Source: a virus
Virus record (IMG/VR): IMGVR_UViG_3300050034_000403
Span: 25,229-89,228 of that record
Reading direction: 5' to 3' (one strand)
DNA length: 64,000 bases
The position numbers and the translations under genes are program-made. Shown in pieces: positions 1 to 64,000 of the stretch (position 1 is its first letter; each line of letters opens with the position of its first letter). The notes below the pieces were generated by a model, which searched no databases, was not told the origin of the DNA, and worked only from the letters and a program-made list of their open reading frames with translations.

Positions 1-903
1 CCTGGCAGCGGCCAGCGTTCCGCTTGTAATGTTGCTGGCATTCGTCGTATCCGTCGTTGCCGAGGTTGCAAGCCCAGTTACCTGCGAGGCTGTGATAGTC
101 CCCGTGAAAATCCCAGAAAAGATAGAGCTGGAAGTTGCTGCAATGAGGTTTCCGTCGCTATCCCAGGCTACAACGACATTTGTGCCCACCGTTCCTGACA
201 CGGTGGCCAATTCGGCAGTTGAGCCAGAATAGCTGAACGGAAAATCGGACGTGGTAAGACGGCGGAAAGTAGGAATCCCTGACGTCCCGTCTGGAGAGGC
301 AAACACAAGGTTTTCTGATTCACTCGCTAATGTGACCGCGAACGTGCCCGCCGTTGTGATTGGCGAACCGGAAACAGAGAAAATGCTCGGCATCGTCAAG
401 CCAACAAAGGTCACACCGCCGCTTCCGCTTCCCGTTCCGCAAGGTGACCCGGTCGACGTGAAGTTCCCATCCACGTCGGTTCCAACGCACTCGTTGGCGA
501 CAGCGCCGGGAAAAGTAGTGGCTATGCCAGCAGAACTCGGATAAGTGCTGAGCAGCGTCACAGGAGACGGATAGGTGTTTGGAGAAACGCCTCCGCTTAA
601 CACAATATCGTATGCTTGGGAGGACAAAGCATAGAGCAACCAGGACGCATCTTCATTTGCCGTAAACGGGTTTGTGAGTGGCGTACTGGAAGAATCCGAG
701 TAAATTGTCGCCAGCGTGGTCGTCCCGGTAAGGTACACCGTTACCGTGCAGTAAGGAATCAGACCTTGCTGATAGTTTGAAGAAAGCAAACCCGACACTG
801 TAGCTTGAGACGCGCCAAGGTCGCAATATCCCGAGATGGGATCAACAGCACCCATTGCGACAGCCGGCGAGATCAATAACAATGCAAGGATAAACTTCTT
901 CAC
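1..903 (-). CDS. Secreted or virion fibre-like protein, 3-prime end outside window
   Basis: Open frame on the minus strand starting at a GTG (901-903) preceded by AGGAGAG, and running off the left edge, so about 301 codons are visible. It opens with MKKFILALLLLISPAVA, a clear signal-peptide-like hydrophobic segment, followed by a segment (GYCDLGA, then CTVTVY) shared with the gene just upstream at 915-2372. The rest is Ser/Thr/Gly-rich low-complexity beta-type sequence typical of phage fibre and adhesin proteins. It starts 11 nt after the upstream stop and looks like a tandem duplicate. A function in host attachment is inference from position after the head genes and from composition. Confidence 0.6.
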   Translation of the reverse strand, partial: MKKFILALLLISPAVAMGAVDPISGYCDLGASQATVSGLLSSNYQQGLIPYCTVTVYLTGTTTLATIYSDSSSTPLTNPFTANEDASWLLYALSSQAYDIVLSGGVSPNTYPSPVTLLSTYPSSAGIATTFPGAVANECVGTDVDGNFTSTGSPCGTGSGSGGVTFVGLTMPSIFSVSGSPITTAGTFAVTLASESENLVFASPDGTSGIPTFRRLTTSDFPFSYSGSTAELATVSGTVGTNVVVAWDSDGNLIAATSSSIFSGIFTGTITASQVTGLATSATTDTTNASNITSGTLAAAR

Positions 904-914
904 GTTCTGCTCTC

Positions 915-2372
915 CTAGTTATGATGAAGATGGCACCACACGGTAGGCGTCACTGTTGCCGATGTTGCATTGTATCGGTCTACATTTTCAGCGTAGTCAA
1001 AGCCTGTTGTCCTCACTGTGTTGACGCCTGTTGAACTTCCCCAGCCTTCGGTCGTGTAGGTCGTGCACCCAATGTAGTAATCTGTGTCAGCCTGTGTAGC
1101 AACAACCGGTGAAACCCCACTGAATAGTTGCGTTCCTTGGCAATCAACGCTATTTCCCCCCACGGTCAAGGTGCATCCAGTGAAGCTGAAGTAGTAGTCG
1201 GTTCCCCCCGGGTTTACGCACCCAGAATTAGTAACGGTGCCGGCTGTCGTTGTGCAAAGAGGGTTGGTAGAAGGACCGATAGCCGACAAAATCAACGTGC
1301 CAGACAGCGTAGTCGCACCGCTAACCGCCAAGCTGGTCAGAGTGCCTAAACTGGTCAACGAAGAATTCACCACGGAGGAATTTAGCGTCGTGCCGCTCAA
1401 TGTGCCTGCCGGCGCAATCACTGCATCGGTGCTTATCGCAGTAATCAGTCCTTTGCCATTCACGGTAATCGATGGAATTGCAGTCGAGGAACCAAAGGTA
1501 CCAACGTCTGTGTTTACCGTCGCCAAAGTCAACACCAAGCTACCTGCGGAATTGGTTACATCGCCCGTATGCGCAGGTTCTGCGGCAGCGGGTAATATCG
1601 AGGACAAACTCAAAACCCCATCCGTGTCATAAAGAAAACCGGTTACGGCAGTCAAGGTAGGCAAGGTAATGTTTTCCAGCGCAACAACTGTGGTTGCGCT
1701 TTGGGTCCCGATCACATCTCCGCTTAATACTCCAGAAAATCCTGGGCCTGCCAAATACACATCCGTAATTGTTACCGGCGAAGGATAGACATAAGGCAAG
1801 ATTCCGCCGCTCATGGAAATGTCATATCCCATATTGTCCGCAGCATAAAACAGCCAAGAAGCATCGGTATTGGCCGTAAATGGGTTGGACAATACAGTAT
1901 CGCTGGAATCCGCATAGAGCGTTGCCAACGCCGGTGTCATCGTCGCGGAAACCGATGCTGTCCCCGAGCAAGTCGCTGTCCCGCTAGAAAGCGTTGCAGT
2001 TGTCGGCGCCGTGGAATAGTCGCCACCTGAAGAAATGGTGATCGCCGCCCCGCTTCCAATCGTGTTTGTGCCCGTCAGCGTAACCGTACCGACAGCGTCT
2101 GTCGTGCCCGTCAAGAATGTAACCGTGCAAGTTTGCCCTGTGGTTCCAGTTGCTGTGCCGCCGCTTGTGTAGGAAGAGTTTTTGACGGAGTAGACGGAAT
2201 CGATATACACAGTCACCGTGCAGCTCGGCACCAGGCCTTGGAAACTATTGGAAGAATTCAAGCCAGAAGTCAGCGCCTTGGTTGCGCCAAGGTCACAGTA
2301 GCCGTTCAGCGCTGTTGTCTGCGCGAATAGCGAAGTCGTGAAAAGAAAAATCGCGAATATTGTCTTTTTCAT
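915..2372 (-). CDS. Secreted or virion fibre-like protein, paralogue of the next gene
   Basis: 485 residues, beginning MKKTIFAIFLFTTSLFAQ, which resembles a signal peptide with a cleavage-like site after FAQ. The following GYCDLGATKALTSGL, CTVTVY and NPFTANTDASWL segments recur in the gene at 1-903, so the two are tandem paralogues. The body is Gly/Ser/Thr-rich with repeated TLSGT-type strands, as in trimeric fibre or adhesin proteins. It ends HLHHN, as some fibre tips do. A signal peptide is unusual for a virion fibre, so an exported phage lipoprotein or adhesin is the alternative. Last long gene of the minus-strand structural run. Confidence 0.6.
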   Translation of the reverse strand: MKKTIFAIFLFTTSLFAQTTALNGYCDLGATKALTSGLNSSNSFQGLVPSCTVTVYIDSVYSVKNSSYTSGGTATGTTGQTCTVTFLTGTTDAVGTVTLTGTNTIGSGAAITISSGGDYSTAPTTATLSSGTATCSGTASVSATMTPALATLYADSSDTVLSNPFTANTDASWLFYAADNMGYDISMSGGILPYVYPSPVTITDVYLAGPGFSGVLSGDVIGTQSATTVVALENITLPTLTAVTGFLYDTDGVLSLSSILPAAAEPAHTGDVTNSAGSLVLTLATVNTDVGTFGSSTAIPSITVNGKGLITAISTDAVIAPAGTLSGTTLNSSVVNSSLTSLGTLTSLAVSGATTLSGTLILSAIGPSTNPLCTTTAGTVTNSGCVNPGGTDYYFSFTGCTLTVGGNSVDCQGTQLFSGVSPVVATQADTDYYIGCTTYTTEGWGSSTGVNTVRTTGFDYAENVDRYNATSATVTPTVWCHLHHN

Positions 2373-2378
2373 GATTCC

Positions 2379-2813
2379 TTAATAAACTCTGCGCGCTGTG
2401 AGACTTCCGTACGCCGATACCGTACCCGCCGTGAACGTTGCCTCGGCAACCAAATAAACCATCGTTGTAGACGTGATATTGATGACCTTGCGCGGAATGG
2501 TGACCGTGGCATTAAACGTAGTTGTTGCAATCGCTGCTGGCGTTGCAAAAAATGCTTCCGTTCCATCCGTAGGAAGAGTGGCCGTTGTTGTGCTAATTCC
2601 ACCTTCCCAAGCGGCGGAGATCACAAACGTAGCCGACGTAGCCATGAAGGTGATTTGTCCCGTCACATCCCAATTGCCTACGGTAAGCTCGATTGATGCA
2701 ACATCGGCTGGTGTCGCCGTAGTCAACGAAATTGCTGAATCAGAAGCGATCGATCCATCAATGGTTTTTGTTTTCACGCTTCCGTAATTTGCAACTTGGG
2801 CCAATCCGCTCAT
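2379..2813 (-). CDS. Hypothetical virion-associated protein
   Basis: 144 residues starting MSGLAQVANYGSVKTKTIDG. Sequence is rich in alternating small and beta-branched residues, predicted all-beta, with no motif I recognise. It sits 6 nt upstream of the fibre-like gene and 4 nt after the stop of the gene at 2818-3195, inside one minus-strand transcription unit. Position suggests a tail or neck accessory protein; this is inference only. Confidence 0.55.
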   Translation of the reverse strand: MSGLAQVANYGSVKTKTIDGSIASDSAISLTTATPADVASIELTVGNWDVTGQITFMATSATFVISAAWEGGISTTTATLPTDGTEAFFATPAAIATTTFNATVTIPRKVINITSTTMVYLVAEATFTAGTVSAYGSLTARRVY

Positions 2814-2817
2814 GCTT

Positions 2818-3195
2818 TTACCTCGTTAACAAAACAGTGATGGCTACAGCATTGGTTAACGTAACCACTTGCACACGCACAAACTTTGCCCAGAAAGATG
2901 GCAATTCGATCCGGCCGACATAGGAAGAATTCAACCCGTCAGTCAACGTGTTGATGGTGACGTAGTGCGTATCTTCGTCCGTATCCGCAGTTTCAACGTC
3001 CACTTCAAACGTTCCTGGATCGGCGCTAAACGCAAATTCCAGCGACATGCCCCACGGATAAAATGCACCGCGTTCCCGACGAAGCTGGTAGGCAATGCTT
3101 GCGACTCCAGCCGCTACCGTTTCGTTTTGGAAGAGAAACACTTGGCGATTCTCGTAAAGAAGCTGCGCTCTTGATGTCCCTGCATAACCGGGCAT
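2818..3195 (-). CDS. Hypothetical virion-associated protein
   Basis: 125 residues from ATG at 3195 (MPGYAGTSRAQ). That start directly follows the stop of the adaptor gene and has a GGGGGG tract upstream; an ATG 15 nt earlier is possible but has poorer spacing. The protein has the look of a beta-sandwich (LEFAFSADPGTFEVDVETAD), similar in style to small neck or tail proteins of podo-like phages. No family assigned. It is tightly coupled to its neighbours on both sides. Confidence 0.55.
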   Translation of the reverse strand: MPGYAGTSRAQLLYENRQVFLFQNETVAAGVASIAYQLRRERGAFYPWGMSLEFAFSADPGTFEVDVETADTDEDTHYVTINTLTDGLNSSYVGRIELPSFWAKFVRVQVVTLTNAVAITVLLTR

Positions 3196-3197
3196 TG

Positions 3198-4211
3198 TTA
3201 ATCCCCCCATCCGCCGACATTTAATTGGCCTTCGACGGTGCTGTACGGTTCACCAAATGCCGATGGGAACCGCTGCATTTTGGTGAAGTAAAGATCCACG
3301 AGGTTCTTGTCCATCACGCGGATAATTCTCAAGCGATCGCTATATTCAGCGCGCGCAGCCTGCGTGAGGAATTGCCAGTTTGCACCGGCGCCGCGCTCCA
3401 TCTCGTCGCCCTTTTGCGATTCCTTCCACAGGTAGAGCATCTCGTAGGCGCGCAGCTTCACCAGTTCTTCCGTCAGAGGAAATGGCAACGTGTCGGAGTT
3501 CTTGACCAGCGGCGGCCAATTCACTTGGCAACCAAAGGTGTACGGCAACTGCGAAATCGGATGTGGCCACAGTTCATAAAGCATCTGGCCCAATGTCGCC
3601 GATCCTGGCCGAGTATCTTGGGCATAAGGAACAACGTAGAGCGGCTCGTCGAAATCGGTTCGCTCCGCGTCTTCGTTGGCCAAATCGATCTGCGTCTTGC
3701 TCCACCAGTCCAACTGGTTGTTGTTGGTGGTGTCGCGGACGTTGTACCAGCGTTTAAAGCCAGCCGGTGCTGGATAGTAGGCCTGATAGGCCATGTAGGT
3801 GCCGTTGGTTTGCTTAGGTTCCATCCACGGTCGATCAATCGTCAGCACTACCGCAGAAGTATCCGTCGAATCCAACGAGATGATGGAGTAGAGCGAATAG
3901 TAAGGAACGCGGATCTGGTACTGCGTGATCAATGGAGGATTGGTGATCGTGGCCAGCCACGCGGCCGAGGCAATCGCGTCACCGGTGATCGTGTTCGTGA
4001 AAGGTGTCACCGTAATCGTTCCAGGGCTAAGAAACGTGCGCGTCGGCGCACCCAACAACGACGGCGTCAGCCATCCACCCGTCTGCAACTGGAACGACCA
4101 CACGTTTTCGTTTTGAATCGTGGCATATGATTCATTGATCTTGGTTTTGACCAAGCCGAGGTTGCAACCGGGAATCCCGAGCAACTCCTGGATCATGTTG
4201 AAAAAAGCCAC
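3198..4211 (-). CDS. Probable head-to-tail adaptor or neck protein
   Basis: 337 residues, GTG start at 4211 after AGGAG (7-nt spacing). Contains many aromatic residues and a C-terminal helical stretch (ELVKLRAYEMLYLWKESQ, then AEYSDRLRIIRVMDKNL) resembling proteins that sit below the portal in short-tailed phages. The order after capsid and decoration genes supports a head-completion or adaptor role. The family is not certain: motif-level evidence is weak and the call rests on length, helical C-terminus and location. Confidence 0.5.
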   Translation of the reverse strand: MAFFNMIQELLGIPGCNLGLVKTKINESYATIQNENVWSFQLQTGGWLTPSLLGAPTRTFLSPGTITVTPFTNTITGDAIASAAWLATITNPPLITQYQIRVPYYSLYSIISLDSTDTSAVVLTIDRPWMEPKQTNGTYMAYQAYYPAPAGFKRWYNVRDTTNNNQLDWWSKTQIDLANEDAERTDFDEPLYVVPYAQDTRPGSATLGQMLYELWPHPISQLPYTFGCQVNWPPLVKNSDTLPFPLTEELVKLRAYEMLYLWKESQKGDEMERGAGANWQFLTQAARAEYSDRLRIIRVMDKNLVDLYFTKMQRFPSAFGEPYSTVEGQLNVGGWGD

Positions 4212-4220
4212 GTTTCACTC

Positions 4221-4508
4221 CTACTTTCTTGAAGTCCGCTTCGCCGTTCTCTTCGTTCCACGCTTGGCACGTGTTCTGTCCGGTGCCGCAAAGCTACGAA
4301 CCGTAATTTCTCTGCGGATACGGCTTTTGTTGCCTCTCGACTTGGAACGCTCTGGGCCATACAAAGCGCCAAAGCCTTTTTCTGCCTTAACGTCTTTTGT
4401 CTCCGTATAGGGACGTTTGGTGCCGGCTTCAGACAGTTGGTGATACGCGCCGCGCTTAAACCGCCGTCTGCCGTGAAGAACCAGTTCCGTATTTTTTGAT
4501 TCCGCCAT
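4221..4508 (-). CDS. Small highly basic protein
   Basis: 95 residues starting MAESKNTELVLHGRRRFKRG and ending in an Arg/Lys tail (RAKRGTKRTAKRTSRK). About a third of the residues are Lys or Arg. Upstream of the adaptor gene and separated from the decoration genes by the inserted HNH gene. Basic tails of this type bind nucleic acid; a DNA-packaging or condensation role is plausible, but the family is not recognised. Confidence 0.55.
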   Translation of the reverse strand: MAESKNTELVLHGRRRFKRGAYHQLSEAGTKRPYTETKDVKAEKGFGALYGPERSKSRGNKSRIRREITVRSFAAPDRTRAKRGTKRTAKRTSRK

Positions 4509-4640
4509 TTTCCCTCCTAATCGCCAGACGACAAGTTCGCATTCTGTTTACCAAGCCAAAGTTGCAACTGAAAATAATGTCTCTGACCGTGTAAAATGGA
4601 AAGCTGCTAAGATTGATTTCCACGCAAGCGAGGCTTGTTT

Positions 4641-5192
4641 ATGCAACCTTTGCGCCAAAAAGTAATTCAACCCGAGAATCAATCTATTAAATTGATTCCG
4701 CTTACTAAAAACCAAGTTGCTATCGTTGACGCGCACTGGTTCGAGGCACTTAATCGATTCAATTGGTGCGCTTCCTGGGACAAACGAGCACAGACGTTTT
4801 ACGCTTCCCGGTATGCCGTTGTGGACGGAAAAGAGACTAGTGTCCTGATGCACCGTGTTATTGCTGGAGATGATTTTCCACATGTTGATCACCGAAACCG
4901 AAACGGTTTGGACAATCGGGAAGAAAATCTTCGTAAATGCAGTTGCTCTCAAAATGGCGCAAATTGTGGAAAGCGCAAGAACAACACCACGGGCTTTAAA
5001 GGCGTGTATGCAATCAAAGGAACTGCAAAGTTTGCGGCTTCCATAAAGTTTCACGGAAAAACAAAAAGTCTTGGGAGATTCCGAAGTAAAGAACTTGCCG
5101 CACGTGCCTACGATCGTGCAGCTATTCTTTTCTTCGGCGAATTTGCATCCCCAAATTTTCCGCATTCCGATTACTCCATACCTATTACGTGA
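4641..5192 (+). CDS. HNH-AP2 homing endonuclease
   Basis: 183 residues from ATG 4641, the only plus-strand gene in the left structural block. An HNH core is visible: LMHRVIAGDDFPHVDHRNRN followed by NGLDNREENLRKC and QNGANCGKRKNN. It continues into an AP2-type DNA-binding domain (GFKGVYAIKGTAKFAASIKF, then LGRFRSKELAARAYDRAA). Such genes are free-standing homing endonucleases that insert next to conserved phage genes. It carries its own hairpin terminator 5 nt after the stop. Its opposite strand relative to neighbours fits recent insertion. Paralogous in architecture to the gene at 12983-13555. Confidence 0.88.
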   Translation: MQPLRQKVIQPENQSIKLIPLTKNQVAIVDAHWFEALNRFNWCASWDKRAQTFYASRYAVVDGKETSVLMHRVIAGDDFPHVDHRNRNGLDNREENLRKCSCSQNGANCGKRKNNTTGFKGVYAIKGTAKFAASIKFHGKTKSLGRFRSKELAARAYDRAAILFFGEFASPNFPHSDYSIPIT

Positions 5193-5196
5193 TACC

Positions 5197-5235
5197 AAAA
5201 GCGGCTCTGCAGATCGCTCCGCAAGAGCCGCTTTT
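5197..5235 (+). terminator. Intrinsic terminator after the HNH gene
   Basis: Perfect 12-bp stem AAAAGCGGCTCT with AGAGCCGCTTTT and a 15-nt loop, starting 5 nt after the HNH stop. The A-rich and T-rich flanks make it usable on both strands, so it may also end minus-strand transcripts here. Confidence 0.8.
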
Positions 5236-5259
5236 GTGCCTTCGGGAGAGAAGACCTCG

Positions 5260-6267
5260 TTAAAACTGTCCGACAAATGCGCTGAGTTGGACTGCTTCTC
5301 CGGATAAATTCTGGCCAGATACAACCTCTGTTCCAACTGAAGATGCTGCGCTAACAGTCACAGCGGTAGCTCCCGCAATGGCGACTGCGCCTGTCGTGAC
5401 AAGTGCTCTGCCATTGAGTGTGCCGCCACCAAGAGTAATTCCGCTTACTGCCAGAATGTTTCCGTTCACCGTCGAAGTCGCTACCGAAGTAAAAGCGCTT
5501 CCAGCCACAAAAACCACATTCGCGGCCTGTGCACCATTGACCAATGCAATTGTCTGTCCACTGGCAAGATTGATCGTCGATCCTGCCACAAAAACAAACA
5601 CAGCACTGGAGTTATTCTGCGCATCCAGAATGATGCCTGTAGGCATCGTCAAGCTGGTCGACCCAAAATAGTTGCCTGCCGTGTACGTCGCTGCCGTCGA
5701 ACCATTGCCACCCGTGCTTAGGTTGGTAAGTCCGGACAGGGTCGGCGTCAATCCCTGGTAGTAGATGATTGCCGCTGTCAATGCAGTCTGGGCGGCAGAC
5801 GCAGCAGCATTGTCAATCACTGCGGGAGAGGTCAGAGTGCCTGGAGGGAAACCACTAATACTCGTGGTCGGATAGCTTCCAATGTTTCCACCCGTAATGA
5901 CTGAACTTCCCACATTCGTGATGCCGGAATATGCCAGCAATGCATAGTTAGCGGCAGTGCCAAGACGTGTCGTGACAACAGAACCACCGGCGCTGGTGCT
6001 TGCAGCAAACCACCGCAAATACCATTGCTGACGGGCGCCAGTTCCCGTGGGGTCAGCATAAACCACGTAATTTTTGCTTAAACTTATTACGCCACCGATA
6101 AGCACATCGATGTAGTAGTTCGTCAGGGCCAGTGTCACCAGATCTCCCGTGCCGGCAACGTAGGACACGGGACCAGTGCCACTTCCAACAAAGAGTCCCC
6201 GCCGTCCAGCAAAGTCTGGATAGAGTGGACCGGCACCGGTACCTTTTCCAATTGCTGTGAGAATCAC
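5260..6267 (-). CDS. Decoration-type virion protein with inserted DUF3494 (ice-binding-like) domain
   Basis: 335 residues, GTG start at 6267 after AAGGAG. Residues 1-95 and 310-335 match the 119-residue product of the neighbouring gene (6289-6648): both have GPLYPDF, VGSGTGP, GARQQWYLRWF and a C-terminal NLSGE.VQL.AFVGQF. Between them lies a roughly 215-residue insertion (about 96-310). It has the hallmarks of DUF3494, the beta-solenoid domain of bacterial and fungal ice-binding proteins: LGTAANYALLAYSGITN, GSYPTTSISGFPPGT, LDAQNNSSAVFVFVAGSTI, NGAQAANVVFVAGS and NGRALVTTGAVAI. The insertion sits in a surface-loop-like position. The carrier is probably a capsid decoration or small virion protein (inferred from place beside the capsid gene). 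The domain may bind glycans or surfaces rather than ice. Confidence 0.8.
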   Translation of the reverse strand: MILTAIGKGTGAGPLYPDFAGRRGLFVGSGTGPVSYVAGTGDLVTLALTNYYIDVLIGGVISLSKNYVVYADPTGTGARQQWYLRWFAASTSAGGSVVTTRLGTAANYALLAYSGITNVGSSVITGGNIGSYPTTSISGFPPGTLTSPAVIDNAAASAAQTALTAAIIYYQGLTPTLSGLTNLSTGGNGSTAATYTAGNYFGSTSLTMPTGIILDAQNNSSAVFVFVAGSTINLASGQTIALVNGAQAANVVFVAGSAFTSVATSTVNGNILAVSGITLGGGTLNGRALVTTGAVAIAGATAVTVSAASSVGTEVVSGQNLSGEAVQLSAFVGQF

Positions 6268-6288
6268 GATGACTCCTTGCTTCGGTTA

Positions 6289-6648
6289 TTAAAACTGGCC
6301 GACGAATGCACCAAGCTGAACCGACTCGCCCGAAAGATTCGTTGTGCTTGTCACTTCAGCCCCAACTGTGCCAGCAGTGGCCAAAGCGACAAACCAGCGG
6401 AGATACCACTGCTGTCGCGCACCAGTTCCTGCGGGATTCGGGTAAACCACATACTTACCGCTCACGCTTGTCACGCCACCGAGAAGAGCATCGATGTAGT
6501 AGTTCGGCAGGTTCAGCGTCACCAGATCCCCTGTGCCAAGGACATAGGACGCGGGGCCAGTACCACTCCCGACAAAGGTCGCGCGTCGACCGATAAAGTC
6601 TGGATAAAGTGGACCGCCGCCGCCTTTTGTGATCGCTGTAAGAACCAT
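6289..6648 (-). CDS. Small virion or decoration-type protein, paralogue lacking the DUF3494 insert
   Basis: 119 residues from ATG 6648, chosen because AAGGAG lies 6 nt upstream. Aligns end to end with the two terminal segments of the 335-residue neighbour at 5260-6267. It contains the shared GPLYPDFIGRR, VGSGTGPASYV, GARQQWYLRWF and LSGESVQLGAFVGQF segments. Together they show a tandem duplication in which one copy received a large domain. Location directly after the capsid and 280-residue gene suggests a capsid or neck surface protein. Confidence 0.65.
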   Translation of the reverse strand: MVLTAITKGGGGPLYPDFIGRRATFVGSGTGPASYVLGTGDLVTLNLPNYYIDALLGGVTSVSGKYVVYPNPAGTGARQQWYLRWFVALATAGTVGAEVTSTTNLSGESVQLGAFVGQF

Positions 6649-6719
6649 GATTGCTCCTTGCTGCAATGACTCGATGACAATGTGCAGGGACGAGCATTGC
6701 TGCCCGTCCCCAACCGTAA

Positions 6720-7562
6720 TTAGTCCTGAACCACCGGCACGTATTGCAACTCGACCTTGAAGAGCTGGGATGCAATCGGCGTGTCGATAGCTACGCCAAT
6801 CGTTGATCCAACGGGCGACCCAGTAGATGCCGTTGTGGCTACAGTTCCGCCGGTTGCTACGTTCACATAGCCTCCAGGGCTGTTTCCAGGTCCAATGGTC
6901 CCGTTACCCAGCACCGTCGCCGTGCCCAGTTCCTGAATGAATCCGTAGTTGCCAGGCGTAATCGAATTCAGGTACACGACTGGGCGAACTGGAATGGCTG
7001 TGCCAGCAGCAACCTGATCAAAGCTGGTCACCAAGTTCGGCGTGGTGCTCAGCTGCGCCACCACCGTGCCAACCGTGCCGCCAGTGACAAGTGTGAAGGT
7101 CGGGGGTGTCGAGTAGCCGTAGCCACCCAGCAACACCGTCGCCGAGGTCACCGTGCCGCCCGAGCCGACTGCCACCTGAATCAAAGCACCGCTTCCACCG
7201 CCACTACCCACCGTGGCTGCGACGTTATAGGTGCCTGCCGTCTGACCAGAACCCGCACCTGTAATCACGACCGACTGCACAGTAGTGCCAGCGCGCAGGT
7301 AACCGACAGTGCCGGTCTTGACGTTGGCCGCAGTTGCACCCGAGTCAACCTGCACAAGGCGGTAGCGACCGGAGAACAGAGTGCCGTTGGTCGTGTATGA
7401 CGCCTGAAACGCTTCCTGGTTGGTCGCGTCAAAGAAGTCACCAAGATTCAGGCCACCGGCAGCGAACGGTTGACCGGTACGGACGTCCGTAAGCCCGGTC
7501 GGCGAAGTGAAGTTAGCGTTGTTCCATGCCAACCATGTAGGCAAAATAGGCTGAAAAGGCAT
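6720..7562 (-). CDS. Virion protein, likely capsid decoration or fibre
   Basis: 280 residues from MPFQPILPTWLAWNNANF. The middle (about 90-160) is a Gly-rich beta segment of the form VVITGAGSGQTAGTY and GSGGTVTSATVLLGGYGY, which recurs in many phage surface proteins as a flexible beta insert. N- and C-terminal parts are more conventional (QLFKVELQYVPVVQD at the end). Sits 10 nt after the major capsid stop, in the same transcription unit. A decoration or head-fibre role is inferred. Confidence 0.55.
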   Translation of the reverse strand: MPFQPILPTWLAWNNANFTSPTGLTDVRTGQPFAAGGLNLGDFFDATNQEAFQASYTTNGTLFSGRYRLVQVDSGATAANVKTGTVGYLRAGTTVQSVVITGAGSGQTAGTYNVAATVGSGGGSGALIQVAVGSGGTVTSATVLLGGYGYSTPPTFTLVTGGTVGTVVAQLSTTPNLVTSFDQVAAGTAIPVRPVVYLNSITPGNYGFIQELGTATVLGNGTIGPGNSPGGYVNVATGGTVATTASTGSPVGSTIGVAIDTPIASQLFKVELQYVPVVQD

Positions 7563-7571
7563 TCCGTCCTC

Positions 7572-8804
7572 CTATGCCGTAAATCCAAACGCGTAATTGG
7601 AATGACGCGGCTGCACGTTGTACAGATTGATACCCAACCGCATGAACAAAGCGTCGATGCTGACGTTGTTCGGCATCGGGGCGCGACGAAGGCCAAAGTT
7701 CCAGCCCTTTTTGTTGGTCGGCCGAATCTTGAAGCTTTCCGGCTCCAAGAAGTACAAAACTTCCGAAGGCTGAATCGTGGTGAGCGAAGGCAGGCCGGAA
7801 CCAGTCGGCGAGACAGTGACGGCCGCACCGTTCTTGGTGAACTGCGGAGTTGTGAACGCCACGGTCGTGGTGCTCGATCCAACGCCATCTGCCAAGTTCG
7901 TGTTGCCAGCCGCACCGTTTGCCGGAGCCAGCTCAATGAAGTTCTGAGCCTGCGCCGAAGGAGCCAGCGGGTCAGCGTAAATATCCACGCCGTTGAAGTT
8001 CAAACCATCCCACTTGATGTCGTGGCGAGTGTTCGAAATATCGCGGCGCTGCGCATCGAGCGCAACGGCAATGGCCTTGAATCCGAAAACGTTGGTGATA
8101 CCCAGCGTCGGATTGCCGCCCGTCACCTTGCACTGCGACCACAACTGCATCAAGGCAGCAAAATCAATCTGCCCCGTGCCACCTGTCGAGGTGCCCAGGT
8201 AAAGCGGCGTCGAGTTCAGCGCGGTTCCGATGTTTCCGTTGCGCGCCTGGCCACCGTAGTTCGCGTAGATGTTGCCATACACGGACGGATCGATGCCGTT
8301 ATTCAGAGCTTCATCCAGACCATTGATGGTCTTGATGCGATTGTCCTGAATCGTCGCGGCAGAGGCTTGGCCGTGGCGGAACGAATCCATCTCCTGCATG
8401 GTGTTCATGGTCATCACCATGGCTTCCATGTAGAGCTGGTACTCGTCGACAATCTTCGACGGACCGGAGTTAATCACACCACCGGTGCCGGAACCGTCAT
8501 CCATCTCCCAGTCGTCCAGCGGATACCAAGTGGCATACGCCTTCGGCAGGAATTTGATGCCGGTGTTGATCTGCTGGCGAGTCACGGTAACAGTCTGGCC
8601 GGGATTCACCGCAGCGCCCTGAGTGCGCCCGTAGAGAATGCCTTCCATCATGCCCGCGCCGCCCAGGAATTCATCCCACACACCGGCTCGGCGGAGCTTC
8701 GCCTGGAAAGGAGTGTCCACGAACAAGTTGTTGAATACTACATTCTTGCGGACACTTTCCAAGTTAGATGCGTCAATTTCGTTATACAATGGGTCCGTAG
8801 GCAT
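7572..8804 (-). CDS. Major capsid protein
   Basis: 410 residues. Position directly downstream of the scaffold gene and in a portal-scaffold-capsid order is characteristic. Sequence features fit an HK97-fold coat protein: an N-terminal helical segment (ESVRKNVVFNNLFVDTPF), a central GITNVFGFKAIAVALDAQRR region, and a C-terminal EVLYFLEPESFKIRP plus MPNNVSIDALFMRLGINLY. It contains NTMQEMDSFRHGQASAATIQ, which resembles the spine helix. Preceded by a 163-nt leader carrying conserved RNA element copy 1. Identification is by synteny and fold-like pattern rather than by a diagnostic motif. Confidence 0.75.
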   Translation of the reverse strand: MPTDPLYNEIDASNLESVRKNVVFNNLFVDTPFQAKLRRAGVWDEFLGGAGMMEGILYGRTQGAAVNPGQTVTVTRQQINTGIKFLPKAYATWYPLDDWEMDDGSGTGGVINSGPSKIVDEYQLYMEAMVMTMNTMQEMDSFRHGQASAATIQDNRIKTINGLDEALNNGIDPSVYGNIYANYGGQARNGNIGTALNSTPLYLGTSTGGTGQIDFAALMQLWSQCKVTGGNPTLGITNVFGFKAIAVALDAQRRDISNTRHDIKWDGLNFNGVDIYADPLAPSAQAQNFIELAPANGAAGNTNLADGVGSSTTTVAFTTPQFTKNGAAVTVSPTGSGLPSLTTIQPSEVLYFLEPESFKIRPTNKKGWNFGLRRAPMPNNVSIDALFMRLGINLYNVQPRHSNYAFGFTA

Positions 8805-8870
8805 ATCTGGTTTCCTTTCAGCGACTTACGCTGCATTCTCCGTTTCGAGAACTTTCGATTGCTCAAACAA

Positions 8871-8936
8871 AAATGGCCCAAGCCATTTCTGGGCTTGAGC
8901 CATTGCTGATTCCCTCGAAAGGGGGGCATGCGTCTC
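8871..8936 (-). ncRNA. Structured leader RNA element, copy 1 (upstream of major capsid gene)
   Basis: One of three related sequences (with 10531-10596 and 16379-16447) in minus-strand 5-prime leaders. Read on the minus strand: GCATGCCCC, a short CCCT-TTCG-AGGG hairpin, then AGCAATGGCTCAAG, a 10-12-nt loop beginning with CCAGAAATGG, and CTTGGGCCATT. The two outer segments pair as an 11-bp stem. The inner AAATGGC/GCCATTT pair forms a competing hairpin. Located 66 nt upstream of the capsid start. Confidence 0.65.
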
Positions 8937-8967
8937 GACTGATCTTCACGTCTTCAAACTGCAAAAA

Positions 8968-9993
8968 TTACGCTGCGGTAGACTCAGAAACTTCCTGCCG
9001 AATCGCCTGCGATGTTGCCTGCCGGCGCTGCGATTCATTCAAGTTCAACGGATCAGGACGCTCGTTGGCCTTCACAGCACGTGCCACATCAGCAAAGCGA
9101 GAAGGCTGCGCAATCCGCACATCCGGATTCGATCCAATCTTTTCGGCCCACTTGCGATCTGTTTCTTCAATCGCCTTCTGCCGCGCTTCTTCCGCTTCCT
9201 TCAGCTTTGCTTCAAAAGGTGCCGAAGCTTCCAGCCGAACCTTTGCGTCGTGCTCTTCCTGCGACTTGCGCTGAATCTCAGCCTGCTTGCCGGCAAAGTC
9301 GTACTTCCGTGCCACGTAATCGCGGAACGGCAACCGGGAGTTGCTGGCTTCTTCTGAGAGTTTGTCGAAGGAATCGGGAAGGAACTGTCCACCGCTCAAT
9401 CGCTGGTATTCCTGCATGGCCCAGCCGACATTGCTAATTCCGGCACCCAGGCGCTGATCGATGGCTTCCATCGTGAACGTTGGGCTACCAGGCGTTCCAC
9501 CCTGCGCACCGGCCACATAGCGGCCTTGTGCATCGCGCTGCTGGTTTGCTGCCTGTGCTTCCTGCGGCTTGTAATTCGGCGCTTCTGTCGGAACAAATCC
9601 GGCGGAGCGTGCGGCTTCATTCTGCGCACGATAGAAAGCGGCTTGCGCTTCCAAATTCGCCTTTTCGGTTCCCCAATTGTTCAATGCCGGCGCAATCTCT
9701 TTGTCGTAAAATTCTGCGTTGGAACGCTGAGCAACTTCGGCCGCTTCTTTTGCTTCTGCCGCAGCCTTTCGTTCCTGTTCAGCTTTTTCGATAGCCTGCT
9801 GTGCTGCCTGGCGCTCTTGCTCTGCCTTTGCGGCAGATTCTTGGGCCTTGGTGGCAGATTCCTGAGCAGTCTTCCGTTCCTGTTCCGCAGTAGTCAGGAC
9901 TCCGGTGAATGCAGTAATCGCCTTTGCATCGAGTGCAGCGATCTGCTCGTCGTTCAATCCGGATTGCTTCAAAATTTCGTTTACTGTCGGCAT
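8968..9993 (-). CDS. Scaffold protein for head assembly
   Basis: 341 residues, predominantly charged alpha-helix with a long coiled coil (residues about 35-100, with repeats such as AQESAAKAEQERQAAQQAIE) and a Glu/Lys/Arg-rich C-terminal half. Low hydrophobicity, high Ala/Gln/Glu content and position between portal and major capsid genes are typical of phage scaffolds, which shape the procapsid and leave before DNA packaging. No protease motif is seen. Confidence 0.75.
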   Translation of the reverse strand: MPTVNEILKQSGLNDEQIAALDAKAITAFTGVLTTAEQERKTAQESATKAQESAAKAEQERQAAQQAIEKAEQERKAAAEAKEAAEVAQRSNAEFYDKEIAPALNNWGTEKANLEAQAAFYRAQNEAARSAGFVPTEAPNYKPQEAQAANQQRDAQGRYVAGAQGGTPGSPTFTMEAIDQRLGAGISNVGWAMQEYQRLSGGQFLPDSFDKLSEEASNSRLPFRDYVARKYDFAGKQAEIQRKSQEEHDAKVRLEASAPFEAKLKEAEEARQKAIEETDRKWAEKIGSNPDVRIAQPSRFADVARAVKANERPDPLNLNESQRRQATSQAIRQEVSESTAA

Positions 9994-10014
9994 GTCACTT
10001 GTTCTCCCGAAGCG

Positions 10015-10332
10015 TTAGTATTGCGGTTGCTGACCCATCGGTGTTGGCTGTGGCGGACTTACCAAAGCCGTTTGCATCTCTTGAATTCCCTGCGATACCT
10101 TTTCCGCACCAGAGGCAAGACGCGGATCGGAGGCAGCCATTTGCTTGGCTGTCTGATACCAACGTGCGAGCAACATCTGCATTGGATTGGCAGGAGCTTG
10201 CGAAGGAGCACCTTGCTGCGGGGCATTTTGGTCAGGTGCGCCTTGCGGCTGAGCGCCAGCTCCTTGATCGGGAGGCGGTGTACCTGCACCTTGTCCTTGG
10301 TCCTGCGGCATTGGTTGTGCACTTGTAGCCAT
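10015..10332 (-). CDS. Pro/Gln-rich small protein between portal and scaffold
   Basis: 105 residues. The N-terminal half is low-complexity Pro/Gln/Gly/Ala (QGQGAGTPPPDQGAGAQPQG). The C-terminal half is a single amphipathic helix region (PMQMLLARWYQTAKQMAASD). Preceded by a good ribosome binding site (AAGGAGATTCCAGTA). Phages often carry such a disordered-helix protein just before the scaffold; an assembly helper is likely. No family recognised. Confidence 0.55.
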   Translation of the reverse strand: MATSAQPMPQDQGQGAGTPPPDQGAGAQPQGAPDQNAPQQGAPSQAPANPMQMLLARWYQTAKQMAASDPRLASGAEKVSQGIQEMQTALVSPPQPTPMGQQPQY

Positions 10333-10395
10333 TACTGGAATCTCCTTGAGCGAGATTCCCCAACGGCAGCATAGCTACCGTTGGGGAAAAGGTAA

Positions 10396-10503
10396 CTACG
10401 CCTTGATGGCGCTGCGCTTGCCGCGGCCCTTGCGACCACGACTCTTGCGGCCCTTCTTCAGATGGCTTGCCTTCATTGCACTAGCCTTGCGACGTTTTGC
10501 CAT
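10396..10503 (-). CDS. 35-residue protamine-like basic protein
   Basis: Begins MAKRRKASAMKASHLKKG and ends RGKRSAIKA; about half the residues are Lys or Arg, with no acidic residues. Start chosen at 10503 because AAGGAGG lies 9 nt upstream. It has its own promoter (10615-10643) and the conserved leader element copy 2, so a 35-codon gene has about 110 nt of dedicated 5-prime control. Likely binds DNA or RNA, perhaps packaged or condensing; inference. Confidence 0.7.
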   Translation of the reverse strand: MAKRRKASAMKASHLKKGRKSRGRKGRGKRSAIKA

Positions 10504-10530
10504 GATGTTTTCCTCCTTGGTGTGAAATAG

Positions 10531-10596
10531 AAATGGCCCAAGGCCATTTCTGGTCTTGAGCCATTGCTGATTCCCCAAGGAGGGGGGGCATGCCGC
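10531..10596 (-). ncRNA. Structured leader RNA element, copy 2
   Basis: Minus-strand leader of the 35-residue basic gene. It has GCATGCC, a CCCC-TCCTT-GGGG hairpin, then AATGGCTCAAG, a 12-nt loop and CTTGGGCCATT forming an 11-bp stem with one G-U pair. The internal AAATGGCC-TTG-GGCCATTT hairpin is mutually exclusive with that stem. Lies 27 nt before the start codon. Confidence 0.7.
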
Positions 10597-10614
10597 TCAA
10601 AAGATTCTGTTAGA

Positions 10615-10643
10615 GCTATAAGCCGAATTCTTTTTCGCGTCAA
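10615..10643 (-). promoter_or_regulatory. Sigma70-type promoter for the 35-residue basic gene
   Basis: Minus strand TTGACG, 17 nt, TATAGC. It lies immediately upstream of leader element copy 2. The region (TTGACGCGA, AATTCGG) is similar to that upstream of copy 3 at 16461-16489. Confidence 0.6.
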
Positions 10644-10652
10644 GTGTTATTT

Positions 10653-10892
10653 TTACAAAATCGTTTCGTCTACATCCAGAATCTTACGAATCTCTTCCGC
10701 TTGTGCATCAGAAATCTTAGTGCGCTGTTCGAGATTTACTCCCTGCACAGAACCCTGGTTATACTGAACAACCATCTTTCCGGTTGTTCTTGTAGCTTGG
10801 AGTAACTCGTCGGTCTGCTGAATATCGGCAGGTAATTCGACGCTTACTTCGGTCAAATAGTAGTCTTTTTGAACCTTGATTTGGACTGCCAT
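10653..10892 (-). CDS. Hypothetical protein
   Basis: 79 residues (MAVQIKVQKDYYLTEVSVEL to LDVDETIL). Mixed beta then helix; no motif recognised. Follows the portal stop by 9 nt and has AAGGAG before its ATG. It is likely cotranscribed with portal and ends near the promoter of the small basic gene. A virion accessory role is possible from context. Confidence 0.55.
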   Translation of the reverse strand: MAVQIKVQKDYYLTEVSVELPADIQQTDELLQATRTTGKMVVQYNQGSVQGVNLEQRTKISDAQAEEIRKILDVDETIL

Positions 10893-10901
10893 GTCTTCTC
10901 C

Positions 10902-12977
10902 TTAGCTTTCGCTTACTACCGTGCGCGGTTCTCCACCTTGCGCGCCTTTTTGCTTGATCTTGGGCGGCTTTCCTCCGCTCGATGGCCGACCGCCACCAGC
11001 GCCCTTGCCACCGCCGCCGCCCTTACCACCGCCCTTACCACCGCCACCTTCTTCTGGTGGCTGAATTCCGAGCTGCTTCATAAACTGCTGTGCCGCAGCA
11101 GCCGCAAGAATCTTCAGCTTTTGCGATTCCAGCTCTTCGTTGAACCATTTTTCATGTTCGGTATTTCCCTGCACCTCGCCATAGTTGGGGATATCGAGGT
11201 TCTTCATCACCGTCGACCAAGAAATCGGCGCACCACCACGCTTCAGTTGCAGCATCATCAATTGACGTTGCATCTGCGTCACCTTCAACAGCGTGCTCGG
11301 CACCGATACCAACCGAATCTGCTTGGCAAACCAACGCGCACGCGTCAGCTGGTTGTAATGCGATGGATCTTCGGGAAAATTACCGCTGATCATCTCGTCG
11401 GGCATGTGGCTCGGAACCAGATCGTCTGGATTAAAGTCAAAAACCTCTCGTGCAATGCTGTCTGGTCCCACATACTCCATGATTCGTCCGACGTTGAACC
11501 ATTGCAGGATCAGGAATTTCATGCGGTAACCAACCGCCTTATTGCCTTTTTCAATGCGTGCGGCAATGCCCTTTGCAATTGGGCCAATGGACTCCAGCAT
11601 CTTGTCGGCCGTGTCATTGGCAATGTTCATCTTCATGTTCTGAAGATTGCCAAGATCCGTCAGGCCCAACTGCGACTGCTTGCACTCCTTCAAATACTTC
11701 AAAAACGTGAAATGCTCCGAGCTAACACGAACTTCTTCAGGAAGAATCGACTGAAGGATGTCTCTCGGCTTGCCGTCTACGCCGTAGCGCACGTCTTGCT
11801 CAAAGATGTCAAAATGCTCAATCTTTGCGCCGCCTGTGGCGGTGTGGTCATAACCGATCGGCGGATTCAACGTAATCGTGATTACGTCGTCTATCTTGCG
11901 CTCGATCTTGCGCGTCGTTGTTTCAATCGATGCCACATCACCTACTAAAGAACGTCCCAGAGGCTCCCAAGCCCAATCATCCACGGTGTACTGAATCACT
12001 GGAATCTTTCCATCCCAGTCAAAGCTTGGTCCGTCGTACATGGGCCGATCGAGTCCAGTGGAAGTAATGATGAGTCGCAGGTTCGGATACACGCGGCAAT
12101 CTTCTACCGTCGCCGGTCGCATGTACGCCAAGCCGTTGCGCATGCCGCCAAAAATCATTTGGCCAACATAGGGAACTTTGTAGAACCAACTGGTGCCAAC
12201 ATCTCCCATTGGCAATTCATAACCGGTATTGTTGATTCGGAGGTCGCGAATAAACGTGTAGCGAATTTCGCAATAAAGATTGCCAAAACTCCGGTTTGGG
12301 CCACCATAGCGGAAGCGCTCGGCGTAATCCATCCGTCGCGCTTGAACCTGCGTTTTGTAACTACGCGGTCCAACTGTCTGCAATTGTCCCTGGAAAAGCG
12401 GGAAACGACCGTGAGCTTCTGCGATCGGCATGTAGTCGTAGACCGTGACGGCGTAAGCATCCTGCACGTCGTTGCTTCGAGGAATCTGAACAGGAACTAC
12501 ATCCAGCAGGCCCAACGCATCGAACACCATCTTGCGTTCGCCATAGCCATATTCGTCCGCGCGCACCTTTGGCCACAGATAACCGATACCGGTAACGCTG
12601 GCATACTGCAAAACTTTCAAAATCTGGAAAGGAAAATCGGATTCCAGGTAGACGCACTTTGATACCTTGGTCAGCATCTCTGCCATTTGCTTATATGCAG
12701 GGATATCCGACCCATATCCGGCAATTTCGCGCACTTCGGAAAGAGTTTCGCAGAACTTGCGGATGTCGTATTTCAGTTCATTGGTGACAAGAATTGACCG
12801 CGACTTATCTCTGAAGATGGCATCGAAAATGCGCATATTCGTGCCCAGGTTCTTGTAGCATGTCTGCCCTTCAAGAAACCCTTCACCTTCTTCGATTTGT
12901 TCCTCGACCCATCCAGCACGCGAACTCGGCGAGGATTCAAACTTTGGGCATTGCCAGCAGGTAGTTTCTAGCTCCAT
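10902..12977 (-). CDS. Portal protein
   Basis: 691 residues from ATG 12977 (MELETTCWQCPKF), preferred over an in-frame TTG 9 nt upstream because of GAGGG spacing. Length and position between terminase and scaffold fit the large portals of P22-like or podo-like phages. Supporting segments: KVRADEYGYGERKMVFDALG, IPVIQYTVDDWAWEPLGRSL (typical portal wing or stem region), and VASIETTTRKIERKID. The C-terminus has Gly/Lys-rich repeats (GGGGKGGGKGGGGGKGAGGG), an unusually long flexible tail. Forms the dodecameric ring through which DNA enters the head. Confidence 0.82.
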   Translation of the reverse strand: MELETTCWQCPKFESSPSSRAGWVEEQIEEGEGFLEGQTCYKNLGTNMRIFDAIFRDKSRSILVTNELKYDIRKFCETLSEVREIAGYGSDIPAYKQMAEMLTKVSKCVYLESDFPFQILKVLQYASVTGIGYLWPKVRADEYGYGERKMVFDALGLLDVVPVQIPRSNDVQDAYAVTVYDYMPIAEAHGRFPLFQGQLQTVGPRSYKTQVQARRMDYAERFRYGGPNRSFGNLYCEIRYTFIRDLRINNTGYELPMGDVGTSWFYKVPYVGQMIFGGMRNGLAYMRPATVEDCRVYPNLRLIITSTGLDRPMYDGPSFDWDGKIPVIQYTVDDWAWEPLGRSLVGDVASIETTTRKIERKIDDVITITLNPPIGYDHTATGGAKIEHFDIFEQDVRYGVDGKPRDILQSILPEEVRVSSEHFTFLKYLKECKQSQLGLTDLGNLQNMKMNIANDTADKMLESIGPIAKGIAARIEKGNKAVGYRMKFLILQWFNVGRIMEYVGPDSIAREVFDFNPDDLVPSHMPDEMISGNFPEDPSHYNQLTRARWFAKQIRLVSVPSTLLKVTQMQRQLMMLQLKRGGAPISWSTVMKNLDIPNYGEVQGNTEHEKWFNEELESQKLKILAAAAAQQFMKQLGIQPPEEGGGGKGGGKGGGGGKGAGGGRPSSGGKPPKIKQKGAQGGEPRTVVSES

Positions 12978-12982
12978 TGCGG

Positions 12983-13555
12983 TCAACCCTCGATTTCATT
13001 CAGTACGGCAAAATTTCCAAACAATTTCACCGCTGCCAGGTTGTACAACACAGCAGCTTCCTCGGGACTGCTACAGATTCCGAGATGATTGTTCTTCCCG
13101 TTGTGCTCAATCTGTGCTGCGAATTTCTTTCCTTTTTTTACTACGCCCCTATATCCCGTACTGCTTTTGTACTTGCGATTAGCTGCGTTTTGACTTGACG
13201 TTGCTACGCGCATTTCGGAACAGCGACAATCCAGTCCGTTCCCGTGGATGTGATCAACCTGAACGCCTTTGCTGACCCCCATAATTACGCGGTGCAACGA
13301 AACGTGTTTTCCATACTCCTCGCGCAATTCTTCCGTCGAAAGTGCTTCTGCATAAAACTTTTTCTTGCTTGGATGTAAATGCCAAAGAAATTGTGCCGCC
13401 AATTCCTTTTTGTCTGCATCGATAAGCGCTTCATGCCCATCGCCAAAAGGAATATGAACGACACCGTCGTCGTCAGTTATCCATGTCGCAGCAAACTCGG
13501 CCCGCTTTTTGCGGAAGTATTCTTTGCGTCCGCGAATTGTTTCCGGTTGAATCAA
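12983..13555 (-). CDS. HNH-AP2 homing endonuclease
   Basis: 190 residues. HNH core: VSLHRVIMGVSKGVQVDHIH, then GNGLDCRCSEMRVATSSQNA and ANRKYKSS. A C-terminal AP2 domain follows: GYRGVVKKGKKFAAQIEHNG, then SSPEEAAVLYNLAAVKLFG. Inserted between the portal and the small gene upstream of it, in the same orientation. Homing endonucleases cleave an intron-less or gene-less allele and spread by repair. Same architecture as 4641-5192, so this phage carries at least two members. Confidence 0.88.
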   Translation of the reverse strand: MIQPETIRGRKEYFRKKRAEFAATWITDDDGVVHIPFGDGHEALIDADKKELAAQFLWHLHPSKKKFYAEALSTEELREEYGKHVSLHRVIMGVSKGVQVDHIHGNGLDCRCSEMRVATSSQNAANRKYKSSTGYRGVVKKGKKFAAQIEHNGKNNHLGICSSPEEAAVLYNLAAVKLFGNFAVLNEIEG

Positions 13556-13574
13556 GCCTTCACCTGATAACTTC

Positions 13575-13599
13575 TATTGCGCATAGTAGGCAAAATTTG
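13575..13599. terminator. Palindrome between HNH gene and terminase-proximal gene
   Basis: The intergenic 13556-13644 contains the near-perfect palindrome TAGGCAAAATTTGCCTA. It could end the upstream minus-strand transcript or bind a protein. No T-run follows, so termination is uncertain. Confidence 0.35.
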
Positions 13600-13644
13600 C
13601 CTACACGTCTACGCTAATTTCACATAGCGTAAGTTATGCGTAAC

Positions 13645-14034
13645 CTATCGTCCTTTCTCATACGCTTCTGCATGCAGATAGCTTTCGCGCCGCATTTTTG
13701 TCTTGTCCGGTCGATTGCCATACGATTCCAAATGTTGGCGCAAGAAGTCACGGTTCAGGTTATTCCGTGCGTTTGCCATCTGGTGGCGCATGTAGCTGCG
13801 CAAGTTGGCGCGGATGGGTCCTTCAATCATTTCTCGCTGCTCGTCTTCCATCTGGTACTTGTAGGCTTCCCACTTACGCATCCGTTCCGACCACACTTCG
13901 GCTTCATGCATGGTGTTGCAGACAATCTTTTCGAAACCCGCTGGTGCCGGGAACTGTTCAGGAAGGCCCATACGGATTTCGCCGCGAGTTCCATCGTGCC
14001 AAAACACGATTTTGGTTGCTAACTGTGCGTTCAA
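13645..14034 (-). CDS. Small protein coupled to terminase
   Basis: 129 residues from a TTG at 14034. That start overlaps the terminase stop as TTGA and has GGGAGG 6 nt upstream, better than an ATG at 14070. Sequence LNAQLATKIVFWHDGTRGEI, then LPEQFPAPAGFEKIVCNT and a charged helical C-terminus (MEDEQREMIEGPIRANLRSY). Phages of this type often have such a conserved protein between terminase and portal. Function unknown. Confidence 0.6.
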   Translation of the reverse strand: MNAQLATKIVFWHDGTRGEIRMGLPEQFPAPAGFEKIVCNTMHEAEVWSERMRKWEAYKYQMEDEQREMIEGPIRANLRSYMRHQMANARNNLNRDFLRQHLESYGNRPDKTKMRRESYLHAEAYEKGR

Positions 14035-16181
14035 TCGAGACCTCCCACAGAAACCATGTTCGAAGAACATACGGCTTTGCTCAACGGAGGTGCTTTCTCC
14101 GTTGGCAATGCATAGCGCTTTTGCGATCTATCCGCAAGAATGTCGAAATCGTGCGCAGTAAAGAAAGATTGCGCCGCAGCACGCACGCGATCATCATGCT
14201 GACCGCTGCGATGCTCCAACTTGGAAACTCTGCCAGCCGCTGCATGCCGCTCCAGCGTTTTCAACTCTTCAATTAACCATCTGGATGTCGGGCGATACCA
14301 GCCACCATTCACAGCTTCCGTAAAGCGCGTCATCAGGATTGGCACACTCCATACGTTGGAATACCAGCCCTGTTTTTTGCCAGAATCATCCTTGATCTTT
14401 TTGCTGTCGTAGCGACGTGGAACGTGATGCCAATGGAAGCCCATCAGCTTCAACTGGTGCTGGCATGTATCACCTGGTCTTCCGATCTGCTCCACGCAAA
14501 ACTTCACGCCACGTGGATCTTTTGCATTTTCGCCATACCAGGCGGCAATGCAAGCTGCAAATCCGACAACTTGTGCAGAGTTGATGCGGTTCGATACCAG
14601 CTCAGCCACCTGATAGTCATATTCATCGCCAAAACGGTTGCGCGTTACCGATACGCAGGTTCTGTCTTCATCCTCTTTGCCAAGACCATCTGCCGTGTCG
14701 ATGCCGCAACTGTAGGTGTATCCAGGGTTGGGCTCTTCATATACCAGCAGCTTGTCAAAGGTTTCCAGCTCCACATCTTCGTCAATCGGAAGGAGAGGAA
14801 CCAAAACCCAGTCATAGCGTTGTCCGCGATCCGATTTCCATGTCACGCGGATATGCGCTTTGTCGTAATCAATCAATGGCTCTGGTGGCTCAAAACCATC
14901 GTCGATGGAATCACCAGTAATGGCGTAGGCTTGCACCTGCTTCTTTCTTTCCTTGGTGTCGCCTTGCACTTCATAAATGTTGTCTTCGATCTCCTGAATC
15001 GTTTCCACATCGAACACGCTGTCATGCACACCTGTCAGCGCTTCATAGTCGTCAGCCGGCATCTGCGCAAGCCAAATCTTCTGACTGTGATTTTTGCAAG
15101 ATTTGGCGTAATTGAATTCCCAAAACCACTGCTGCTCCAGCGGCATCCGCCAATCTTTTCCAACAATCCGTGACAAAAACGGCGTATTGCGAATGTAGGA
15201 CTCGGCACGGATCACATGCTTGCGCGTTGCTTCCATGCGCTTCTTGTAAAAGTCTTCTGGAACCGGGAACTGACGAATCCATGCCTTTTCAGGGTAAAGA
15301 TCCGTCGCCATTGCCCAAGGAATAAATACAGGGCAAAGATCATGCAATCCTTTGGGGAAGTCTTCTTTCGCAGCGCGCCACGTCTCGGCCAACCAGCCGG
15401 TGTTTCCACCACCTGTGCCTTCAAACACCATGAAGAGGTTGGGAGTGGCGTGCGTGGCGCGCAACAGGCCTTCTTCAATCACCTTCTTAGGCTTGGGGAT
15501 ATCCGCCAACTCCGAAACGTGAATTAATGTGGGAGTCCAACCTTGCGCGATACCCGTTGCCTGCATACCAGATTGAATGGACAACACAGATCCGTTATCG
15601 AATGAGCCTTTGGGTCCACGGCGCGGCACCAGCCACCAGGGGCATTGGTTGTAGGCAATATCCAGGATGCGACCGATCAGCTCGGACTTATCCGACTGCA
15701 CCGAGGCCATCACAGCCTGAGTGTGCGGAATGAACAACATCCTTTGAAGAAACTTCAGAGCGGTTTTTGTGGTGATGCCCACCTGCCGCGCTTTCAAAAT
15801 CAAAAGGCGAATAGCAACTTGCTTTTCGTCGAAATCGGCGATTACGGAATCGAAAACTTCTTGCGATTTCCGGTTTTTGAATTTGAAAATCTCGCCGCCT
15901 TCGTTGCAGACGTAGGCGTAGCAATCGTCAAAGTAGTTGCTATCGAGGGCACACATCACCTGCTCGTTCTCTACCCACCGCCAAATTTCCTTTTGGCGCT
16001 TTTGCGTGATGGGACGCACAAGGGAGATATACGAGGACTTCGAGTTTGATTCGATTTTTACGATGGAATCGATGTAGTGCTTGAATTCTTCCACCTGGGC
16101 AAACGTATGAGGGGTAGGCATCCACCCCTCACGCGCGGCGAACTTGTCCAGGTTCTGTACGATAATCTTTTCGGAATACAT
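14031..16181 (-). CDS. terL: Terminase large subunit
   Basis: 716 residues. ATPase part: LLILKARQVGITTKTALKF (about 126-144) is the Walker-A-like segment, and LIHVSELADIP is Walker-B-like. FEGTGGGNTGW is a coupling-type segment. Nuclease part: YSCGIDTADGLGKEDEDRT supplies the first metal-binding Asp, FCVEQIGRPGD the middle acidic site, and RSGQHDDRVRAAA the C-terminal Asp pair. The protein packages DNA through the portal and cuts it. Starts 14 nt upstream of the 36-residue basic gene's stop side and overlaps the next gene by TTGA. Length is at the long end of the family. Confidence 0.92.
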   Translation of the reverse strand: MYSEKIIVQNLDKFAAREGWMPTPHTFAQVEEFKHYIDSIVKIESNSKSSYISLVRPITQKRQKEIWRWVENEQVMCALDSNYFDDCYAYVCNEGGEIFKFKNRKSQEVFDSVIADFDEKQVAIRLLILKARQVGITTKTALKFLQRMLFIPHTQAVMASVQSDKSELIGRILDIAYNQCPWWLVPRRGPKGSFDNGSVLSIQSGMQATGIAQGWTPTLIHVSELADIPKPKKVIEEGLLRATHATPNLFMVFEGTGGGNTGWLAETWRAAKEDFPKGLHDLCPVFIPWAMATDLYPEKAWIRQFPVPEDFYKKRMEATRKHVIRAESYIRNTPFLSRIVGKDWRMPLEQQWFWEFNYAKSCKNHSQKIWLAQMPADDYEALTGVHDSVFDVETIQEIEDNIYEVQGDTKERKKQVQAYAITGDSIDDGFEPPEPLIDYDKAHIRVTWKSDRGQRYDWVLVPLLPIDEDVELETFDKLLVYEEPNPGYTYSCGIDTADGLGKEDEDRTCVSVTRNRFGDEYDYQVAELVSNRINSAQVVGFAACIAAWYGENAKDPRGVKFCVEQIGRPGDTCQHQLKLMGFHWHHVPRRYDSKKIKDDSGKKQGWYSNVWSVPILMTRFTEAVNGGWYRPTSRWLIEELKTLERHAAAGRVSKLEHRSGQHDDRVRAAAQSFFTAHDFDILADRSQKRYALPTEKAPPLSKAVCSSNMVSVGGLD

Positions 16182-16194
16182 CAGCCCTCATGAG

Positions 16195-16305
16195 CTAGCC
16201 CTTGACGGCGATCGTCTTGCTGGCTCTCTTACCGAGCTTCTTGACACGCGGCGTCATTTTCTTCGTTTCGCACAGCTTGCTTGAAACGCGCTTTGTTTTT
16301 GCCAT
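16195..16305 (-). CDS. 36-residue basic protein
   Basis: MAKTKRVSSKLCETKKMTPR, ending RASKTIAVKG. Strong ribosome binding site (CAAGGAGGAACGTC) before the ATG. Like the 35-residue gene at 10396-10503, it is Lys/Arg-rich, begins MAK, and has its own promoter plus the conserved leader element. The two may be functional twins. Too short for most gene finders; the start site and leader make it convincing. Probably binds nucleic acid. Confidence 0.65.
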   Translation of the reverse strand: MAKTKRVSSKLCETKKMTPRVKKLGKRASKTIAVKG

Positions 16306-16378
16306 GACGTTCCTCCTTGGAACTTACGATCCCGCCAACTTGGTTGTTGCGGGAGGGTTGCAATAGGCCGGAAAACAG

Positions 16379-16447
16379 AAATGGCCCAAGGCCATCTCTG
16401 GTCCTGAGCCATTGCTTGTTCCCGCTTGAGCGAGGGGCATGTGTCTC
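16379..16447 (-). ncRNA. Structured leader RNA element, copy 3
   Basis: Minus strand: CATGCCCCTCGCTCAAGCGG forms the first hairpin. AATGGCTCAGG pairs with CTTGGGCCATT as the long stem, where the change to GG is tolerated as G-U. The internal hairpin is weakened by one change (GAGATGGCC). Lies 73 nt upstream of the 36-residue basic gene, and a further GC-rich inverted repeat (CCCGCAACAACCAAGTTGGCGGG) sits between. Confidence 0.65.
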
Positions 16448-16460
16448 GGTAATTGCTTTA

Positions 16461-16489
16461 CATTTATACCGAATTACATCTTGCGTCAA
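16461..16489 (-). promoter_or_regulatory. Promoter upstream of leader element copy 3
   Basis: Minus strand TTGACG followed by TATAAA at 15 nt or TAAATG at 17 nt. Similar in sequence (TTGACGC.A, AATTCGG) to the promoter at 10615-10643. Confidence 0.5.
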
Positions 16490-16498
16490 GCGTAACTT

Positions 16499-17341
16499 TT
16501 AGTTCTCCGAGCGTAACTGTCGGATCGGTACAAGCTTTTGCAATGTATCGCTGGGCGAGGGGAAGAGTTCATCAATGTCATCGTCAAGGCCAAAAACGCC
16601 CTTCTCTTCATGCTCTTCCTTTTCACTGTCACTGGCAGATCCAAACACTGCTTTCCCGATGAATGTTGGACCTTTGGGCGTGGGAAGGAAGCCAAGCGCC
16701 TGGTGGATCATCGTGCGATCCTTCTCGCCGCCGGCCAACTGGGCAAACTGGATTGTCTTTTTCATAATCATCGGATGAGAGCTGAGCGCGATCACCTTCA
16801 CCGCATTCACGGAAGAAGCCTGAAGCGCAAACAAGATGGCACCAGTCAATCGTTGCAGATCGATTTTGGCAGAATAGGCGATCGCTTCCCAGGGCAACAT
16901 CTTACGATCGCTTGTCGGGAGAGAGTCATATTTCCCCAAAAAAGCCGCAATCACTTCATCCTGAGCGCAAAAACGCATGGCGTTTAAAACAGTCGGCAAC
17001 CCACCCTCGGCATTTTTAAACAGTGGGGTGATCTCCGGCAGGGACGCCATCACTTCCGGCTTGATCTTCAGGCGCCGCAGTGCTTCGTCCCTCCGTTTCA
17101 TCCTCATCGAGAGCTTGGGCACTGGCAGCGGATCTTGGGTGGGTTTTAAGGAATTCCCGCTCGCGTTCGCCGATGTATTCTTCTTCCTCGGGGACCGTGA
17201 GCCAATCGTCAAGGGATTCGTCGCTGGCTCCCTGCTCTTCACGGATAAGGTCTTCTGTGGTGGGGACGCGAGAGTAAACAGCTTCGTGGACTTCTTTTCG
17301 TTCTGGCCATTGCTTGGCGAATTGTTTTTCTTGTGTGTCAT
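16499..17341 (-). CDS. Candidate terminase small subunit or packaging accessory
   Basis: 280-residue open frame. The convincing part begins at residue 79 (MRMKRRDEALRRLKIKPEVM, nt 17107) and includes a helical region (LPWEAIAYSAKIDLQRLTGA) and an acidic C-terminus. The first 78 residues are low-complexity and overlap the other-frame gene at 17016-17411, so the true N-terminus is unclear. Neither start has a good ribosome binding site. A frameshift from the upstream frame is possible. It lies just before the promoter for the next unit and the terminase gene, which suggests a packaging role, but no small-terminase motif was recognised. Confidence 0.5.
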   Translation of the reverse strand: MTHKKNNSPSNGQNEKKSTKLFTLASPPQKTLSVKSREPATNPLTIGSRSPRKKNTSANASGNSLKPTQDPLPVPKLSMRMKRRDEALRRLKIKPEVMASLPEITPLFKNAEGGLPTVLNAMRFCAQDEVIAAFLGKYDSLPTSDRKMLPWEAIAYSAKIDLQRLTGAILFALQASSVNAVKVIALSSHPMIMKKTIQFAQLAGGEKDRTMIHQALGFLPTPKGPTFIGKAVFGSASDSEKEEHEEKGVFGLDDDIDELFPSPSDTLQKLVPIRQLRSEN

Positions 17342-17411
17342 GAATGCCTGTCAGTGCAGTTGCCATCTGTTCAAATGCCGCCACAAGTCGCTCTTCAAAG
17401 TCTTCTGTCAT
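17016..17411 (-). CDS. Acidic protein, possibly frameshifted into the next gene
   Basis: 131 residues from ATG 17411, which overlaps the upstream stop as ATGA. Sequence MTEDFEERLVAAFEQMATAL is helical and acidic (LDDWLTVPEEEEYIGERERE). The last 35 residues (from about DEDETEGRS) are in a region where the other frame encodes the better-looking MKRRDEALRR helix, so the real product may end earlier or shift frame. Coupled translation with 17408-17698 is clear. Confidence 0.5.
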   Translation of the reverse strand: MTEDFEERLVAAFEQMATALTGIHDTQEKQFAKQWPERKEVHEAVYSRVPTTEDLIREEQGASDESLDDWLTVPEEEEYIGEREREFLKTHPRSAASAQALDEDETEGRSTAAPEDQAGSDGVPAGDHPTV

Positions 17412-17698
17412 GGCTTCGGCTCCTCCACCCAATCGCCAGTTCCCTTGCCAAAGTCTGGCCGAACCAAGCGAGAACGCCATTCTCCGGTTTCTTCATCCAG
17501 GACAGACGGCAATGGTGGATCATTCAGCATCGCATCAAGCCGTGCGCGCAGGGTTGTTGGCGTTGTCCACAACCCTACTTCACTGTGCACTTCAAACAGC
17601 TGTCCATCACTGCGAAGGGCGCGAAGGAACTGAAAACGATGCGTGTCCACAGTGACTGGCTTCATCCATTCTGTCCGCAACCAACGCAGTTCGCTCAT
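17408..17698 (-). CDS. Hypothetical protein
   Basis: 96 residues from ATG 17698 (MSELRWLRTEWMKPVTVDTH), chosen because AGGAG lies 7 nt upstream. It overlaps the end of the upstream gene by about 90 nt in another frame. The C-terminal part, RARLDAMLNDPPLPSVLDE, has no recognised motif. Part of a tight four-gene chain before the terminase unit. Confidence 0.55.
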   Translation of the reverse strand: MSELRWLRTEWMKPVTVDTHRFQFLRALRSDGQLFEVHSEVGLWTTPTTLRARLDAMLNDPPLPSVLDEETGEWRSRLVRPDFGKGTGDWVEEPKP

Positions 17699-18017
17699 TG
17701 GTTTTCTCCTGAGGAACGTCTCCGTATTCTGGCCAAATTGGAGTCGATAGCTCTTCGATGGAGCTTGGAATGCTTGTTCCATCGAATGGAAGCTCAGGCG
17801 TCAAGTTTTGCACCAGGTGGTAGGGCTTTCCAAGCGTCGGGTTAGCGCAATTTCTGTGCTCGACCTGATCTGCCCAGAAAAGCCCTGCCTTGACGTGGCG
17901 ATACTTGTGCGCCTTCAAAATGCGCTTATGGCACAGCCAGCAAGTCCGATGATGAACGGTCTCCAGGTGGAAAATCCCGATCAAGCGTTCAAACCAGGAC
18001 TGTTTTTTCTCTCCCAT
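17607..18017 (-). CDS. Small Cys/His protein, possible zinc binder
   Basis: 136 residues, start MGEKKQSWFERLIGIFHLET with AAGGA upstream. Contains CWLCHKRILKAHKYRH and a later HRNC, an arrangement (C-x2-C ... H-x-C) that could hold one zinc ion. The C-terminal 30 residues overlap the next gene's start. Function unknown. Confidence 0.55.
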   Translation of the reverse strand: MGEKKQSWFERLIGIFHLETVHHRTCWLCHKRILKAHKYRHVKAGLFWADQVEHRNCANPTLGKPYHLVQNLTPELPFDGTSIPSSIEELSTPIWPEYGDVPQEKTNERTALVADRMDEASHCGHASFSVPSRPSQ

Positions 18018-18026
18018 TGCGCATCC

Positions 18027-18311
18027 TTACTTCTTCACCGGCAGTGCAGGCTTGGGCTGTTCCGGTTCCACGATAAAGTTCTGTGGATTCACGCGGTAGC
18101 CGGGATGGCTGGCAGCGAACTCTGTCAGGATGGTTTGTTCCTGCTGCAGCGCATCCTGCCACTGCTTCTGCACGTCCTGCTTGATCTTTTCGCAGCTCTG
18201 AAGAGCAATACGATCTGCGGTGCTCAGCTGCGGTACCTGATTCGGTTTCGGTGCCTGTTGCGCAAATGCCGGCGTCAATGCCAGCACGAAAATCGCCAAC
18301 CAACGTTTCAT
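18027..18311 (-). CDS. Small exported protein
   Basis: 94 residues from ATG 18311 with AAAGGAG upstream. MKRWLAIFVLALTPAFAQQ is a textbook signal peptide with an AFA cleavage site. The mature part is helical with one Cys (IALQSCEKIKQDVQKQWQDA) and a Pro-rich C-terminus (PEQPKPALPVKK). In this position it could be a spanin-like or envelope-modifying protein, but there is no lipobox, so it is left as hypothetical exported. Confidence 0.65.
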   Translation of the reverse strand: MKRWLAIFVLALTPAFAQQAPKPNQVPQLSTADRIALQSCEKIKQDVQKQWQDALQQEQTILTEFAASHPGYRVNPQNFIVEPEQPKPALPVKK

Positions 18312-18329
18312 TGTCTTCTCCTTTGAACT

Positions 18330-18432
18330 TTGCGCGGGCCAAAGGCAGGAATTCGAACCGACGACCCTCTCCGCAACAGGTGCGCCCACCTTTACACGGA
18401 GCCGCTCTACCACTGAGCTACTAAGGTCCGCG
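18330..18432 (-). tRNA. Degenerate tRNA-like sequence with insertion in the anticodon loop
   Basis: Minus strand has an intact D-arm (GCTCAGTGGTAGAGC), a 5-bp anticodon-like stem CTCCG/CGGAG and a T-loop (GGTTCGAATTC). The anticodon loop is 23 nt instead of 7 and contains a hairpin AGGTG-GGCG-CACCT. The T-stem does not pair. The outer stem GCGCGGACC/GGCCCGCGC pairs 8 of 9 but is offset from a normal acceptor. Best read as a decayed tRNA or tRNA-derived element between the genes at 18027 and 18465. Confidence 0.4.
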
Positions 18433-18464
18433 CGTTCCTCCGGGTACAAGGCCGGAGAACTTCG

Positions 18465-18872
18465 TTACGCCTGCTTCTGCTTTTTGGCGTAATGCCGTTT
18501 CTTCACGACGACGGCACCTTCCTCATTCTTGCCAAGGGTAGGCACGTCCTGGCCGCTGCGTTCGCGCACAACGTTGAGATGCGGTTCAAGCGCAATCTCA
18601 ACATCGGCATCAACTTCTGTGTTGATGATTGGAGATTCTCCGTCTACGGGAAAGTCTTCGCTCGCCGGAGCACTGACATGGACGTCAACCTTGACTTCTG
18701 CTGTGTCGAGTCCGCGCAGATTCAGATGGACCTTGACTGATCCGTCGTAACCGCCTGTGTAGGCATCCATCTCGCGCAGATTGCAATCACCGCGCAGTTT
18801 TTCAGCGACTTGATCGAGCACGTCGTTGATAATCTCTTCTCCCGTCAAACCCTCTACGTAATCGTCTTCCAC
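18465..18872 (-). CDS. Hypothetical acidic protein
   Basis: 135 residues, GTG start at 18872 after AGGAGAGG. N-terminal helix (GEEIINDVLDQVAEKLRG), then a regular beta region with alternating residues (KVHLNLRGLDTAEVKVDVHV), then a basic tail (VVVKKRHYAKKQKQA). No family assigned. Located immediately before the tRNA-like element. Confidence 0.55.
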   Translation of the reverse strand: MEDDYVEGLTGEEIINDVLDQVAEKLRGDCNLREMDAYTGGYDGSVKVHLNLRGLDTAEVKVDVHVSAPASEDFPVDGESPIINTEVDADVEIALEPHLNVVRERSGQDVPTLGKNEEGAVVVKKRHYAKKQKQA

Positions 18873-18890
18873 TGAAGCACCTCTCCTGAT

Positions 18891-19133
18891 TTATTCCTTC
18901 GCGTCGCTCTTGCATCTCAAAAGAAACCAAAACTTCGCCATCTCCAGCATCCCAAGGAAGTGCGAATTTTCCAACTGGTTGGATGACCATGCCAAGTCGC
19001 CATTTTGCGTTTTGTAAATCACCACAATCTCTGTCGGCTCGTCGTTTCCAAAGTCTTCCATGCAATCGATCAGCACCTGGGTTGGGCTGCGTGGAGTTTT
19101 CTTTTCTTCTTCCACCCTATGCAGCCTCTTCAT
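18891..19133 (-). CDS. Conserved small phage protein
   Basis: 80 residues. CMEDFGNDEPTEIVVIYKTQ followed by GDLAWSSNQLENSHFLGML resembles a widespread small phage protein of unknown function that is often near regulators. Overlaps the end of the helix-turn-helix gene by 17 nt; a GTG 18 nt further in is an alternative start. Function unknown. Confidence 0.55.
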   Translation of the reverse strand: MKRLHRVEEEKKTPRSPTQVLIDCMEDFGNDEPTEIVVIYKTQNGDLAWSSNQLENSHFLGMLEMAKFWFLLRCKSDAKE

Positions 19134-19350
19134 TGCTGTACTTCGCCTTGAGCGCCAAAAACTTTCTTAACGTATCAGGAAACGGAATTACCTTTCCTGC
19201 TTCGATCAGCTGCACCGTGCGCCGACTCAAGCCCAGCACTTCAGCCAGCTTGACCTGCGTAAACAGATGATCGTGACGAAACTTGCGCCACTCTTTCTGG
19301 CGAGCGTCTCGTTCTTGCAAATCTTCTTCGGTTGGCTTGGGTCTTGGCAT
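19117..19350 (-). CDS. XRE-family helix-turn-helix regulator
   Basis: 77 residues, start after AAGGGAG. The segment FTQVKLAEVLGLSRRTVQLIEAG is a classic Cro/CI-type helix-turn-helix (quoted in parts: KLAEVLGLS, SRRTVQLIEAG). Small single-domain size suggests a Cro-like or antitoxin-like regulator. It heads the minus-strand unit leaving the 19.6-19.8 kb control region and may act on the inverted repeat at 19716-19742. Confidence 0.75.
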   Translation of the reverse strand: MPRPKPTEEDLQERDARQKEWRKFRHDHLFTQVKLAEVLGLSRRTVQLIEAGKVIPFPDTLRKFLALKAKYSNEEAA

Positions 19351-19435
19351 TGTTTACGCTCCCTTGAGCACCCGCATTACTTCCATCTCCATAAATTGGC
19401 GGGAAACCAATTTCGTGTCAACGGTAATTTTGTGC

Positions 19436-19627
19436 CTACCACACATCCTGCCGAAATTGCGCCGGCCGACGAACGCGCTTTGCCGCGCGGTATCGCTGCA
19501 TACTCTTCCGTCCCCGTCCGCCACGCATCAGATACCGCTGCAACGGAGTTTCCGCATAAAAATTGTCGCAAAGAAGCTTCAGCAACTTTGCCATTTTTGT
19601 CGGATTGGTCTTACGCAAAGCACACAT
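19436..19627 (-). CDS. Hypothetical small basic protein
   Basis: 63 residues MCALRKTNPTKMAKLLKLLC, then AETPLQRYLMRGGRGRKSMQ. GGGGAAG lies 8-10 nt upstream. First gene of the leftward unit. No family. A shorter overlapping frame (19377-19571) looks less plausible. Confidence 0.4.
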   Translation of the reverse strand: MCALRKTNPTKMAKLLKLLCDNFYAETPLQRYLMRGGRGRKSMQRYRAAKRVRRPAQFRQDVW

Positions 19628-19715
19628 AACTTCGCTTCCCCACTTTGCGCATAACCTACGCCAGTCTTGGTTTTCTGTCTACTGTGATTTTTCATTGCGC
19701 AAGGATTGCGCTCAC

Positions 19716-19742
19716 TTAGCGAACTGTAACTGCATTCGCTAA
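19716..19742. promoter_or_regulatory. Operator-like inverted repeat in a divergent intergenic region
   Basis: TTAGCGAA, 11 nt, TTCGCTAA: perfect 8-bp arms, between the leftward genes (19627) and rightward genes (19833). Nearby are a second repeat (AAAGG-CCAAAA-CCTTT) and a direct repeat TAGTGCGATTT twice. Typical of a phage switch operator; the neighbouring XRE protein and the ribbon-helix-helix protein are candidate binders. Confidence 0.5.
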
Positions 19743-19832
19743 AGCATCAGTGTAGATAAAGGCCAAAACCTTTATTTTTAAGTAGTGCGATTTTAGTGCG
19801 ATTTACGTGATAATATGCATTCAGGAGATTTT

Positions 19833-20033
19833 ATGGCACGCATGACAATTGCACTTCCCGCTGAGATTGTAAAAATCGTCAATGACACTGCCCAAAAAGA
19901 GTCGGTTCCAAAAACAGAGATCATTCGACGTATGTTCACTGTGTTGAAGGTAGCCCAGGAAGAAAAAGACAAGGGGAACTCTCTTGGAATCATCAACGGA
20001 GAGAAGGTTATTGCCCGCATTGTTGGTGTATAA
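19833..20033 (+). CDS. Ribbon-helix-helix type DNA-binding protein
   Basis: 66 residues from ATG 19833 with AGGAG 7 nt upstream. MARMTIALPAEIVKIVNDTA followed by SVPKTEIIRRMFTVLKVAQE is the beta-helix-helix pattern of Arc/CopG-type proteins (a strand with alternating residues, then two helices). Likely a dimeric repressor acting on the adjacent control region. First rightward gene of the pair. Confidence 0.6.
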   Translation: MARMTIALPAEIVKIVNDTAQKESVPKTEIIRRMFTVLKVAQEEKDKGNSLGIINGEKVIARIVGV

Positions 20034-20038
20034 ACTTC

Positions 20039-20311
20039 ATGGAAAATGAGAACAAAGAAAAACCGATCATCGTCGATCTTGGCCAACGCGAAGACGTGCC
20101 TCGTCCTGAACTCGATCCACAAAAGCTATTGTCTTTTGCGCAGCAAATCCTGATGGTTTTAGTCTTTTTAATGTTTCTGGCTTGCGGGGTTTTATTGCGT
20201 TGGCCCGGATCAAAAGAAGCTCAAACCATCTTTGAACAAGCAAGAACGATTCTCCCGCCAATGGTGACGCTTGTTCTTGGCTTTTACTTTGGCGGTCGTC
20301 ATTCTCGATAA
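20039..20311 (+). CDS. Small two-helix membrane protein
   Basis: 90 residues, 5 nt after the ribbon-helix-helix gene. Two hydrophobic segments: FAQQILMVLVFLMFLACGVL (about 33-52) and ILPPMVTLVLGFYFGGRHSR at the C-terminus, with a charged N-terminus (MENENKEKPIIVDLG). Topology resembles small holins or inner-membrane accessory proteins. It is far from the endolysin (38.2 kb), so a holin role is only a guess. Confidence 0.55.
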   Translation: MENENKEKPIIVDLGQREDVPRPELDPQKLLSFAQQILMVLVFLMFLACGVLLRWPGSKEAQTIFEQARTILPPMVTLVLGFYFGGRHSR

Positions 20312-20323
20312 TTTTTCAGAACA

Positions 20324-20356
20324 GGAATAGCCTGTATGTCTTGTTCATGCGGGCTA
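20324..20356 (+). terminator. Terminator after the membrane protein gene
   Basis: GAATAGCC and GGCTATTC form an 8-bp stem with a 19-nt loop followed by TTTAT, just after the stop at 20311. Confidence 0.6.
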
Positions 20357-20409
20357 TTCTTTATCACTATTCAGAAATTTTCAGGGCAAAAAAGCTGAGC
20401 ATGGCTAAT

Positions 20410-21028
20410 GTTGCGTCTATTCGGCGCACTGTAGAAGCTGTTTGATTGTTGCGCTTATCCAGCGCACTATGACTATCTTGCAACCTTTTTATAGCCAAAA
20501 AGCCGTGATGATTCTCGTGTTGCATCTACTCGATGCACTGAAACTGCCTTGTGACTTTGTGCTATTCCTTGACGCGTTGCGCTTTCTCGGCGCACTCATA
20601 CGTCTATAAATATCCCTTGTGTATTATTGCGCTTATTCAGTGTATTGTTGCGCTTATCCAGCGCACTCCTACTTTGTCGCACATGTTGCATCTCTCCGAT
20701 GCACTTTGACTGTACACCCCTACCTATCCATGTTGCATCTGCTCGATGCACTCATACTGTGCTCCTCAACCTATCCATGTTGCGCCTATGCGGTGCACTG
20801 AAACCGCATTACTGCGAAATCCAAGGCTCACGTACGTTGCATCTTCTCGATGCACTTCAACCAGTCTGCTATACAGCAGACAAAAACGAATGCCAATGGA
20901 GGTTGCATCTGTTCGATGCACTCATACGGATTTGGTACGGGATGCTGTTGTTGCGCTTATCCAGCGCACTAGAACATCTTGTCAGCTCATTCTTCAGGTT
21001 GCGCCTGCTCGACGCACTCATATGACAC
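20410..21028. CRISPR. Array 1: degenerate CRISPR-like hairpin array
   Basis: At least 12 units at 20410, 20448, 20519, 20576, 20626, 20647, 20685, 20732, 20779, 20836, 20902, 20950 and 20998. Each keeps the 5-prime core (GTTGC, stem, 5-nt loop, stem, ACT) but most have lost the 3-prime tail. Start-to-start spacing is irregular (21-71 nt). Stems vary with compensation: TGCATC/GATGCA, TGCGCT/AGCGCA, TGCGCT/GGCGCA, TGCGCC/GGTGCA, TGCGCT/AGTGTA. Only 20448 and 20519 keep a full 37-nt unit. Open frames through it are artefacts. Reads as a decayed version of arrays 2-4. Confidence 0.75.
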
Positions 21029-21071
21029 CTCAATACTTTGCGCCAAGCCCCCGCGTTGTCAACAAATTTCT

Positions 21072-21599
21072 TTAGCTCCGCGATGCCAGAATTTTGGTTG
21101 CCTCAGTCAATGTAATCATAAGCGTTTGTGGATTGATCGGCGAAGCGATGAAGCCGTATTTCTCGTAGAACTGTTTTGCATCCTTAGAAATTGCATTTAC
21201 CAAAACCGCACGAATGCCGGCAATCTCAGCAGCCTGCAAAGTGCGCAAAACCGCATCCCGCAAAAGATCCGCCCCAATCCCGCGATGCTGAAAGTGTTCA
21301 TCCACAGCCAGTCGTCCGATCAGCATCACGGGCACTGGATCGGGCATGTTGCGCTTGATGCGTGTGGGTGCCTCGACATGTGCCACAGCACCAGTCGCCA
21401 GCGCATAAAAACCAACGACATGACCTTCTGAGCACACCACTTTAGTACGCGATGCTCCATTCTTCTCGTTTTGAAGTGCCCGCGTCTTCAACCACAGATT
21501 GAGAGATGATTCGCCACAGCAGAATTGCGTAAGATCATGTTCCACTGTCAGCTTTTCTGGAGCGGTAATACGGATCTTGGACGCCTCTACTCCTCCCAC
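21072..21599 (-). CDS. GNAT-family toxin (TacT-like acetyltransferase)
   Basis: 175 residues, GTG start overlapping the antitoxin end by 13 nt. Has GNAT features: FYALATGAVAHV, VMLIGRLAVDEHFQHRGIGA (acetyl-CoA-binding Q/R-x-x-G-x-G/A, here QHRGIGA), DLLRDAVLRTLQAAEIAGIR and KQFYEKYGFIAS. Toxins of this type acetylate the amino group of charged tRNA and stop translation. Partner DUF1778 protein precedes it. The pair borders array 1. Confidence 0.88.
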   Translation of the reverse strand: MGGVEASKIRITAPEKLTVEHDLTQFCCGESSLNLWLKTRALQNEKNGASRTKVVCSEGHVVGFYALATGAVAHVEAPTRIKRNMPDPVPVMLIGRLAVDEHFQHRGIGADLLRDAVLRTLQAAEIAGIRAVLVNAISKDAKQFYEKYGFIASPINPQTLMITLTEATKILASRS

Positions 21600-21871
21600 G
21601 ATGGTTTCCTCGCTAGCAGCTTTGCCAGTTTTGGGTTGGACTTGGGAGGATTGTCTAGCATGTCATTGAAGCGTTGGAACTCTTCTTTCCCGAGACGGAA
21701 GTAGCAGCGATCAAGCAAAATCGCTTCCGCTTCCCTGCACGCCGCATCCAGCATGAAATCCGTGCGGTTCCTTCCCAGCACTTCTGCTGCACTATCAATT
21801 AATGTCTTTTGCCGCAGATTGGCACGCAAATTGATGTTCGTAGCCCGCAATTCAGCAACGACAGAACCCAT
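21587..21871 (-). CDS. DUF1778 antitoxin
   Basis: 94 residues from ATG 21871, chosen for AGGAGG upstream. RATNINLRANLRQKTLIDSA and LGRNRTDFMLDAACREAEAI are diagnostic of DUF1778 ribbon-helix-helix antitoxins. The C-terminal tail (DMLDNPPKSNPKLAKLLARK) matches the part that wraps the GNAT toxin. Represses its own operon and blocks the toxin. Confidence 0.9.
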   Translation of the reverse strand: MGSVVAELRATNINLRANLRQKTLIDSAAEVLGRNRTDFMLDAACREAEAILLDRCYFRLGKEEFQRFNDMLDNPPKSNPKLAKLLARKPSWEE

Positions 21872-21933
21872 GACCCACCTCCTGAATGTATACACAATGA
21901 GCGTACAGCATCGTGCGCACAATGTAAAGCGCC

Positions 21934-22215
21934 TTAGTACAGCTTGCGGCAGTCATAACACCAGAACCCGTCAGGCCGCTGGAAACCCTTGTGCCCCTTG
22001 TCGTGTGGGCATCTGGCAAGGCCAGCAGGACTCGAATCCGCGACAGGCCGATTATGAGTCGGTTGCTCTACCGGCTGAGCTACAGTCCCGCTGTTCCACT
22101 TCCGCGTGCGACACTCGGGATTACGGCATTGCGCGGGTATCGGTTTACGAACGTCTACCGGCCAAAGATACCCACACACGTCGCATCGATATGCCTCCAT
22201 CTTAGTTTTGCCCAT
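21934..22215 (-). CDS. Zinc-ribbon protein containing a tRNA-like segment
   Basis: 93 residues. N-terminal ribbon AYRCDVCGYLWPVDVRKPIP followed by AQCRNPECRTRKWNSG is close to the product of 44628-44822 (CDVCG, then CWNRKCRSWRWNSG). The middle (GTVAQPVEQPTHNRPVADSS) is the translation of a tRNA-like sequence, a well-known spurious peptide. The C-terminal ARCPHDKGHKGFQRPDGFWC plus CRKLY adds Cys/His pairs. Either a real gene captured tRNA sequence in frame or the frame is read through a decayed tRNA. Operator palindromes lie directly upstream. Confidence 0.5.
   Translation of the reverse strand: MGKTKMEAYRCDVCGYLWPVDVRKPIPAQCRNPECRTRKWNSGTVAQPVEQPTHNRPVADSSPAGLARCPHDKGHKGFQRPDGFWCYDCRKLY
22014..22089 (-). 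tRNA. tRNA-like remnant with CAT anticodon, inside a reading frame
   Basis: Minus strand GGGACTG, TAGCTCAGCCGGTAGAGC (D-arm), CCGA-CTCATAA-TCGG (anticodon loop, CAT) and GATTCGAGTC (T-loop). The 3-prime side (TGGCCTT) does not pair with the 5-prime acceptor GGGACTG, and T-stem position 53 is A instead of G. Probably not a working tRNA; more likely a fossil or an integration scar. Confidence 0.4.
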
Positions 22216-22284
22216 GAGTAGATTCTACTCACCAGCCTGAGTAGAATCTACTCAGCACTACCACCATTTGAGTCGAGCCGACTC
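22216..22284. promoter_or_regulatory. Three tandem operator palindromes
   Basis: GAGTAGATTCTACTC at 22216-22230, TGAGTAGAATCTACTCA at 22238-22254 and GAGTCGAGCCGACTC at 22270-22284. All share GAGTMGA half-sites. They sit immediately upstream of the minus-strand zinc-ribbon gene, the first one touching its start codon. Fits a repressor that blocks this promoter; the repressor is not identified. Confidence 0.65.
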
Positions 22285-22348
22285 AGCATGCCATAAACAA
22301 TGCACACCGCAGTTCGTAAGCTGGCAGCTTATATCGTGCAGCACCGCG

Positions 22349-22603
22349 TTACTCATCCCATGAATCTGCAAAACCAATAGCCCCATACCCGTCTATCGTA
22401 ATAATGAAAAGGTCCTGCCACCCAATGCGCGGATCACCATCCTTGCTGTACCGCCTTGCATGTATCGCATCAGGAGCAACATCGATGAAATGAGCAAGAT
22501 CCTGTGCAATATGCCGCTTCACATCATCCACACTCGCAAACGTCCGAACCGTCTCCATCGACTCTGCCAAACCACCACGATGAAACCTAAAACGTATTCC
22601 CAC
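22349..22603 (-). CDS. Conserved small protein of unknown function
   Basis: 84 residues from GTG 22603, chosen for AGGAGGGGTGGGGAA upstream. VGIRFRFHRGGLAESMETVR, then HIAQDLAHFIDVAPDAIHAR and GYGAIGFADSWDE. The organised alpha-beta pattern and a good start support a real gene. It resembles small mobile-element proteins of unknown function. Last leftward gene before the divergent control region. Confidence 0.55.
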   Translation of the reverse strand: MGIRFRFHRGGLAESMETVRTFASVDDVKRHIAQDLAHFIDVAPDAIHARRYSKDGDPRIGWQDLFIITIDGYGAIGFADSWDE

Positions 22604-23116
22604 TTCCCCACCCCTCCTAACACCGCAGCGCATAAACTGACAACTCCTATCCTGCCACATACGCAACGCTCAAGCATATCAACTTTGCGCTTCCGTTGCG
22701 CTCTATCCACTACGCTACCTAAATTTTCATAGATTTTCCTTTGCGCTTCCGTTGCGCTTCTAGCTTCGGAATTTCTATATTTTTTCCGGGTGAGGGCTAA
22801 GGCGTCATAGACGTCGGGCCACCCCCCCAGCCCGGACAACTAAGGAAACGCGCGCGACTATAGACGCGACAATTGACTAGGATCTACCACCGCCGGCAGC
22901 ATTGCGCAGACCGGCCGGCAGGCCACCGCCGCTAAATCTGTAGAATTGGCGACAGACTACCACCCCGGACAGCCACACACCCCTGAAACTGGCCTACAGA
23001 CGGCTCTAGAGCACTGCTAGAGGCGCTAGGTGCGCTCTGTAGCGCCATTGCCGCGCCAGCCTATGCGCGCACCCGTGGCAGGCCGCACAGCGCTTGCATT
23101 GCGCCTGTTTACGCGT

Positions 23117-23125
23117 TTTGATAGG
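23117..23125 (+). promoter_or_regulatory. TTTGATAGG motif, copy 0
   Basis: First occurrence of the motif that precedes eight later plus-strand units, here followed by GGCCC. Lies in the divergent control region, about 300 nt from the first rightward gene. Confidence 0.4.
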
Positions 23126-23348
23126 GGCCCATGAATCTTGGATAGGCGAGCAAAGGCTTTGTTCCTCCCATCATGTATTGCGCCTTTTGCGCCTGTTGCC
23201 CTGTACCGCCGCACACAGAGAACCGGCATTTTGCCGCTTTGCCGGTAGCGCAGAGTATCGCACCAAACCCGCATAGGCGTTAGGCTTGCGGCTCTTATGC
23301 TTGCACCACGCTGGTATACGTACGCCAACTAAATCGAAACGAATCGTC

Positions 23349-23379
23349 ACAGCACAACGATTTATACTTGCAATGCTGT
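23349..23379. promoter_or_regulatory. Palindromic control element, copy 1
   Basis: ACAGCA and TGCTGT flank a core ACGATTTATA followed by CTTGCAA. A second copy with different but still paired arms lies at 25095-25129. About 45 nt upstream of the first rightward gene, suggesting a promoter with an overlapping operator. Confidence 0.5.
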
Positions 23380-23422
23380 TACGTTTCGGGCATAGTAATA
23401 ACAGCACGGGAGACGACACACA

Positions 23423-23569
23423 ATGACGGCACAGGGAATCATGCAGAACGTACGAATCTTGGAATACCTGAAGAAAGAGGTTCGCATCCTCACCAACCGC
23501 ACGTCGCGTGACCAATCACTGTATGACGCTATCCGCATTGTGAGCGGCGTTACTCGCGGAAACCTTTAA
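23423..23569 (+). CDS. 48-residue hypothetical protein
   Basis: MTAQGIMQNVRILEYLKKEV, then ILTNRTSRDQSLYDAIRIVS and GVTRGNL. Start follows GGGAGA. Helical. First gene of the rightward early-type block, directly after palindromic element copy 1. Not recognised. Confidence 0.5.
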   Translation: MTAQGIMQNVRILEYLKKEVRILTNRTSRDQSLYDAIRIVSGVTRGNL

Positions 23570-23576
23570 CCAATGC

Positions 23577-23603
23577 GCCCGCTCGTGGGCATGGTACGCG
23601 AGC
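23577..23603 (+). promoter_or_regulatory. Leader hairpin of class B, copy 1
   Basis: GCCCGCTCGTGGGC, then ATGGTACGCGAGC. The GCTCG/CGAGC stem corresponds to GCCCG/CGGGC in three other copies (28228, 29013, 29327), a compensated change. Lies 33 nt before the start of the next gene. Confidence 0.5.
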
Positions 23604-23636
23604 AAGAATCTACAAGGCACACGGGAGAGAGACACA

Positions 23637-24161
23637 ATGCTTACACCTGAACCTGATACCAAACTGACGTTGATTAACAGCAAAGGGCGCATTGTCGCCT
23701 ATGCGTTTCCGTGCCGTGTTGAGGCGTTTGCTTCCGATTTTAACTATCGGCTGGAGAATGGCGCGGGTTGCGGCTGTGACAAGGAATGTTTGTTTAAGGC
23801 GTTCGCGTATGTTTGGTTAGACGCAACGTCCTGCAATGCTTCGGGACCGCTTGCGGCGGAATGGGTCGAGTACATGAAAACCAAACTGCGCGACACTAAA
23901 CGGTTTCCGGTCGTCATTCTTGAACGGAAGGAACAGAGCGCAAACACGGAAGAGCGCAAGGTAAAAATCGTTGCGCAGTTTGGGCCGGAGTACAGCTTTG
24001 TGTCTGACAGCCAAGATACAGCGCCGATCAAGGAATCTGTACCGGACGCGAAAAACTATGATGCGTTCTTTGTGTTGTCGGGAGACGGCGAGTATACGGC
24101 AGTTTGGGGCATGGTTGGGATTGTCCCGTACCGCTCGAAGCTTGTAACGCGGCTGCTGTAA
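23637..24161 (+). CDS. Hypothetical protein with Cys-rich segment
   Basis: 174 residues. NGAGCGCDKECLFKAFAYVW contains a compact C-x-C-x3-C group that could hold a metal. The rest is alpha-beta (VVILERKEQSANTEERKVKI). The start follows GGGAGAGAGACACA. Downstream of class B hairpin copy 1. Unknown function; one of a run of small rightward genes likely expressed early. Confidence 0.55.
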   Translation: MLTPEPDTKLTLINSKGRIVAYAFPCRVEAFASDFNYRLENGAGCGCDKECLFKAFAYVWLDATSCNASGPLAAEWVEYMKTKLRDTKRFPVVILERKEQSANTEERKVKIVAQFGPEYSFVSDSQDTAPIKESVPDAKNYDAFFVLSGDGEYTAVWGMVGIVPYRSKLVTRLL

Positions 24162-24236
24162 TCAACGCGCCCGCTCGCACACAGCGCAAACTATCACGCA
24201 CGACTAACAGAGGCAAAGCCTCAAGGACACAAGGCA

Positions 24237-24602
24237 ATGGCATACGAAACGGCAGAGCAACTTGCAGCGGTACAGGCATGGGCAAAGCAGCACGGGCGCA
24301 CGTGGAAAGCGGCATTGCGCGCGGCATGGGCGAGCGGAGACTATCAGGGTTTCGACGGCGCGCCGCTTTTGCAGCAACTACGAAACGCGTTTGGGCCGTC
24401 GTGGCTTTTGTCGTTTCGTTTGCCGGTTGACGCGCCCGCGCCGGTAGATCCTGCCCGCGTGAAGTGGATGGAGTCCATCTTGGCGAACGATACGCGCTCA
24501 ACAGACTATGAGCTGGGGCTGTTTTTCATCGCGCATGCCGTGCCGGAAGCCATGGCGAAAAGTTACATTGCGCATCGTACCGATTACCGCAACTCGCTCT
24601 AG
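24237..24602 (+). CDS. Hypothetical protein
   Basis: 121 residues, MAYETAEQLAAVQAWAKQHG then TWKAALRAAWASGDYQGFDG. The pattern of Trp and Ala (QLRNAFGPSWLLSFRLPV) is seen in small mobile-element proteins sometimes placed near DUF932 genes. No catalytic motif. Preceded by GGACACAAGGC. Confidence 0.55.
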   Translation: MAYETAEQLAAVQAWAKQHGRTWKAALRAAWASGDYQGFDGAPLLQQLRNAFGPSWLLSFRLPVDAPAPVDPARVKWMESILANDTRSTDYELGLFFIAHAVPEAMAKSYIAHRTDYRNSL

Positions 24603-24638
24603 GGCGCATAGCAGGCCATAGGCCAAGGATTACGAATT

Positions 24639-24863
24639 ATGCCTTACACAGATGCAGAGCGGGTTATCGTACAGCGGCGCATTTTCGGCTGCACGTCTGA
24701 AGAGCTGGAAACCATCGTAGATGCGCAGCATCCGCGCTTAGAGATTGCACTCTCTGTGCTGTCGGACGCGCAAGAGCTGATACGGCGCGGGCAGGCGGAG
24801 AGCGCACGGCAAGCCATTAACAGAGCAAAATACATGATCAACGCGGCGGAGCACAGAGCATGA
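24639..24863 (+). CDS. Hypothetical helical protein
   Basis: 74 residues MPYTDAERVIVQRRIFGCTS, then LSDAQELIRRGQAESARQAI. All-helical. Its TGA overlaps the start of the next small helix-turn-helix gene (ATGA). The pair is probably translated together. Confidence 0.5.
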   Translation: MPYTDAERVIVQRRIFGCTSEELETIVDAQHPRLEIALSVLSDAQELIRRGQAESARQAINRAKYMINAAEHRA

Positions 24864-24991
24864 GCGAAACGGAAAAAGCCGTGGTTGCCTTATGGCGCAA
24901 GGGCCGCACTTCGCAAGACATTGCGCGAGAGACGGGTATCCCGCTCTATCGCGTGCGCGCCATCCTTGCCGATCTTGCAGCGATTCTTTAA
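24860..24991 (+). CDS. 43-residue helix-turn-helix protein
   Basis: MSETEKAVVALWRKGRTSQD then IARETGIPLYRVRAILADLA. This is a bare helix-turn-helix of the kind found in resolvase C-termini and Trp-repressor-like proteins (GRTSQDIARETGIPLYRVR pattern). Start overlaps the previous stop. It is too short for most gene callers; a DNA-binding role is likely. Confidence 0.55.
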   Translation: MSETEKAVVALWRKGRTSQDIARETGIPLYRVRAILADLAAIL

Positions 24992-25094
24992 TCGCGCAAA
25001 AACGCTTGGCGCATAAGGTCGCGGACAAGTGGGCAAAAGAAGCGTACTAATACTCGCCGGGATACGTCCCGGCATTACTTTTGCACATAATCTG

Positions 25095-25129
25095 TTACGG
25101 CATTACGATTTATAGTTGCAATGCCGTAA
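25095..25129. promoter_or_regulatory. Palindromic control element, copy 2
   Basis: TTACGGCATT and AATGCCGTAA flank ACGATTTATA and GTTGC. Same core as 23349-23379 with compensated arm changes. About 50 nt upstream of the next gene, with GATAGGG following. Confidence 0.5.
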
Positions 25130-25175
25130 CTATCATGATAGGGTTATATCAGTTCAGGAGAGAGAGGAACACACA

Positions 25176-25376
25176 ATGAGCACGGAAAAAGGTTTGTGCG
25201 GTTACGTTTGTTTTTATCAGGGAAAGCGCGTGGAAGTCTACGCGGAATCAATGCTTGCAGCACAGAAGCTTGTGGCGGCGCAATTGCAAGTGCCTGCCAG
25301 AAAGCAGTATTTAATCTCTGTGAATCTTTGCGAGCGCGAAGACGGCTCGGACGTGATTCATACGGCAACGTTCTAA
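25176..25376 (+). CDS. Hypothetical protein
   Basis: 66 residues MSTEKGLCGYVCFYQGKRVE, then VAAQLQVPARKQYLISVNLC. GGAGAGAGAGG lies upstream. The shape (beta-beta-alpha-beta) resembles small conserved phage and plasmid proteins of unknown function. It stands alone after control palindrome 2. Confidence 0.55.
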   Translation: MSTEKGLCGYVCFYQGKRVEVYAESMLAAQKLVAAQLQVPARKQYLISVNLCEREDGSDVIHTATF

Positions 25377-25413
25377 GACGGGTTTTTCCCGTCTACGTGG
25401 TAATCGGTCCACG
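25376..25413 (+). terminator. Two hairpins after the 66-residue gene
   Basis: AGACGGG-TTTTT-CCCGTCT starts at the stop codon, followed by ACGTGG-TAATCGGT-CCACGT. They may end transcription or form the leader of the DUF932 gene 75 nt downstream. Confidence 0.55.
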
Positions 25414-25486
25414 TGCTGAATGAGCGCAAGTCAGAGACTTTAAGCGCGAAACGGGAACCTAGTTCCGAGTCCTATAGGGGGACAGA

Positions 25487-26434
25487 ATGAACAACTTTGC
25501 ACACAATTTTTCTATCGGCGCGGCAATCAATCCTAGCGTAGCTCTTCGCCTGCAGAACCCACTTTCCATGGATGAATTGCGCCATTACGCGCCTAGCGCG
25601 TTCGCCACTTCCGCGCATGAATCCCGCTCTGCCCGCTATACCTATATTCCCACGTCAGACGTTATTGACGGCCTTATGAAAGAGGGTTTCCAGCCCTTCA
25701 AGGCTACGCAAGGCCGCTCGCGTGTCGCGGGCAAGGCCGAATACACAAAGCATATGATTCGCTTCCGTCACCCCGATTCTTTCTCCGCAATTCAGAAAGT
25801 CGGCGATTCCGTTCCCGAAGTCGTGCTTGTGAACAGCCACGACGGCACGAGCGCGTATAAATTGAGCGCCGGTCTTTTCCGTCTCGTTTGCTCGAATGGC
25901 CTTATGGTTTCAGATTCCACGGTTGAAATGCTCTCCATCCAGCATAAGGGCGACATTGTTCGCGATGTGATTGAAGGATCTTTTCAGATTGTCGGCCAGA
26001 GCGAAAAAGCGCTCGCGCGCGCCGATGAATGGAATCAGTTGCAACTCACGGCAGGCGAGCAAGGCGCATTCGCCGATGCGGCGCGCCAGCTTCGCTTTGC
26101 CGATGTAGAGGGCAAGATTGCAACGCCGATTACCGCCGAGCAACTTCTTCGCCCGCGTCGTGAGGCAGATGCTACCGGCCTGATCAACTGGCGCACCCCT
26201 ACCGCGCCGAAACCGGACCTCTGGCACACTCTGAACGTCGTACAGGAAAACGTTGTGCGCGGCGGCCTGCATGGCATGCAGCACGGCACAGACCCGCAGA
26301 CCGGCCGCCGCACCATGCGCCGCGTTACGACGCGCGAGGTTCGCGGCATCGATCAAGATGTACGCCTGAACAGAGCTTTGTGGCAACTGGCGGAACGCAT
26401 GGCGGAGCTGAAGGGCGCGGCTGTAGCTGCCTAG
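25487..26434 (+). CDS. DUF932 phage/plasmid-like protein
   Basis: 315 residues. DUF932 hallmarks: RYTYIPTSDVIDGLMKEGFQ, KHMIRFRHPDS, EVVLVNSHDGTSAYKLSAGL, RLVCSNGLMV and KGDIVRDVIEG. These proteins are common on phages and plasmids and are often strongly expressed; their molecular function is not firmly known. Start follows GGGGGACAGA. Central gene of the rightward block. Confidence 0.85.
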   Translation: MNNFAHNFSIGAAINPSVALRLQNPLSMDELRHYAPSAFATSAHESRSARYTYIPTSDVIDGLMKEGFQPFKATQGRSRVAGKAEYTKHMIRFRHPDSFSAIQKVGDSVPEVVLVNSHDGTSAYKLSAGLFRLVCSNGLMVSDSTVEMLSIQHKGDIVRDVIEGSFQIVGQSEKALARADEWNQLQLTAGEQGAFADAARQLRFADVEGKIATPITAEQLLRPRREADATGLINWRTPTAPKPDLWHTLNVVQENVVRGGLHGMQHGTDPQTGRRTMRRVTTREVRGIDQDVRLNRALWQLAERMAELKGAAVAA

Positions 26435-26511
26435 CTCGCACGTATCGGGCAGGCGCAATGCCTGCCCATTTTCTTTATCGATCACAGCCACAACATTCAA
26501 AGGATGCGCCC

Positions 26512-27318
26512 ATGTTCAGGATTGAATTCCATCTTAGCTATCAAGACGAAGTTTGCTACGACGTTTTAGGCCACGACACAATTAGGCAGATTGAGGCATA
26601 CTCCGCCCCACAGCATACGCTCGATTACATGCGCACCACGTTCAACCATAACGGGGATGCAACGGCATTCGAGCGCAACATTTTGAGCCGTCAAGGTGGC
26701 GCGGTGATTCGCGCTGTTTACGGTGACCACGAAAGTTATCCCTATCGTTGGACGCCGGAAGCGTACGCGCTTTTCGTGGGCGAGCTGTACCGCATGCGCG
26801 CCGATTATATGGCCGATTACGCGCTCAAAGTCGAAAAGTATGGTCTTGCCGACTGGGGCGAACCCGCGCCCATGCGCCCGGTTCCGCGCCCTATTTACTT
26901 TGATAGGAGCATGGAACAAAACCGCTTTCAGGTCGAGCCGTGGTTTAACTCTGCCGTCTCTGCCAGCATCAAAAACGCGATTATTCTTGCGGAACGTATG
27001 CGCGCCTATGACGCGATTCAAGGGCCGCGCGTTGGCGATTGGCTGGACACTCCCAAGGGGCAATTCAGGATTGCGTACCGTATGACGGATGCAGTCCAGC
27101 CCACCATGTACACGGCCGAAGAGAATCAAGGCTTTTACTTGGGCGGCGCTATTTCCTATAGCGGTAGCCTAGACGAGCCCGTCCAGCTCGACCGCCTGCA
27201 GCCCACGGAAGAAAAGCGCGCGGCGCTTGTTTGGTTTTTCAGCGAGAATGACGTGCGCGCGCATAACAGCGTTTATCAGAAGGCCGATTTTCGCGTCTTC
27301 CGTTTGATCGGAGAGTAA
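26512..27318 (+). CDS. Hypothetical protein
   Basis: 268 residues from ATG 26512 (MFRIEFHLSYQDEVCYDVLG). Contains EAYALFVGELYRMRADYMAD and VGDWLDTPKGQFRIAYRMTD. An N-terminal extension to 26380 is unlikely because it lies over the DUF932 stop. The C-terminal half has a beta-rich pattern. No family recognised. Follows DUF932 by 77 nt. Confidence 0.55.
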   Translation: MFRIEFHLSYQDEVCYDVLGHDTIRQIEAYSAPQHTLDYMRTTFNHNGDATAFERNILSRQGGAVIRAVYGDHESYPYRWTPEAYALFVGELYRMRADYMADYALKVEKYGLADWGEPAPMRPVPRPIYFDRSMEQNRFQVEPWFNSAVSASIKNAIILAERMRAYDAIQGPRVGDWLDTPKGQFRIAYRMTDAVQPTMYTAEENQGFYLGGAISYSGSLDEPVQLDRLQPTEEKRAALVWFFSENDVRAHNSVYQKADFRVFRLIGE

Positions 27319-27323
27319 CGGCT

Positions 27324-27560
27324 ATGTACACAACTTTTGAAGATGAGCGCGCGGTATACGTTGCCGCGAACGGTGAAGCGCTGGTAACGGCAACGATCAA
27401 CGGCAAGCGCGAGTATGTTGCCGCAACGAAAGACGGCTATCGCACCGATTATCCGCTCAACTATGGTAACGGGCAAGTGGGATGGGATAACCCGGAATGG
27501 TTCACGGATGGATTCAAGAAGCATGCGCGCGCGGCGATTCTCGCCGGAAAGGGGCTCTAG
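27324..27560 (+). CDS. Hypothetical protein
   Basis: 78 residues MYTTFEDERAVYVAANGEAL then REYVAATKDGYRTDYPLNYG. Follows the previous stop by 5 nt and abuts the next start. An alpha-beta domain of unknown function. Confidence 0.5.
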   Translation: MYTTFEDERAVYVAANGEALVTATINGKREYVAATKDGYRTDYPLNYGNGQVGWDNPEWFTDGFKKHARAAILAGKGL

Positions 27561-27998
27561 ATGGGTTATTGCTACAGTCAAAGCGGCCGTTTGTTGTGCG
27601 ACTATTGCGGCGCAGAAGGCGCGAGAAAGTATCGGTGCCCGTTTGAATGGTGCCAACCCGTCGCGGCCTGTCCAGCTTGCCGCAAGAATCACGCGGAACA
27701 CTTCGGGCGCGCGGCTCACCGTGAGAACGGATGCGAAAAAAGGCATCTGCAATTTGCCGCTGAACTGGCGGAGCGCGCGGCGGCAATCGCTGCAGGCGAG
27801 TTTGTTCTTTCCGCTGGCCTGACCGCTGGAAACGATATGGTTCACGCCCTTTTTCACAGCGCCACCGGCGAAAAAGGTAAACTGATTCCACGCGCAATTT
27901 ATGCGCAACGCGAGAGTTTTTCCGGCTGCATGACCATTGGAAAGTTCGAAGAGCTGGCCGGGCATGCTTTGCCCGATGCGCCTGCGAGTTTTCACTAA
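27561..27998 (+). CDS. Cys-rich zinc-binding protein
   Basis: 145 residues. LLCDYCGAEGARKYRCPFEW then CQPVAACPACRKNH gives eight Cys/His ligands in the first 50 residues, enough for two zinc sites. The remainder is helical (AAELAERAAAIAAGEF). Starts 0 nt after the preceding stop, so translationally coupled. Confidence 0.6.
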   Translation: MGYCYSQSGRLLCDYCGAEGARKYRCPFEWCQPVAACPACRKNHAEHFGRAAHRENGCEKRHLQFAAELAERAAAIAAGEFVLSAGLTAGNDMVHALFHSATGEKGKLIPRAIYAQRESFSGCMTIGKFEELAGHALPDAPASFH

Positions 27999-28224
27999 CG
28001 TGATTGTTTACGTCGATCATGTTGACGGTTTTTTCAACGGTATGGTTTGGTGCAGGCGCAAGGATGGCACGCCGATACTGCTAGAGATTGAGGATTACCA
28101 GAGTCTAGCGTCTCTAGTGGGCAAAGTTATATCTGTCGGAGTGGCGCCCGATGGCTTGAGTACGTTTGACCCTTGCGTGTTGGATACGTTGCCCGAGTGG
28201 GCGCAACGTTGGGCAGCGAGATAA
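27976..28224 (+). CDS. Hypothetical protein
   Basis: 82 residues from ATG 27976; a GTG at 28000 just after the previous stop is an alternative. NVIVYVDHVDGFFNGMVWCR then LVGKVISVGVAPDGL. Beta-rich, no family. The coding frame is continuous and codon use resembles its neighbours. Confidence 0.4.
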   Translation: MRLRVFTNVIVYVDHVDGFFNGMVWCRRKDGTPILLEIEDYQSLASLVGKVISVGVAPDGLSTFDPCVLDTLPEWAQRWAAR

Positions 28225-28227
28225 CCG

Positions 28228-28256
28228 GCCCGCCCGTGGGCATAGAGTACGCGGGC
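28228..28256 (+). promoter_or_regulatory. Leader hairpin of class B, copy 2
   Basis: GCCCGCCCGTGGGC, 8-9 nt, TACGCGGGC. Stem GCCCG/CGGGC, ending 12 nt before the ATG of the next gene, so it can affect ribosome access. Confidence 0.55.
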
Positions 28257-28268
28257 AAGGATGGCAGC

Positions 28269-28496
28269 ATGCTGAACACTGAAACCAATACCCCGGCGAT
28301 GGAAGCGCGCATTTTGCGCGCAGTGAATACGCAATTGGTGAACCCGGCCCGCTCCTACGTGGAATTCAGCGCAGTTTTCGAGCATGGCCAGTGGTGGATT
28401 ACGCATCTACCGAGTGGCGCGCAGTGGTCTGTCTGCGATGCGTCCGGCCCGAATGGATTCGACTTCGAGCAGGTAACGCTCGGGAGCGAAGAGTAG
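28269..28496 (+). CDS. Hypothetical protein
   Basis: 75 residues from ATG 28269 (MLNTETNTPAMEARILRAVN), then YVEFSAVFEHGQWWITHLPS. Alpha then beta. Start is positioned just after class B hairpin copy 2 with AAGGATGG. No family. Followed by an AGTCC-type palindrome. Confidence 0.5.
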   Translation: MLNTETNTPAMEARILRAVNTQLVNPARSYVEFSAVFEHGQWWITHLPSGAQWSVCDASGPNGFDFEQVTLGSEE

Positions 28497-28502
28497 GCGC
28501 AT

Positions 28503-28519
28503 AGTCCAGATTCCGGACT
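28503..28519 (+). repeat. Gene-end palindrome, copy 1
   Basis: AGTCCAGATTCCGGACT, 7 nt after a stop. One of five copies (others 29518, 33976, 40731, 59546), all near gene ends and all reading ATT at the centre in the gene's own direction. Confidence 0.5.
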
Positions 28520-28541
28520 CGCTTATGATAGCGGTCACTTT

Positions 28542-28550
28542 TTTGATAGG
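28542..28550 (+). promoter_or_regulatory. TTTGATAGG motif, copy 1
   Basis: Followed by a T-rich stretch (CCCAAACTTTTC) and a GCGGC-GGCACA-GCCGC type hairpin before the start at 28606. Same arrangement as the other copies. Confidence 0.5.
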
Positions 28551-28605
28551 TGCCCAAACTTTTCACCTTTAGCGGCGGCACAGCCGCAAGAATGGAGCTT
28601 TCACC

Positions 28606-28917
28606 ATGGCACAGGAACCGAAACAGATTATCGCAATTCCGGAGTTGGACAGCGCGGCAGGCGCGGCACAGATGGAAATCAGCACCGAAAAGTATGACGA
28701 CGGCCGCCTTGTTTCCGCCGCTCACCTGCATTTTGTGAAAGATGGCTCACTCACGTTTAGAGTGTACGGCGATTTTCGTAAGGTCCTTTTGCGCACCGTT
28801 GCCCGCGCAACGCAGAAGAATCTGAACACGCAACACGCCAGCGTGTTCACGCCTGCAGCCATCGACGCATTGAAAGCGGAAGCGCTCGCCTTCTACGCCG
28901 AAAAGAGGAAAAAGTGA
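28606..28917 (+). CDS. Hypothetical protein
   Basis: 103 residues MAQEPKQIIAIPELDSAAGA, then SAAHLHFVKDGSLTFRVYGD. Ends KAEALAFYAEKRKK. Ribosome binding site GGAG lies inside the leader ATGGAG. Overlaps the next microprotein start as GTGA. No family recognised. Confidence 0.55.
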   Translation: MAQEPKQIIAIPELDSAAGAAQMEISTEKYDDGRLVSAAHLHFVKDGSLTFRVYGDFRKVLLRTVARATQKNLNTQHASVFTPAAIDALKAEALAFYAEKRKK

Positions 28918-29006
28918 AAATTCAAGCTTTGCGCTTTGGCTTGCCTCTTTCCATTGCGCTGTACGCGCTAGGCTATGTCCTAGTCCGGCATTTTCTCCAG
29001 CACTAG
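28914..29006 (+). CDS. 30-residue single-span membrane microprotein
   Basis: GTG start overlapping the previous TGA. VKIQALRFGLPLSIALYALG then YVLVRHFLQH. One hydrophobic helix (FGLPLSIALYALGYVLV), positive N-terminus. AAGAGGAAAAA upstream. Small phage membrane peptides often inhibit host proteins or act in lysis timing; here function unknown. Confidence 0.45.
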   Translation: MKIQALRFGLPLSIALYALGYVLVRHFLQH

Positions 29007-29012
29007 CACCCT

Positions 29013-29038
29013 GCCCGCCCGTGGGCAGATACGCGGGC
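29013..29038 (+). promoter_or_regulatory. Leader hairpin of class B, copy 3
   Basis: GCCCGCCCGTGGGC, 4 nt, TACGCGGGC, ending 11 nt before the next ATG. Confidence 0.55.
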
Positions 29039-29049
29039 ATAGAGGGAGC

Positions 29050-29319
29050 ATGAAAGCTCATTTTAACTACCCTGTGGAATTCCAGACACACCCCGATTAC
29101 AGGGCACATTCCGGACAAGTCGTGGAAATTGTGCGTGCACTAAGCAGATTAGAAGCAGACTTTCATGACGACCCGCAACTTGAACGCATGTTCAAAATTC
29201 GCGCGGCCGATGGATGGCAGGGCGATGCTTTTGAAAGCGAACTTTCGCGCCCGAAGAATATCACGGTGAAAGAGTTTGCAAAATTCTGCGATGGCCTTGT
29301 CAGAGACGCAGCGAAGTAA
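29050..29319 (+). CDS. Hypothetical protein
   Basis: 89 residues MKAHFNYPVEFQTHPDYRAH, then VVEIVRALSRLEADFHDDPQ. Start 11 nt after class B hairpin copy 3 with AGGGAG. Helical. No family recognised. Confidence 0.55.
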   Translation: MKAHFNYPVEFQTHPDYRAHSGQVVEIVRALSRLEADFHDDPQLERMFKIRAADGWQGDAFESELSRPKNITVKEFAKFCDGLVRDAAK

Positions 29320-29326
29320 CAGCTCC

Positions 29327-29348
29327 GCCCGTGGGCTAGTACGCGGGC
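29327..29348 (+). promoter_or_regulatory. Leader hairpin of class B, copy 4
   Basis: GCCCGTGGGCTAGTACGCGGGC shortened form: GCCCG and CGGGC pair, the upstream GCCC is replaced by CTCC. Ends 11 nt before the next ATG. Confidence 0.5.
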
Positions 29349-29359
29349 AAGGAACGGCG

Positions 29360-29509
29360 ATGTATAACGACACGGTTTTACTCCTTGCTCTAGGCGTTGT
29401 GGGTTTTTGGTGCTGGCGACTGGACGAGCATCTGCACACGACAAAAGAAAGCATTCTCGAACGCTTGGACGAGCTGGAAAAGCAACTCAAGGAAAGCCGG
29501 AAAGCGTAA
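29360..29509 (+). CDS. 49-residue membrane-anchored coiled-coil protein
   Basis: MYNDTVLLLALGVVGFWCWR (one transmembrane helix), then a coiled coil ESILERLDELEKQLKESRKA. Similar in architecture to small Rz-like or holin-accessory proteins, but there is no lysis gene nearby. Start 11 nt after class B hairpin copy 4. Confidence 0.55.
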   Translation: MYNDTVLLLALGVVGFWCWRLDEHLHTTKESILERLDELEKQLKESRKA

Positions 29510-29517
29510 TCTAACAG

Positions 29518-29534
29518 AGTCCAGATTCCAGACT
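29518..29534 (+). repeat. Gene-end palindrome, copy 2
   Basis: AGTCCAGATTCCAGACT, 9 nt after the stop at 29509, directly followed by TTTGATAGG copy 2. The stem has two mismatches relative to the ideal form. Confidence 0.45.
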
Positions 29535-29542
29535 TTGATAGG
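29534..29542 (+). promoter_or_regulatory. TTTGATAGG motif, copy 2
   Basis: Followed by CAACAGATTTTTAAC and then the hairpin GCGGC-ACA-GCCGC, AAGGAG and the ATG at 29586. Confidence 0.5.
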
Positions 29543-29585
29543 CAACAGATTTTTAACGGCGGCACAGCCGCAAGGAGAAAAGAGT

Positions 29586-30038
29586 ATGTCTGCATTTATG
29601 GTCAGCAAAGAACACATTGACGCAATTATTGCCGTAGTGGCACAGGGTCCGGCACAGTCGGAACAAGACCGGCAGCAGTGGGAAGATTCCATGAAATACG
29701 GTATTCTCCCGGACTCTTCAGATCCGCTTGGCGAGTTGGGAAATACGCTCATCCGCGAGAATCTGGCCAGCATCAATGCGCGCTATCCCGATACGGTTAA
29801 CCACCCCGAGCGCGTACCCGGCCCGTGTGAGCCTTATTGGCTGGTCCCGTACGTCTTCCACAGCCCGAAGCGCATCCCTACCGTTGTTGAGGCATTCAAG
29901 CTGATTCATTCCTATCAGTATCAGAGCTGCGAACATAACGGTTGGGAAACCTCGCAGGCAAAGCGCACTTGTGAAAAGTTGATTAACCTCTTGATTATGG
30001 CGCTGCCCGGCTACAAAAGCGCCAAGTGGGAAATCTAG
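29586..30038 (+). CDS. Conserved plasmid/phage protein of unknown function
   Basis: 150 residues MSAFMVSKEHIDAIIAVVAQ. Contains NTLIRENLASINARYPDTVN, then AFKLIHSYQYQSCEHNGWET and CEKLINLLIMALPGY, a pattern (VSKEHID ... YQSCEH ... A) found in proteins common on plasmids and phages with no assigned function. AAGGAG upstream. Behind motif copy 2. Confidence 0.6.
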   Translation: MSAFMVSKEHIDAIIAVVAQGPAQSEQDRQQWEDSMKYGILPDSSDPLGELGNTLIRENLASINARYPDTVNHPERVPGPCEPYWLVPYVFHSPKRIPTVVEAFKLIHSYQYQSCEHNGWETSQAKRTCEKLINLLIMALPGYKSAKWEI

Positions 30039-30043
30039 GCATA

Positions 30044-30057
30044 TTTGATAGGCGACC
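30044..30057 (+). promoter_or_regulatory. TTTGATAGG motif, copy 3
   Basis: TTTGATAGGCGACC followed by CGGG-TTTTT-CCCCG hairpin and the ribosome binding site of the gene at 30107. Confidence 0.5.
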
Positions 30058-30106
30058 AATTCACGCGTAACAGTCGGGTTTTTCCCCGGCAGAATCGAGG
30101 AGCACC

Positions 30107-30505
30107 ATGGAATTTCAATTAAAAATCGAATTAGGCAATGACGCCATGCAGACGGCTGACGACATTCGCGCAGCCGTAAAGGACGTGGCCAAGTATCTCA
30201 AGGATTGGCGCCCCGGCGAGCTGCCCGAAGCTGGGGACAATGCGCCTATCCGCGACGTAAACGGGAACACTGTGGGCGGGTGGGAGATAGTCAAGCACGC
30301 GCCCGCGTCTAATCCGCTCGAAGATCCAAGCAACCTGGCCACCGTTCTAGCTGCCTTGCGCCTGTTCCAACGCACCTATGACGGCTACGCCGCAAAGCAC
30401 ATCTATGATGCGTTCCCGGATCACTTCACGGCCGCCGACGGCAGCACTATCGAGCCGCTTAGCACCGATGACATTGACGCGCTTTGTGTGGATCTGAACG
30501 CGTAA
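30107..30505 (+). CDS. Hypothetical protein
   Basis: 132 residues MEFQLKIELGNDAMQTADDI. N-terminal segment NDAMQTADDIRAAVKDVAKY resembles small phage proteins of unknown function. C-terminal helical half (NLATVLAALRLFQRTYDGYA). AGGAGCACC upstream. Behind motif copy 3. Confidence 0.55.
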   Translation: MEFQLKIELGNDAMQTADDIRAAVKDVAKYLKDWRPGELPEAGDNAPIRDVNGNTVGGWEIVKHAPASNPLEDPSNLATVLAALRLFQRTYDGYAAKHIYDAFPDHFTAADGSTIEPLSTDDIDALCVDLNA

Positions 30506-30514
30506 ACTTGCCCT

Positions 30515-30523
30515 TTTGATAGG
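30515..30523 (+). promoter_or_regulatory. TTTGATAGG motif, copy 4
   Basis: Followed by CGACCAACTTTTTCC, then the hairpin TCCGG-AATTT-CCGGA and a GAGG ribosome site before 30575. Confidence 0.5.
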
Positions 30524-30574
30524 CGACCAACTTTTTCCAACTATCCGGAATTTCCGGAGGCATGAGGTAACACA

Positions 30575-30739
30575 ATGAAAACGAAAACCTATGTTTTTTC
30601 TGTGACTCTGAAAGGCAAAGGCGACAACCCGGACGACGCCTGGAAGGATGCAGTCGACGCATTTTCACTCGACGCCGGCATTACGCCCGACGCCTACGAA
30701 GAAGAGGACGAAGACAGCGACGACGACGAAGACAGCTAG
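30575..30739 (+). CDS. 54-residue acidic protein
   Basis: MKTKTYVFSVTLKGKGDNPD, then DDAWKDAVDAFSLDAGITPD and an Asp/Glu tail (EEEDEDSDDDEDS). Strongly acidic C-terminus. ATGAGG upstream. A small beta-alpha protein with an acidic tail could mimic DNA, as several phage anti-defence proteins do; this is speculation. Confidence 0.6.
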   Translation: MKTKTYVFSVTLKGKGDNPDDAWKDAVDAFSLDAGITPDAYEEEDEDSDDDEDS

Positions 30740-30748
30740 CGCACCCCA

Positions 30749-30757
30749 TTTGATAGG
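30749..30757 (+). promoter_or_regulatory. TTTGATAGG motif, copy 5
   Basis: TTTGATAGGGGACACTTTTT, then a GGGGC-TCA-GCCCC hairpin and the methyltransferase start at 30826. Confidence 0.55.
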
Positions 30758-30825
30758 GGACACTTTTTTCATGACAATCACGATTTTTTAGCAGGGGCTC
30801 AGCCCCAAGAATGGAAGAAAACACC

Positions 30826-31821
30826 ATGGCAACCATGACCATGCCCGCCGTCCGCACCGCCACCACCCCCACCAGCAAACTCGTTATCCGTTTCCGCACC
30901 TGGGCCGATGCCCTGCAGCCGAAGATCGAGCACGCAGGCCGACCGATGACGCAGAACCCGACGCCGAAGCGTCAACGGGAATATCAGGGCCGGATGCACG
31001 ATTGCCGCAACCTGGAGCGCACACAGCGGGCACTGCGCGCCCTGGCCGATGCGCTCGAAGCCGGAACGGTTCCGCCCGAGCTGGCCGCGCTTACCAAGAA
31101 AGCTGAAATTGAACACATGGTGCATAAGGGAATCGATTGCGGCAGGGGCGGCTATTATTCCGTGATGGAATCGGACGACTACGCCGAGACTTCGCCAGCG
31201 GCGCGGCTCCTGCAAGGCATGATCGAGGGCAATTCCGCCGAGCGCACCGAACGCGAACGGCTGCGCAAGATTGACGCGCTCGCGGCCGAAATCAAGCTCA
31301 GTAGCTACCCTGGCTATTTCCCCACGCAGAAACCCGTGATTGAAATCATGCTGCGCCGTGCGCACATTCAGCCCGGCATGAGGGTATTAGAGCCGGAAGC
31401 CGGTAGCGGAGACATTGCCGATGGCGTGAGCGCGGCGGTCCCTGGCGTCATTTTGGAAGTGATCGAGCCGGTTTTCAAGCTCCGCGAGCTGCTGGAGCTG
31501 AAGGGCTACAAGCTGGTAGGCGAGGACCTGATGCAGCTTTCACGCTCCGAGCTGGGCCAGTATGACCGCATTGTTATGAACCCGCCTTTTGAGCGGCAGC
31601 AAGACCTCGACCACATCCGCCGCGCCTACAATCTGCTCGCCCCGCGCGGTATCCTGGTCTCTGTCTTGAGTCCAAGTTTTGAATTCCGCTCAGACCGCAA
31701 GAGCACCGATTTTCGCGCGTGGCTGGATGAGGTAAGCGCCACGTGGGAAAACCTGCCCGAAGGATCTTTCAAGGCCAGCGGTACAGGCGTCAGCACGCGG
31801 CTTTTAGTCGTTGAGCGATAG
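30826..31821 (+). CDS. SAM-dependent DNA methyltransferase
   Basis: 331 residues from ATG 30826, chosen for GGAAG upstream. Motif I VLEPEAGSGDIADG binds S-adenosylmethionine and motif IV NPPF (RIVMNPPFERQQD) places it among N6-adenine or N4-cytosine DNA methyltransferases. Then HIRRAYNLLAPRGILVSVLS fits motif V-VI. The N-terminal 150 residues are helical and may bind DNA. No cognate nuclease is adjacent, so it is probably an orphan that protects phage DNA. Confidence 0.82.
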   Translation: MATMTMPAVRTATTPTSKLVIRFRTWADALQPKIEHAGRPMTQNPTPKRQREYQGRMHDCRNLERTQRALRALADALEAGTVPPELAALTKKAEIEHMVHKGIDCGRGGYYSVMESDDYAETSPAARLLQGMIEGNSAERTERERLRKIDALAAEIKLSSYPGYFPTQKPVIEIMLRRAHIQPGMRVLEPEAGSGDIADGVSAAVPGVILEVIEPVFKLRELLELKGYKLVGEDLMQLSRSELGQYDRIVMNPPFERQQDLDHIRRAYNLLAPRGILVSVLSPSFEFRSDRKSTDFRAWLDEVSATWENLPEGSFKASGTGVSTRLLVVER

Positions 31822-31828
31822 GAGACTC

Positions 31829-32065
31829 ATGGGCTACGCGCAGGCGATGAAATGGCAACGCACCCACCGCAAGGGAACTCGGCAGCCGGTTCTGATGTCC
31901 ACCGGCTCCGGGTTCTGGCCCGCTCATTCCTGGCTGGAAAGAATCTTCTGGCCATACCTCAAACGGTGCGAGGCGGCTGGTATCGAGCCGATGGAATGCC
32001 AAGCCTATTACAATGCAACGCTCAGCGGCGGCGCAGGCGACCCGCGCCTCTCTGAACAGGATTAA
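31829..32065 (+). CDS. Small conserved mobile-element protein
   Basis: 78 residues MGYAQAMKWQRTHRKGTRQP, then STGSGFWPAHSWLERIFWPY. Follows the methyltransferase by 7 nt with TAGGAG upstream. Its Trp-rich pattern is met in short plasmid and phage proteins of unknown function; probably works with the methyltransferase. Confidence 0.5.
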   Translation: MGYAQAMKWQRTHRKGTRQPVLMSTGSGFWPAHSWLERIFWPYLKRCEAAGIEPMECQAYYNATLSGGAGDPRLSEQD

Positions 32066-32073
32066 CACCCCAT

Positions 32074-32082
32074 TTTGATAGG
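32074..32082 (+). promoter_or_regulatory. TTTGATAGG motif, copy 6
   Basis: TTTGATAGGGGACACTTTTT followed by the hairpin CTAGG-ACCCAGC-CCTAG, about 70 nt ahead of the VapBC pair. Confidence 0.5.
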
Positions 32083-32197
32083 GGACACTTTTTTCACGCA
32101 TAGACGCGTTTTTAACTAGGACCCAGCCCTAGCCCAAACGTATAACCAAATTTATGCTCAAATGGGTGCTATAGTTGGTTCACGGAGGAAACAAGGC

Positions 32198-32395
32198 ATG
32201 AGAGCAACCGTATCCCTTGACGACAATCTGTTACGAACAGCAGAAGAGTACAGCGGCTTGACAGAAAGGGCAGCATTGATTCGCGCCGCATTAAAGTCAC
32301 TGATTGCGAGAGAAGCCGGTCGTAGACTTTTGGCTTTGGCCGGAACCGCCCCGGACATTGAGGACGTGCGGAGATTGCGAGTAGCTGAACAGTGA
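32198..32395 (+). CDS. vapB: VapB-type antitoxin
   Basis: 65 residues from ATG 32198. MRATVSLDDNLLRTAEEYSG then ERAALIRAALKSLIAREAGR is the ribbon-helix-helix of the VapB/DUF2191 type, with a C-terminal tail RLLALAGTAPDIEDVRR that blocks the PIN toxin. Overlaps the toxin start (GTGA). Confidence 0.85.
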   Translation: MRATVSLDDNLLRTAEEYSGLTERAALIRAALKSLIAREAGRRLLALAGTAPDIEDVRRLRVAEQ

Positions 32396-32763
32396 TTCTC
32401 GCAGACACTTCAATCTGGATAGCCATGTTTCGAACTGGCGCTTACAGTGCAGAGCTGCACACATTGATTGCCAATGATCAACTCTGCACGCACCCTTTTT
32501 TGATTGCGGAGCTAGCACTCGGCACATTGCCAGAACGCAAAAAGACACTGGCGTATCTTGACCAGCTAATTTCTATTCCTCCCGTGCAATTGGAGGACAT
32601 TCGGTACATGATCGAGGCACGGGGATTTGCTTCAAAGGGAATCGGCTTAACGGATGCGCATTTAATTGCATCTTGTTTGGCAATTCCGGGAACTCTGCTT
32701 TGGACTCTTGATCGCAAACTGGGCAATGTCGCTGAATCTCTGAACATTCGCGCTACTCTCTAA
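32392..32763 (+). CDS. vapC: VapC PIN-domain toxin
   Basis: 123 residues, GTG start overlapping VapB. MILADTSIWIAMFRTG supplies the first catalytic Asp, LIAELALGTL the Glu, IGLTDAHLIASCL the D/A-H segment, and LWTLDRKLGNVAE the last Asp. PIN toxins cleave tRNA or rRNA. Likely stabilises the element or aborts competing infection. Confidence 0.9.
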   Translation: MILADTSIWIAMFRTGAYSAELHTLIANDQLCTHPFLIAELALGTLPERKKTLAYLDQLISIPPVQLEDIRYMIEARGFASKGIGLTDAHLIASCLAIPGTLLWTLDRKLGNVAESLNIRATL

Positions 32764-32783
32764 CACCCCAAGGAGCCAACACC

Positions 32784-33335
32784 ATGAGCAAGCCTGAAGT
32801 ATCCCGACGCAACGAAGACGGAGACCGCATCGCCGTCATTCACTCATACGCGCCTGGAGACGGTAACCTGTCTTTTGTGGCCGCCGATGTCGAGCATCCT
32901 CACAGCGCCGTTTCTCCCAGTCCAACCCGCGAAGAGTGCGAGGCCGCGTGTCCCGATGGCTGGGAACTCTATCAGGAAGGGCCGTCCTGGCGCGCTCGCA
33001 GGTTCGCGACTGCCTCGCCAATTACCGCACCGATTCTGCTCCCGCTTCCGGCGCTGAAGGAAAAAGACTTTTCCATTGAAGCCGACGCACAAGGCTACCG
33101 GATCATTTACAAGGGTCACAACATCGGCGGAGCCGGTACTCTCGGCAAATTCAAAGGAGCGGGAAGACCACGCGCCGGTTTTCCAAACCGCGCAGTCGAA
33201 CAGACGGCGGATTACCACCAACAGGCGCAATCTGAAATAAAGAGTCTCCTTGCCGGTCATGGACAGGCACGCTTTCAAACCATCATCGACGAAATCGACG
33301 CTGAACCAGTCCCGGACTTCAAGCAACCCTCATAG
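32784..33335 (+). CDS. Hypothetical protein
   Basis: 183 residues MSKPEVSRRNEDGDRIAVIH. Contains a beta-rich N-terminal half and a segment YRIIYKGHNIGGAGTLGKFK followed by GAGRPRAGFPNRA, then a helical C-terminus. AAGGAG upstream, 20 nt after vapC. Not recognised. Confidence 0.55.
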   Translation: MSKPEVSRRNEDGDRIAVIHSYAPGDGNLSFVAADVEHPHSAVSPSPTREECEAACPDGWELYQEGPSWRARRFATASPITAPILLPLPALKEKDFSIEADAQGYRIIYKGHNIGGAGTLGKFKGAGRPRAGFPNRAVEQTADYHQQAQSEIKSLLAGHGQARFQTIIDEIDAEPVPDFKQPS

Positions 33336-33340
33336 CACGT

Positions 33341-33349
33341 TTTGATAGG
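33341..33349 (+). promoter_or_regulatory. TTTGATAGG motif, copy 7
   Basis: TTTGATAGGGGACACTTTTT followed by GGGGC-TCA-GCCCC hairpin before 33415. Confidence 0.55.
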
Positions 33350-33414
33350 GGACACTTTTTCAACGACAGAAACGCATTTTAACGGGGGCTCAGCCCCAGA
33401 AAGGCTTTTGCCTT

Positions 33415-33996
33415 ATGCCTCTTTTGGCTACCGTTCCTACTCCTCCCACGCCGATCAGCGCACCGGAACCAGAACGCCACAGAGGCCGACCAGCCCTCAC
33501 AGATGAAGAGCGCGAAGAGCGGCGACTTGCACGGAACAAAGCACGGCGCGAACAGCGCCAAGCCGCGCACGTTGCCGTAGAACCCCCGCCGCCTGCCGTG
33601 GAAGTCGAAGAACCCCAGCCCACTCCACCACCAGCGCCACCACACGTTTACTTTGCGCTGGGCCAACGTGCCCGCGCTTTGCTGGGCTTTGGTCTAGGGG
33701 CATTCGTGCCCCTGGCCAGCTACATGGAAATTCACTTTGAAGTGGGTCACCACCCGCAGCTCTGGTTTCTCGTGGCCGGGGCGCTTGCTTACTCCGCGAT
33801 CAGCGTCTACACCTGGGCCGTCGAGGCCTTTCATTACCAGCTCAAGGCACTCGGCTTTGTCGTGCTGCTTGAAGGCACCATGACGTTCTGCAGCATCCTC
33901 TGGCTGAGTTTGGCCGGGCTGGCAATTCTCATGATCCTGAACGCCATCACCGCCGCTGTTACGTTGCAGGCGCGCAGTCCGGATTCCGGACTCTAG
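33415..33996 (+). CDS. Four-helix membrane protein with basic/proline-rich N-terminus
   Basis: 193 residues. N-terminal 80 are Pro/Arg/Glu-rich with an AT-hook-like RGRPALTDEEREERRLARNK. Then four hydrophobic segments (ALLGFGLGAFVPLASYM, LWFLVAGALAYSAISVY, ALGFVVLLEGTMTFCSI, LWLSLAGLAILMILNAI). A membrane anchor with a nucleic-acid-binding cytoplasmic arm is unusual; function unknown. Its stop lies within gene-end palindrome copy 3. Confidence 0.65.
   Translation: MPLLATVPTPPTPISAPEPERHRGRPALTDEEREERRLARNKARREQRQAAHVAVEPPPPAVEVEEPQPTPPPAPPHVYFALGQRARALLGFGLGAFVPLASYMEIHFEVGHHPQLWFLVAGALAYSAISVYTWAVEAFHYQLKALGFVVLLEGTMTFCSILWLSLAGLAILMILNAITAAVTLQARSPDSGL
33976..33992 (+). repeat. Gene-end palindrome, copy 3
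   Basis: AGTCCGGATTCCGGACT, perfect 7-bp stem with ATT loop, encoding the last residues and reaching to 4 nt before the end of the membrane protein gene. Confidence 0.55.
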
Positions 33997-34067
33997 CAAA
34001 TCGCTCGGCGGTGCGAATACAAGTTGACGCATTGATACGACAGGCGCAAAGTATTGGATAGGCCCTA

Positions 34068-34076
34068 TTTGATAGG
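34068..34076 (+). promoter_or_regulatory. TTTGATAGG motif, copy 8
   Basis: TTTGATAGGGGACCAAG followed by a T-run, 60 nt upstream of the gene at 34128. A weaker GGATAGG copy lies 12 nt upstream (34056-34062). Confidence 0.5.
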
Positions 34077-34127
34077 GGACCAAGTTTTTTTGAATACTCC
34101 GGCAATTCAAAGAACCGAGGCGAAAGA

Positions 34128-34343
34128 ATGTATTTGTTTCCTGACATGCTCAATTTGACTGAAGTCAAGTGGCCCACAGATGCACATCGCGATGTGGCCG
34201 AAAAGGCACTGCTTGGCAATCGCAACTACAGCCGTCTTTCTGATCTGACAGAGGCGACAAGGATTATCTCCCATATTCCTGCCGACAAGATCAAAACGGT
34301 AACCGCCGTGGACCTTATGCGTCTTGGCATCATGATCGATTAA
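34128..34343 (+). CDS. Hypothetical protein
   Basis: 71 residues MYLFPDMLNLTEVKWPTDAH, then YSRLSDLTEATRIISHIPAD and LMRLGIMID. Start after GAGGCGAAAG. Alpha-helical; not recognised. Confidence 0.5.
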   Translation: MYLFPDMLNLTEVKWPTDAHRDVAEKALLGNRNYSRLSDLTEATRIISHIPADKIKTVTAVDLMRLGIMID

Positions 34344-34358
34344 CGAAAGCGAGACTCA

Positions 34359-34964
34359 ATGAGCGTTGAAAAAGTCGAAAAGATTTTCAGCAAATGCGTT
34401 TGCGAACGGCCGGATTGCCCTGGCAAGGGCAAACCCTGGTACTTCAAGGGGGGAGAGCTTCCCGACCGTTGCCACTGGTGCAAGCGCATCAAGTGGTGGG
34501 GCATCGATCTTTCTCTTGAAGAGCGTAACAAGGTGCGGCAACAGTACATCCAAGACGTTGTAAAAATCGTCAACAAATGCGTATGCGAGCACGACGATTG
34601 CCCGGGGCAGGGCAAGCCCTGGTACTCGAAGAATGAGGCGATTCCCGCTCGTTGCCACTGGTGCAATCGTACAAGCTGGAACGGCGTCGACCGCCGACTG
34701 CTCAGCCAGAAATCCATCTGGGTGCGTGTCCAACAGTGCACCGTATGCGGCGGCACGGAATGGGCCACGGATGAGGCAGGCGAATCGGTCTGCGTACACT
34801 GCACGAAATCGGCTTCGCCGCGGCTCAAGCCAAAAGAGCGAAAGATTGTGCCTGCCGCTCATGCACCTGGCTGCACCTGCGCACTGTGCCGCAAGAAGCG
34901 CGCCAAGAAACCCGCTGCAGCCATTGCGCTGCCCAAACCCAAGAGAGTGAGGAACCCGGAATGA
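34359..34964 (+). CDS. Multi-zinc-ribbon protein with an internal duplication
   Basis: 201 residues. Two near-identical units: KCVCERPDCPGKGKPWYFKG then LPDRCHWCKRIKWWGID (about 9-47), and KCVCEHDDCPGQGKPWYSKN then IPARCHWCNRTSWNGVD (about 72-110). A third ribbon QQCTVCGGTEWATDE then ESVCVHC follows, and a fourth Cys pair APGCTCALCRKK. So four zinc sites are plausible. Proteins of this kind bind RNA, DNA or RNA polymerase. It overlaps the next start by ATGA. Confidence 0.6.
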   Translation: MSVEKVEKIFSKCVCERPDCPGKGKPWYFKGGELPDRCHWCKRIKWWGIDLSLEERNKVRQQYIQDVVKIVNKCVCEHDDCPGQGKPWYSKNEAIPARCHWCNRTSWNGVDRRLLSQKSIWVRVQQCTVCGGTEWATDEAGESVCVHCTKSASPRLKPKERKIVPAAHAPGCTCALCRKKRAKKPAAAIALPKPKRVRNPE

Positions 34965-35176
34965 ACATGCAGATCATCTTGCGGCAACTCGACAGCGACG
35001 ACTTTGGAAAGATGCTGAAAGTCTGCAAAAGCTCACGCGAACGGTTTTACCTGGAAGCCGCGCGCATTAATCCAAACTTTGAATACCACATCGATCTGCC
35101 CGGCCCCGATGGCCCTACCAAACCCGTCGACATGCAAACGTGGCTTGCCGACAAAGAAAGGTTCCCCGACGACTGA
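34961..35176 (+). CDS. Hypothetical protein
   Basis: 71 residues MNMQIILRQLDSDDFGKMLK, then CKSSRERFYLEAARINPNFE. Coupled to the zinc-ribbon gene by a 4-nt overlap. No family. Confidence 0.5.
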   Translation: MNMQIILRQLDSDDFGKMLKVCKSSRERFYLEAARINPNFEYHIDLPGPDGPTKPVDMQTWLADKERFPDD

Positions 35177-35204
35177 GCAAAATGATGGCACAATGGGAGG
35201 TCAA

Positions 35205-35912
35205 ATGACGGAAAAAGTACACTTTCGCAAGGATCTGACAGGCAAAGTCTTTGGTCGGCTTACTGTAACGGGATACTCGCATCAAGCCGGAAAGTCATCG
35301 GTTTGGAACTGCCTTTGCGTCTGCGGAAATACGACTCAAGTTCGCCAAAGCAATCTTACGAGGGGCGGCGTTGTTTCCTGTGGTTGCCGCAGAAAAGAAA
35401 TTCAAAATCACATCAAGTTCTATTCTCCAGAATCTGCTCTTACGCATGGCTGCGCTCGCACACGGTTAGGAAAAAGGACTGCTGTCTATACGATATGGTG
35501 TGGGATGAAACGGCGTTGTTCTTCACCAAAATGCAAATGCTTTTCGTACTACGGCGGACGTGGAATCAAAGTCTGCAAACGATGGGAAAAGTTTGAAAAC
35601 TTCCTGGCGGATATGGGTAAGCCAAAACCGGGAATGACACTTGACCGCTTTCCGGATAAAGACGGCGATTATGAACCGACAAATTGCCGATGGGCTACAT
35701 GGAAAGAGCAGGCAAACAATCAACGCCCCCGTTCATTTTTCATTGACAAGCCTGAACATGCTGACATTTTGCAGAAAATCTTATCGCTGCACTCTTTGGG
35801 CAAAACTACCAGAGATATTGCAGACGTGCTGAATTCTATGAAAATTATGTCACCCCGTGGAAAATGCTGGTGGGGATCAGGCATTGATCGTATCTTGCGC
35901 AATCATCGATAG
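35205..35912 (+). CDS. Putative homing endonuclease with Cys-rich N-terminus
   Basis: 235 residues from ATG 35205 with GGGAGG upstream. N-terminal KVFGRLTVTGYSHQ and a zinc group WNCLCVCGNTTQV then GGVVSCGCRRKE. The second part has the signature YTIWCGMKRRCSS, FSYYGGRGIKVCKRW, FENFLADMGKPKPG, LDRFPDKDGDYEPTNCRWAT, seen in a widespread family of phage homing-endonuclease-like proteins. The C-terminus may be a helix-turn-helix (HSLGKTTRDIADVLNSM). Probably mobile. Confidence 0.7.
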   Translation: MTEKVHFRKDLTGKVFGRLTVTGYSHQAGKSSVWNCLCVCGNTTQVRQSNLTRGGVVSCGCRRKEIQNHIKFYSPESALTHGCARTRLGKRTAVYTIWCGMKRRCSSPKCKCFSYYGGRGIKVCKRWEKFENFLADMGKPKPGMTLDRFPDKDGDYEPTNCRWATWKEQANNQRPRSFFIDKPEHADILQKILSLHSLGKTTRDIADVLNSMKIMSPRGKCWWGSGIDRILRNHR

Positions 35913-35919
35913 GAGAAAA

Positions 35920-36600
35920 ATGGAAGCTGTTTCATATATGCGGTGTTCTGGCGAAAGCCAAGTTCTCGGCGATACGTGGGAACGTCAGCGCGCAGTTATC
36001 GTTAAATATGCCGCCGCCAATGAAATTGCAATTGTCGATGAATTCCGGGATGAAGGCGTAACAGGCAAGATGGAGTTGGAAGGACGTGCCGGTCTTTCAG
36101 CCTGCATACAATTCATCCGTGAAAAGGGAATCAAGCTTGTTTTGGTTGAGTCCAGCGACAGATTGGCCCGCGACATGATCGTGGCAGAAGTTGTTGTACG
36201 CGAGTTTCAAAAGATTGGAGTTCGCGTCATTTCTGCGTCTGGCGGTATCGATCTAACCGAGGGAGACGATTCCAACCCCACGGCTAAACTAATTCGTCAG
36301 ATTCTAGCGGCCGTCGCCGAGTTTGATCGCTGCGTAATCGTACTTAAGCTACGCGGTGCGCGCCAGCGCAAAAAGGCTAGGGGAGAACGAGGAGATGGCC
36401 GGCACGCCTTTGGAGAAAAGCCTGGAGAAGCCGTGGTTCTCGCACAGATTCGTGCGTTAAAGGCCCAAGGAGAGACGATCAGGACCATTGCCGACACCTT
36501 GAACGCCGCCGCCATTCCAACGCGCATGGGGGGCACCTGGAAGGCCGGGACGGTGGCAAAGATCCTTGCTCGTGAGAAATTTCACAGCGCTTGCGCGTGA
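35920..36600 (+). CDS. Serine recombinase (resolvase family), intact catalytic site
   Basis: 226 residues from ATG 35920 with AGGAG. Resolvase N-terminal domain: VSYMRCSGESQ has the catalytic Ser and Arg, LVLVESSDRLARD is the second conserved region, then AEFDRCVIVLKLRGARQRKK. C-terminal helix-turn-helix (IRALKAQGETIRTIADTLNA). Short relative to large serine integrases, so a resolvase or invertase. It directly precedes array 2, an arrangement worth noting. Confidence 0.85.
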   Translation: MEAVSYMRCSGESQVLGDTWERQRAVIVKYAAANEIAIVDEFRDEGVTGKMELEGRAGLSACIQFIREKGIKLVLVESSDRLARDMIVAEVVVREFQKIGVRVISASGGIDLTEGDDSNPTAKLIRQILAAVAEFDRCVIVLKLRGARQRKKARGERGDGRHAFGEKPGEAVVLAQIRALKAQGETIRTIADTLNAAAIPTRMGGTWKAGTVAKILAREKFHSACA

Positions 36601-36663
36601 ATTACGCGTTTTCATCGGAATTAGGGTATTTGAAAGCAAAAAGGTAGTTGAGCTATATCAAGA

Positions 36664-37967
36664 GTTGCATCTATGCGATGCACTTCAACTGCATTGCTAC
36701 CGATATGGTAGCGCTGTCGCTACGGATTTCGCGTTGCACTTATCCAGTGCACTTCAACTGCATTACTACGCTGGTGGGTCCTTGTAAGTTGCATCTACGC
36801 GATGCACTCAAACTGCTTTGATGCTTGCTACCTTTTGGCACATTTCCATTTTTCCAGTAGTTGCATCTATGCGATGCACTGAGACTATTTTGCGACACGG
36901 AGTTGAATCAAGAAGCAATAAGCCTGTTGCATCTATGCGATGCACTTTGACTGCTTTGCTATCCCACTAATAAGCCTTTGCAGGATCATTTTCCCAGTTG
37001 CATCTGCTCGATGCACTTTAACTACCTTGCGACCATGTGAGAATGCTGGTGGCTCTCTCTTGACGAAGTTGCATCTGCTCGATGCACTCAAACTACATTG
37101 CGACACGGCTACGGAAGCCGTCTTGCTGCTGCTATGAATGTTGCATCTGTTCGATGCACTTTAACTACCTTGCGACGACTGTTTATGCTTTTGAACTCAC
37201 ACACTACGACCGTTGCATCTGTTCGATGCACTGAAACTACATTGCGACAGCAGAAAAAATCGAGAAATGATTCCGATACCATGTTGCATCTGCTCGATGC
37301 ACTGAAACTACCTTGCGACGAAACCTGGAAAACCTGTCCACCGGGACCGTAATAGTTGCATCTGCTCGATGCACTAAAACTATCTTGCGACGTTCGACTT
37401 CAGCCAAGAGAGACATGACCGCGAGTGTTGCATCTGTTCGATGCACTTAAACTATCTTGCGACCCTATAATTTGTCCAGACACTAGCGTCCACAACCGTT
37501 GCATCTGTTCGATGCACTGAAACTGCCTTGCGACGCATGTACTCCCAAAGCGTGTACTCTTGATGCAAGTTGCATCTGTTCGATGCACTGAAACTACATT
37601 GCGGCTTGGTGAGCCCTTGGAAAGTGTTAGCAGGTCATCAAGGTTGCATCTGTTCAATGCACTGAAACTATCTTGCGGCATGATCGAGCAGTTGAGCAAT
37701 ACAAGGTGCGATACGCGTTGCATCTGTTCGATGCACTTTAACTACCTTGCGACACGAAATTGCGGGACTCTTTTACCAGGTGATGGATGTTGCATCTGTT
37801 CGATGCACTGAAACTACATTGCGACCTAAACATCACCATGCAGGACAAGCTCGACCTCCAGTTGCATCTGTTCGATGCACTGAAACTACATTGTGACTCG
37901 CCACCTTCGGAAGAAACAAGAAGACCAGAAGTTGCATCTGTTCGATGCACTGAAACTACATTGCGGC
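36664..37967. CRISPR. Array 2: CRISPR-like array, 19 repeats
   Basis: 37-nt repeats starting at 36664, 36733, 36788, 36860, 36926, 36997, 37068, 37140, 37212, 37283, 37355, 37427, 37498, 37569, 37643, 37717, 37789, 37861 and 37931. The main form on the plus strand is GTTGCATCTGTTCGATGCAC followed by TGAAACTACATTGCGAC. Spacers are 33-37 nt and all different (two left-end ones are shorter). Period 69-74 nt. The left five repeats diverge (tails ending TTGCTAC or GATGC, and one with the compensated stem TGCACT/AGTGCA), while the right 14 are nearly constant. By usual CRISPR behaviour the leader is then on the right, and transcription would be leftward. No cas gene is nearby. Confidence 0.9.
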
Positions 37968-38103
37968 TGCGCTCATTATAACGCTTTGCGATTGAAGAAG
38001 ATCAAGGACGTTTTTCGCGAACCTCGCAAATCTGCGCTCTTCTAGTTGGGATGCTCGATACAATGCCCTCATTATCTCCTTCAAAATCATTTTCTTACGC
38101 CTT
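37968..38103. promoter_or_regulatory. Candidate leader of array 2
   Basis: 136 nt between the conserved end of the array and the terminator of the lysis unit. Moderately AT-rich with TTTTTCGCGAACC and CATTATAACGC. No coding frame. If the array is transcribed leftward, this is where its leader promoter should be. Confidence 0.4.
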
Positions 38104-38144
38104 GCGCGAACCTCCCGCCTTTTTCCGGCCGCTTAGGGTTCGCG
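38104..38144 (-). terminator. Terminator of the endolysin unit
   Basis: GCGAACC and GGTTCGC arms flank a GC-rich centre about 10 nt after the endolysin stop. Confidence 0.5.
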
Positions 38145-38154
38145 GAAAACCAGC

Positions 38155-38700
38155 TCAAATCGTCGGTTGATACGTGCCGGCCATCAATTGCTTGGCGATC
38201 ACGTCGTTTTGGTTGGGCCATGCCGCACGGCGCGCCAACCCTTCTCGCTGCGCTTCCCGCACCGCATCCGCTTTGATCCATCGATCATAACTCTGGTACT
38301 GGATCAGCCGCATCCATTCCAGCACCAGCGTGCTGATCGCTTGATTCACAGCCGCCAGCGTGCCCGGTCCAAAAAGGCCATCCACCTCCACAGTGTGGCC
38401 CGCATGGATCAGCGCGGCCTGCAAATGCTCAATACCGGTCTCTGTGCCCTGGTTTACCCCATCGTCAAGCAGCTTGGTGGCCACGTCCTGGTTCACGATC
38501 TGGCTGTAGAGCGGATTCCAAAAATACTTCAGATAAAGCGCGGTCGCTTCCTCGGCCGTCTTTGGCTGGGCAATCTTAAGAAGCTTGCACGTGGCCGCTG
38601 ACCATCCGAACTTGGTCTTGCCGCCAGGGTCACCCTTCAGGGTTCCCACGCCCCCCTCATGCGCCAGCACCACCTTGATCGCCACATTGAAATCAGCCAT
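38155..38700 (-). CDS. Endolysin, GH108-type muramidase
   Basis: 181 residues from ATG 38700. N-terminal MADFNVAIKVVLAHEGGVGT contains the catalytic Glu of GH108 (HEGG). Next come DPGGKTKFGWSAATCKLL and TAEEATALYLKYFWNPLYSQ, then a C-terminal peptidoglycan-binding type helix pair (DGLFGPGTLAAVNQA). Cuts glycan chains of the host wall. No transmembrane segment, so export would need a holin. Overlaps the deformylase stop. An upstream extension to 38901 is not used. Confidence 0.9.
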   Translation of the reverse strand: MADFNVAIKVVLAHEGGVGTLKGDPGGKTKFGWSAATCKLLKIAQPKTAEEATALYLKYFWNPLYSQIVNQDVATKLLDDGVNQGTETGIEHLQAALIHAGHTVEVDGLFGPGTLAAVNQAISTLVLEWMRLIQYQSYDRWIKADAVREAQREGLARRAAWPNQNDVIAKQLMAGTYQPTI

Positions 38701-39232
38701 GCACCAGCTCTCCCTGCCCCAGCAAAAAGCTTTCGTACGCCCGCAAGACGTGCGCCTTGCCCACAGGCTGGCAGCGGTCGATGAAGAATACGCCGTCAAG
38801 ATGATCGATTTCATGTTGCACAATCCGTGCGGCCGCGCCCCGATAAATGGTGAGATTTTCAGCGTCAGGCTCTTCGAGGGTGCCATTGCGCACATGCACA
38901 ATCTCGCTACGCCATATTCTGGCCTTGGCCCGCTCGGTCGGCGGCAAACTCAGGCAGCTTTCCGTCGCCAGAAAATCCTTTCCTGCCCAGTTCACAATCT
39001 CTGGATTAATCAACACCTGAATTTCGTTCGACGGGGGCAACTTCACCACCGCCAGTTGCAGAAAGACGCCTACCTGCGGGGCAGACAGTCCGGTGCCGTC
39101 GTGTTGTTGCATCAGGCGCAACATCTGGCGGATCAACACGCGCACATTGTCCGACTTTTGTACGCGTCGACAGGCTCTGCCTGCGAGTTCTCTGTGGTAA
39201 AAATTCAGCGACAACTTTCCCAAGCGCGGCAT
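38693..39232 (-). CDS. def: Peptide deformylase
   Basis: 179 residues. All three motifs are present: GTGLSAPQVG (motif 1), ESCLSLP (motif 2, normally EGCLS, here Glu-Ser-Cys) and QHEIDHLDG (motif 3, metal-binding His pair and catalytic Glu). Removes the formyl group from new proteins. Some phages carry it to keep nascent proteins processed during infection. Its neighbours are a sigma-like helix-turn-helix protein and the endolysin. Confidence 0.93.
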   Translation of the reverse strand: MPRLGKLSLNFYHRELAGRACRRVQKSDNVRVLIRQMLRLMQQHDGTGLSAPQVGVFLQLAVVKLPPSNEIQVLINPEIVNWAGKDFLATESCLSLPPTERAKARIWRSEIVHVRNGTLEEPDAENLTIYRGAAARIVQHEIDHLDGVFFIDRCQPVGKAHVLRAYESFLLGQGELVHG

Positions 39233-39235
39233 AGG

Positions 39236-39514
39236 CTATCCCTTGCTTCCTTGGTCCCATCCATATTTTTCGATGTATTCGCGGTCGCACTCGACAGAGC
39301 CACATTGCAAAAGCTCTTTCTCTGAAGCAGCCACCGCGTAAAGGCAATCCAGCAAGATAGGAAACGCCTCTGGAGTGTTTTTCAGCTTTCGTTGCGCATT
39401 CTTCAGGTCTGTGGTGACAGTGCGTTCAGACACACCCATCCGCTCCGCAATCACGCGGACAGGCATTACTCCATTTGCAAATTCTTCATAGGTTTTTCTT
39501 CCGCGCTTGCCCAT
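39236..39514 (-). CDS. Helix-turn-helix protein, sigma region 4-like
   Basis: 92 residues from ATG 39514, with GAGGAGCGAGC upstream. GKRGRKTYEEFANGVMPVRV then IAERMGVSERTVTTDLKNAQ is a helix-turn-helix with the spacing of sigma region 4 or a phage late activator. Upstream of the deformylase and endolysin, so it may control late transcription. Confidence 0.6.
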   Translation of the reverse strand: MGKRGRKTYEEFANGVMPVRVIAERMGVSERTVTTDLKNAQRKLKNTPEAFPILLDCLYAVAASEKELLQCGSVECDREYIEKYGWDQGSKG

Positions 39515-39701
39515 GCCGCTCGCTCCTCGGTGCACGATGCGCAGTGTATGCGCAGTGCTGGAGCGGATTATAAACAGGCATGTTTGTAAAACTCTTCGAG
39601 GTCGAAGAAAGGCGAGAAAGGTTCTATTTGGATCGAAAAAAAGGAAGCGTTGGCAGAGTAGCCACGTTGACATCTGTAAACTATAGCGATACAGTTCCTA
39701 T

Positions 39702-39980
39702 ATGATTAAGTCGTTCCGGCATGCCGGGCTGGAAAAGTTTTTCAAGACCGGCAGCAAGGCCGGGATTCAGCCACATCATGCTGCAAAGTTGGAAGAGCAG
39801 CTATCTCTTCTCAACCGCGCAAGGAGTCCCGACGATTTGGCAAAGCCTGTGTCGTGGGGATTGCATCAGTTGCATGGCAAAGAGAAACACTGGTCAATAC
39901 GGGTAAACGGAAACTGGCGGTTGACCTTTACCTTCGATGGCGAGGATGTAATTCTCTTGGACTATAAGGATTACCACTAA
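39702..39980 (+). CDS. higB: HigB/RelE-type toxin
   Basis: 92 residues MIKSFRHAGLEKFFKTGSKA, GWLHQLHG-like segment (SWGLHQLHGKEKHWSIRVNG), NWRLTFTFDGEDVILLDYKD and YH. This is the HigB family (host-inhibition of growth, ribosome-dependent mRNA cleavage). Toxin first, then antitoxin, the order typical of HigBA. Confidence 0.92.
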   Translation: MIKSFRHAGLEKFFKTGSKAGIQPHHAAKLEEQLSLLNRARSPDDLAKPVSWGLHQLHGKEKHWSIRVNGNWRLTFTFDGEDVILLDYKDYH

Positions 39981-39989
39981 GGGGAGAAA

Positions 39990-40274
39990 ATGCCTACTGA
40001 AATGTACAACCCGGCTCATCCTGGCCGTGTGCTGCGCGACTACTTGGAAGGTGTGAATATCACGCATTTTGCAAAGCACATCGGCGTATCCCGCGTGACG
40101 CTTTCCAAGGTGCTCAACTGTCGTGGGGGCATCACGGCGGAAATGTCCATCCGGCTTTCTGCTGCGCTAGGGACGCACCCGAGCCTGTGGTTTGAGATGC
40201 AAACCGACTACGATTTTGCTCAAGCGAGGAAAAAGAAAATCCCAAAGATTCCTCTCTTCAGCAAGGCCGCGTAG
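39990..40274 (+). CDS. higA: HigA antitoxin
   Basis: 94 residues, 9 nt after higB, GGGGAG upstream. NPAHPGRVLRDYLEGVNITH, FAKHIGVSRVTLSKVLNCRG and ITAEMSIRLSAALGTHPSLW form the XRE helix-turn-helix of HigA. Neutralises HigB and represses the operon. A 9-bp stem hairpin covers its stop codon. Confidence 0.93.
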   Translation: MPTEMYNPAHPGRVLRDYLEGVNITHFAKHIGVSRVTLSKVLNCRGGITAEMSIRLSAALGTHPSLWFEMQTDYDFAQARKKKIPKIPLFSKAA

Positions 40275-40286
40275 GCATACGCGGCC
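40265..40286. terminator. Bidirectional hairpin between higA and the membrane protein gene
   Basis: GGCCGCGTA-GGCA-TACGCGGCC, perfect 9-bp stem spanning the higA stop, 6 nt before the end of the convergent gene. Confidence 0.55.
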
Positions 40287-40292
40287 GGGGAT

Positions 40293-40712
40293 TTAGTTCA
40301 TTTTAGAAAGGTCGTCAGGCTCCTGAAATGCGACCTTCACCTTGCATACGACGTGTTGCGGTTCAACCGCCGCATCTGCCATATTCATGCCTTTTGAGTT
40401 CACAGAACGAAACAAAAAACCCAACAGTTTCTTGTTGTTACTTGTCAGTGTCGCTATGCAGTCTTTCTGCAGCTTGACAACACGAAACCACGCAAGATTT
40501 CTAAAGGTAAGGCAAACGCATAAAGCCGATGCTACTAGCGCAAGTGGCCAGAGCATCGGCTTTTTGTGCAAATAGTCAGAGTAAATACATGCTCCCACCG
40601 ACACGAGCCACACGCTAACAGTCAAGTCGTAGACGGCAAAAAGCACCGACCGCCAAAGGAATGGCAGACATTCCCAAGCGGCTTCCGTCCGATTTCTGAT
40701 CTCTTTGATCAT
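40293..40712 (-). CDS. Membrane protein of unknown function
   Basis: 139 residues. Two transmembrane segments: SVLFAVYDLTVSVWLVSVGA and MLWPLALVASALCVCLTF, followed by a soluble C-terminus (AVEPQHVVCKVKVAFQEPDD). Convergent with higBA. AGAGAAGACCC upstream of ATG. Could be a superinfection-exclusion or lysis accessory protein; no evidence for either beyond topology. Confidence 0.55.
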   Translation of the reverse strand: MIKEIRNRTEAAWECLPFLWRSVLFAVYDLTVSVWLVSVGACIYSDYLHKKPMLWPLALVASALCVCLTFRNLAWFRVVKLQKDCIATLTSNNKKLLGFLFRSVNSKGMNMADAAVEPQHVVCKVKVAFQEPDDLSKMN

Positions 40713-40730
40713 GGGTCTTCTCTTTCTGTG

Positions 40731-40746
40731 GTCCGGAATCTGGACT
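40731..40746 (-). repeat. Gene-end palindrome, copy 4
   Basis: Reading on the minus strand AGTCCAGATTCCGGAC, 5 nt after the stop of the gene at 40752-40976. Same orientation relative to its gene as the other copies. Confidence 0.5.
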
Positions 40747-40751
40747 GCGGT

Positions 40752-40976
40752 TCAGCGGGCTTTTTCTACCTTCACCCAAGGATACCCGACCGGCGTGCAA
40801 ACAAGTTCGGGGTCGTGGCACAGACTGTTAAAGATCCCCGCACGCGTATCGCTGGCTGTGGCCTCAAACACGGAATACCGTCCAATCTCCAGTACGCGGG
40901 CTTTGACGCTCTCGTAGGTCAGGTTCTTCTTCATGTCCATGGTCGATTCAAAGTGGTCGACACAAGCTTTGTTCAT
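40752..40976 (-). CDS. Hypothetical protein
   Basis: 74 residues from ATG 40976 (MNKACVDHFESTMDMKKNLT), then ARVLEIGRYSVFEATASDTR. Start overlaps the previous stop by ATGA-type arrangement with AGAGG upstream. Not recognised. Confidence 0.55.
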   Translation of the reverse strand: MNKACVDHFESTMDMKKNLTYESVKARVLEIGRYSVFEATASDTRAGIFNSLCHDPELVCTPVGYPWVKVEKAR

Positions 40977-41221
40977 ATCCAAACCTCTACGATGCAAGGG
41001 TCGTCATTCTCGTAGCGTTCCAAGCAAAAGAGTCCAGGCGGAACGTGCTTCCGAATCTCGGGGAGCGTATCGGCCAAAGCCACATCGTCGGTCGGGAAAA
41101 AGTCGCCGGCCGTAATGCCCCAGCGCCGCATCACAAAGTGGTCAGGATAATCGCGCGGATGGTCATAGATCACCCACTGGGAAATTTCAGAGTGCGGCTT
41201 GGCTGTCGAATCGTTTTCCAT
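40973..41221 (-). CDS. Hypothetical protein
   Basis: 82 residues from ATG 41221 (MENDSTAKPHSEISQWVIYD), then HPRDYPDHFVMRRWGITAGD. The WVIYDHPRDYPDHFVMRRW pattern matches a small conserved phage protein of unknown function. AGAGGAACA upstream. Next to array 3. Confidence 0.6.
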   Translation of the reverse strand: MENDSTAKPHSEISQWVIYDHPRDYPDHFVMRRWGITAGDFFPTDDVALADTLPEIRKHVPPGLFCLERYENDDPCIVEVWI

Positions 41222-41252
41222 TGTTCCTCTAGATTTACGGCTTCTTGTATCT

Positions 41253-41994
41253 GTTGCATCTATCCGATGCACTGCAACTGCATTGCTACGATGTCCATCC
41301 TAGCCAGTTTCCCATTGTTGGTTGCATCTACGCGATGCACTCAAACTACCTTGCGACCGGAGACTACGGTGTTGCCCACCCTGATCTAGTTGTTGCATCT
41401 GTTCGATGCACTTAAACTACCTTGCTACCCCACGCCCACGTTGCTTTGAAGCGGTTGCCGTTGTTGCATCTATCCGATGCACTAAGACTATCTTGCTACA
41501 CGTTTGCAGATTACCGTTATCGCATCTGGGGCGTTGCATCTATGCGATGCACTTTGACTGCTTTGTTACCTGGCAGTACACGCATGCGTGACAGTTCGAA
41601 CAGTTGCATCTACTCGATGCACTTCAACTGCTTTGCTACGAAGCGGATGTGCTATTCGCTGGGTATCTTAATGGTTGCATCTACGCGATGCACTCAAACT
41701 GCCTTGCGACCAAATGCTGGAATTTGTGAATGCAGCTTTAAAACGTTGCATCTGTTCGATGCACTTCAACTACCTTGCGACATTGACCGAAGGTCAAGCA
41801 ACTCATGCTAAGTACGTTGCATCTACTCGATGCACTGAAACTACCTTGCGACCAGCGAGACAGGTTCATCACTGGCGAGTCGTTGAAGTTGCATCTACGC
41901 GATGCACTCAAACTACATTGCGACCAGTATTTCGACCGCATGAATCGCTTTGCCATGGTTGCATCTGCTCGATGCACTTCAACTACTGGGAGTG
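41253..41994. CRISPR. Array 3: CRISPR-like array, 11 repeats
   Basis: Repeats start at 41253, 41321, 41392, 41463, 41533, 41603, 41674, 41745, 41816, 41888 and 41958. Period 68-72 nt, spacers about 33-35 nt. Core GTTGC, stem TGCATC/GATGCA constant, loop variable (TATCC, TACGC, TGTTC, TACTC, TATGC, TGCTC). Tail ACTTGC.AC varies between GCGAC and GCTAC. The last repeat loses its tail at about 41983. Frames through it (for example 41675-42139) are translation of repeats, not genes. Confidence 0.9.
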
Positions 41995-42021
41995 CACCCG
42001 AGGGGTACACTCCCACTTTGT

Positions 42022-42561
42022 TTACCGCTTGGTCAACTCGGCAAGATTGGCCGCCACAAGCCGGACAAACTCCTGCTCCGGCAGCTCGTTTTCCCGAGCG
42101 ATCTGGGCAGCCAGGCTTTCCAGTTTGCCCATCGCATAGCCCACCATCGCGGGAGGAATCGGCGCAATTTCCAGCTGCTTCTTCACCACGACCGCGATCT
42201 CGCCTTGCGGCGCCACCACAGGAATCGGCTTCTTATGGTAACTTCTCTTCGACGCTGCGACGGTGTTCTTCTTCCCTTCTTGCTTTCGCTTAAGAGAGGA
42301 CAAAGTAGCAGGCGATGAACCATGGACACCATGCTTCGCGAAGCGATGTATTCCATAGCCACGTGTGTCTTTGAATCCAGTCATCCCGCATTCTGGGCAC
42401 TTCAATGTTGCCGGATCTGGTTTGGCGATTGGACTTGTCATTGTCATCTCCTCGGTATCGATAATCGATGCTTCCGTTTGTTCGTTTGTTTCAATCCGCG
42501 CGCCCAGGTGAGGCGCGATCTCTCCATCTTCTTCAAGAGGTGTATCTTGATGCGCTTCCAT
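42022..42561 (-). CDS. Zinc-finger protein
   Basis: 179 residues from ATG 42561 with GAGGATATAGG upstream. A single C2H2-like finger: KCPECGMTGFKDTRGYGIHR then FAKHGVHG. The rest is acidic-helical at the N-terminus and helical at the C-terminus (LAAQIARENELPEQEFVRLV). A DNA- or RNA-binding phage protein; function unknown. Confidence 0.55.
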   Translation of the reverse strand: MEAHQDTPLEEDGEIAPHLGARIETNEQTEASIIDTEEMTMTSPIAKPDPATLKCPECGMTGFKDTRGYGIHRFAKHGVHGSSPATLSSLKRKQEGKKNTVAASKRSYHKKPIPVVAPQGEIAVVVKKQLEIAPIPPAMVGYAMGKLESLAAQIARENELPEQEFVRLVAANLAELTKR

Positions 42562-42653
42562 CCTATATCCTCGTGGAACAAAATTCGTTAGAAAAATACA
42601 CCGTTTTTGCGTTATTCCGTACACAGACAATCAACAGACGTTTTTACCGCTCG

Positions 42654-43028
42654 TTATGGCTCATCTGCCCACGGCGACAAACCATATTTTTCCCACTTGG
42701 GGTCAAAGCGGCAATTCGCCGGTGCACCTTCAAAAAGCGGCGCGATCTGCTCATCGGAGAACCCGGCTAAGCCACAACCAATCCGCACCACGTGGAACTC
42801 CAAATCCGTGTGCGCCCGCGCATACTCCAGAAACATGTCAACACTGGCTTGAATGTCGATCAGTCGCCGCACTTTGTACGGAGTGATCTTTGTCGGAATC
42901 GCATAGGCATTGCCCGTGCGGCCTTCGCCCACACCAAACTTCGCGCCATATTCCCGCGCGGCAATCTTCGCCGTGCCTGCGCCATGTATTCCACGCTGAT
43001 TCGATCCAAAACAAAAGATTTTATCCAT
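42654..43028 (-). CDS. Conserved non-structural protein (A1S_2505-like)
   Basis: 124 residues MDKIFCFGSNQRGIHGAGTA, then AAREYGAKFGVGEGRTGNAY and AIPTKITPYKVRRLIDIQAS. The F-GSN-GIHGAG opening and AIPT segment define a small family widespread in phages and related in style to macro domains. GAGAAGGCACC upstream. Possibly binds ADP-ribose-like ligands; not proven. Confidence 0.8.
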   Translation of the reverse strand: MDKIFCFGSNQRGIHGAGTAKIAAREYGAKFGVGEGRTGNAYAIPTKITPYKVRRLIDIQASVDMFLEYARAHTDLEFHVVRIGCGLAGFSDEQIAPLFEGAPANCRFDPKWEKYGLSPWADEP

Positions 43029-43037
43029 GGTGCCTTC

Positions 43038-43763
43038 TCAGCTTTCAAAAAGTCGCTTGAGCGCCGGACGCTCCTCGGCTGGTCGACGATCTCGGTCTGC
43101 TTCGTCCATAAAGTCTTTGGGAAGTTGAGCCGCATCAAGAGCGGTAAAAACCTTGGCCAAGCTCGGCTTATTCTCGCTCTCCAACCTCCGAAAAACCACG
43201 CGCCACACCCAGGTCTCCGGGGTTATCCCCGCACTTTCGTCCATCGCATCGTTGGACTTGATCTCACGCATGCGCTGCGCATGCACCTCTGTCACTTCGA
43301 GCGAAAGCTGCGATGCCCAACGGGGCATTGCAACAGAGCTGCGCCATACGTTGTCCGATGCTCCGCACCCGCATTCTTCCGGTTTTTTGCTGGGGTGGTC
43401 AGACAAGAAGATGACGCGCTTGCGCCAGTAATCCAACAACACGGGGTCTTTTTCTACCTTCCATGAAACCGGCATTCTGTACTTTTCCAGCACTTGCGGA
43501 TGCGGTTCCACACGCGCCCACACCTGCCGAACCCAAAGCAGATCACCAGGGGCTCCGTACGGGCAACGCCACCTCTCTTCATCGGCGCTGTACCAGTGCA
43601 ACGAAGTCGCGAAATCTTGAATTAAGGTTTCTCCCGGCGGTTGGGGATAGATAGGCCTAGCCATTTGCGTGATCAAGCCACGCTTGATTTTATTGACGCT
43701 TTCCGAGGGAAACGTAACCGACCGCCAGCTAGGTTTTCGATTCCCAAAAAGTTGTTTTGTCAT
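43038..43763 (-). CDS. ASCH-domain type phage protein
   Basis: 241 residues from ATG 43763. An N-terminal basic segment is followed by RWRCPYGAPGDLLWVRQVWA, which is the usual ASCH/PUA-like phage signature (CPYG-PGD-LWVRE-W). Later CGCGASDNVWRSSVAMPRWA and LSLEVTEVHAQRMREI complete it. ASCH domains bind RNA or modified nucleotides. The C-terminus is helical. Ten nt after the next gene. Confidence 0.75.
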   Translation of the reverse strand: MTKQLFGNRKPSWRSVTFPSESVNKIKRGLITQMARPIYPQPPGETLIQDFATSLHWYSADEERWRCPYGAPGDLLWVRQVWARVEPHPQVLEKYRMPVSWKVEKDPVLLDYWRKRVIFLSDHPSKKPEECGCGASDNVWRSSVAMPRWASQLSLEVTEVHAQRMREIKSNDAMDESAGITPETWVWRVVFRRLESENKPSLAKVFTALDAAQLPKDFMDEADRDRRPAEERPALKRLFES

Positions 43764-43771
43764 CACTTTGC

Positions 43772-44116
43772 CTATCTTACCAAGTGGACGTAAACCTCCA
43801 GACCCTTCGCCCGAGCCGTCTTGATCATGTGCTCGGTACCGCGGCTTTTGCCGTCCCACAGCGCGATCAGCGCTTCGCCGTATTCTGCCATTTGCACATT
43901 GCGCAGGTATCCGGCCTGACCGCCGTTCCGTTCCCAATTGGCAGGGAAACTGACAACCGGAATTCCGCGACGTTGTGCCCACCAGTTGCCGAGCCGGTCA
44001 GCTCCGCGCGCTTCGCCGCATACCACTTCGGTGATCTTGAATCCAGATTCGCGAATCGCATCATAAAGCAGCTGTATATCGGTCATCGTTCGGCTGCCAG
44101 CAATAATGGTTTTCAC
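43772..44116 (-). CDS. SLOG/DUF2493 nucleotide-binding protein
   Basis: 114 residues, GTG start after GAGGTGG. MKTIIAGSRTMTDIQLLYDA, then VVCGEARGADRLGNWWAQRR and FPANWERNGGQAGYLRNVQM. The GSR, GGARGAD and NxxM motifs define DUF2493, a Rossmann-type SLOG domain probably binding a nucleotide or NAD derivative. Common in phages; possible role in signalling or NAD-linked defence. Confidence 0.85.
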   Translation of the reverse strand: MKTIIAGSRTMTDIQLLYDAIRESGFKITEVVCGEARGADRLGNWWAQRRGIPVVSFPANWERNGGQAGYLRNVQMAEYGEALIALWDGKSRGTEHMIKTARAKGLEVYVHLVR

Positions 44117-44125
44117 AACGCCACC

Positions 44126-44251
44126 TCACTTGCTCCGGGCTCTCACTTTTTCTTCAAGCCAGCGCGCGAAGCGATCCGCAAAGTGCCAAGCGCCCAGAGC
44201 CAAGCAGCAACTCACCACGGTAGCTCCAAAAAGCGCCCAAACGTCCCCCAT
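44126..44251 (-). CDS. 41-residue membrane microprotein
   Basis: MGDVWALFGATVVSCCLALG then AWHFADRFARWLEEKVRARS and K. One transmembrane helix followed by a basic amphipathic segment. AAGGAG is 9 nt upstream of the ATG and it follows the XRE gene stop by 4 nt. Missed by length filters. Confidence 0.5.
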   Translation of the reverse strand: MGDVWALFGATVVSCCLALGAWHFADRFARWLEEKVRARSK

Positions 44252-44255
44252 GGCT

Positions 44256-44474
44256 TCAGTTCTCCTTGTTCTTGATCTCCCAAATATCCTCCACGGAAAG
44301 ATGCAAAAAACGAGCCAATTTCAACGCGGTAGACAAGCTTACAGCACCATTCAGCTCTAGTCGTTTCACCACGGATACAGCAATCCCCGACTGCTTTGCG
44401 ACTTGATCCGCCGAAAGACCAGCTTCGTTGCGCAACGCGCGCAAATCCACTCGCAGAACTACCTCTTCTTCCAT
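44256..44474 (-). CDS. XRE-family helix-turn-helix regulator
   Basis: 72 residues from ATG 44474 (MEEEVVLRVDLRALRNEAGL). SADQVAKQSGIAVSVVKRLE is the helix-turn-helix, and ALKLARFLHLSVEDIWEIKN is the typical C-terminal helix of Cro/CI-like proteins (YxxLA-ALxVxxxxL). Probably a repressor of the leftward small-gene unit. Confidence 0.85.
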   Translation of the reverse strand: MEEEVVLRVDLRALRNEAGLSADQVAKQSGIAVSVVKRLELNGAVSLSTALKLARFLHLSVEDIWEIKNKEN

Positions 44475-44627
44475 CTCTGTCCTCGGTCCGCAATTTTTGA
44501 GCGATTTCGATGCTCCCAAATTTTAATCGCTTTCCACAATACCCATTTTGAACCGAAAAAACCACAAAAATCATAGAACATAGGATTTTCCCGCATTATG
44601 GGCGCAAATTAAAAGCGACAGAACATT

Positions 44628-44822
44628 TTAACTTTTCGGAGGTTTCACTTGTGTCTGTTCCGGTTTTACACGTGGCCACGTCCGCCGATCTTCTCCCCCA
44701 GAATTCCAACGCCAACTTCTGCATTTGCGATTCCAGCATCGCTCAGGCAAAGGCTTTGCCTTGTCATACACTTCCTTCGCCCCGCAAACATCACACACCA
44801 AAATATCGCCATTGGTAATCAT
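44628..44822 (-). CDS. Small zinc-ribbon protein
   Basis: 64 residues MITNGDILVCDVCGAKEVYD, then ERCWNRKCRSWRWNSGGEDR. Single ribbon C-x2-C ... C-x4-C. Closely related to the N-terminus of the product at 21934-22215, so this phage carries two versions; here the sequence after WNSG is an unstructured Pro/Lys tail. Confidence 0.6.
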   Translation of the reverse strand: MITNGDILVCDVCGAKEVYDKAKPLPERCWNRKCRSWRWNSGGEDRRTWPRVKPEQTQVKPPKS

Positions 44823-44916
44823 TTCATCACTTTACCCAATTGAGCATTTTTTTGCCAACCATTCAGGAACGTTTGGCCTAAATATCAGGTACAATGTCCC
44901 CACAAGGAGGATACAG

Positions 44917-45534
44917 ATGCGTGTTGCAATTTACAGTTGCACCCCCATAAAGGATGATCCACACATCGCCGAAAACCAGATTCAGCGCATGGAAGAGATG
45001 GTACTGCGCTATGGCTGGAGAACGACACACATCTACCGCGATCTTGTGACCTCCCCGGGCGCGGATCGCGATGCTTACAAGAAGATGCTGCTGGACGCGA
45101 AACAGCATCATTTTGATGCGCTCATCTTCTGGACGCTCAACCAGCTCACTCGTCAAAATGCCAACAATACCATATTGCTTCTGCACAAACTCTCTTGTTG
45201 GAATGTCGGATTCTGTTCTTATACAGAGCGGCACCTGGATTCCTGCCACACCTCAAGGGAGACAGTGTTCGCGATTATCGCCCTACTGGTTGAGCAAAAC
45301 AGCGTTTACATCGGAGAAAAAACGCGCATTGGCATTGAGAAACAACAGCAGATGCATACACCAGGCCCCAACGGACGATTCGGCCCCGGCAGGCCTCCGG
45401 CCGTCTTTGACCAAGAAAGGGCTCAGGAGCTTCGCGCAAAAGGGAAGTCGTATACCACCATAGCCACCGTTTGCGGCGTTTCAAAGGCAACGATTTCCAG
45501 GTACTTTAAAGAAGCGAGGGAACACTCAGTTTAG
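44917..45534 (+). CDS. Serine recombinase-like protein with degenerate active site
   Basis: 205 residues from ATG 44917 after AAGGAGG. Overall it matches resolvases: MRVAIYSCTPIKDDPHIAEN, KMLLDAKQHHFDALIFWTLN, QLTRQNANNTILLLHKLS. At the place of the catalytic A-R-V-S it reads SCTP, and the D-R-L-x-R of the second motif reads NQLTRQ. Serine and the key arginines seem lost. The C-terminal PGPNGRFGPGRPPAVF plus a helix-turn-helix (SYTTIATVCGVSKATISRYF) is intact, so DNA binding should remain. Its end overlaps the convergent gene by 9 nt. Confidence 0.75.
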   Translation: MRVAIYSCTPIKDDPHIAENQIQRMEEMVLRYGWRTTHIYRDLVTSPGADRDAYKKMLLDAKQHHFDALIFWTLNQLTRQNANNTILLLHKLSCWNVGFCSYTERHLDSCHTSRETVFAIIALLVEQNSVYIGEKTRIGIEKQQQMHTPGPNGRFGPGRPPAVFDQERAQELRAKGKSYTTIATVCGVSKATISRYFKEAREHSV

Positions 45535-45918
45535 GGCTGGATTAAAGCGACTGGCGCAATGCTTTTCTGCCTCCTTGCATTCTTCAACCAGATGGCGATG
45601 GCCTTCTAACGCTTCTTCCTTCGAGGTATACCGCCGCTGTTCTCCGTTGAGAGGACCACCAAACACCATCGTTTCCCAAAGCACCGGCTCGTGAAGGAGC
45701 GGATCTTGCAGACAAAATGAGAGGAACCTTTCGTCCAAACCGAGGAAGATAGTTGAGACTTTCCCCCAACTGAAGTTGGTGGTTGCCAAATGGCGATCAT
45801 GGGCTTCGAGCCATTCGGCCCATTTCAGCACATCGTGCTCGGGCACCGGATTGCCTTCGTCGTTCAAAACATACGAGCCAATCCACGGATGTTCAGATTC
45901 GTCCTCAGTACCCATCAT
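45526..45918 (-). CDS. Conserved phage protein of unknown function
   Basis: 130 residues. W-x-x-L-E, then FSWGKVSTIFLGLDERFLSF and HEPVLWETMVFGGPLNGEQR, then RYTSKEEALEGHRHLVEECK. This W-aromatic pattern recurs in phage proteins of unknown function. Overlaps the upstream gene's stop. Next to the degenerate recombinase. Confidence 0.65.
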   Translation of the reverse strand: MMGTEDESEHPWIGSYVLNDEGNPVPEHDVLKWAEWLEAHDRHLATTNFSWGKVSTIFLGLDERFLSFCLQDPLLHEPVLWETMVFGGPLNGEQRRYTSKEEALEGHRHLVEECKEAEKHCASRFNPALN

Positions 45919-47141
45919 GCCTCCTCTACCGCATCCTTATGCTCTTGGCAAACATAGATTCCGGGGGCGATCCGTTGAATCACGCCATCTCTATTCAAAG
46001 TCGACAACAGCGCGTACACATATTGTTTGGCATTTGCACGTTTTGCTGCTGGCAGCGCTTGGACAACCTCGGCATTGCTCCACTTGCGGCCAGGGTTTTC
46101 TTTAATCACCTTCAGCACATCCTCGCGATGGCACGCTGTTGGAGAGTTGAGGGAAGACCTGTGATATTGGCGCTTCTCTTCCCCCTCATGATGCTTATGC
46201 GCAGTGTGCGCAGGGGCCCGCAAGATGGATTCAACACTTGAGCTTTGTTCCGCCACCAGCGCACAGGCTGCAATCACTTCATCCAACTGGTGCAAATATT
46301 CGCGCTGCTGCTCACCTAAAAACTCTTCTTTGTCCAGTTTGTCTTGAAGGACGGCGAGCTGGGCTCTCAAATCAGTTTGTCGGGCGGTAGATTGGTCCAA
46401 CGTAAAAACGACGCTCGTCTTTGCCGTGCGCAATTGGTCCACCATCGAACGTAAATGACCATCGAAAGGCGTCGATTGCTCCAACCATTTGAGGCTCTGA
46501 GGTAACGCAGCAACAGATTGTGGCGTCTCTTCTTGGCCGGGGTGCTCTTCCACCACCTTTTCATTGGGATCTAAAACCAAAACCTCTGGAGTTTCTGGCG
46601 GCCGAATCGGTGTCACCGTGGCAACCAAGCTGAGTTTAGGTGCATCTACTTCAGCAGGTGCCTCGATCTCAGGAATAATAGGAATTTCGGCTACAGGTTC
46701 AGGTGCCGGGGCCTGTTGTGGCGGCGCTTCCGGCGCAACAGCAACAGGGGTTTCAACCTTCGTTTCTTCAACTTTTGGCTCTTCAATCTTTACTTCTTCG
46801 GCCTTTGGCTCTTCAATCTTTGGTTCTTCCACCTTGGGTTCTGGCAAAGGAGGTTCAGACTTTTCTACCAATTCCGGCGAAACAGGGTACACATGAACAG
46901 AAAATGCATTTTTTCTACTGGGCGGCGTCACATACCGAGGCGCGGAAGGCTCTTTTGTGAAAGGCGTACCGGCAATCGCCTGATATGGATTCTTGAAAAC
47001 AGTGGAAATAGGTTTCTTCTTTGGAGATCGTCTAGCAGACTTTATCGCAGATGCAATCAATACCTCTGTCTTTCGGTGGAGTTGATCGCTCGGGGATACT
47101 AGAACGGCTGCCAACTTGTCACGCATCAATGGATTTCTCAT
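45915..47141 (-). CDS. Large protein with disordered Glu/Pro/Lys centre and winged-helix-like C-terminus
   Basis: 408 residues from ATG 47141 with TGGAGG 6 nt upstream. N-terminal basic region (SAIKSARRSPKKKPISTVFK). Residues 90-190 are low-complexity with imperfect repeats such as EEPKIEEPKAEEVKIEEPKV. Then a coiled coil (LRAQLAVLQDKLDKEEFLGE). C-terminal segment (VLKVIKENPGRKWSNAEVVQ) resembles a winged helix. Function unknown; possibly a DNA-organising or regulatory protein. Confidence 0.6.
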   Translation of the reverse strand: MRNPLMRDKLAAVLVSPSDQLHRKTEVLIASAIKSARRSPKKKPISTVFKNPYQAIAGTPFTKEPSAPRYVTPPSRKNAFSVHVYPVSPELVEKSEPPLPEPKVEEPKIEEPKAEEVKIEEPKVEETKVETPVAVAPEAPPQQAPAPEPVAEIPIIPEIEAPAEVDAPKLSLVATVTPIRPPETPEVLVLDPNEKVVEEHPGQEETPQSVAALPQSLKWLEQSTPFDGHLRSMVDQLRTAKTSVVFTLDQSTARQTDLRAQLAVLQDKLDKEEFLGEQQREYLHQLDEVIAACALVAEQSSSVESILRAPAHTAHKHHEGEEKRQYHRSSLNSPTACHREDVLKVIKENPGRKWSNAEVVQALPAAKRANAKQYVYALLSTLNRDGVIQRIAPGIYVCQEHKDAVEEA

Positions 47142-47260
47142 TCGTTTCCTCCAGGGCATTACAGGTCATTACTGCACAGTCCAAAAAGGGTTGTCGAAGA
47201 CACTCTATGATAAAGAGCCCCCTTTGTCCAACAAAAACCTACGCGCATCCTTTCAGTAAA

Positions 47261-47300
47261 CAGTAAGCGGCCAACAGTTTCAACTGTCAGCTACTTACTG
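47261..47300. terminator. Hairpin in the intergenic region
   Basis: CAGTAAG/CTTACTG outer stem with inner ACAGT-TTCA-ACTGT, after the stop at 47317 on the minus side and before the gene at 47141. Confidence 0.5.
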
Positions 47301-47316
47301 CTCACTGCGGGCGTGC

Positions 47317-48252
47317 TCACATCGTCGCTTCAAACTTCGGCTCGGACCACGCCTCAACGTACGCGGCGGTTTCCGGGTCCAGTTCACGCGTCAGGGTGCG
47401 CGAAAAAGTCATAAAGTCTTGCAGCGGAGTCAGCGTCACGATCAAAAAGGGATCAATTGCCAGCTGTTCCACGTAAAACATGGCTTCCGGCAGCTCGCGC
47501 TTGATCTCGATAGCCTTTTGCAGCGCAAACTCCGGCACCGGCTGGCGATAGTCCTTCAAAGGCGTAATCCGCCATGTCGGGTCGAACATCTTGCCAGAGG
47601 TGCTGTAGTGCTGAGCCATCTGCTTCTTGTACGCAGAAACGCCCTTTTCTTCGAGCACTTGAATTTCCAGCTTGGCCAGCACCCGCTTCAGCGTGCCAGG
47701 CGTACGCAGCTCCTGGCGCAGCGGGGTGTAGCCCAACAGCGCTTCCGCTTCACTCGCCAGCTTTTGCCGTGGATCGGTCAAGTCCAGATCCTGGACTTCC
47801 ACCGGTACCCGCTGCAACATATCCCGGCTCGGCTCATCCACCACTTCAAGCGCCGGAGTCATAGCATTTGCCGTATCACCCCCATTGAAACCGTATATGC
47901 CTTGGCCAACCGGGGTATAAGAACCGCTGCTATTGCTATACCAGTAGCTGTACGCACGCTGGAGTCCCGCATAGCTTACCGACGCACCGGTTCCTTGGCC
48001 ACTGCGTGAAAGGTCCGTATTCCATGGCCACTGAGCCGGAATTGCCGGGGCGTAGATCGCATTGTTCTGCCGCAGCGCTGCAAGCTCTGTCTGCAGGGTC
48101 GGCAGGGATGGCAGGGATCGAACGCCAGTCAGCCGATAGGCTTCTTCTTCCGTCGGCGCAACCATGATGTCTGTCGATGCACTAGAATGGCCCGTCAACC
48201 GATCGATGGTGCGCTGACGTGCTCCTGAAAATACAGTCGCAAAATTTGGCAT
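47317..48252 (-). CDS. Hypothetical protein
   Basis: 311 residues from ATG 48252 (MPNFATVFSGARQRTIDRLT) with GAGGAGAAGA upstream. Middle Gly/Ser/Tyr-rich region, then a helical C-terminal half with LTDPRQKLASEAEALLGYTP, KLEIQVLEEKGVSAYKKQMA and AIEIKRELPEAMFYVEQLAI. No family recognised. It may be a virion or DNA-binding protein. Confidence 0.55.
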   Translation of the reverse strand: MPNFATVFSGARQRTIDRLTGHSSASTDIMVAPTEEEAYRLTGVRSLPSLPTLQTELAALRQNNAIYAPAIPAQWPWNTDLSRSGQGTGASVSYAGLQRAYSYWYSNSSGSYTPVGQGIYGFNGGDTANAMTPALEVVDEPSRDMLQRVPVEVQDLDLTDPRQKLASEAEALLGYTPLRQELRTPGTLKRVLAKLEIQVLEEKGVSAYKKQMAQHYSTSGKMFDPTWRITPLKDYRQPVPEFALQKAIEIKRELPEAMFYVEQLAIDPFLIVTLTPLQDFMTFSRTLTRELDPETAAYVEAWSEPKFEATM

Positions 48253-48290
48253 TATCTTCTCCTCGATGGAATTTGGTTTCCTGTGCGTTA

Positions 48291-48527
48291 CTAAGGTGCC
48301 AATACTTCTGGTTTGGCACCAGCCATAAATCGATCCAAGAGTTTGTGCGCGCAAGCCTGCCCACACACATGCTCGGTTTCGTCTTCGTCGAGCCGGTGCT
48401 CCTGCACCGCCCTTTCCCACGTTTGCAAGTGGAAGCCGACGTGCGTCGACACAAGAACAAACCAATGGTTGGCGTCCTTGTGCTCAACCCCACAGCAGCT
48501 GCACGCGTAAACTTTTTTGAGCGTCAT
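48291..48527 (-). CDS. Zinc-binding small protein
   Basis: 78 residues MTLKKVYACSCCGVEHKDAN, then HVCGQACAHKLLDRFMAGAK. Cysteines at C-x-C-C and C-x3-C are arranged for one zinc ion. Between the hypothetical 311-residue gene and the antirepressor. Confidence 0.6.
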   Translation of the reverse strand: MTLKKVYACSCCGVEHKDANHWFVLVSTHVGFHLQTWERAVQEHRLDEDETEHVCGQACAHKLLDRFMAGAKPEVLAP

Positions 48528-48626
48528 CCGTTACTTCCTCTTAGGTGGAACAAGCAGCGCACGAGCCAAAACAAGAGTTACCACCAACAGCAATAATTCC
48601 AATCCCATTCCCACCTAACTTCCCAC

Positions 48627-48742
48627 TAGAGCATTTTTCCAATTGGTGTAGAGCGAAAGCAGGATGCCGAGTGGATTTTTCCTTAAGAAAAAGCCACCTT
48701 GCACGCCACTCAACACTGCACGTGTATTGGAAAAATGCTCTA
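48627..48742. mobile_element. MITE-like element with 17-bp terminal inverted repeats
   Basis: TAGAGCATTTTTCCAAT (48627-48643) and ATTGGAAAAATGCTCTA (48726-48742) are perfect inverted repeats around 82 nt. The interior holds GTGG-ATTTTTCC and GAAAAAGCCAC arms that also pair, and GAGTGG/CCACTC. The right end supplies the stop codon of the antirepressor gene. No gene inside. Size and ends fit a miniature inverted-repeat element, but could be a large termination or attenuation structure. Confidence 0.5.
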
Positions 48743-49582
48743 ACTCATTACATCGTTGTCAATCAATCTAGCCAGCCAATTAAGCCCTTTTCCTGTAACT
48801 AGCACCTGCGAATACAAGTGTTCAAATCCACCCTCAAAATAAGTCTTTTCCTTTACCACAAAATAGCCCAACTCGATGTAGCGCTGGTACGGCAGGTTAT
48901 CAGTAATGAAAATTTGTTTTAACCGCAAAAGGACAAACAGCCGGGTGCGTCCCGTCTGCAAAATCTTGGCGGCTTCCAGCATGGTGTGCAAACCATCGGC
49001 TGTGGCAATCCGGTCTGCAATTTGCGCTTTGGGAGCCATGATCGCCTTTTGCTTTTCAAGCGCTTCAATCTCCCGCTCGCGCTGTTGCCGCAGCTGGTAC
49101 TCGGCCGCGTACTGCCGATAGCGCTCTGCCAGCGCCAAAGCCGCAGTGCCCGGATCGGTCAAGTCAACCAACGCCGGACCGGCCAACTGTGTTTCCAACT
49201 CCTGCCACCGGTCAATGATCCTGGCGCGCAAATCCACCCGGTAGCCAGAGATCAACACCAGCGTCTCTCGCTTCGGCAACTGGATTTCAGCGATAGAACC
49301 CAGGTTATCCACGTAGACGTTAACCCCTTTGTTCTCAATAGCTCGTTTTTGAGCTATTGAATCTAAAGAGTTTGCAGCACCCTTTTCTTCAAAGCTCAAG
49401 GTCGAAGGATCGATTCCTGGCCGGGGATAAAGGTCGCACAACATCGCACGAATATCGCGCAGCACATTCCTGTGTTCTTTCCCAGTCAGCGCCGCAATCT
49501 CGCGGCTACTCATTCTCACTGGAACCTGCGGCGGAATTTGCGCATTGCGTGCGTCAGAAAACAAGCTTAAGGTTGTGCCCAC
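48740..49582 (-). CDS. Phage antirepressor: Rha domain plus KilAC domain
   Basis: 280 residues, GTG start after GGAGGTGATAC. N-terminal VRMSSREIAALTGKEHRNVL then RDIRAM and NVYVDNLGSIAEIQLPKRET fit the Rha (pRha) domain. C-terminal DGLHTMLEAAKIL, FVLLRLKQIFITDNLPYQRY, GYFVVKEKTYFEGGFEHLYS and QVLVTGKGLNWLARLI is the ANT/KilAC domain. Such proteins counter prophage repressors or host functions during lytic growth. Ends within the MITE-like element. Confidence 0.9.
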   Translation of the reverse strand: MGTTLSLFSDARNAQIPPQVPVRMSSREIAALTGKEHRNVLRDIRAMLCDLYPRPGIDPSTLSFEEKGAANSLDSIAQKRAIENKGVNVYVDNLGSIAEIQLPKRETLVLISGYRVDLRARIIDRWQELETQLAGPALVDLTDPGTAALALAERYRQYAAEYQLRQQREREIEALEKQKAIMAPKAQIADRIATADGLHTMLEAAKILQTGRTRLFVLLRLKQIFITDNLPYQRYIELGYFVVKEKTYFEGGFEHLYSQVLVTGKGLNWLARLIDNDVMS

Positions 49583-49612
49583 GTATCACCTCCATCCAGA
49601 GATTGGAAAAGT

Positions 49613-49643
49613 GGGGAGATTGCTGTATAGAAGCAATCTCCCC
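49613..49643 (-). terminator. Terminator between the protease-like and antirepressor genes
   Basis: GGGGAGATTGCT-GTATAGA-AGCAATCTCCCC, 12-bp stem followed on the minus strand by ACTTTTCC. A second repeat pair AAAGCCGTC ... GACGGCTTT (about 49656 to 49731) reaches to the protease-like stop. Confidence 0.65.
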
Positions 49644-49729
49644 CCCCTCAAAGCCGTCCCTGCGGATCAAACTGCAATCCGTTCCCTTCGGCAGCGGGAG
49701 ATGCAGAACGGCCAACTCGTGCGACGGCT

Positions 49730-50485
49730 TTAGCGAATCGCATCCAAATCTGCGTTCAACGCTGCCGCATCAAACCCAGAAGGAGCTTTGCCGGTCGTCA
49801 GCCAATCGGCGCCGATCAGCGCGTACGTCTCGTCGCAATACTTATCCCAAAATGCCTTGGTCATCTGCAGCGGGCCTCCCCAGGTAATGCAGGTGAAACT
49901 CCCGGCATCGTACTTTGGCACAAAGACGCAGTGGCCACCCCAACTTCCCGGTTCGGCATTTTCGCCCGTTTGGCTGGTCACATCCCATACCGTCTGGTTC
50001 TGCGCCGTCACCGGCAGGTTCAATCCGATGTACACGCCGCCAAACAAAAAAATGGCTTGCTGAATCTCGGTCAGGTTTTGGAAGTCGGCAGAGGCAAAGG
50101 CACCCAGGGCATGGCCACCCAAGCCGTACTTGCGCCACTTGGTCAGCACATCCAGTTCCACGCCGCCATTGTCCGTTGTGGAGTCTCCCGGCACATAGCC
50201 GTCCCAACTTTCGTAGGCGCTTTCAATCACCGAATCGGCAATCGTGATCATGCTGGTGGTGTTGGCAGACCACACCTGCACGGCATGGCCACAGCCGGCA
50301 ATCGTGCAATCACCCAACGTGTCGTTGAGCATCATGCCCCATTGCGCAGTGCCCTTGGTCCAGTCCGCGCTTGCGGGCGGTGTGGGCAACGCTGGAGTCA
50401 GATACTTGGCAAACTTCAGCGTGCGCGTATCTGTTTTGATCGCCTTGCGCCCAAGCCGTTTTCCAAACAACTCATGCTGTCTCAT
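49730..50485 (-). CDS. Papain-like cysteine protease candidate
   Basis: 251 residues from ATG 50485, which overlaps the upstream stop as ATGA. A likely catalytic Cys in LNDTLGDCTIAGCGH (preceding a Gly/helix as in papain folds), and a likely catalytic His in GSWGGHCVFVPKYD followed by an Asp/Asn-bearing strand (TWGGPLQMTKAFWDKYCDET). N-terminal GKRLGRKAIKTDTRTLKFAK is basic. No signal peptide. It may process virion proteins or host targets. The family assignment is by residue pattern only. Confidence 0.55.
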   Translation of the reverse strand: MRQHELFGKRLGRKAIKTDTRTLKFAKYLTPALPTPPASADWTKGTAQWGMMLNDTLGDCTIAGCGHAVQVWSANTTSMITIADSVIESAYESWDGYVPGDSTTDNGGVELDVLTKWRKYGLGGHALGAFASADFQNLTEIQQAIFLFGGVYIGLNLPVTAQNQTVWDVTSQTGENAEPGSWGGHCVFVPKYDAGSFTCITWGGPLQMTKAFWDKYCDETYALIGADWLTTGKAPSGFDAAALNADLDAIR

Positions 50486-51279
50486 GCCGCTTCCTCGCTC
50501 GCGCTGCTTTCGCCGCAGCAAACCTTTAAAATCTCGCCCATTTCTTGGATGTGCGCCGCGAATAACGTGCGCAGCGCTTCCAGCTCTTCCACGCTGTGTG
50601 CTTCTGTGACTGCGCGCGTCAACCGTGGAATCGACTCGGCCATAAAGCCCACCAGCGTTGGCTTGTCGTGGTATTCGGCAAGCAGCAGCTCCAGCGCATA
50701 GCCGGGGTCGTCAATGCCGTGCTCGTGTTGCCATTCCTCAAGGCCGCTCTCGATGAACTCGCGTTGCGACTGTCTAACGCTCCATTTCACCGAGGTGCTT
50801 CTGTCTTTGGGCGACGTATTCTCGGCCAATGCCGCATACTTCCCCACTTCGCTTTGGAACTCTCGCGCCTGCATGGTGGCGGCTGCATTCAGCAAGGCAG
50901 GGTCAGCACGCATCGCAGAAGGGGCCTTGGCCAATTCCTCGGCGTTTTCAATCGTCATTGAAAGAAATTGCTCTTTGCTGAGCATCTGCAACTGCTCCGC
51001 CAAACCCACCATCATGTACCAGGTTGAGCGGCCAATGCCTTTGCTGGCGCGGTAGCTCTTTTCGTCGGGATAACCCAACCGTTCCCAGCCGTTGTAGCGC
51101 TTGATGAAGTAGCCCTCCCAGCCAATCAGCATTGACCGCTTGTTCAGCGCCACCCACGATTCGGTAATTGCTCGATCACTCTCGTGCAGCCGTTCATCAA
51201 GACTTTTCGCCGGAGCAATCCCACCTGTGTTCACGAGCATCAGAGCGTGCTCGTTCGCTTGAAACGCTTCTGTACCCAT
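50482..51279 (-). CDS. Hypothetical protein
   Basis: 265 residues from ATG 51279 with GAGGAGA upstream. Helical throughout: LDERLHESDRAITESWVALN, KGIGRSTWYMMVGLAEQLQM and LSKEQFLSMTIENAEELAKA. The GRSTWYMMVGLAEQ segment could be a helix-turn-helix, and the helical arrangement resembles ParB-like or replication-accessory proteins. No catalytic motif. Function unknown. Confidence 0.5.
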   Translation of the reverse strand: MGTEAFQANEHALMLVNTGGIAPAKSLDERLHESDRAITESWVALNKRSMLIGWEGYFIKRYNGWERLGYPDEKSYRASKGIGRSTWYMMVGLAEQLQMLSKEQFLSMTIENAEELAKAPSAMRADPALLNAAATMQAREFQSEVGKYAALAENTSPKDRSTSVKWSVRQSQREFIESGLEEWQHEHGIDDPGYALELLLAEYHDKPTLVGFMAESIPRLTRAVTEAHSVEELEALRTLFAAHIQEMGEILKVCCGESSASEEAA

Positions 51280-51290
51280 GCCGATTCTCC

Positions 51291-51503
51291 TCAATCCGTG
51301 TTTTCTTCCTGACCCGAATACTTGTCGAGCCAGGTGTTAAAGTGAACGGTCAACGTCTTGGCCTCATCGATCGTCAAGCCGTTGTCGCAAGAAAAACTCG
51401 TCCCATCCTTGCGCACCACCAGCACCAGCAACTTAGCAATCTGCGTGTCTTCTTCAATCAGGCGAGCGGCAATGGCCGCAGGTGTTTCCGGAAAAGTTGT
51501 CAT
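51291..51503 (-). CDS. Hypothetical protein
   Basis: 70 residues MTTFPETPAAIAARLIEEDT, then LVLVVRKDGTSFSCDNGLTI. Overlaps the methyltransferase stop as ATGA with CAGGAG upstream. Not recognised. Confidence 0.55.
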   Translation of the reverse strand: MTTFPETPAAIAARLIEEDTQIAKLLVLVVRKDGTSFSCDNGLTIDEAKTLTVHFNTWLDKYSGQEENTD

Positions 51504-52840
51504 CCCGCTTTCTCCTGTTTGTTGAACAACGGTGCGTCACCTTCAATGCGCCGTCGTGCCATCTCTGCATATTCCGCGTTCAGCTCAATACCGATAAAAT
51601 TGCGGCCATAGCGCAGTGCCACCACGCCCGTAGTTCCCGAGCCTGCAAACGGGTCCAGCACGGTATCGCCTTCTTTGCTTCCGGCCAGAACGCAAGGTTC
51701 CACCAGCTTTTCCGGATAAGTCGCAAAGTGTGCTTCGGGAAACGCCTGTGTGGCAATCGTCCACACGCTGCGCTTGTTGCGTGTTTCCACAAGATCTTTC
51801 ACGGCAGCGCTAAAACTCTCGTTCTGCTTGATGTGGCCTGCTTCGCGCCAGCCAGCGCCGCGACCAAATGCTGCACCGCGCGCACTGCGAACTTCGTCGG
51901 GGTCTGCTTGCGATCCTTTTTCACCCAATGGCCGCAGTTTCGGCTGGTATCCAACGAACCCATCTTCACGGCCTTCCTTGTGAAAAGATCCGTGGCCACC
52001 ATTTCCTGTGCTGGTATCCCATCCATCTGGTGTCTTCCATTTTGCTTTTGGATTCACGCCAGTACCACGCGAATGCGCATTGCCAGTAACAGGCTCGCTG
52101 ATTGCGGCCTGATCAAAGAAGTATCGCGGCGACTTCGTCAGCAAAAAAAGATACTCATGCGACTTTGTGCAACGATCATGCACACTTTCCGGCATTGGAT
52201 TTGGCTTTTCCCAGATAATGTCCTGACGCAAATACCAACCATCGGCACGCAATGCAAATGCCAGCATCCACGGCATGCCTACAAGATCTTTGGGCTTCAT
52301 TCCGCATGGAACAGAACGTGGTACTGCAACCAAATTCTCTGTTTTGGGAAGAGTGTGGTAACCCGAAGGTGAGCACGTTTGCAAAGTATTTTTAATCCCA
52401 ATTTTTGAACCGCCGATTGCCCCCGAAGCGTAGCAATCACCCATATTCATCCAGCACGTTCCGTCCTTGCGCAACACACGTCGTACTTCGCCAAACACCG
52501 CCACCATCTTGTCGACATATTCTTCAGGTGTCTTTTCCAAACCAATCTGTTGATCCACACGCACCGCACCACACTGCGCGCATACATCGCGATACTGAAT
52601 CTCGGTTACTTCGCCTTGCTTATGGCCGCCGCCACGGAACCGCTCACCCAACGCCGCCAGCCCCAAGCCAGTACGAATGGTATGAGCAACATGCTTGCAG
52701 TCAGGATCGCCGCCATCCCATGTCGCAGTGCCGTAATCCCGCAGTCCCCAGTAAGGTGGCGACGTGACGACACACTGCACACTCTCTGTCGCCAAAGTGC
52801 GGAGCACTTCCGTCACGTCACCTTCCAAGATTCGATACAC
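51500..52840 (-). CDS. DNA methyltransferase, beta class (N4-cytosine or N6-adenine)
   Basis: 446 residues, GTG start after GAGG. Motif IV CVVTSPPYWGLRD is near the N-terminus and motif I DPFAGSGTTGVVAL (about residue 395) near the C-terminus, the circularly permuted order of class beta enzymes. A Cys-rich insertion (CAQCGAVRVDQQIG) lies between. No restriction partner adjacent. Likely protects phage DNA from host restriction. Confidence 0.88.
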   Translation of the reverse strand: MYRILEGDVTEVLRTLATESVQCVVTSPPYWGLRDYGTATWDGGDPDCKHVAHTIRTGLGLAALGERFRGGGHKQGEVTEIQYRDVCAQCGAVRVDQQIGLEKTPEEYVDKMVAVFGEVRRVLRKDGTCWMNMGDCYASGAIGGSKIGIKNTLQTCSPSGYHTLPKTENLVAVPRSVPCGMKPKDLVGMPWMLAFALRADGWYLRQDIIWEKPNPMPESVHDRCTKSHEYLFLLTKSPRYFFDQAAISEPVTGNAHSRGTGVNPKAKWKTPDGWDTSTGNGGHGSFHKEGREDGFVGYQPKLRPLGEKGSQADPDEVRSARGAAFGRGAGWREAGHIKQNESFSAAVKDLVETRNKRSVWTIATQAFPEAHFATYPEKLVEPCVLAGSKEGDTVLDPFAGSGTTGVVALRYGRNFIGIELNAEYAEMARRRIEGDAPLFNKQEKAG

Positions 52841-52861
52841 GCTCGCCTCGCAGTTCTCTGT

Positions 52862-53050
52862 TTATGCTGCCGCTCGTTGCGTATTCTTCAACTTTGGATG
52901 GATTTTTTGCTGCTTCGAAATTCCCAACAGCAAGCGCCGCGATGCATCGTCGGCGCATCGGTCGAGCTGGTCCAAAAGGGGTGGCAACTTATCCGCCTGC
53001 TTGGTTGACAGCCCAAACCGATGCACGTATTTCAACTTGCGCATATTCAT
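52862..53050 (-). CDS. Hypothetical protein
   Basis: 62 residues from ATG 53050 (MNMRKLKYVHRFGLSTKQAD), then LLDQLDRCADDASRRLLLGI. The longer frame to 53233 overlaps the next gene and is not used. Helical; no family. Confidence 0.45.
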   Translation of the reverse strand: MNMRKLKYVHRFGLSTKQADKLPPLLDQLDRCADDASRRLLLGISKQQKIHPKLKNTQRAAA

Positions 53051-53057
53051 GGCAGCC

Positions 53058-53270
53058 TCAAGCCACTTTCCGTCTGCGCACCACCACAGACCGGTAAACA
53101 GCTTTCTTCGTTTTTTCCTCTGCATTCCAGCGCAGAACGTCAAGCGCGCAAATCCGCTGCAGCGCCCAAGTGCGATCCAGCAGATGCTCGTCGGCGGCTC
53201 TGGCCAATGCCCGCCGAAAAAGTACCAACTCAAACGGATTCATCGTCACGGTTACATCGGTTTTAGCCAT
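53058..53270 (-). CDS. Hypothetical protein
   Basis: 70 residues MAKTDVTVTMNPFELVLFRR, then ALARAADEHLLDRTWALQRI. Its start overlaps the primase-helicase stop by 1 nt. Basic tail (VYRSVVVRRRKVA). Probably a replication accessory. Confidence 0.5.
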   Translation of the reverse strand: MAKTDVTVTMNPFELVLFRRALARAADEHLLDRTWALQRICALDVLRWNAEEKTKKAVYRSVVVRRRKVA

Positions 53271-55930
53271 TAGTCATACCTCTCAATCGATGCATGAACA
53301 TTGGGATCAAACGGAATTGGTCCCCTCTCCAGCGGCACCAAAGCCAAGTTCCCGCCGCCGTGCTGAATGGTGAAGGAGATCGGCTCACGAGATTCAGCCG
53401 CCTTGGTTTCAAACTCGGCGCGACGGATCATCTTTTTCTCTCCAGCGTCTTCAATCGAGAAACCGATGGACCATTCCGTCCAGCCGTGAATCGAAGTTGC
53501 TCCGCGAATGCGCGTGAAGAAGCGACCGTTGCCAGCTTCCTTGCTCACGTGGTGAATCACGCCGATGGCACAACCGGCTTGCTGGCCCATCTGGCCAATC
53601 TTTTTCACCACCTGCGCCATCTCTGTGTTGTTGTTCTCGTCGCGGTTGTGCAGCCGGTTCAGCACGTCGAAGATGGCAAACTCCACGCCACGCTCTTTCA
53701 GGTCTTCGGCCATGTGCGTCAGCTGGTCGTCGTTGTCCACGTCAAAGTCGCCAAGCTGTTCGCGCGTGTTCACCCACAGCCAGCCTGTCGGGTCTTCCCC
53801 AGGGTCAATGCCTTTTCCGCGCAGCAACGCCTGCATGCGCACCTTGGTCAGCATCGGAGAATCCTCGCGGCTGATGTAGGCCGTGCGGATGCGGCGGGGA
53901 ATCTTGCACCCCAGCCACGGCTTGCCTGTGGCCAATGAAAGCAGCAGATCGAGCGATGCCAGGGATTTTCCAGTCTTCGGCTCGGCCGCAATCATGCCGT
54001 TGCCGCCTACCTGGATTACGCCATCCACCAGCCACTCGATTTCCGCATCGGCGGTCATGGACCATTCCACAGCGTCCACCAGCCAGTTCTCTCTCTTGGC
54101 ATCCGTTCCCACCCAGAGAGGCGATTCCACAATTCGCTTCTCCAGCTCGGCCACGGTGTGTTCTTTCAAAAAGTCGCTGACGTCGCTTTTCTCCGGCATC
54201 TCCGGGAAGGAGATCACGCGCACGGCATAGGCAAAGGGAGCAACGGAAGCCGCAACCGTCTCTGCGTAGATCTGGCCAGGCTCGTCGTGGTCGGCGAAGA
54301 TCATCACCTGCTTGCCGGTAAAGTACGGCGCGTAAGAGTCCAGCCACTTCGGCGAATGCCCCTTCTGCCATGCACCGTCGTAGGTCGTCGTCGTGGCAAT
54401 TGAAAAGGCATGCTTGGCGAAAAGATCGGCTTCCAGAAGATTGTCCGCATCCTTTTCGCCCTCGCATTGTCCACAAACCATTGACTTTCCGTTGCGGCGC
54501 ACTACGATAAAACCCGATGGAACAGTGCAGCAATAAACTTCCCCGGCATAAGGCTTCGATGTATACGCTTTGCCTTTTACGCCAATGCATTGCCGCCACA
54601 TTTTTGGCTGCAAATTGAGAATGTATTCTGTGTGACTGTTCTGTCTTTGTCTTTCCCGCACAGTCATCACACAAGAATGGCCAGTAATCGCACAGCATGC
54701 GCTGATGATCTGTGCATTATTTTCATCTGCCGTAAAATAGCGCAAGCCATTGCTTCCAATACCATCACCATCCCAATAGCGCAATTCGTCCAAAACCGCT
54801 GTACGCACCGAAACAGGCCAATTTAGCATCTCCCAGCTAAATTTTTTATCTGGAAGAAAACGCAGCATGCGAAGTTTTTGCCGATTTTCCAAGATGAACA
54901 ATGTCCATCCTGGCGTAGATTTAAACTCCATTTCTCGCCACGACAATTTGCACGCCATCAACAATGAACGCAGATGCTTTTTCTTGCGCTCCTTTTTCAA
55001 ATTCCAGGTCAGTTGATAACCACGCGGATAGATTCCGTCCGCCTGAATACTTACCAGTAGCCGCGCTTCGGCAATCGTCGGCACATCAGCGTTTTCACCT
55101 GTTGAAATGCCCGAAGTGGGCAATTGCCAACAAGAACGAACATCGTCGGCAGCAACCACCACAGGATCGCTGTAACTTTTTTGGTCCTTTTTTCGGCGTA
55201 TCAGCGTGCGATGTTCTGGAGTCACCAAAAGATCGCACCAACGTCCGTGAAAGTTAACTAAGTTTCCGTCAAAATCAAATTTCTGCACAGCGCTTGGATG
55301 TACCCACTGAATCGATTCATCTTCACGCGTATATTGCGCAATCGTATGCTGAACCGTTAATTGCGGAAGCGGAATCCAGCCAGACGGTGTAAGCACTTCG
55401 GTATCCGGCGCATAGCAGAAAAAAACGATATTTGCCTTCACCAGATGCGGCAGGTTGTAGAGCACGCGCCGCGTCCGTTCGCCTTCCTTGGCGTCGATGC
55501 CCGGCTTCCATGCACCATCCACCAGCCGGAAAACGCGGAAGGTCTTTTCGCCAATCTCTGGCTGGTAACGCCGCTTCTGGAACAGTGCCAATCCGTTCTC
55601 GTCGCGATAGTCGTAGATCGCCACGGGGGGTCCGAGCTGCATCTCACCCTCACGGCGTGCCACCGGCGCGGCTCCGGTAATTTCAGCCACGTTGGTTTCG
55701 GCTTGCTCCAGCGAGCAGTGAGAGAACCGCGCTTCGAACTGGAAGACGTTGCCCTTGGCGCCGCAGGCGTGGCAGTTGAAGCCGCCGTTCCCGTCCAGGA
55801 AGAGCGTGCAGGATGGAGTCGCTTCGTCGTGGAAGGCGCAACGCACGGCAGCCTTCTCACGCGCCGGAATGTGCTGCCCTGGGTGGCGGTGTTCGAAGTA
55901 GTGCCGAATTTGGTCGAAGCTAAGCTGCAT
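53270..55930 (-). CDS. Primase-helicase (CHC2/TOPRIM plus RepA-like ATPase) interrupted by an intein
   Basis: 886 residues. Residues 1-90 form a CHC2-type zinc finger (CAFHDEATPSCTL, CHACGAKGNVFQF). The TOPRIM motif is split by the intein: the host sequence VFF before the intein joins CEGEKDADNLLEADL after it. Downstream GKQVMIFADHDEPGQ continues TOPRIM. A RepA/DnaB-like AAA ATPase follows, with Walker A AAEPKTGKSLASLD and Walker B FAIFDVLNRL. So one protein synthesises primers and unwinds DNA. It is overlapped by the DUF1376 gene at its start. Confidence 0.9.
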   Translation of the reverse strand: MQLSFDQIRHYFEHRHPGQHIPAREKAAVRCAFHDEATPSCTLFLDGNGGFNCHACGAKGNVFQFEARFSHCSLEQAETNVAEITGAAPVARREGEMQLGPPVAIYDYRDENGLALFQKRRYQPEIGEKTFRVFRLVDGAWKPGIDAKEGERTRRVLYNLPHLVKANIVFFCYAPDTEVLTPSGWIPLPQLTVQHTIAQYTREDESIQWVHPSAVQKFDFDGNLVNFHGRWCDLLVTPEHRTLIRRKKDQKSYSDPVVVAADDVRSCWQLPTSGISTGENADVPTIAEARLLVSIQADGIYPRGYQLTWNLKKERKKKHLRSLLMACKLSWREMEFKSTPGWTLFILENRQKLRMLRFLPDKKFSWEMLNWPVSVRTAVLDELRYWDGDGIGSNGLRYFTADENNAQIISACCAITGHSCVMTVRERQRQNSHTEYILNLQPKMWRQCIGVKGKAYTSKPYAGEVYCCTVPSGFIVVRRNGKSMVCGQCEGEKDADNLLEADLFAKHAFSIATTTTYDGAWQKGHSPKWLDSYAPYFTGKQVMIFADHDEPGQIYAETVAASVAPFAYAVRVISFPEMPEKSDVSDFLKEHTVAELEKRIVESPLWVGTDAKRENWLVDAVEWSMTADAEIEWLVDGVIQVGGNGMIAAEPKTGKSLASLDLLLSLATGKPWLGCKIPRRIRTAYISREDSPMLTKVRMQALLRGKGIDPGEDPTGWLWVNTREQLGDFDVDNDDQLTHMAEDLKERGVEFAIFDVLNRLHNRDENNNTEMAQVVKKIGQMGQQAGCAIGVIHHVSKEAGNGRFFTRIRGATSIHGWTEWSIGFSIEDAGEKKMIRRAEFETKAAESREPISFTIQHGGGNLALVPLERGPIPFDPNVHASIERYD
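54467..55417 (-). other. Intein with LAGLIDADG-type endonuclease in the TOPRIM motif
   Basis: Residues 172-488 (317 aa). Starts CYAPDTEVLTPSGWIPL (Block A, Cys1). Block F/G-like VYCCTVPSGFIVVRRNGKSM ends VCGQ, followed by Cys as +1. The usual penultimate His is absent (Gly-Gln instead), an uncommon ending. The centre has LLVSIQADGIYPRGY and ELRYWDGDGIG, two DOD-type endonuclease motifs. Splicing would rejoin IVFF to CEGEKDAD and restore TOPRIM. Confidence 0.9.
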
Positions 55931-56777
55931 ACGTGCCTTCGTAGGCCTTCATGCCTTTTTTCAAGCCCCACATCGAAGATGTTTTCCAAATGCCTTCGCC
56001 AAAAAACTTTTGCGCACTCATCGGAGAAGCGCGTAGCTTGCCAGCTTTGGCACAGGCAATGTACGTATGCCAAGCCCGGATCATTCCGTCGCGAATTCCA
56101 TCAAGATCGTCAGGATGATCTTTCAACTCGCATTCAGCCTGTTGCGCAATTTGATCTACAGCCCAAGGGGTGGTGATTTTAGTTCCTTCAATCACCGCTC
56201 GCGCAATCATCCAGGATTGATCGGAAATCGGAAGGGGATTTTTTAAAGAAGCGTTCGCCGCAGGCGACAAAAAAGCATTTTGTCCGCTGCGCGGGGCGCT
56301 TTTCTTTTTTTCCCCCTCGTCACTAAGCAGCGGACTTGGTGACGATAAAGATATAGGTAAAGGTAAAGGTAACGGGCATGAGCCAAGCATTGCTTGTGCA
56401 TTACTCTGAGTATTGCTTGGAGTAATGCTTAAAGCATCGTTCCAACGCGCTTTTGCGGCTTTTGACGCCTTATCTTGCGCTTTTGCCCGTTTTCGCATCC
56501 ATTTTTCTCTTTCTAGGTCACTGCGTTTTTGATGAAGTAATCCATCTTTTTCGAGTGCGAAGAATTGCATAAGCAATGCTTGGTTTATGCTCCAAGCATC
56601 CATTGAGAGCTTGGCGATGTTCGCCAGTTGCATGGGATCATTCGGCAATGGTCCCTTTCGCCAGTAGTGCATCAGCAGCAGCAAATACGCTCCGTGCTGG
56701 GTTGTGTCCAGGTGGGACGTATCTGCGAGGTAATCGCCGATTGACAGCGGCATCCAAATGTCGACCTTGGAATCCAT
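55920..56777 (-). CDS. DUF1376-type replication accessory protein
   Basis: 285 residues from ATG 56777. IWMPLSIGDYLADTSHLDTT then QHGAYLLLLMHYWRKGPLPN and LANIAKLSMDAWS match DUF1376. This N-terminal winged-helix-like domain is seen in phage replication-initiation proteins (often before helicase loaders). The centre is Ser/Pro-rich and disordered. The C-terminus has IRDGMIRAWHTYIACAKAGK. Its end overlaps the primase start by 11 nt. Confidence 0.85.
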   Translation of the reverse strand: MDSKVDIWMPLSIGDYLADTSHLDTTQHGAYLLLLMHYWRKGPLPNDPMQLANIAKLSMDAWSINQALLMQFFALEKDGLLHQKRSDLEREKWMRKRAKAQDKASKAAKARWNDALSITPSNTQSNAQAMLGSCPLPLPLPISLSSPSPLLSDEGEKKKSAPRSGQNAFLSPAANASLKNPLPISDQSWMIARAVIEGTKITTPWAVDQIAQQAECELKDHPDDLDGIRDGMIRAWHTYIACAKAGKLRASPMSAQKFFGEGIWKTSSMWGLKKGMKAYEGTYAA

Positions 56778-56919
56778 CAAGTTTCATCTGCCTCGCATTG
56801 CGTCAATCTGCATCATCTTTTCCTGCGTTTCTTGAAAAAATGCGCAAAGAATCCCCGGCCGCTCAAGAAAGCAGAGTGGCAAAGTCGCATCGATTCAATG
56901 CAATTTTTAGGTGTGGGAG

Positions 56920-57132
56920 TTACGCAGCTCTCTCGGCAGCACGCTCGGCCAGCCAGTGATCAATGTCGGCAGACAGCCAACCCATGGCACGCATGCTGAG
57001 CTTTACCGGAGCGGGGAAAGAACCCGACTTTTGGAGTGAATAGATCGTGCTAGCGCTCAGTCCGACCATCGCTACCACTTGCTTCTTACGCAGAATCGCT
57101 GGCGATCCTGGTACCTCGGTAGGTTTCTTCAT
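56920..57132 (-). CDS. AlpA-family helix-turn-helix regulator
   Basis: 70 residues MKKPTEVPGSPAILRKKQVV, then MVGLSASTIYSLQKSGSFPA and MGWLSADIDHWLAERAAERA. This is the AlpA/excisionase-like fold (RKKQV ... STIY ... GWxxxDIDxWL). Probably controls replication or excision; sits between the replication gene and the integrase. Confidence 0.9.
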   Translation of the reverse strand: MKKPTEVPGSPAILRKKQVVAMVGLSASTIYSLQKSGSFPAPVKLSMRAMGWLSADIDHWLAERAAERAA

Positions 57133-57249
57133 CTCAATATCCTCAAGCGAAACTACCGTGATTATTCGCGTTTTTTTTTGCTTTGCAAGCGGAATTTTTA
57201 AAACTAATGCTATAAGTCGAGATAAGTCGAGAATGAGCTAAAACGTCGA

Positions 57250-57304
57250 GGTAAAAAGGCCGGCGCACGGGGTATTTTCCCCTCGCGGCCGGCTCGTTTT
57301 TTTA
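57250..57304. terminator. Strong bidirectional terminator after the integrase
   Basis: GCCGG ... GGGG-TATTTT-CCCC ... CCGGC nested GC-rich stem followed by CGTTTTTTT on the plus strand, with TTTTTACC on the other. It lies 11 nt from the integrase stop. Confidence 0.75.
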
Positions 57305-57314
57305 AATTTTGTTG

Positions 57315-58592
57315 TTAGGCGGCGGGAATTTCTCGCGTTGCTTTATTGCGGCACTCGTCCAAAAAATCTGCCCAGGCTTGCATCATTTGTCGACGCGGTT
57401 CAAGATATTGCGCATAGTTGTAAGCCTGTGAAACCGTATCGCCAGCTCCAGAAACATGGGAAAGTTGCGTTTCAATGTGAAGATGATTGAAACCTTTCTC
57501 GTGCAGATAGGTCGATGCAAGACCTCGCCATCCATGCCCTGTCATCGTCCGATGATAGCCAAGGCGTTTCAGCGTATGCAGCAGGATGTTGCTGCAGATC
57601 GTCTTTGATGCGTGGCCACCAATACTCGGAAACATATATTCTCCAGAACCAGAGAGTTCGTAGAGTCGCTTGAACGCATCAAGACTCTGCCGCGAAAGTG
57701 GAACCAAGTGCGCTCTCTTTTCCTGTCTCCTGCCTTTCATCCGTTGCGGAGGAATAGCCCACAGCTTTTTTTCCCAATCGATTTCTTCCCAGCGTCCAGA
57801 AAGTAATTCTGTAGTACGCAAGAAGGTCAGACTCATCAGTTTCAGAGCAAGACACGTCACGGGATAGCCGGTGTTTTGATCCATCTTCTGAATTAGAGCA
57901 GGCAATTCAGAGAGCGAAATACGCGCAAAATGCCCTTTCACGGTTCTGGAAAGAATGTCCTCTGAACGGATACTCGTGGCGGGATTCAGACTGTTCCCGT
58001 CCAATATTCCATTATTCTGCCCCCAGGTAAAAATCTGCCGAATCGTCTGCAAATTGCGTCGAGCACTATCATGTGAACCCCGATCATCTGTTGCTCTAAT
58101 CGCATCCACAATATCCAGGCGCTGGATGTCTTCCGGGCGCATTTTACCAAGTCGCGGAATCGTATCGCCTTCCAGCCGACGTTGAACTCTATCGATATAC
58201 TTTTGGTTTTTGTCGTTTTTCCACCAAGCAAACCATTGCCGCGCCAGATTTTCAAAGTTCGGCTCGGTCGCTGTCTTTTTTTTCTTCGCAGCCAGCGCTT
58301 CTCGCAGCTCATGCTTGGCTTCCTGGCGCTCTGCCATAGGATCGGTGCCAGCGGCCAGCTTTGCCCGCGCCTCGGCGTGGAGGAGCCGTGCCTGGGCCAA
58401 AGATACGTCAGGATATTTGCCAAAGGCCATTTGCTTCTGCTTGCCTTCACAGCGGTACTTCCAGCGCCACAGCTTTCCACCAGTCGGTGCGATGAGCAAA
58501 TGAAGACCGCCGTGGTCAAAAATCTTGTAGGGCTTGGGCTTAACCGCTGCCTTTTCACACTGCAAGTTTGAAAGTTCACCCACTATTTTCAT
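57315..58592 (-). CDS. int: Tyrosine recombinase, P4-type phage integrase
   Basis: 425 residues from ATG 58592, chosen for AAGGAACAGG upstream; a longer start at 58703 is unlikely. N-terminal DUF4102 domain: LQCEKAAVKPKPYKIFDHGG, LHLLIAPTGGKLWRWKYRCE, MAFGKYPDVSLAQAR. Catalytic residues: FLRTTELLSGRWEEID (Arg), MTGHGWRGLASTYLHE (His-x-x-Arg), LSHVSGAGDTVSQAYNYAQY (His and nucleophile Tyr). P4-type enzymes usually integrate into tRNA or tmRNA genes. Places the phage among temperate ones. Confidence 0.95.
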   Translation of the reverse strand: MKIVGELSNLQCEKAAVKPKPYKIFDHGGLHLLIAPTGGKLWRWKYRCEGKQKQMAFGKYPDVSLAQARLLHAEARAKLAAGTDPMAERQEAKHELREALAAKKKKTATEPNFENLARQWFAWWKNDKNQKYIDRVQRRLEGDTIPRLGKMRPEDIQRLDIVDAIRATDDRGSHDSARRNLQTIRQIFTWGQNNGILDGNSLNPATSIRSEDILSRTVKGHFARISLSELPALIQKMDQNTGYPVTCLALKLMSLTFLRTTELLSGRWEEIDWEKKLWAIPPQRMKGRRQEKRAHLVPLSRQSLDAFKRLYELSGSGEYMFPSIGGHASKTICSNILLHTLKRLGYHRTMTGHGWRGLASTYLHEKGFNHLHIETQLSHVSGAGDTVSQAYNYAQYLEPRRQMMQAWADFLDECRNKATREIPAA

Positions 58593-58931
58593 GATTTCTA
58601 CCTGTTCCTTCTCCCCGATGGCGTATTGGGGGCACACCGCATGAGTCAAAGTGTACCAAAAAATGCCCCCAGAAAAGCGCCGTTTACAGATGATCGTCCC
58701 CAACTCTCCTAAACGCTAATGATTCAAAAAGTCGATAGGCAAAAAGGAGAAATCCTTTGTTCTAAATGGGTTAGAAGGGTAAAAACAGGGGAGAAACGTC
58801 GAGATAAGTTTAGATTATATATGTGGAGTTGTGTCCTACCACGGAATACTTAGAACGAACAAAACAAAGGACTTATTCCTTGCTTTTTAAGAAGTGCCCC
58901 CAAAAATGTCCCAGCATCGGATTTTCTTTCA

Positions 58932-58976
58932 AAAAGTATGTCGGCGATCACTGAGAGCGATCGCCGACATACTTTT
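58932..58976. terminator. 18-bp perfect hairpin at the end of the excisionase-like gene
   Basis: AAAAGTATGTCGGCGATC and GATCGCCGACATACTTTT with a 9-nt loop, ending at the stop codon of the gene at 58976-59236. A- and T-runs flank it, so it can stop transcription both ways. A role at the recombination site is also possible. Confidence 0.75.
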
Positions 58977-59236
58977 CAGAGGCATGCCCTGTTCTCTAGC
59001 GTAAGTATAGTCATAGAGTGCGGACGTTGTTCTAGCGTCTGCAAAAATACTTTTAATTCGGAGGCGCGGTAACGGTATGTGCACTTGCCATTGGAACCAA
59101 TCACAAAAGCAATGCAAGGGATTTTGCCTTCATGCGCCCAGCGCTTAATCGTGTTCACGCTAAAGCCGAGATATTTGGCCGCTTCTTTGGCATCGATCAG
59201 AGGTTCAAGCGGTGGTTCTGCAGATGCGATACCCAT
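58976..59236 (-). CDS. Excisionase-like helix-turn-helix protein
   Basis: 86 residues MGIASAEPPLEPLIDAKEAA, then KYLGFSVNTIKRWAHEGKIP and CTYRYRASELKVFLQTLEQR. This is the MerR-like excisionase fold (DAKEAAKYLGFSVNTIKRWAHEGKIP). AAGGAG upstream. Next to the integrase in the same direction, so probably the directionality factor. Confidence 0.88.
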   Translation of the reverse strand: MGIASAEPPLEPLIDAKEAAKYLGFSVNTIKRWAHEGKIPCIAFVIGSNGKCTYRYRASELKVFLQTLEQRPHSMTILTLENRACL

Positions 59237-59581
59237 TTGCTGTACTCCTTCATGCTTCTACAAACTGTTCATTCTCAATCAATTTGCATTAACTATCCCT
59301 TTTTGAAACAGAATTCATCGGAAGTGTAGCATAAAGCAGCAAAAAATGTAAAATAACGTGAAAAAGATTTTTAGAGTGCAAAGAGGCACATAACAAAGGG
59401 CCAGCCACCGAGGAGAGACCAGCCCTTTGCAAAATAACCGCTTATGAAGAGCACCAGTTCAGAAGCGGCACCAGCACAGGCAAGAACTACCCGCCTGTTT
59501 GCATTGAACTTCCGTTCCGATTTTCTGTCAAGACTGTTTTTTGGCAGTCCGGAATCCGGACTGCCCCCACCGCGCACAGGA
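59237..59581. other. Intergenic region with palindrome and hairpin
   Basis: 345 nt without a convincing gene. Contains AAAGGGC ... GCCCTTT (59396-59439, loop with GAGGAGAGACC) and gene-end palindrome copy 5. AT-rich part at 59277-59375 may hold a promoter for the excisionase-like gene. Confidence 0.45.
59546..59562 (-). repeat. Gene-end palindrome, copy 5
   Basis: AGTCCGGATTCCGGACT on the minus strand, 20 nt after the stop of the gene at 59582-59875. Identical to copy 3. Confidence 0.55.
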
Positions 59582-59875
59582 TCAATTCGGCTTTTGGGAG
59601 CCACTTGGGGTTGGCATCGCGTAAAGGGCCAGCTGATCCAGAACCTGGTTTGAAAATTCTTTGGAAAACGATTCTTTCCATGGATCATCCAGGTGAAACG
59701 CCGTATGGGCCAGAATTCTCCCGGCGCACTTCGGGCAGCCAAACAAAAAGTGATCCCCCTCCACGACCTCGGGGTCGTTGCTATCCTGCATAACCCAGCA
59801 CAAAACCGCAGAGTGAATATCATGCTGCTTCAAAAGCGCTTCAAATGCTTTGGTGAATTCCTGGCTAGGCATCAT
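59582..59875 (-). CDS. Hypothetical protein with a Cys pair
   Basis: 97 residues from ATG 59875; GGGAGGG is 6-8 nt upstream. SQEFTKAFEALLKQHDIHSA, then HFLFGCPKCAGRILAHTAFH. A single C-x2-C plus His residues. No family. Confidence 0.55.
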   Translation of the reverse strand: MMPSQEFTKAFEALLKQHDIHSAVLCWVMQDSNDPEVVEGDHFLFGCPKCAGRILAHTAFHLDDPWKESFSKEFSNQVLDQLALYAMPTPSGSQKPN

Positions 59876-59975
59876 GGTCTTCCCTCCCCCGAGCATCTTT
59901 CCCTCGGCTTACGCGGTGGCGCTCGGTTTATGCCTCGTGAGCGCCACTGTCAATGCCTTCAAATGAGCGTGTTGT

Positions 59976-60323
59976 TCAAGCCGTAGGGGCCTCAGGTGCC
60001 TTCGGCGCTTCTGGCTCGGTGGAAGGGGCAACATGATTATTCGTCCGCGTCCGACGTGGCTTATTCGATTTGTAGACATAAACGCTTTTGGAATTTGGCG
60101 GGCACGAAACCCACAAATTGTGGTTGTTGGCACTGCTGAAGGTTCGGATCACATTGGCTGCTTTTGCCGCCAAAATAGCGTTGGCAAAGTCTTCAATTGC
60201 GACCTTCGGCAGACCGTCTTCTCCCAGCGATGCATTCAACGCCGCATCAATCAACGGCTTATATTGATCGATATGCGACTTTTTCGGGAAAGCCTTGGTT
60301 TGATCCATCATGCGTAATGGCAT
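59976..60323 (-). CDS. Hypothetical protein
   Basis: 115 residues, ATG 60323 with AAGGAG upstream (MDQTKAF at 60308 is an alternative). AIEDFANAILAAKAANVIRT, then SSANNHNLWVSCPPNSKSVY and a Pro/Ala/Thr tail (EPEAPKAPEAPTA). Small alpha-beta core with disordered tail. Unknown. Confidence 0.55.
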   Translation of the reverse strand: MPLRMMDQTKAFPKKSHIDQYKPLIDAALNASLGEDGLPKVAIEDFANAILAAKAANVIRTFSSANNHNLWVSCPPNSKSVYVYKSNKPRRTRTNNHVAPSTEPEAPKAPEAPTA

Positions 60324-60455
60324 ATTGACACAGCTCCTTGGTGCTATTTTTATTACGCAAAAATCATACGCTTTCTTTGCGCTTTTTCTCCCCTATTATG
60401 CGACCGTGGCCAAGAACAATAAACATCTGCGTTCTCTACCACGGCCGGCATGGGC

Positions 60456-61529
60456 TTACAGGAACAACTTGTCCGCAGGATCACTGCCCTTTTCTTGCTT
60501 TTTGCCAAACTGTTCTTGAATGGCATCGAGCACTTGCTGGAACTGATCCTGCCGGATCAAGTACCGATGCTGAACTTCAAACTCCTTGTCGAGAAACGCC
60601 TTGATCTGATCTTCTGTCAGGTTCAGCTTGCGCTGAATATCGAACAGCGTCACGGCATCTTCGAAAGAAATATGGATCTTGGGGTCATGGCCAGGCCGCG
60701 TCTCCCATTCTTCCCGCTTGCTGGGCTTTTTCTGACTCGCCTTCTTGCCCAGCGAGCAGTCCGCCGTGTGGCCATTCAGGGTGCGGCACTCCGCGCAAAT
60801 CTCCGCCTCTGGCGCCCGCTGCGTTCCTTCATGGCCATGGCCGCGATTGGGTTCTGAAGATACCTTGAGCGTGCCCAGCTCGCGCCGGGCTTTGTCCAGC
60901 TTGTGGTTTTCTGGCGGCAGAAATGCCGGTTCCTGCGTTGGCAGTTCTTCGTCCACATAGATCTGCCCCAGCTCCTCCGGCCAACCACGCCGAAGTGCCA
61001 GCCCCTCGGCGCACTTTGTGAGCTGATTTATCGGCATTTTTTCCCACATTGTGTTCGGTTCAACCTTGTTGGTGTTTCTGTTCCGCTTTGTTTGCACAAA
61101 TTCCCGGTAGAAGGCAGTCGCACCAAACTCGTGCCAAGCATTATCGTTTCGCGAGAACTTCTTTACCCAAACTGTCACGCGAAGATCTTCCTTGCCCGTG
61201 TCTTCCACCAGCGGCAGCTTTTCAGAAGGCATATAGAGTTCCGTCCGGTTGGCGATCGCGCGGTAGCCGTCGATACCAGTCTGGATGGTCATCTTGTCTG
61301 CATAGCCGCCCTTCTCTGTGTCCCAGGTCGAGCGCTTTACGGCATGGATTTGCCGCTGCAATGGGTCCAGATGCCGCATACGGGCTACGTGGCAAAACAG
61401 CGCAAATTCTTCGTCCGTCAACCCGGCCGCCACTGTACGTTTCACTAGATCCAGTTCGTTCTCCCACTCCCGGCTTACCTGAAGCTGGGCTGGGACAGAC
61501 GCATTTACTGCAATCGCTGTTTCAGGCAT
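60456..61529 (-). CDS. bet: Bet/RecT-type single-strand annealing protein
   Basis: 357 residues from ATG 61529 with GGAGGG. RecT signatures: TDEEFALFCHVARMRHLDPL, QRQIHAVKRSTWDTEKGGYA, DKMTIQTGIDGYRAIANRTE, KKFSRNDNAWHEFGATAFY, MWEKMPINQLTKCAEGLALR. Anneals complementary strands after exonuclease resection. The C-terminal part carries a small Cys group (EICAECRTLNGHTADC) not typical of Bet. Confidence 0.93.
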   Translation of the reverse strand: MPETAIAVNASVPAQLQVSREWENELDLVKRTVAAGLTDEEFALFCHVARMRHLDPLQRQIHAVKRSTWDTEKGGYADKMTIQTGIDGYRAIANRTELYMPSEKLPLVEDTGKEDLRVTVWVKKFSRNDNAWHEFGATAFYREFVQTKRNRNTNKVEPNTMWEKMPINQLTKCAEGLALRRGWPEELGQIYVDEELPTQEPAFLPPENHKLDKARRELGTLKVSSEPNRGHGHEGTQRAPEAEICAECRTLNGHTADCSLGKKASQKKPSKREEWETRPGHDPKIHISFEDAVTLFDIQRKLNLTEDQIKAFLDKEFEVQHRYLIRQDQFQQVLDAIQEQFGKKQEKGSDPADKLFL

Positions 61530-62013
61530 TGGATTCCCTCCATGACTTGCCCTCGATAATTCGTTGAATGGTTTGGTATACGACCCCATAGCGAGCCGCA
61601 ATGTCTTTCAAAAAAAAGCCAGATTTGCGCAAGCGACGAATTTCTGCGACTTGGATCGCTGTTAACTTGGCGGCCGAACTATTTTCACCTCTAGGCCTGA
61701 CTTTGCAAGTGCGGCCTTTTCTAACGCAATCGCGCATATTGTCGCGATTGGTTCCGTCAAATAAATGAGCGGGATTGCAGCAGGGTGGATTGTCGCAATG
61801 ATGACACGCATTCAGCGCCTGATAGCCATGCGCTAAGAAAAACGAATGCCGATGGGCTTTTACATACCGTCGCGGATTAGCCATACGAAACTTTCCATAT
61901 CCGCCACGAGATCTTGACGCTGTCCATATCCAGCACGGACCGAGTTCAGGACAAGATTTTGGGATTGGCCCGTTTTTGTCAACTTTTGACCAAAATCTTT
62001 CCGTATCCGTCAT
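61522..62013 (-). CDS. HNH homing endonuclease splitting the recombination cassette
   Basis: 163 residues from ATG 62013 with AGAGG. HNH core LACGYQ-like: LGPCWIWTASRSRGGYGKFR, HRHSFFLAHGYQALNACHHC, DNPPCCNPAHLFDGTNRDNM. C-terminal helix-turn-helix KLTAIQVAEIRRLRKSGFFL plus RYGVVYQTIQRIIEGKSW. Inserted between exonuclease and bet, with 4-nt and 8-nt overlaps to both, a tidy insertion. Confidence 0.92.
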   Translation of the reverse strand: MTDTERFWSKVDKNGPIPKSCPELGPCWIWTASRSRGGYGKFRMANPRRYVKAHRHSFFLAHGYQALNACHHCDNPPCCNPAHLFDGTNRDNMRDCVRKGRTCKVRPRGENSSAAKLTAIQVAEIRRLRKSGFFLKDIAARYGVVYQTIQRIIEGKSWRESNA

Positions 62014-63059
62014 TTGGATACCTCTGTGCCAATCTGTACCAGTACGGGATGTCTCACAAACGGACAGATCTGGTGATATCCGCACCATTTGCGATCGCAA
62101 CCCCACCAGCTTTGGTTGGCCGGCACAAAGACGCCGGTTTTCATGGCGTGGATCAAATTGGTGAAGCGGTTTAAAAATACCTGCACGTCGTCCATGTCGC
62201 GTGTGGTGATCGTGGGCACGTATTTTAATGTCGGCTTCGCGGCATTGGTGCGGACCAGAAAATCCAACACCATTTTGTCGGGCAATTTCCCGTCCACGAC
62301 GTAGCTGGCTAGGGAATAAGCAGTAAGCTGCTCGGAATCATCGGCCGTGCCCGCTTTATTGTTCCCGTCCATATAGGACGGAATAGGCGATTTGCCCGAT
62401 GTTTTTGTGTCACGGATGACGAGCAATTCCTTATCTCCGTCATGCACAATTTCCTGCACGTCCTGCTCACCCACGAAATCAACGCCTGTGCGGGCAGCGG
62501 CATTTAATGACCGCGCCTGTGCGTGCAGGATATTGGCCGCGTATTTGTCGGGCGTCGCTTCTGCCGAAGCGTGCAATTCTTTTGCCCGGGAGCGCAAAAA
62601 AGCGTCCATGTCCACGGAGAATTTACGGCGTGTGCGGACTGGCTGAATTTTCGGTGCCGCCTCGTCGTGGTGCAATCCGGACAAAGAAATCGCCTTGTCC
62701 TTTGCCTCGCCCAATACCTGGTCCAGGCTTTTGCCATCCTTTTTCTCGTCCTGATCGAGTTCGATGGGTTCGTTTTTCTGCTCCTGCTCGAACTTGGCGG
62801 CCGAGATCGCGAGCACGTCGTCGCGCTTCAACAGCTCCCCTGTCTCGATCTTGTGGTCGAGATCCTGCGTCACCGATTCGTCTGTGGATTTGCCCACCAG
62901 CAGAAACGCGTTCGGCGGCGACTTGATGCCGAGGATGTAGCAGAAAAGGAAGCGCTGGCCACAATCTGCGGCCATGTTCAGCGCAGAGACGTGGATCTGA
63001 CGGCGCTGTTTGGATTTAGGCGTAATTTGTTCGATAGAAGGAACGACAGAATCTCTCAT
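62010..63059 (-). CDS. PD-(D/E)XK exonuclease, Cas4/RecB-like
   Basis: 349 residues. HVSALNMAADCGQRFLFCYI (first Cys), then ELLVIRDTKTSGKS (D-x-K metal site), and C-terminal SWWGCDRKWCGYHQICPF, three more cysteines. Four conserved cysteines suggest an iron-sulphur cluster as in Cas4. Partnered with Bet for recombination, like lambda Exo. It lies 330 nt from CRISPR-like array 4, so a Cas4 connection should be checked, though context favours phage recombination. Confidence 0.85.
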   Translation of the reverse strand: MRDSVVPSIEQITPKSKQRRQIHVSALNMAADCGQRFLFCYILGIKSPPNAFLLVGKSTDESVTQDLDHKIETGELLKRDDVLAISAAKFEQEQKNEPIELDQDEKKDGKSLDQVLGEAKDKAISLSGLHHDEAAPKIQPVRTRRKFSVDMDAFLRSRAKELHASAEATPDKYAANILHAQARSLNAAARTGVDFVGEQDVQEIVHDGDKELLVIRDTKTSGKSPIPSYMDGNNKAGTADDSEQLTAYSLASYVVDGKLPDKMVLDFLVRTNAAKPTLKYVPTITTRDMDDVQVFLNRFTNLIHAMKTGVFVPANQSWWGCDRKWCGYHQICPFVRHPVLVQIGTEVSK

Positions 63060-63158
63060 AGCGTCCTCAATAATTTGAGAGATAGTCTGAATCCAATTTT
63101 TTGTCTACTGTAAAAAATTAGAGTAGACGCGCAGCGGAGTTTGCCTTATGCTGCGCGC

Positions 63159-63335
63159 ATGGAAAAGAAAACCAAGTTGACGAAAGCCGATCCAGATTTT
63201 TATAGAAAGATTGCCGCCATTGCCGGCAACAATCTGGTGCGCAAGAAGGGTACAGAATACTTCTCTAAGCTGGCGGCAAAAAGCCACCCACGCGATCATT
63301 ATTTTGGCGGACGCCCCAAGAAGAAAGTGGCGTAA
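63159..63335 (+). CDS. 58-residue basic protein
   Basis: MEKKTKLTKADPDFYRKIAA, then NNLVRKKGTEYFSKLAAKSH and YFGGRPKKKVA. From ATG 63159; the GCGCGC before it gives no ribosome site. Rightward, divergent from the exonuclease and followed directly by array 4. The GGRPKKK tail is AT-hook-like. Confidence 0.5.
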   Translation: MEKKTKLTKADPDFYRKIAAIAGNNLVRKKGTEYFSKLAAKSHPRDHYFGGRPKKKVA

Positions 63336-63392
63336 CCGATTCCTTTTTTTTGCTGCCGTGCTCATGAGGCGCGAGGTTGTCGCGATTACCGG

Positions 63393-64000
63393 GTTGCATC
63401 TATTCGATGCACTAAAACCGCATTGCTACGGTGGAATGTCCACTTCTTCGTCAGACGTATACAGTTGCATCTATCCGATGCACTAAAACTGCGTTGCTAC
63501 AATAATCTCCCAATGGAGTGGGAACCCGACTATGTTGCACTTGTCCAGTGCACTAAAACCGCGTTACTGCATCGGCTTTTTGTATTTCTCCGTGTTGACG
63601 ACAGGTTGCACTTGTCCAGTGCACTAAAACTGCGTTGCTACGCCTGTCCATAAAGAATAAGCCTGAGGACATTAAGTTGCACTTGTCCAGTGCACTAAAA
63701 CTGCGTTGCTACGCCCAATGTCTCCGATGATGCTCTCTGGACGAACGGGTTGCACTTGTCCAGTGCACTAAAACTTCGTTGCTACGAGGTGCCGAGATGG
63801 GCAAAGACAACATTTATGTGGTTGCATCTATCCGATGCACTAAAACTTCGTTGCTACCACCCAAGATGGTGAACACCGATGGGCGCTCCACCGTTGCATC
63901 TATGCGATGCACTAAAACTGCGCTGCTACCGTCTCAGACCGTTACAGGCATCAACGTATAAATGTTGCACTTGTCCAGTGCACTAAAACTACGTTGCTAC
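63393..64000. CRISPR. Array 4: CRISPR-like array, 9 repeats visible and continuing
   Basis: Repeats start at 63393, 63464, 63534, 63605, 63676, 63749, 63821, 63893 and 63964; the last ends exactly at the window edge. Period 70-73 nt, spacers 33-36 nt. Two stems alternate within one array: TGCATC/GATGCA with loops TATTC, TATCC and TATGC, and TGCACT/AGTGCA with loop TGTCC. Tail mostly AAAACTGCGTTGCTAC. Both bases of the stem change together, so the stem is under selection. Confidence 0.9.

Follow-up and report, generated by a model that had tools for sequence, protein, structure and literature searches.

What keeps a hairpin in a family of phage-borne repeats whose stem sequence changes? The question is raised by a stretch of 64,000 nucleotides (the window, 25229-89228 in a virus record of 89,228 bases; the record ends inside the fourth array) from the contig of a temperate phage, the viruses concerned being assigned to peat-soil Acidobacteria. 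The original prediction was of 50-plus repeat units with covarying stems, read either by one effector that senses shape or by several effectors; 51 units are present in the window, in four arrays with the pattern GTTGC-stem-loop-stem-GCACT on the strand as originally read (Table 1). We hold with considerable confidence that these are phage CRISPR arrays of a type V system with an effector of the Cas12m/V-U1 branch, in which the hairpin is kept for Cas12 and acquisition of spacers is rare.

Table 1. Repeat arrays of the phage contig and associated features (window coordinates unless another source is named)
Feature	Position	Strand	Description
Array 1	20410-21018	minus	12 units, decayed for the most part to hairpins with the 5′ repeat half nearly gone; spacing 38-71; stems TGCATC, TGCGCT, TGCGTC, TGCGCC and intermediates
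Array 2	36664-37967	minus	19 units; the repeats become degenerate from the right (leader) end, where they are most alike, to the left
Array 2 leader	37968-38077	minus	GGTTCGCG motif starting 56 nt before first repeat (RNA sense); TATAAT box
Array 3	41253-41994	minus	11 units, period 68-72, every stem TGCATC/GATGCA
Array 4	63393-64000	minus	nine 37-nt repeats, 33-36-nt spacers; runs off contig end
Fifth array	1.5-2.0 kb of contig, outside window	opposite to other four
L064 array	L064:3957-4276		chromosomal, in an acidobacterial MAG; phage-type repeats and leader motif, 0.3 kb from tRNA-Gln

Over all the arrays analysed, in the window and elsewhere, such units form regular arrays of repeats and unique spacers matching foreign DNA, with 255 intervals of 62-82 nt. 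Array 4 (repeat in RNA sense GTAGCAACGCAGTTTTAGTGCATCGGATAGATGCAAC, plus a TGCACT variant) does carry two stem types side by side, as had been reported: five TGCACT/AGTGCA and four TGCATC/GATGCA units are interleaved at a period of 70-73, and the remaining 16 nt are nearly identical. The third stem that had been placed there, TGCGCT/AGCGCA, is absent from it and occurs instead in array 1.

Among other classes considered for the repeats, a tRNA or known RNA family was set aside, only tRNAs having been found in the search; so were integron attC sites, whose period and spacers were judged unfit, and coding tandem repeats, since a period that varies from 70 to 74 does not keep to a multiple of three. 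A BLAST search with array 2 as query found no matches among phages and plasmids. One spacer of array 1 is common to another virus record (L032), which suggests retained single guides. Elsewhere in the window are an intergenic element, TTTGATAGGGGACACTTTTT, in six copies (28524-34107) with a GGCGGC..GCCGC hairpin family nearby (D8, 23 nt, four copies), a primase/helicase with a possible intein (53270-55930; Hint_2 match at residues 172-261, under the Pfam cut-off), and a protein with an ice-binding-like domain near the major head protein gene (5260-6267); a 233-nt direct repeat is at 6006-6622.

The RNA strand is, as judged from sequence, the minus strand, and a unit is predicted to read as a 37-nt repeat with a 3′ hairpin and then a 33-36-nt spacer (5′-GTAGCAACGCAGTTTT-AG-TGCATC-GGATA-GATGCA-AC-spacer). 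Three features point this way. Several arrays, when read opposite to the original strand, have a GGTTMGCG motif and a TATAAT-like box just ahead of their first repeat, with the motif lying within 110 nt of it in 7 of 24 arrays (0.14 expected); the repeats of array 2 are graded in likeness from its leader end; and in a sister phage, G001, the cas12 gene and its array have the same orientation. A strand-specific wobble test (22 GU against 11 CA, p 0.08) was non-significant and gives no support. At two stretches of G002 (L090:2222-3991 and 6417-6900) the loop is UGUUC, the reverse complement of the window's GAACA, as if a palindromic hairpin had flipped.

The sister phage, which matches the window at 99.7% identity along 17.7 kb that include array 3, has its cas12 at 10474-12495 and directly after it, from 12706, an array with the same downstream flank as array 4 and four of its spacers in the same order; a RuvC-domain Cas12 adjoins an array in other records also. 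In the 89-kb contig of the window's phage neither Cas12 nor Cas1 was found, and since it breaks off inside array 4 this phage's own cas12 would be expected just beyond the contig end. Several spacers of the same array differ between the two phages; in the five repeats compared, 6 of 185 sites are changed, against 0 of 138 in the four shared spacers (p 0.04). A profile search detected Cas12 in seven virus contigs. In G233, which has Cas12, an array was searched for and none found. A host-like MAG locus, L062, has a 689-aa Cas12 beside TGCATC units. Of the 22 virus records tested, five have a homologue of it at 59-63% identity (two of the records, G003 and G021, look like one virus), with a single match in each, and Cas12 was also matched in one of three MAGs tested. 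Cas12 is present in 4 of 398 genomes of the Acidobacteria MAG's family; in G414 the match spans 105 residues only. A hairpin scan of the species-genome collection yielded six stretches, of which Acidobacteria MAGs account for three; the three single matches in non-acidobacterial genomes look like chance.

The effector, of about 750 aa, appears closest to Cas12m (V-M/V-U1) by profile and fold matches. Nine homologues were aligned, 48-63% identical to the G001 protein, and the PADLOC Cas12u1 and Cas12f profiles match all nine with similar scores; the Pfam Cas12f1-like TNB matched in five of five. Cas12m is top in a PDB profile search (4e-14), and with a predicted model of mediocre quality (mean pLDDT 69) the best Foldseek match is Cas12m2 (4.7e-18), a second structural aligner giving tied Z for Cas12m and Cas12f with the same model. 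PDB entries for Cas12j and Cas12l are present among the structural search rows. Structural matches begin near residue 120, leaving some 120 extra N-terminal residues. On visual inspection of the alignment, the RuvC residues are D-E-D in six of the nine, E-E-D in two and D-E-N in one.

Cas1, searched for in 12 records (seven virus, five MAG), is present in five. In G006 and L099 it lies with cas4 and cas2 between cas12 and the array, making complete cas12-cas4-cas1-cas2-array loci, and it was not found in the other five of the seven virus records searched. Repeat uniformity was tabulated for arrays of at least five units (28 rows with duplicate loci dropped, some rows being the same array in different records): mean identity is 1.000 and 0.963 in the two cas1-adjacent arrays, and runs from 0.978 down to 0.65 in the remaining ones. 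Arrays without a nearby cas1 mostly drift, and do so in a set order, the 5′ 16 nt decaying first (down to 0.40 identity) and the hairpin last, its 21 nt staying at 0.83-0.98. The finder alone does not produce this contrast, since regular intervals (255) far outnumber gaps with the length of an overlooked unit (four). Because the two arrays next to cas1 are so uniform, absent or rare spacer acquisition is plausibly the better explanation of the drift. Fairly uniform repeats are also met without a known cas1 (L064 0.978, L024 0.962, G002 0.936), and the link between uniformity and cas1 is therefore drawn from two loci; a search for cas1 in G012 and G002, which are fragments or an incomplete MAG, found none. 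The corresponding arrays of the window phage and G001 differ in spacers and so are not frozen, some turnover going on although cas1 was not found. For comparison, type VII systems lack an adaptation module and have repeats with multiple substitutions (PMC12669027).

When about 100 phage spacers were compared with the 398 genomes of the Acidobacteria MAG's family, matches, judged by E-values and PAM, were obtained in 24. Eight distinct spacers matched, of which seven were examined (a G132 match at query positions 2487-2516, and rows without loci, were left out), and 5′-TTC adjoins the protospacer for four of the seven (chance 2e-6). For the array 2 spacer at 37464-37497, a protospacer identical at 32 of 34 positions lies next to 5′-TTC in an acidobacterial MAG, G020, where a protospacer of a G003 spacer, again by TTC, is 89 bp away. 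Spacers of G006 and L046 match one and the same locus in G208, both after TTC, with VirB/TrbC and XRE-peptidase genes close by. The three spacers without TTC match rlmI-like, rfbB-like and transposase-like genes (our reading of the translations), and thus conserved genes of hosts or a transposase, which counts against the scheme favoured here. Most protospacers stand by TTC or TCC, with exceptions, as for the T- or C-rich 5′ PAM of V-M. By sequence match, then, phage spacers correspond to a conjugative element and other loci beside 5′-TTC, and the guides look to be aimed at rival genetic elements, mainly other mobile ones. Comparison of phage spacers with phage sequences gave no convincing match, and two window spacers plus PAM gave zero matches to viral_contigs.

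The stem does change on both sides together. In 42 repeats chosen from ten sources (seven virus records, three MAGs), pairing holds in 250 of 252 stem cells (99.2%), both-sided change occurs at four of the six stem pairs, and the covariation score, 0.446 (0.197 in shuffles), was reached by none of 500 shuffles and was at most 0.093 when the stem partner was slid. A larger test started from 251 distinct repeats and kept the 203 with close neighbours in the 16-nt part, 48 being dropped before the tree was made. On a tree built without the stem columns, the two inner stem pairs rank first and third among 666 column pairs, joint changes numbering 15 at pair 23-31 and 13 at pair 24-30 (expected 0.6 and 0.9) and pairing being kept in every one; no comparable column pair was found outside the four inner stem columns. 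Both tests thus gave the predicted outcome of covarying stem pairs and no comparable others. That shape is read rather than sequence was too strong a statement, as there is hardly any variation in the outer pairs, TGC/GCA, or in the AG and AC that flank the stem (the finder partly required them; in a check for this bias, only four gaps had the length expected of an overlooked unit, and 255 intervals were regular).

On a full-repeat tree the joint changes at the inner pairs are only 2 and 3, and the four inner columns move together in 12 of 15 changes, which implies that most units carry copied stem blocks. Stem type is never switched in units with a spacer common to two loci (142 spacers are shared between loci; the repeats differ at seven, one of these being a locus cut at its end). 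The window's two stem types are copied and shuffled blocks from two or three founding events, with no stepwise drift between them, and since they are inherited whole, a few founder repeats copied as blocks, the outcome named in advance as refuting, largely account for the paired changes within these phages. The first description does stand in that the hairpin is retained as the sequence changes. Had the stems arisen once or twice by chance and been spread by recombination with pairing unselected, the scarcity of events and the stability of stem type would follow. That this is the whole explanation is unlikely: across lineages pairing is conserved with TGCATC, TGCACT, TGCACC, TGGCTC and TGCGCT stems (nearly all stems of L098 are TGCACT or TGCGCT, those of L099 mostly TGCACC and those of G169 TGGCTC), the hairpin outlasts a 5′ half of 0.40 identity, and all joint changes on the stem-free tree, 15/15 and 13/13, preserve the pair. 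The locus in G169, a MAG (L076:9892-12351), has cas12 and three units, stem TGGCTC/GAGTCA, two of which share longer flanks (46 nt, 85% identical).

Several effectors, one per stem type, acting on a mixed array would suit the distinct stems of those three lineages, each with its own Cas12; against the idea stand the single Cas12 match per record, the one cas12-adjacent array of G001 with TGCATC, TGCACT and TGCGCT units, and the host-like L062 Cas12 beside TGCATC units, and we regard it as highly improbable. The repeats might instead be decoys or orphans, Racr-like or mini-array-like, that exploit or poison a host Cas12 and are not part of a phage-owned system. Cas12 is missing from the 89-kb contig and from 17 of the 22 virus records tested, and host-like MAGs with cas12 exist; against this, the sister phage's cas12 adjoins a homologous array, two of the seven virus contigs with cas12 have full adaptation genes, and the arrays are long, with matching targets, not single repeats. 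Decoys are accordingly an improbable reading, and the sequence evidence makes it very likely that the phages own a type V CRISPR system near V-M.

In the favoured scheme, of phage arrays serving a Cas12m-like effector, each array would be transcribed from the minus strand and each unit processed to a crRNA with a short 3′ hairpin (AG, 6-bp stem, 5-nt loop, AC) followed by a guide of about 34 nt. The Cas12-crRNA complex would bind DNA beside a 5′-TTC-like motif and, by analogy with Cas12m, probably block transcription. With D-E-D kept in six of nine enzymes, DNA cutting may also occur; a published DED-type Cas12m did not cut its target (PMC11013384). New spacers would rarely or never be added by cas4-cas1-cas2 at the drifting arrays, whose repeats would vary because they are not renewed by copying during acquisition. 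Purifying selection would then act only on the hairpin bound by Cas12, the 5′ half decaying, and the stem is proposed to survive because Cas12 recognises a conserved hairpin.

A chromosomal array (L064; Table 1) appears to be directed at these phages. All five of its spacers match them, with 2-7 mismatches at the best sites: h1 after TYC at 8/8 homologous phage sites, h2 within the G002 cas12, h3 in a G003 gene for a DNA methyltransferase, and h4 and h5 with no clean TYC in ungapped alignment. The fourth and fifth spacers are alike, and both match one phage site at a gene start. No Cas12 or Cas1 was found in its MAG (only 2.4 Mb). It is a tentative and rather doubtful idea that L064 crRNAs could load into the Cas12 of an incoming phage and silence that phage, its cas12 gene included, so that the effector is turned on its owner.

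Both phage CRISPR and V-M are already known in kind. With type V-M (V-U1) Cas12m the present system has in common an effector that seems nearest to it by sequence profile and fold, a repeat hairpin, a T/C-rich 5′ PAM-like motif and carriage by mobile elements; it differs in the longer protein with its N-terminal extension, in multiple dispersed arrays with drifting repeats, and in the cas4-cas1-cas2 of two phage loci, which typical V-U1 lacks (PMC11013384). Cas12j and Cas12l are borne by large phages. Together with the type I-F system of phage ICP1, aimed at competing elements (PMC11656645), they share phage carriage of CRISPR loci against competitors; they have effectors of other branches, whereas up to five arrays with heterogeneous repeats occur per contig here. 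Type VII resembles the drifting arrays in the traits given above, yet its effector, Cas14 with a beta-CASP nuclease, is unrelated, and retention of the hairpin is seen here for phage arrays. Viral mini-arrays and RNA anti-CRISPRs are also CRISPR repeats on viruses in inter-virus competition (PMC11656645), with one or two host-copied repeats in place of the 5-24 units and virus-borne effector found here. What appears new is a phage system resembling V-M in which adaptation genes and drifting repeats occur, no description of it having been found in the open-licence PMC literature, including passages of PMC10442227, PMC11013384, PMC11656645, PMC12669027 and PMC12607003.

Type V thus gains a phage-borne branch close to Cas12m, which in two phages comes with a full adaptation operon. 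Its arrays, ranging from uniform to decayed, make up a natural series in which the requirement of adaptation, the entire repeat, can be told apart from that of the effector, the hairpin, and by this the minimal crRNA of this Cas12 becomes predictable from sequence. The same series is a ready test of the rate at which CRISPR repeats decay after acquisition stops.
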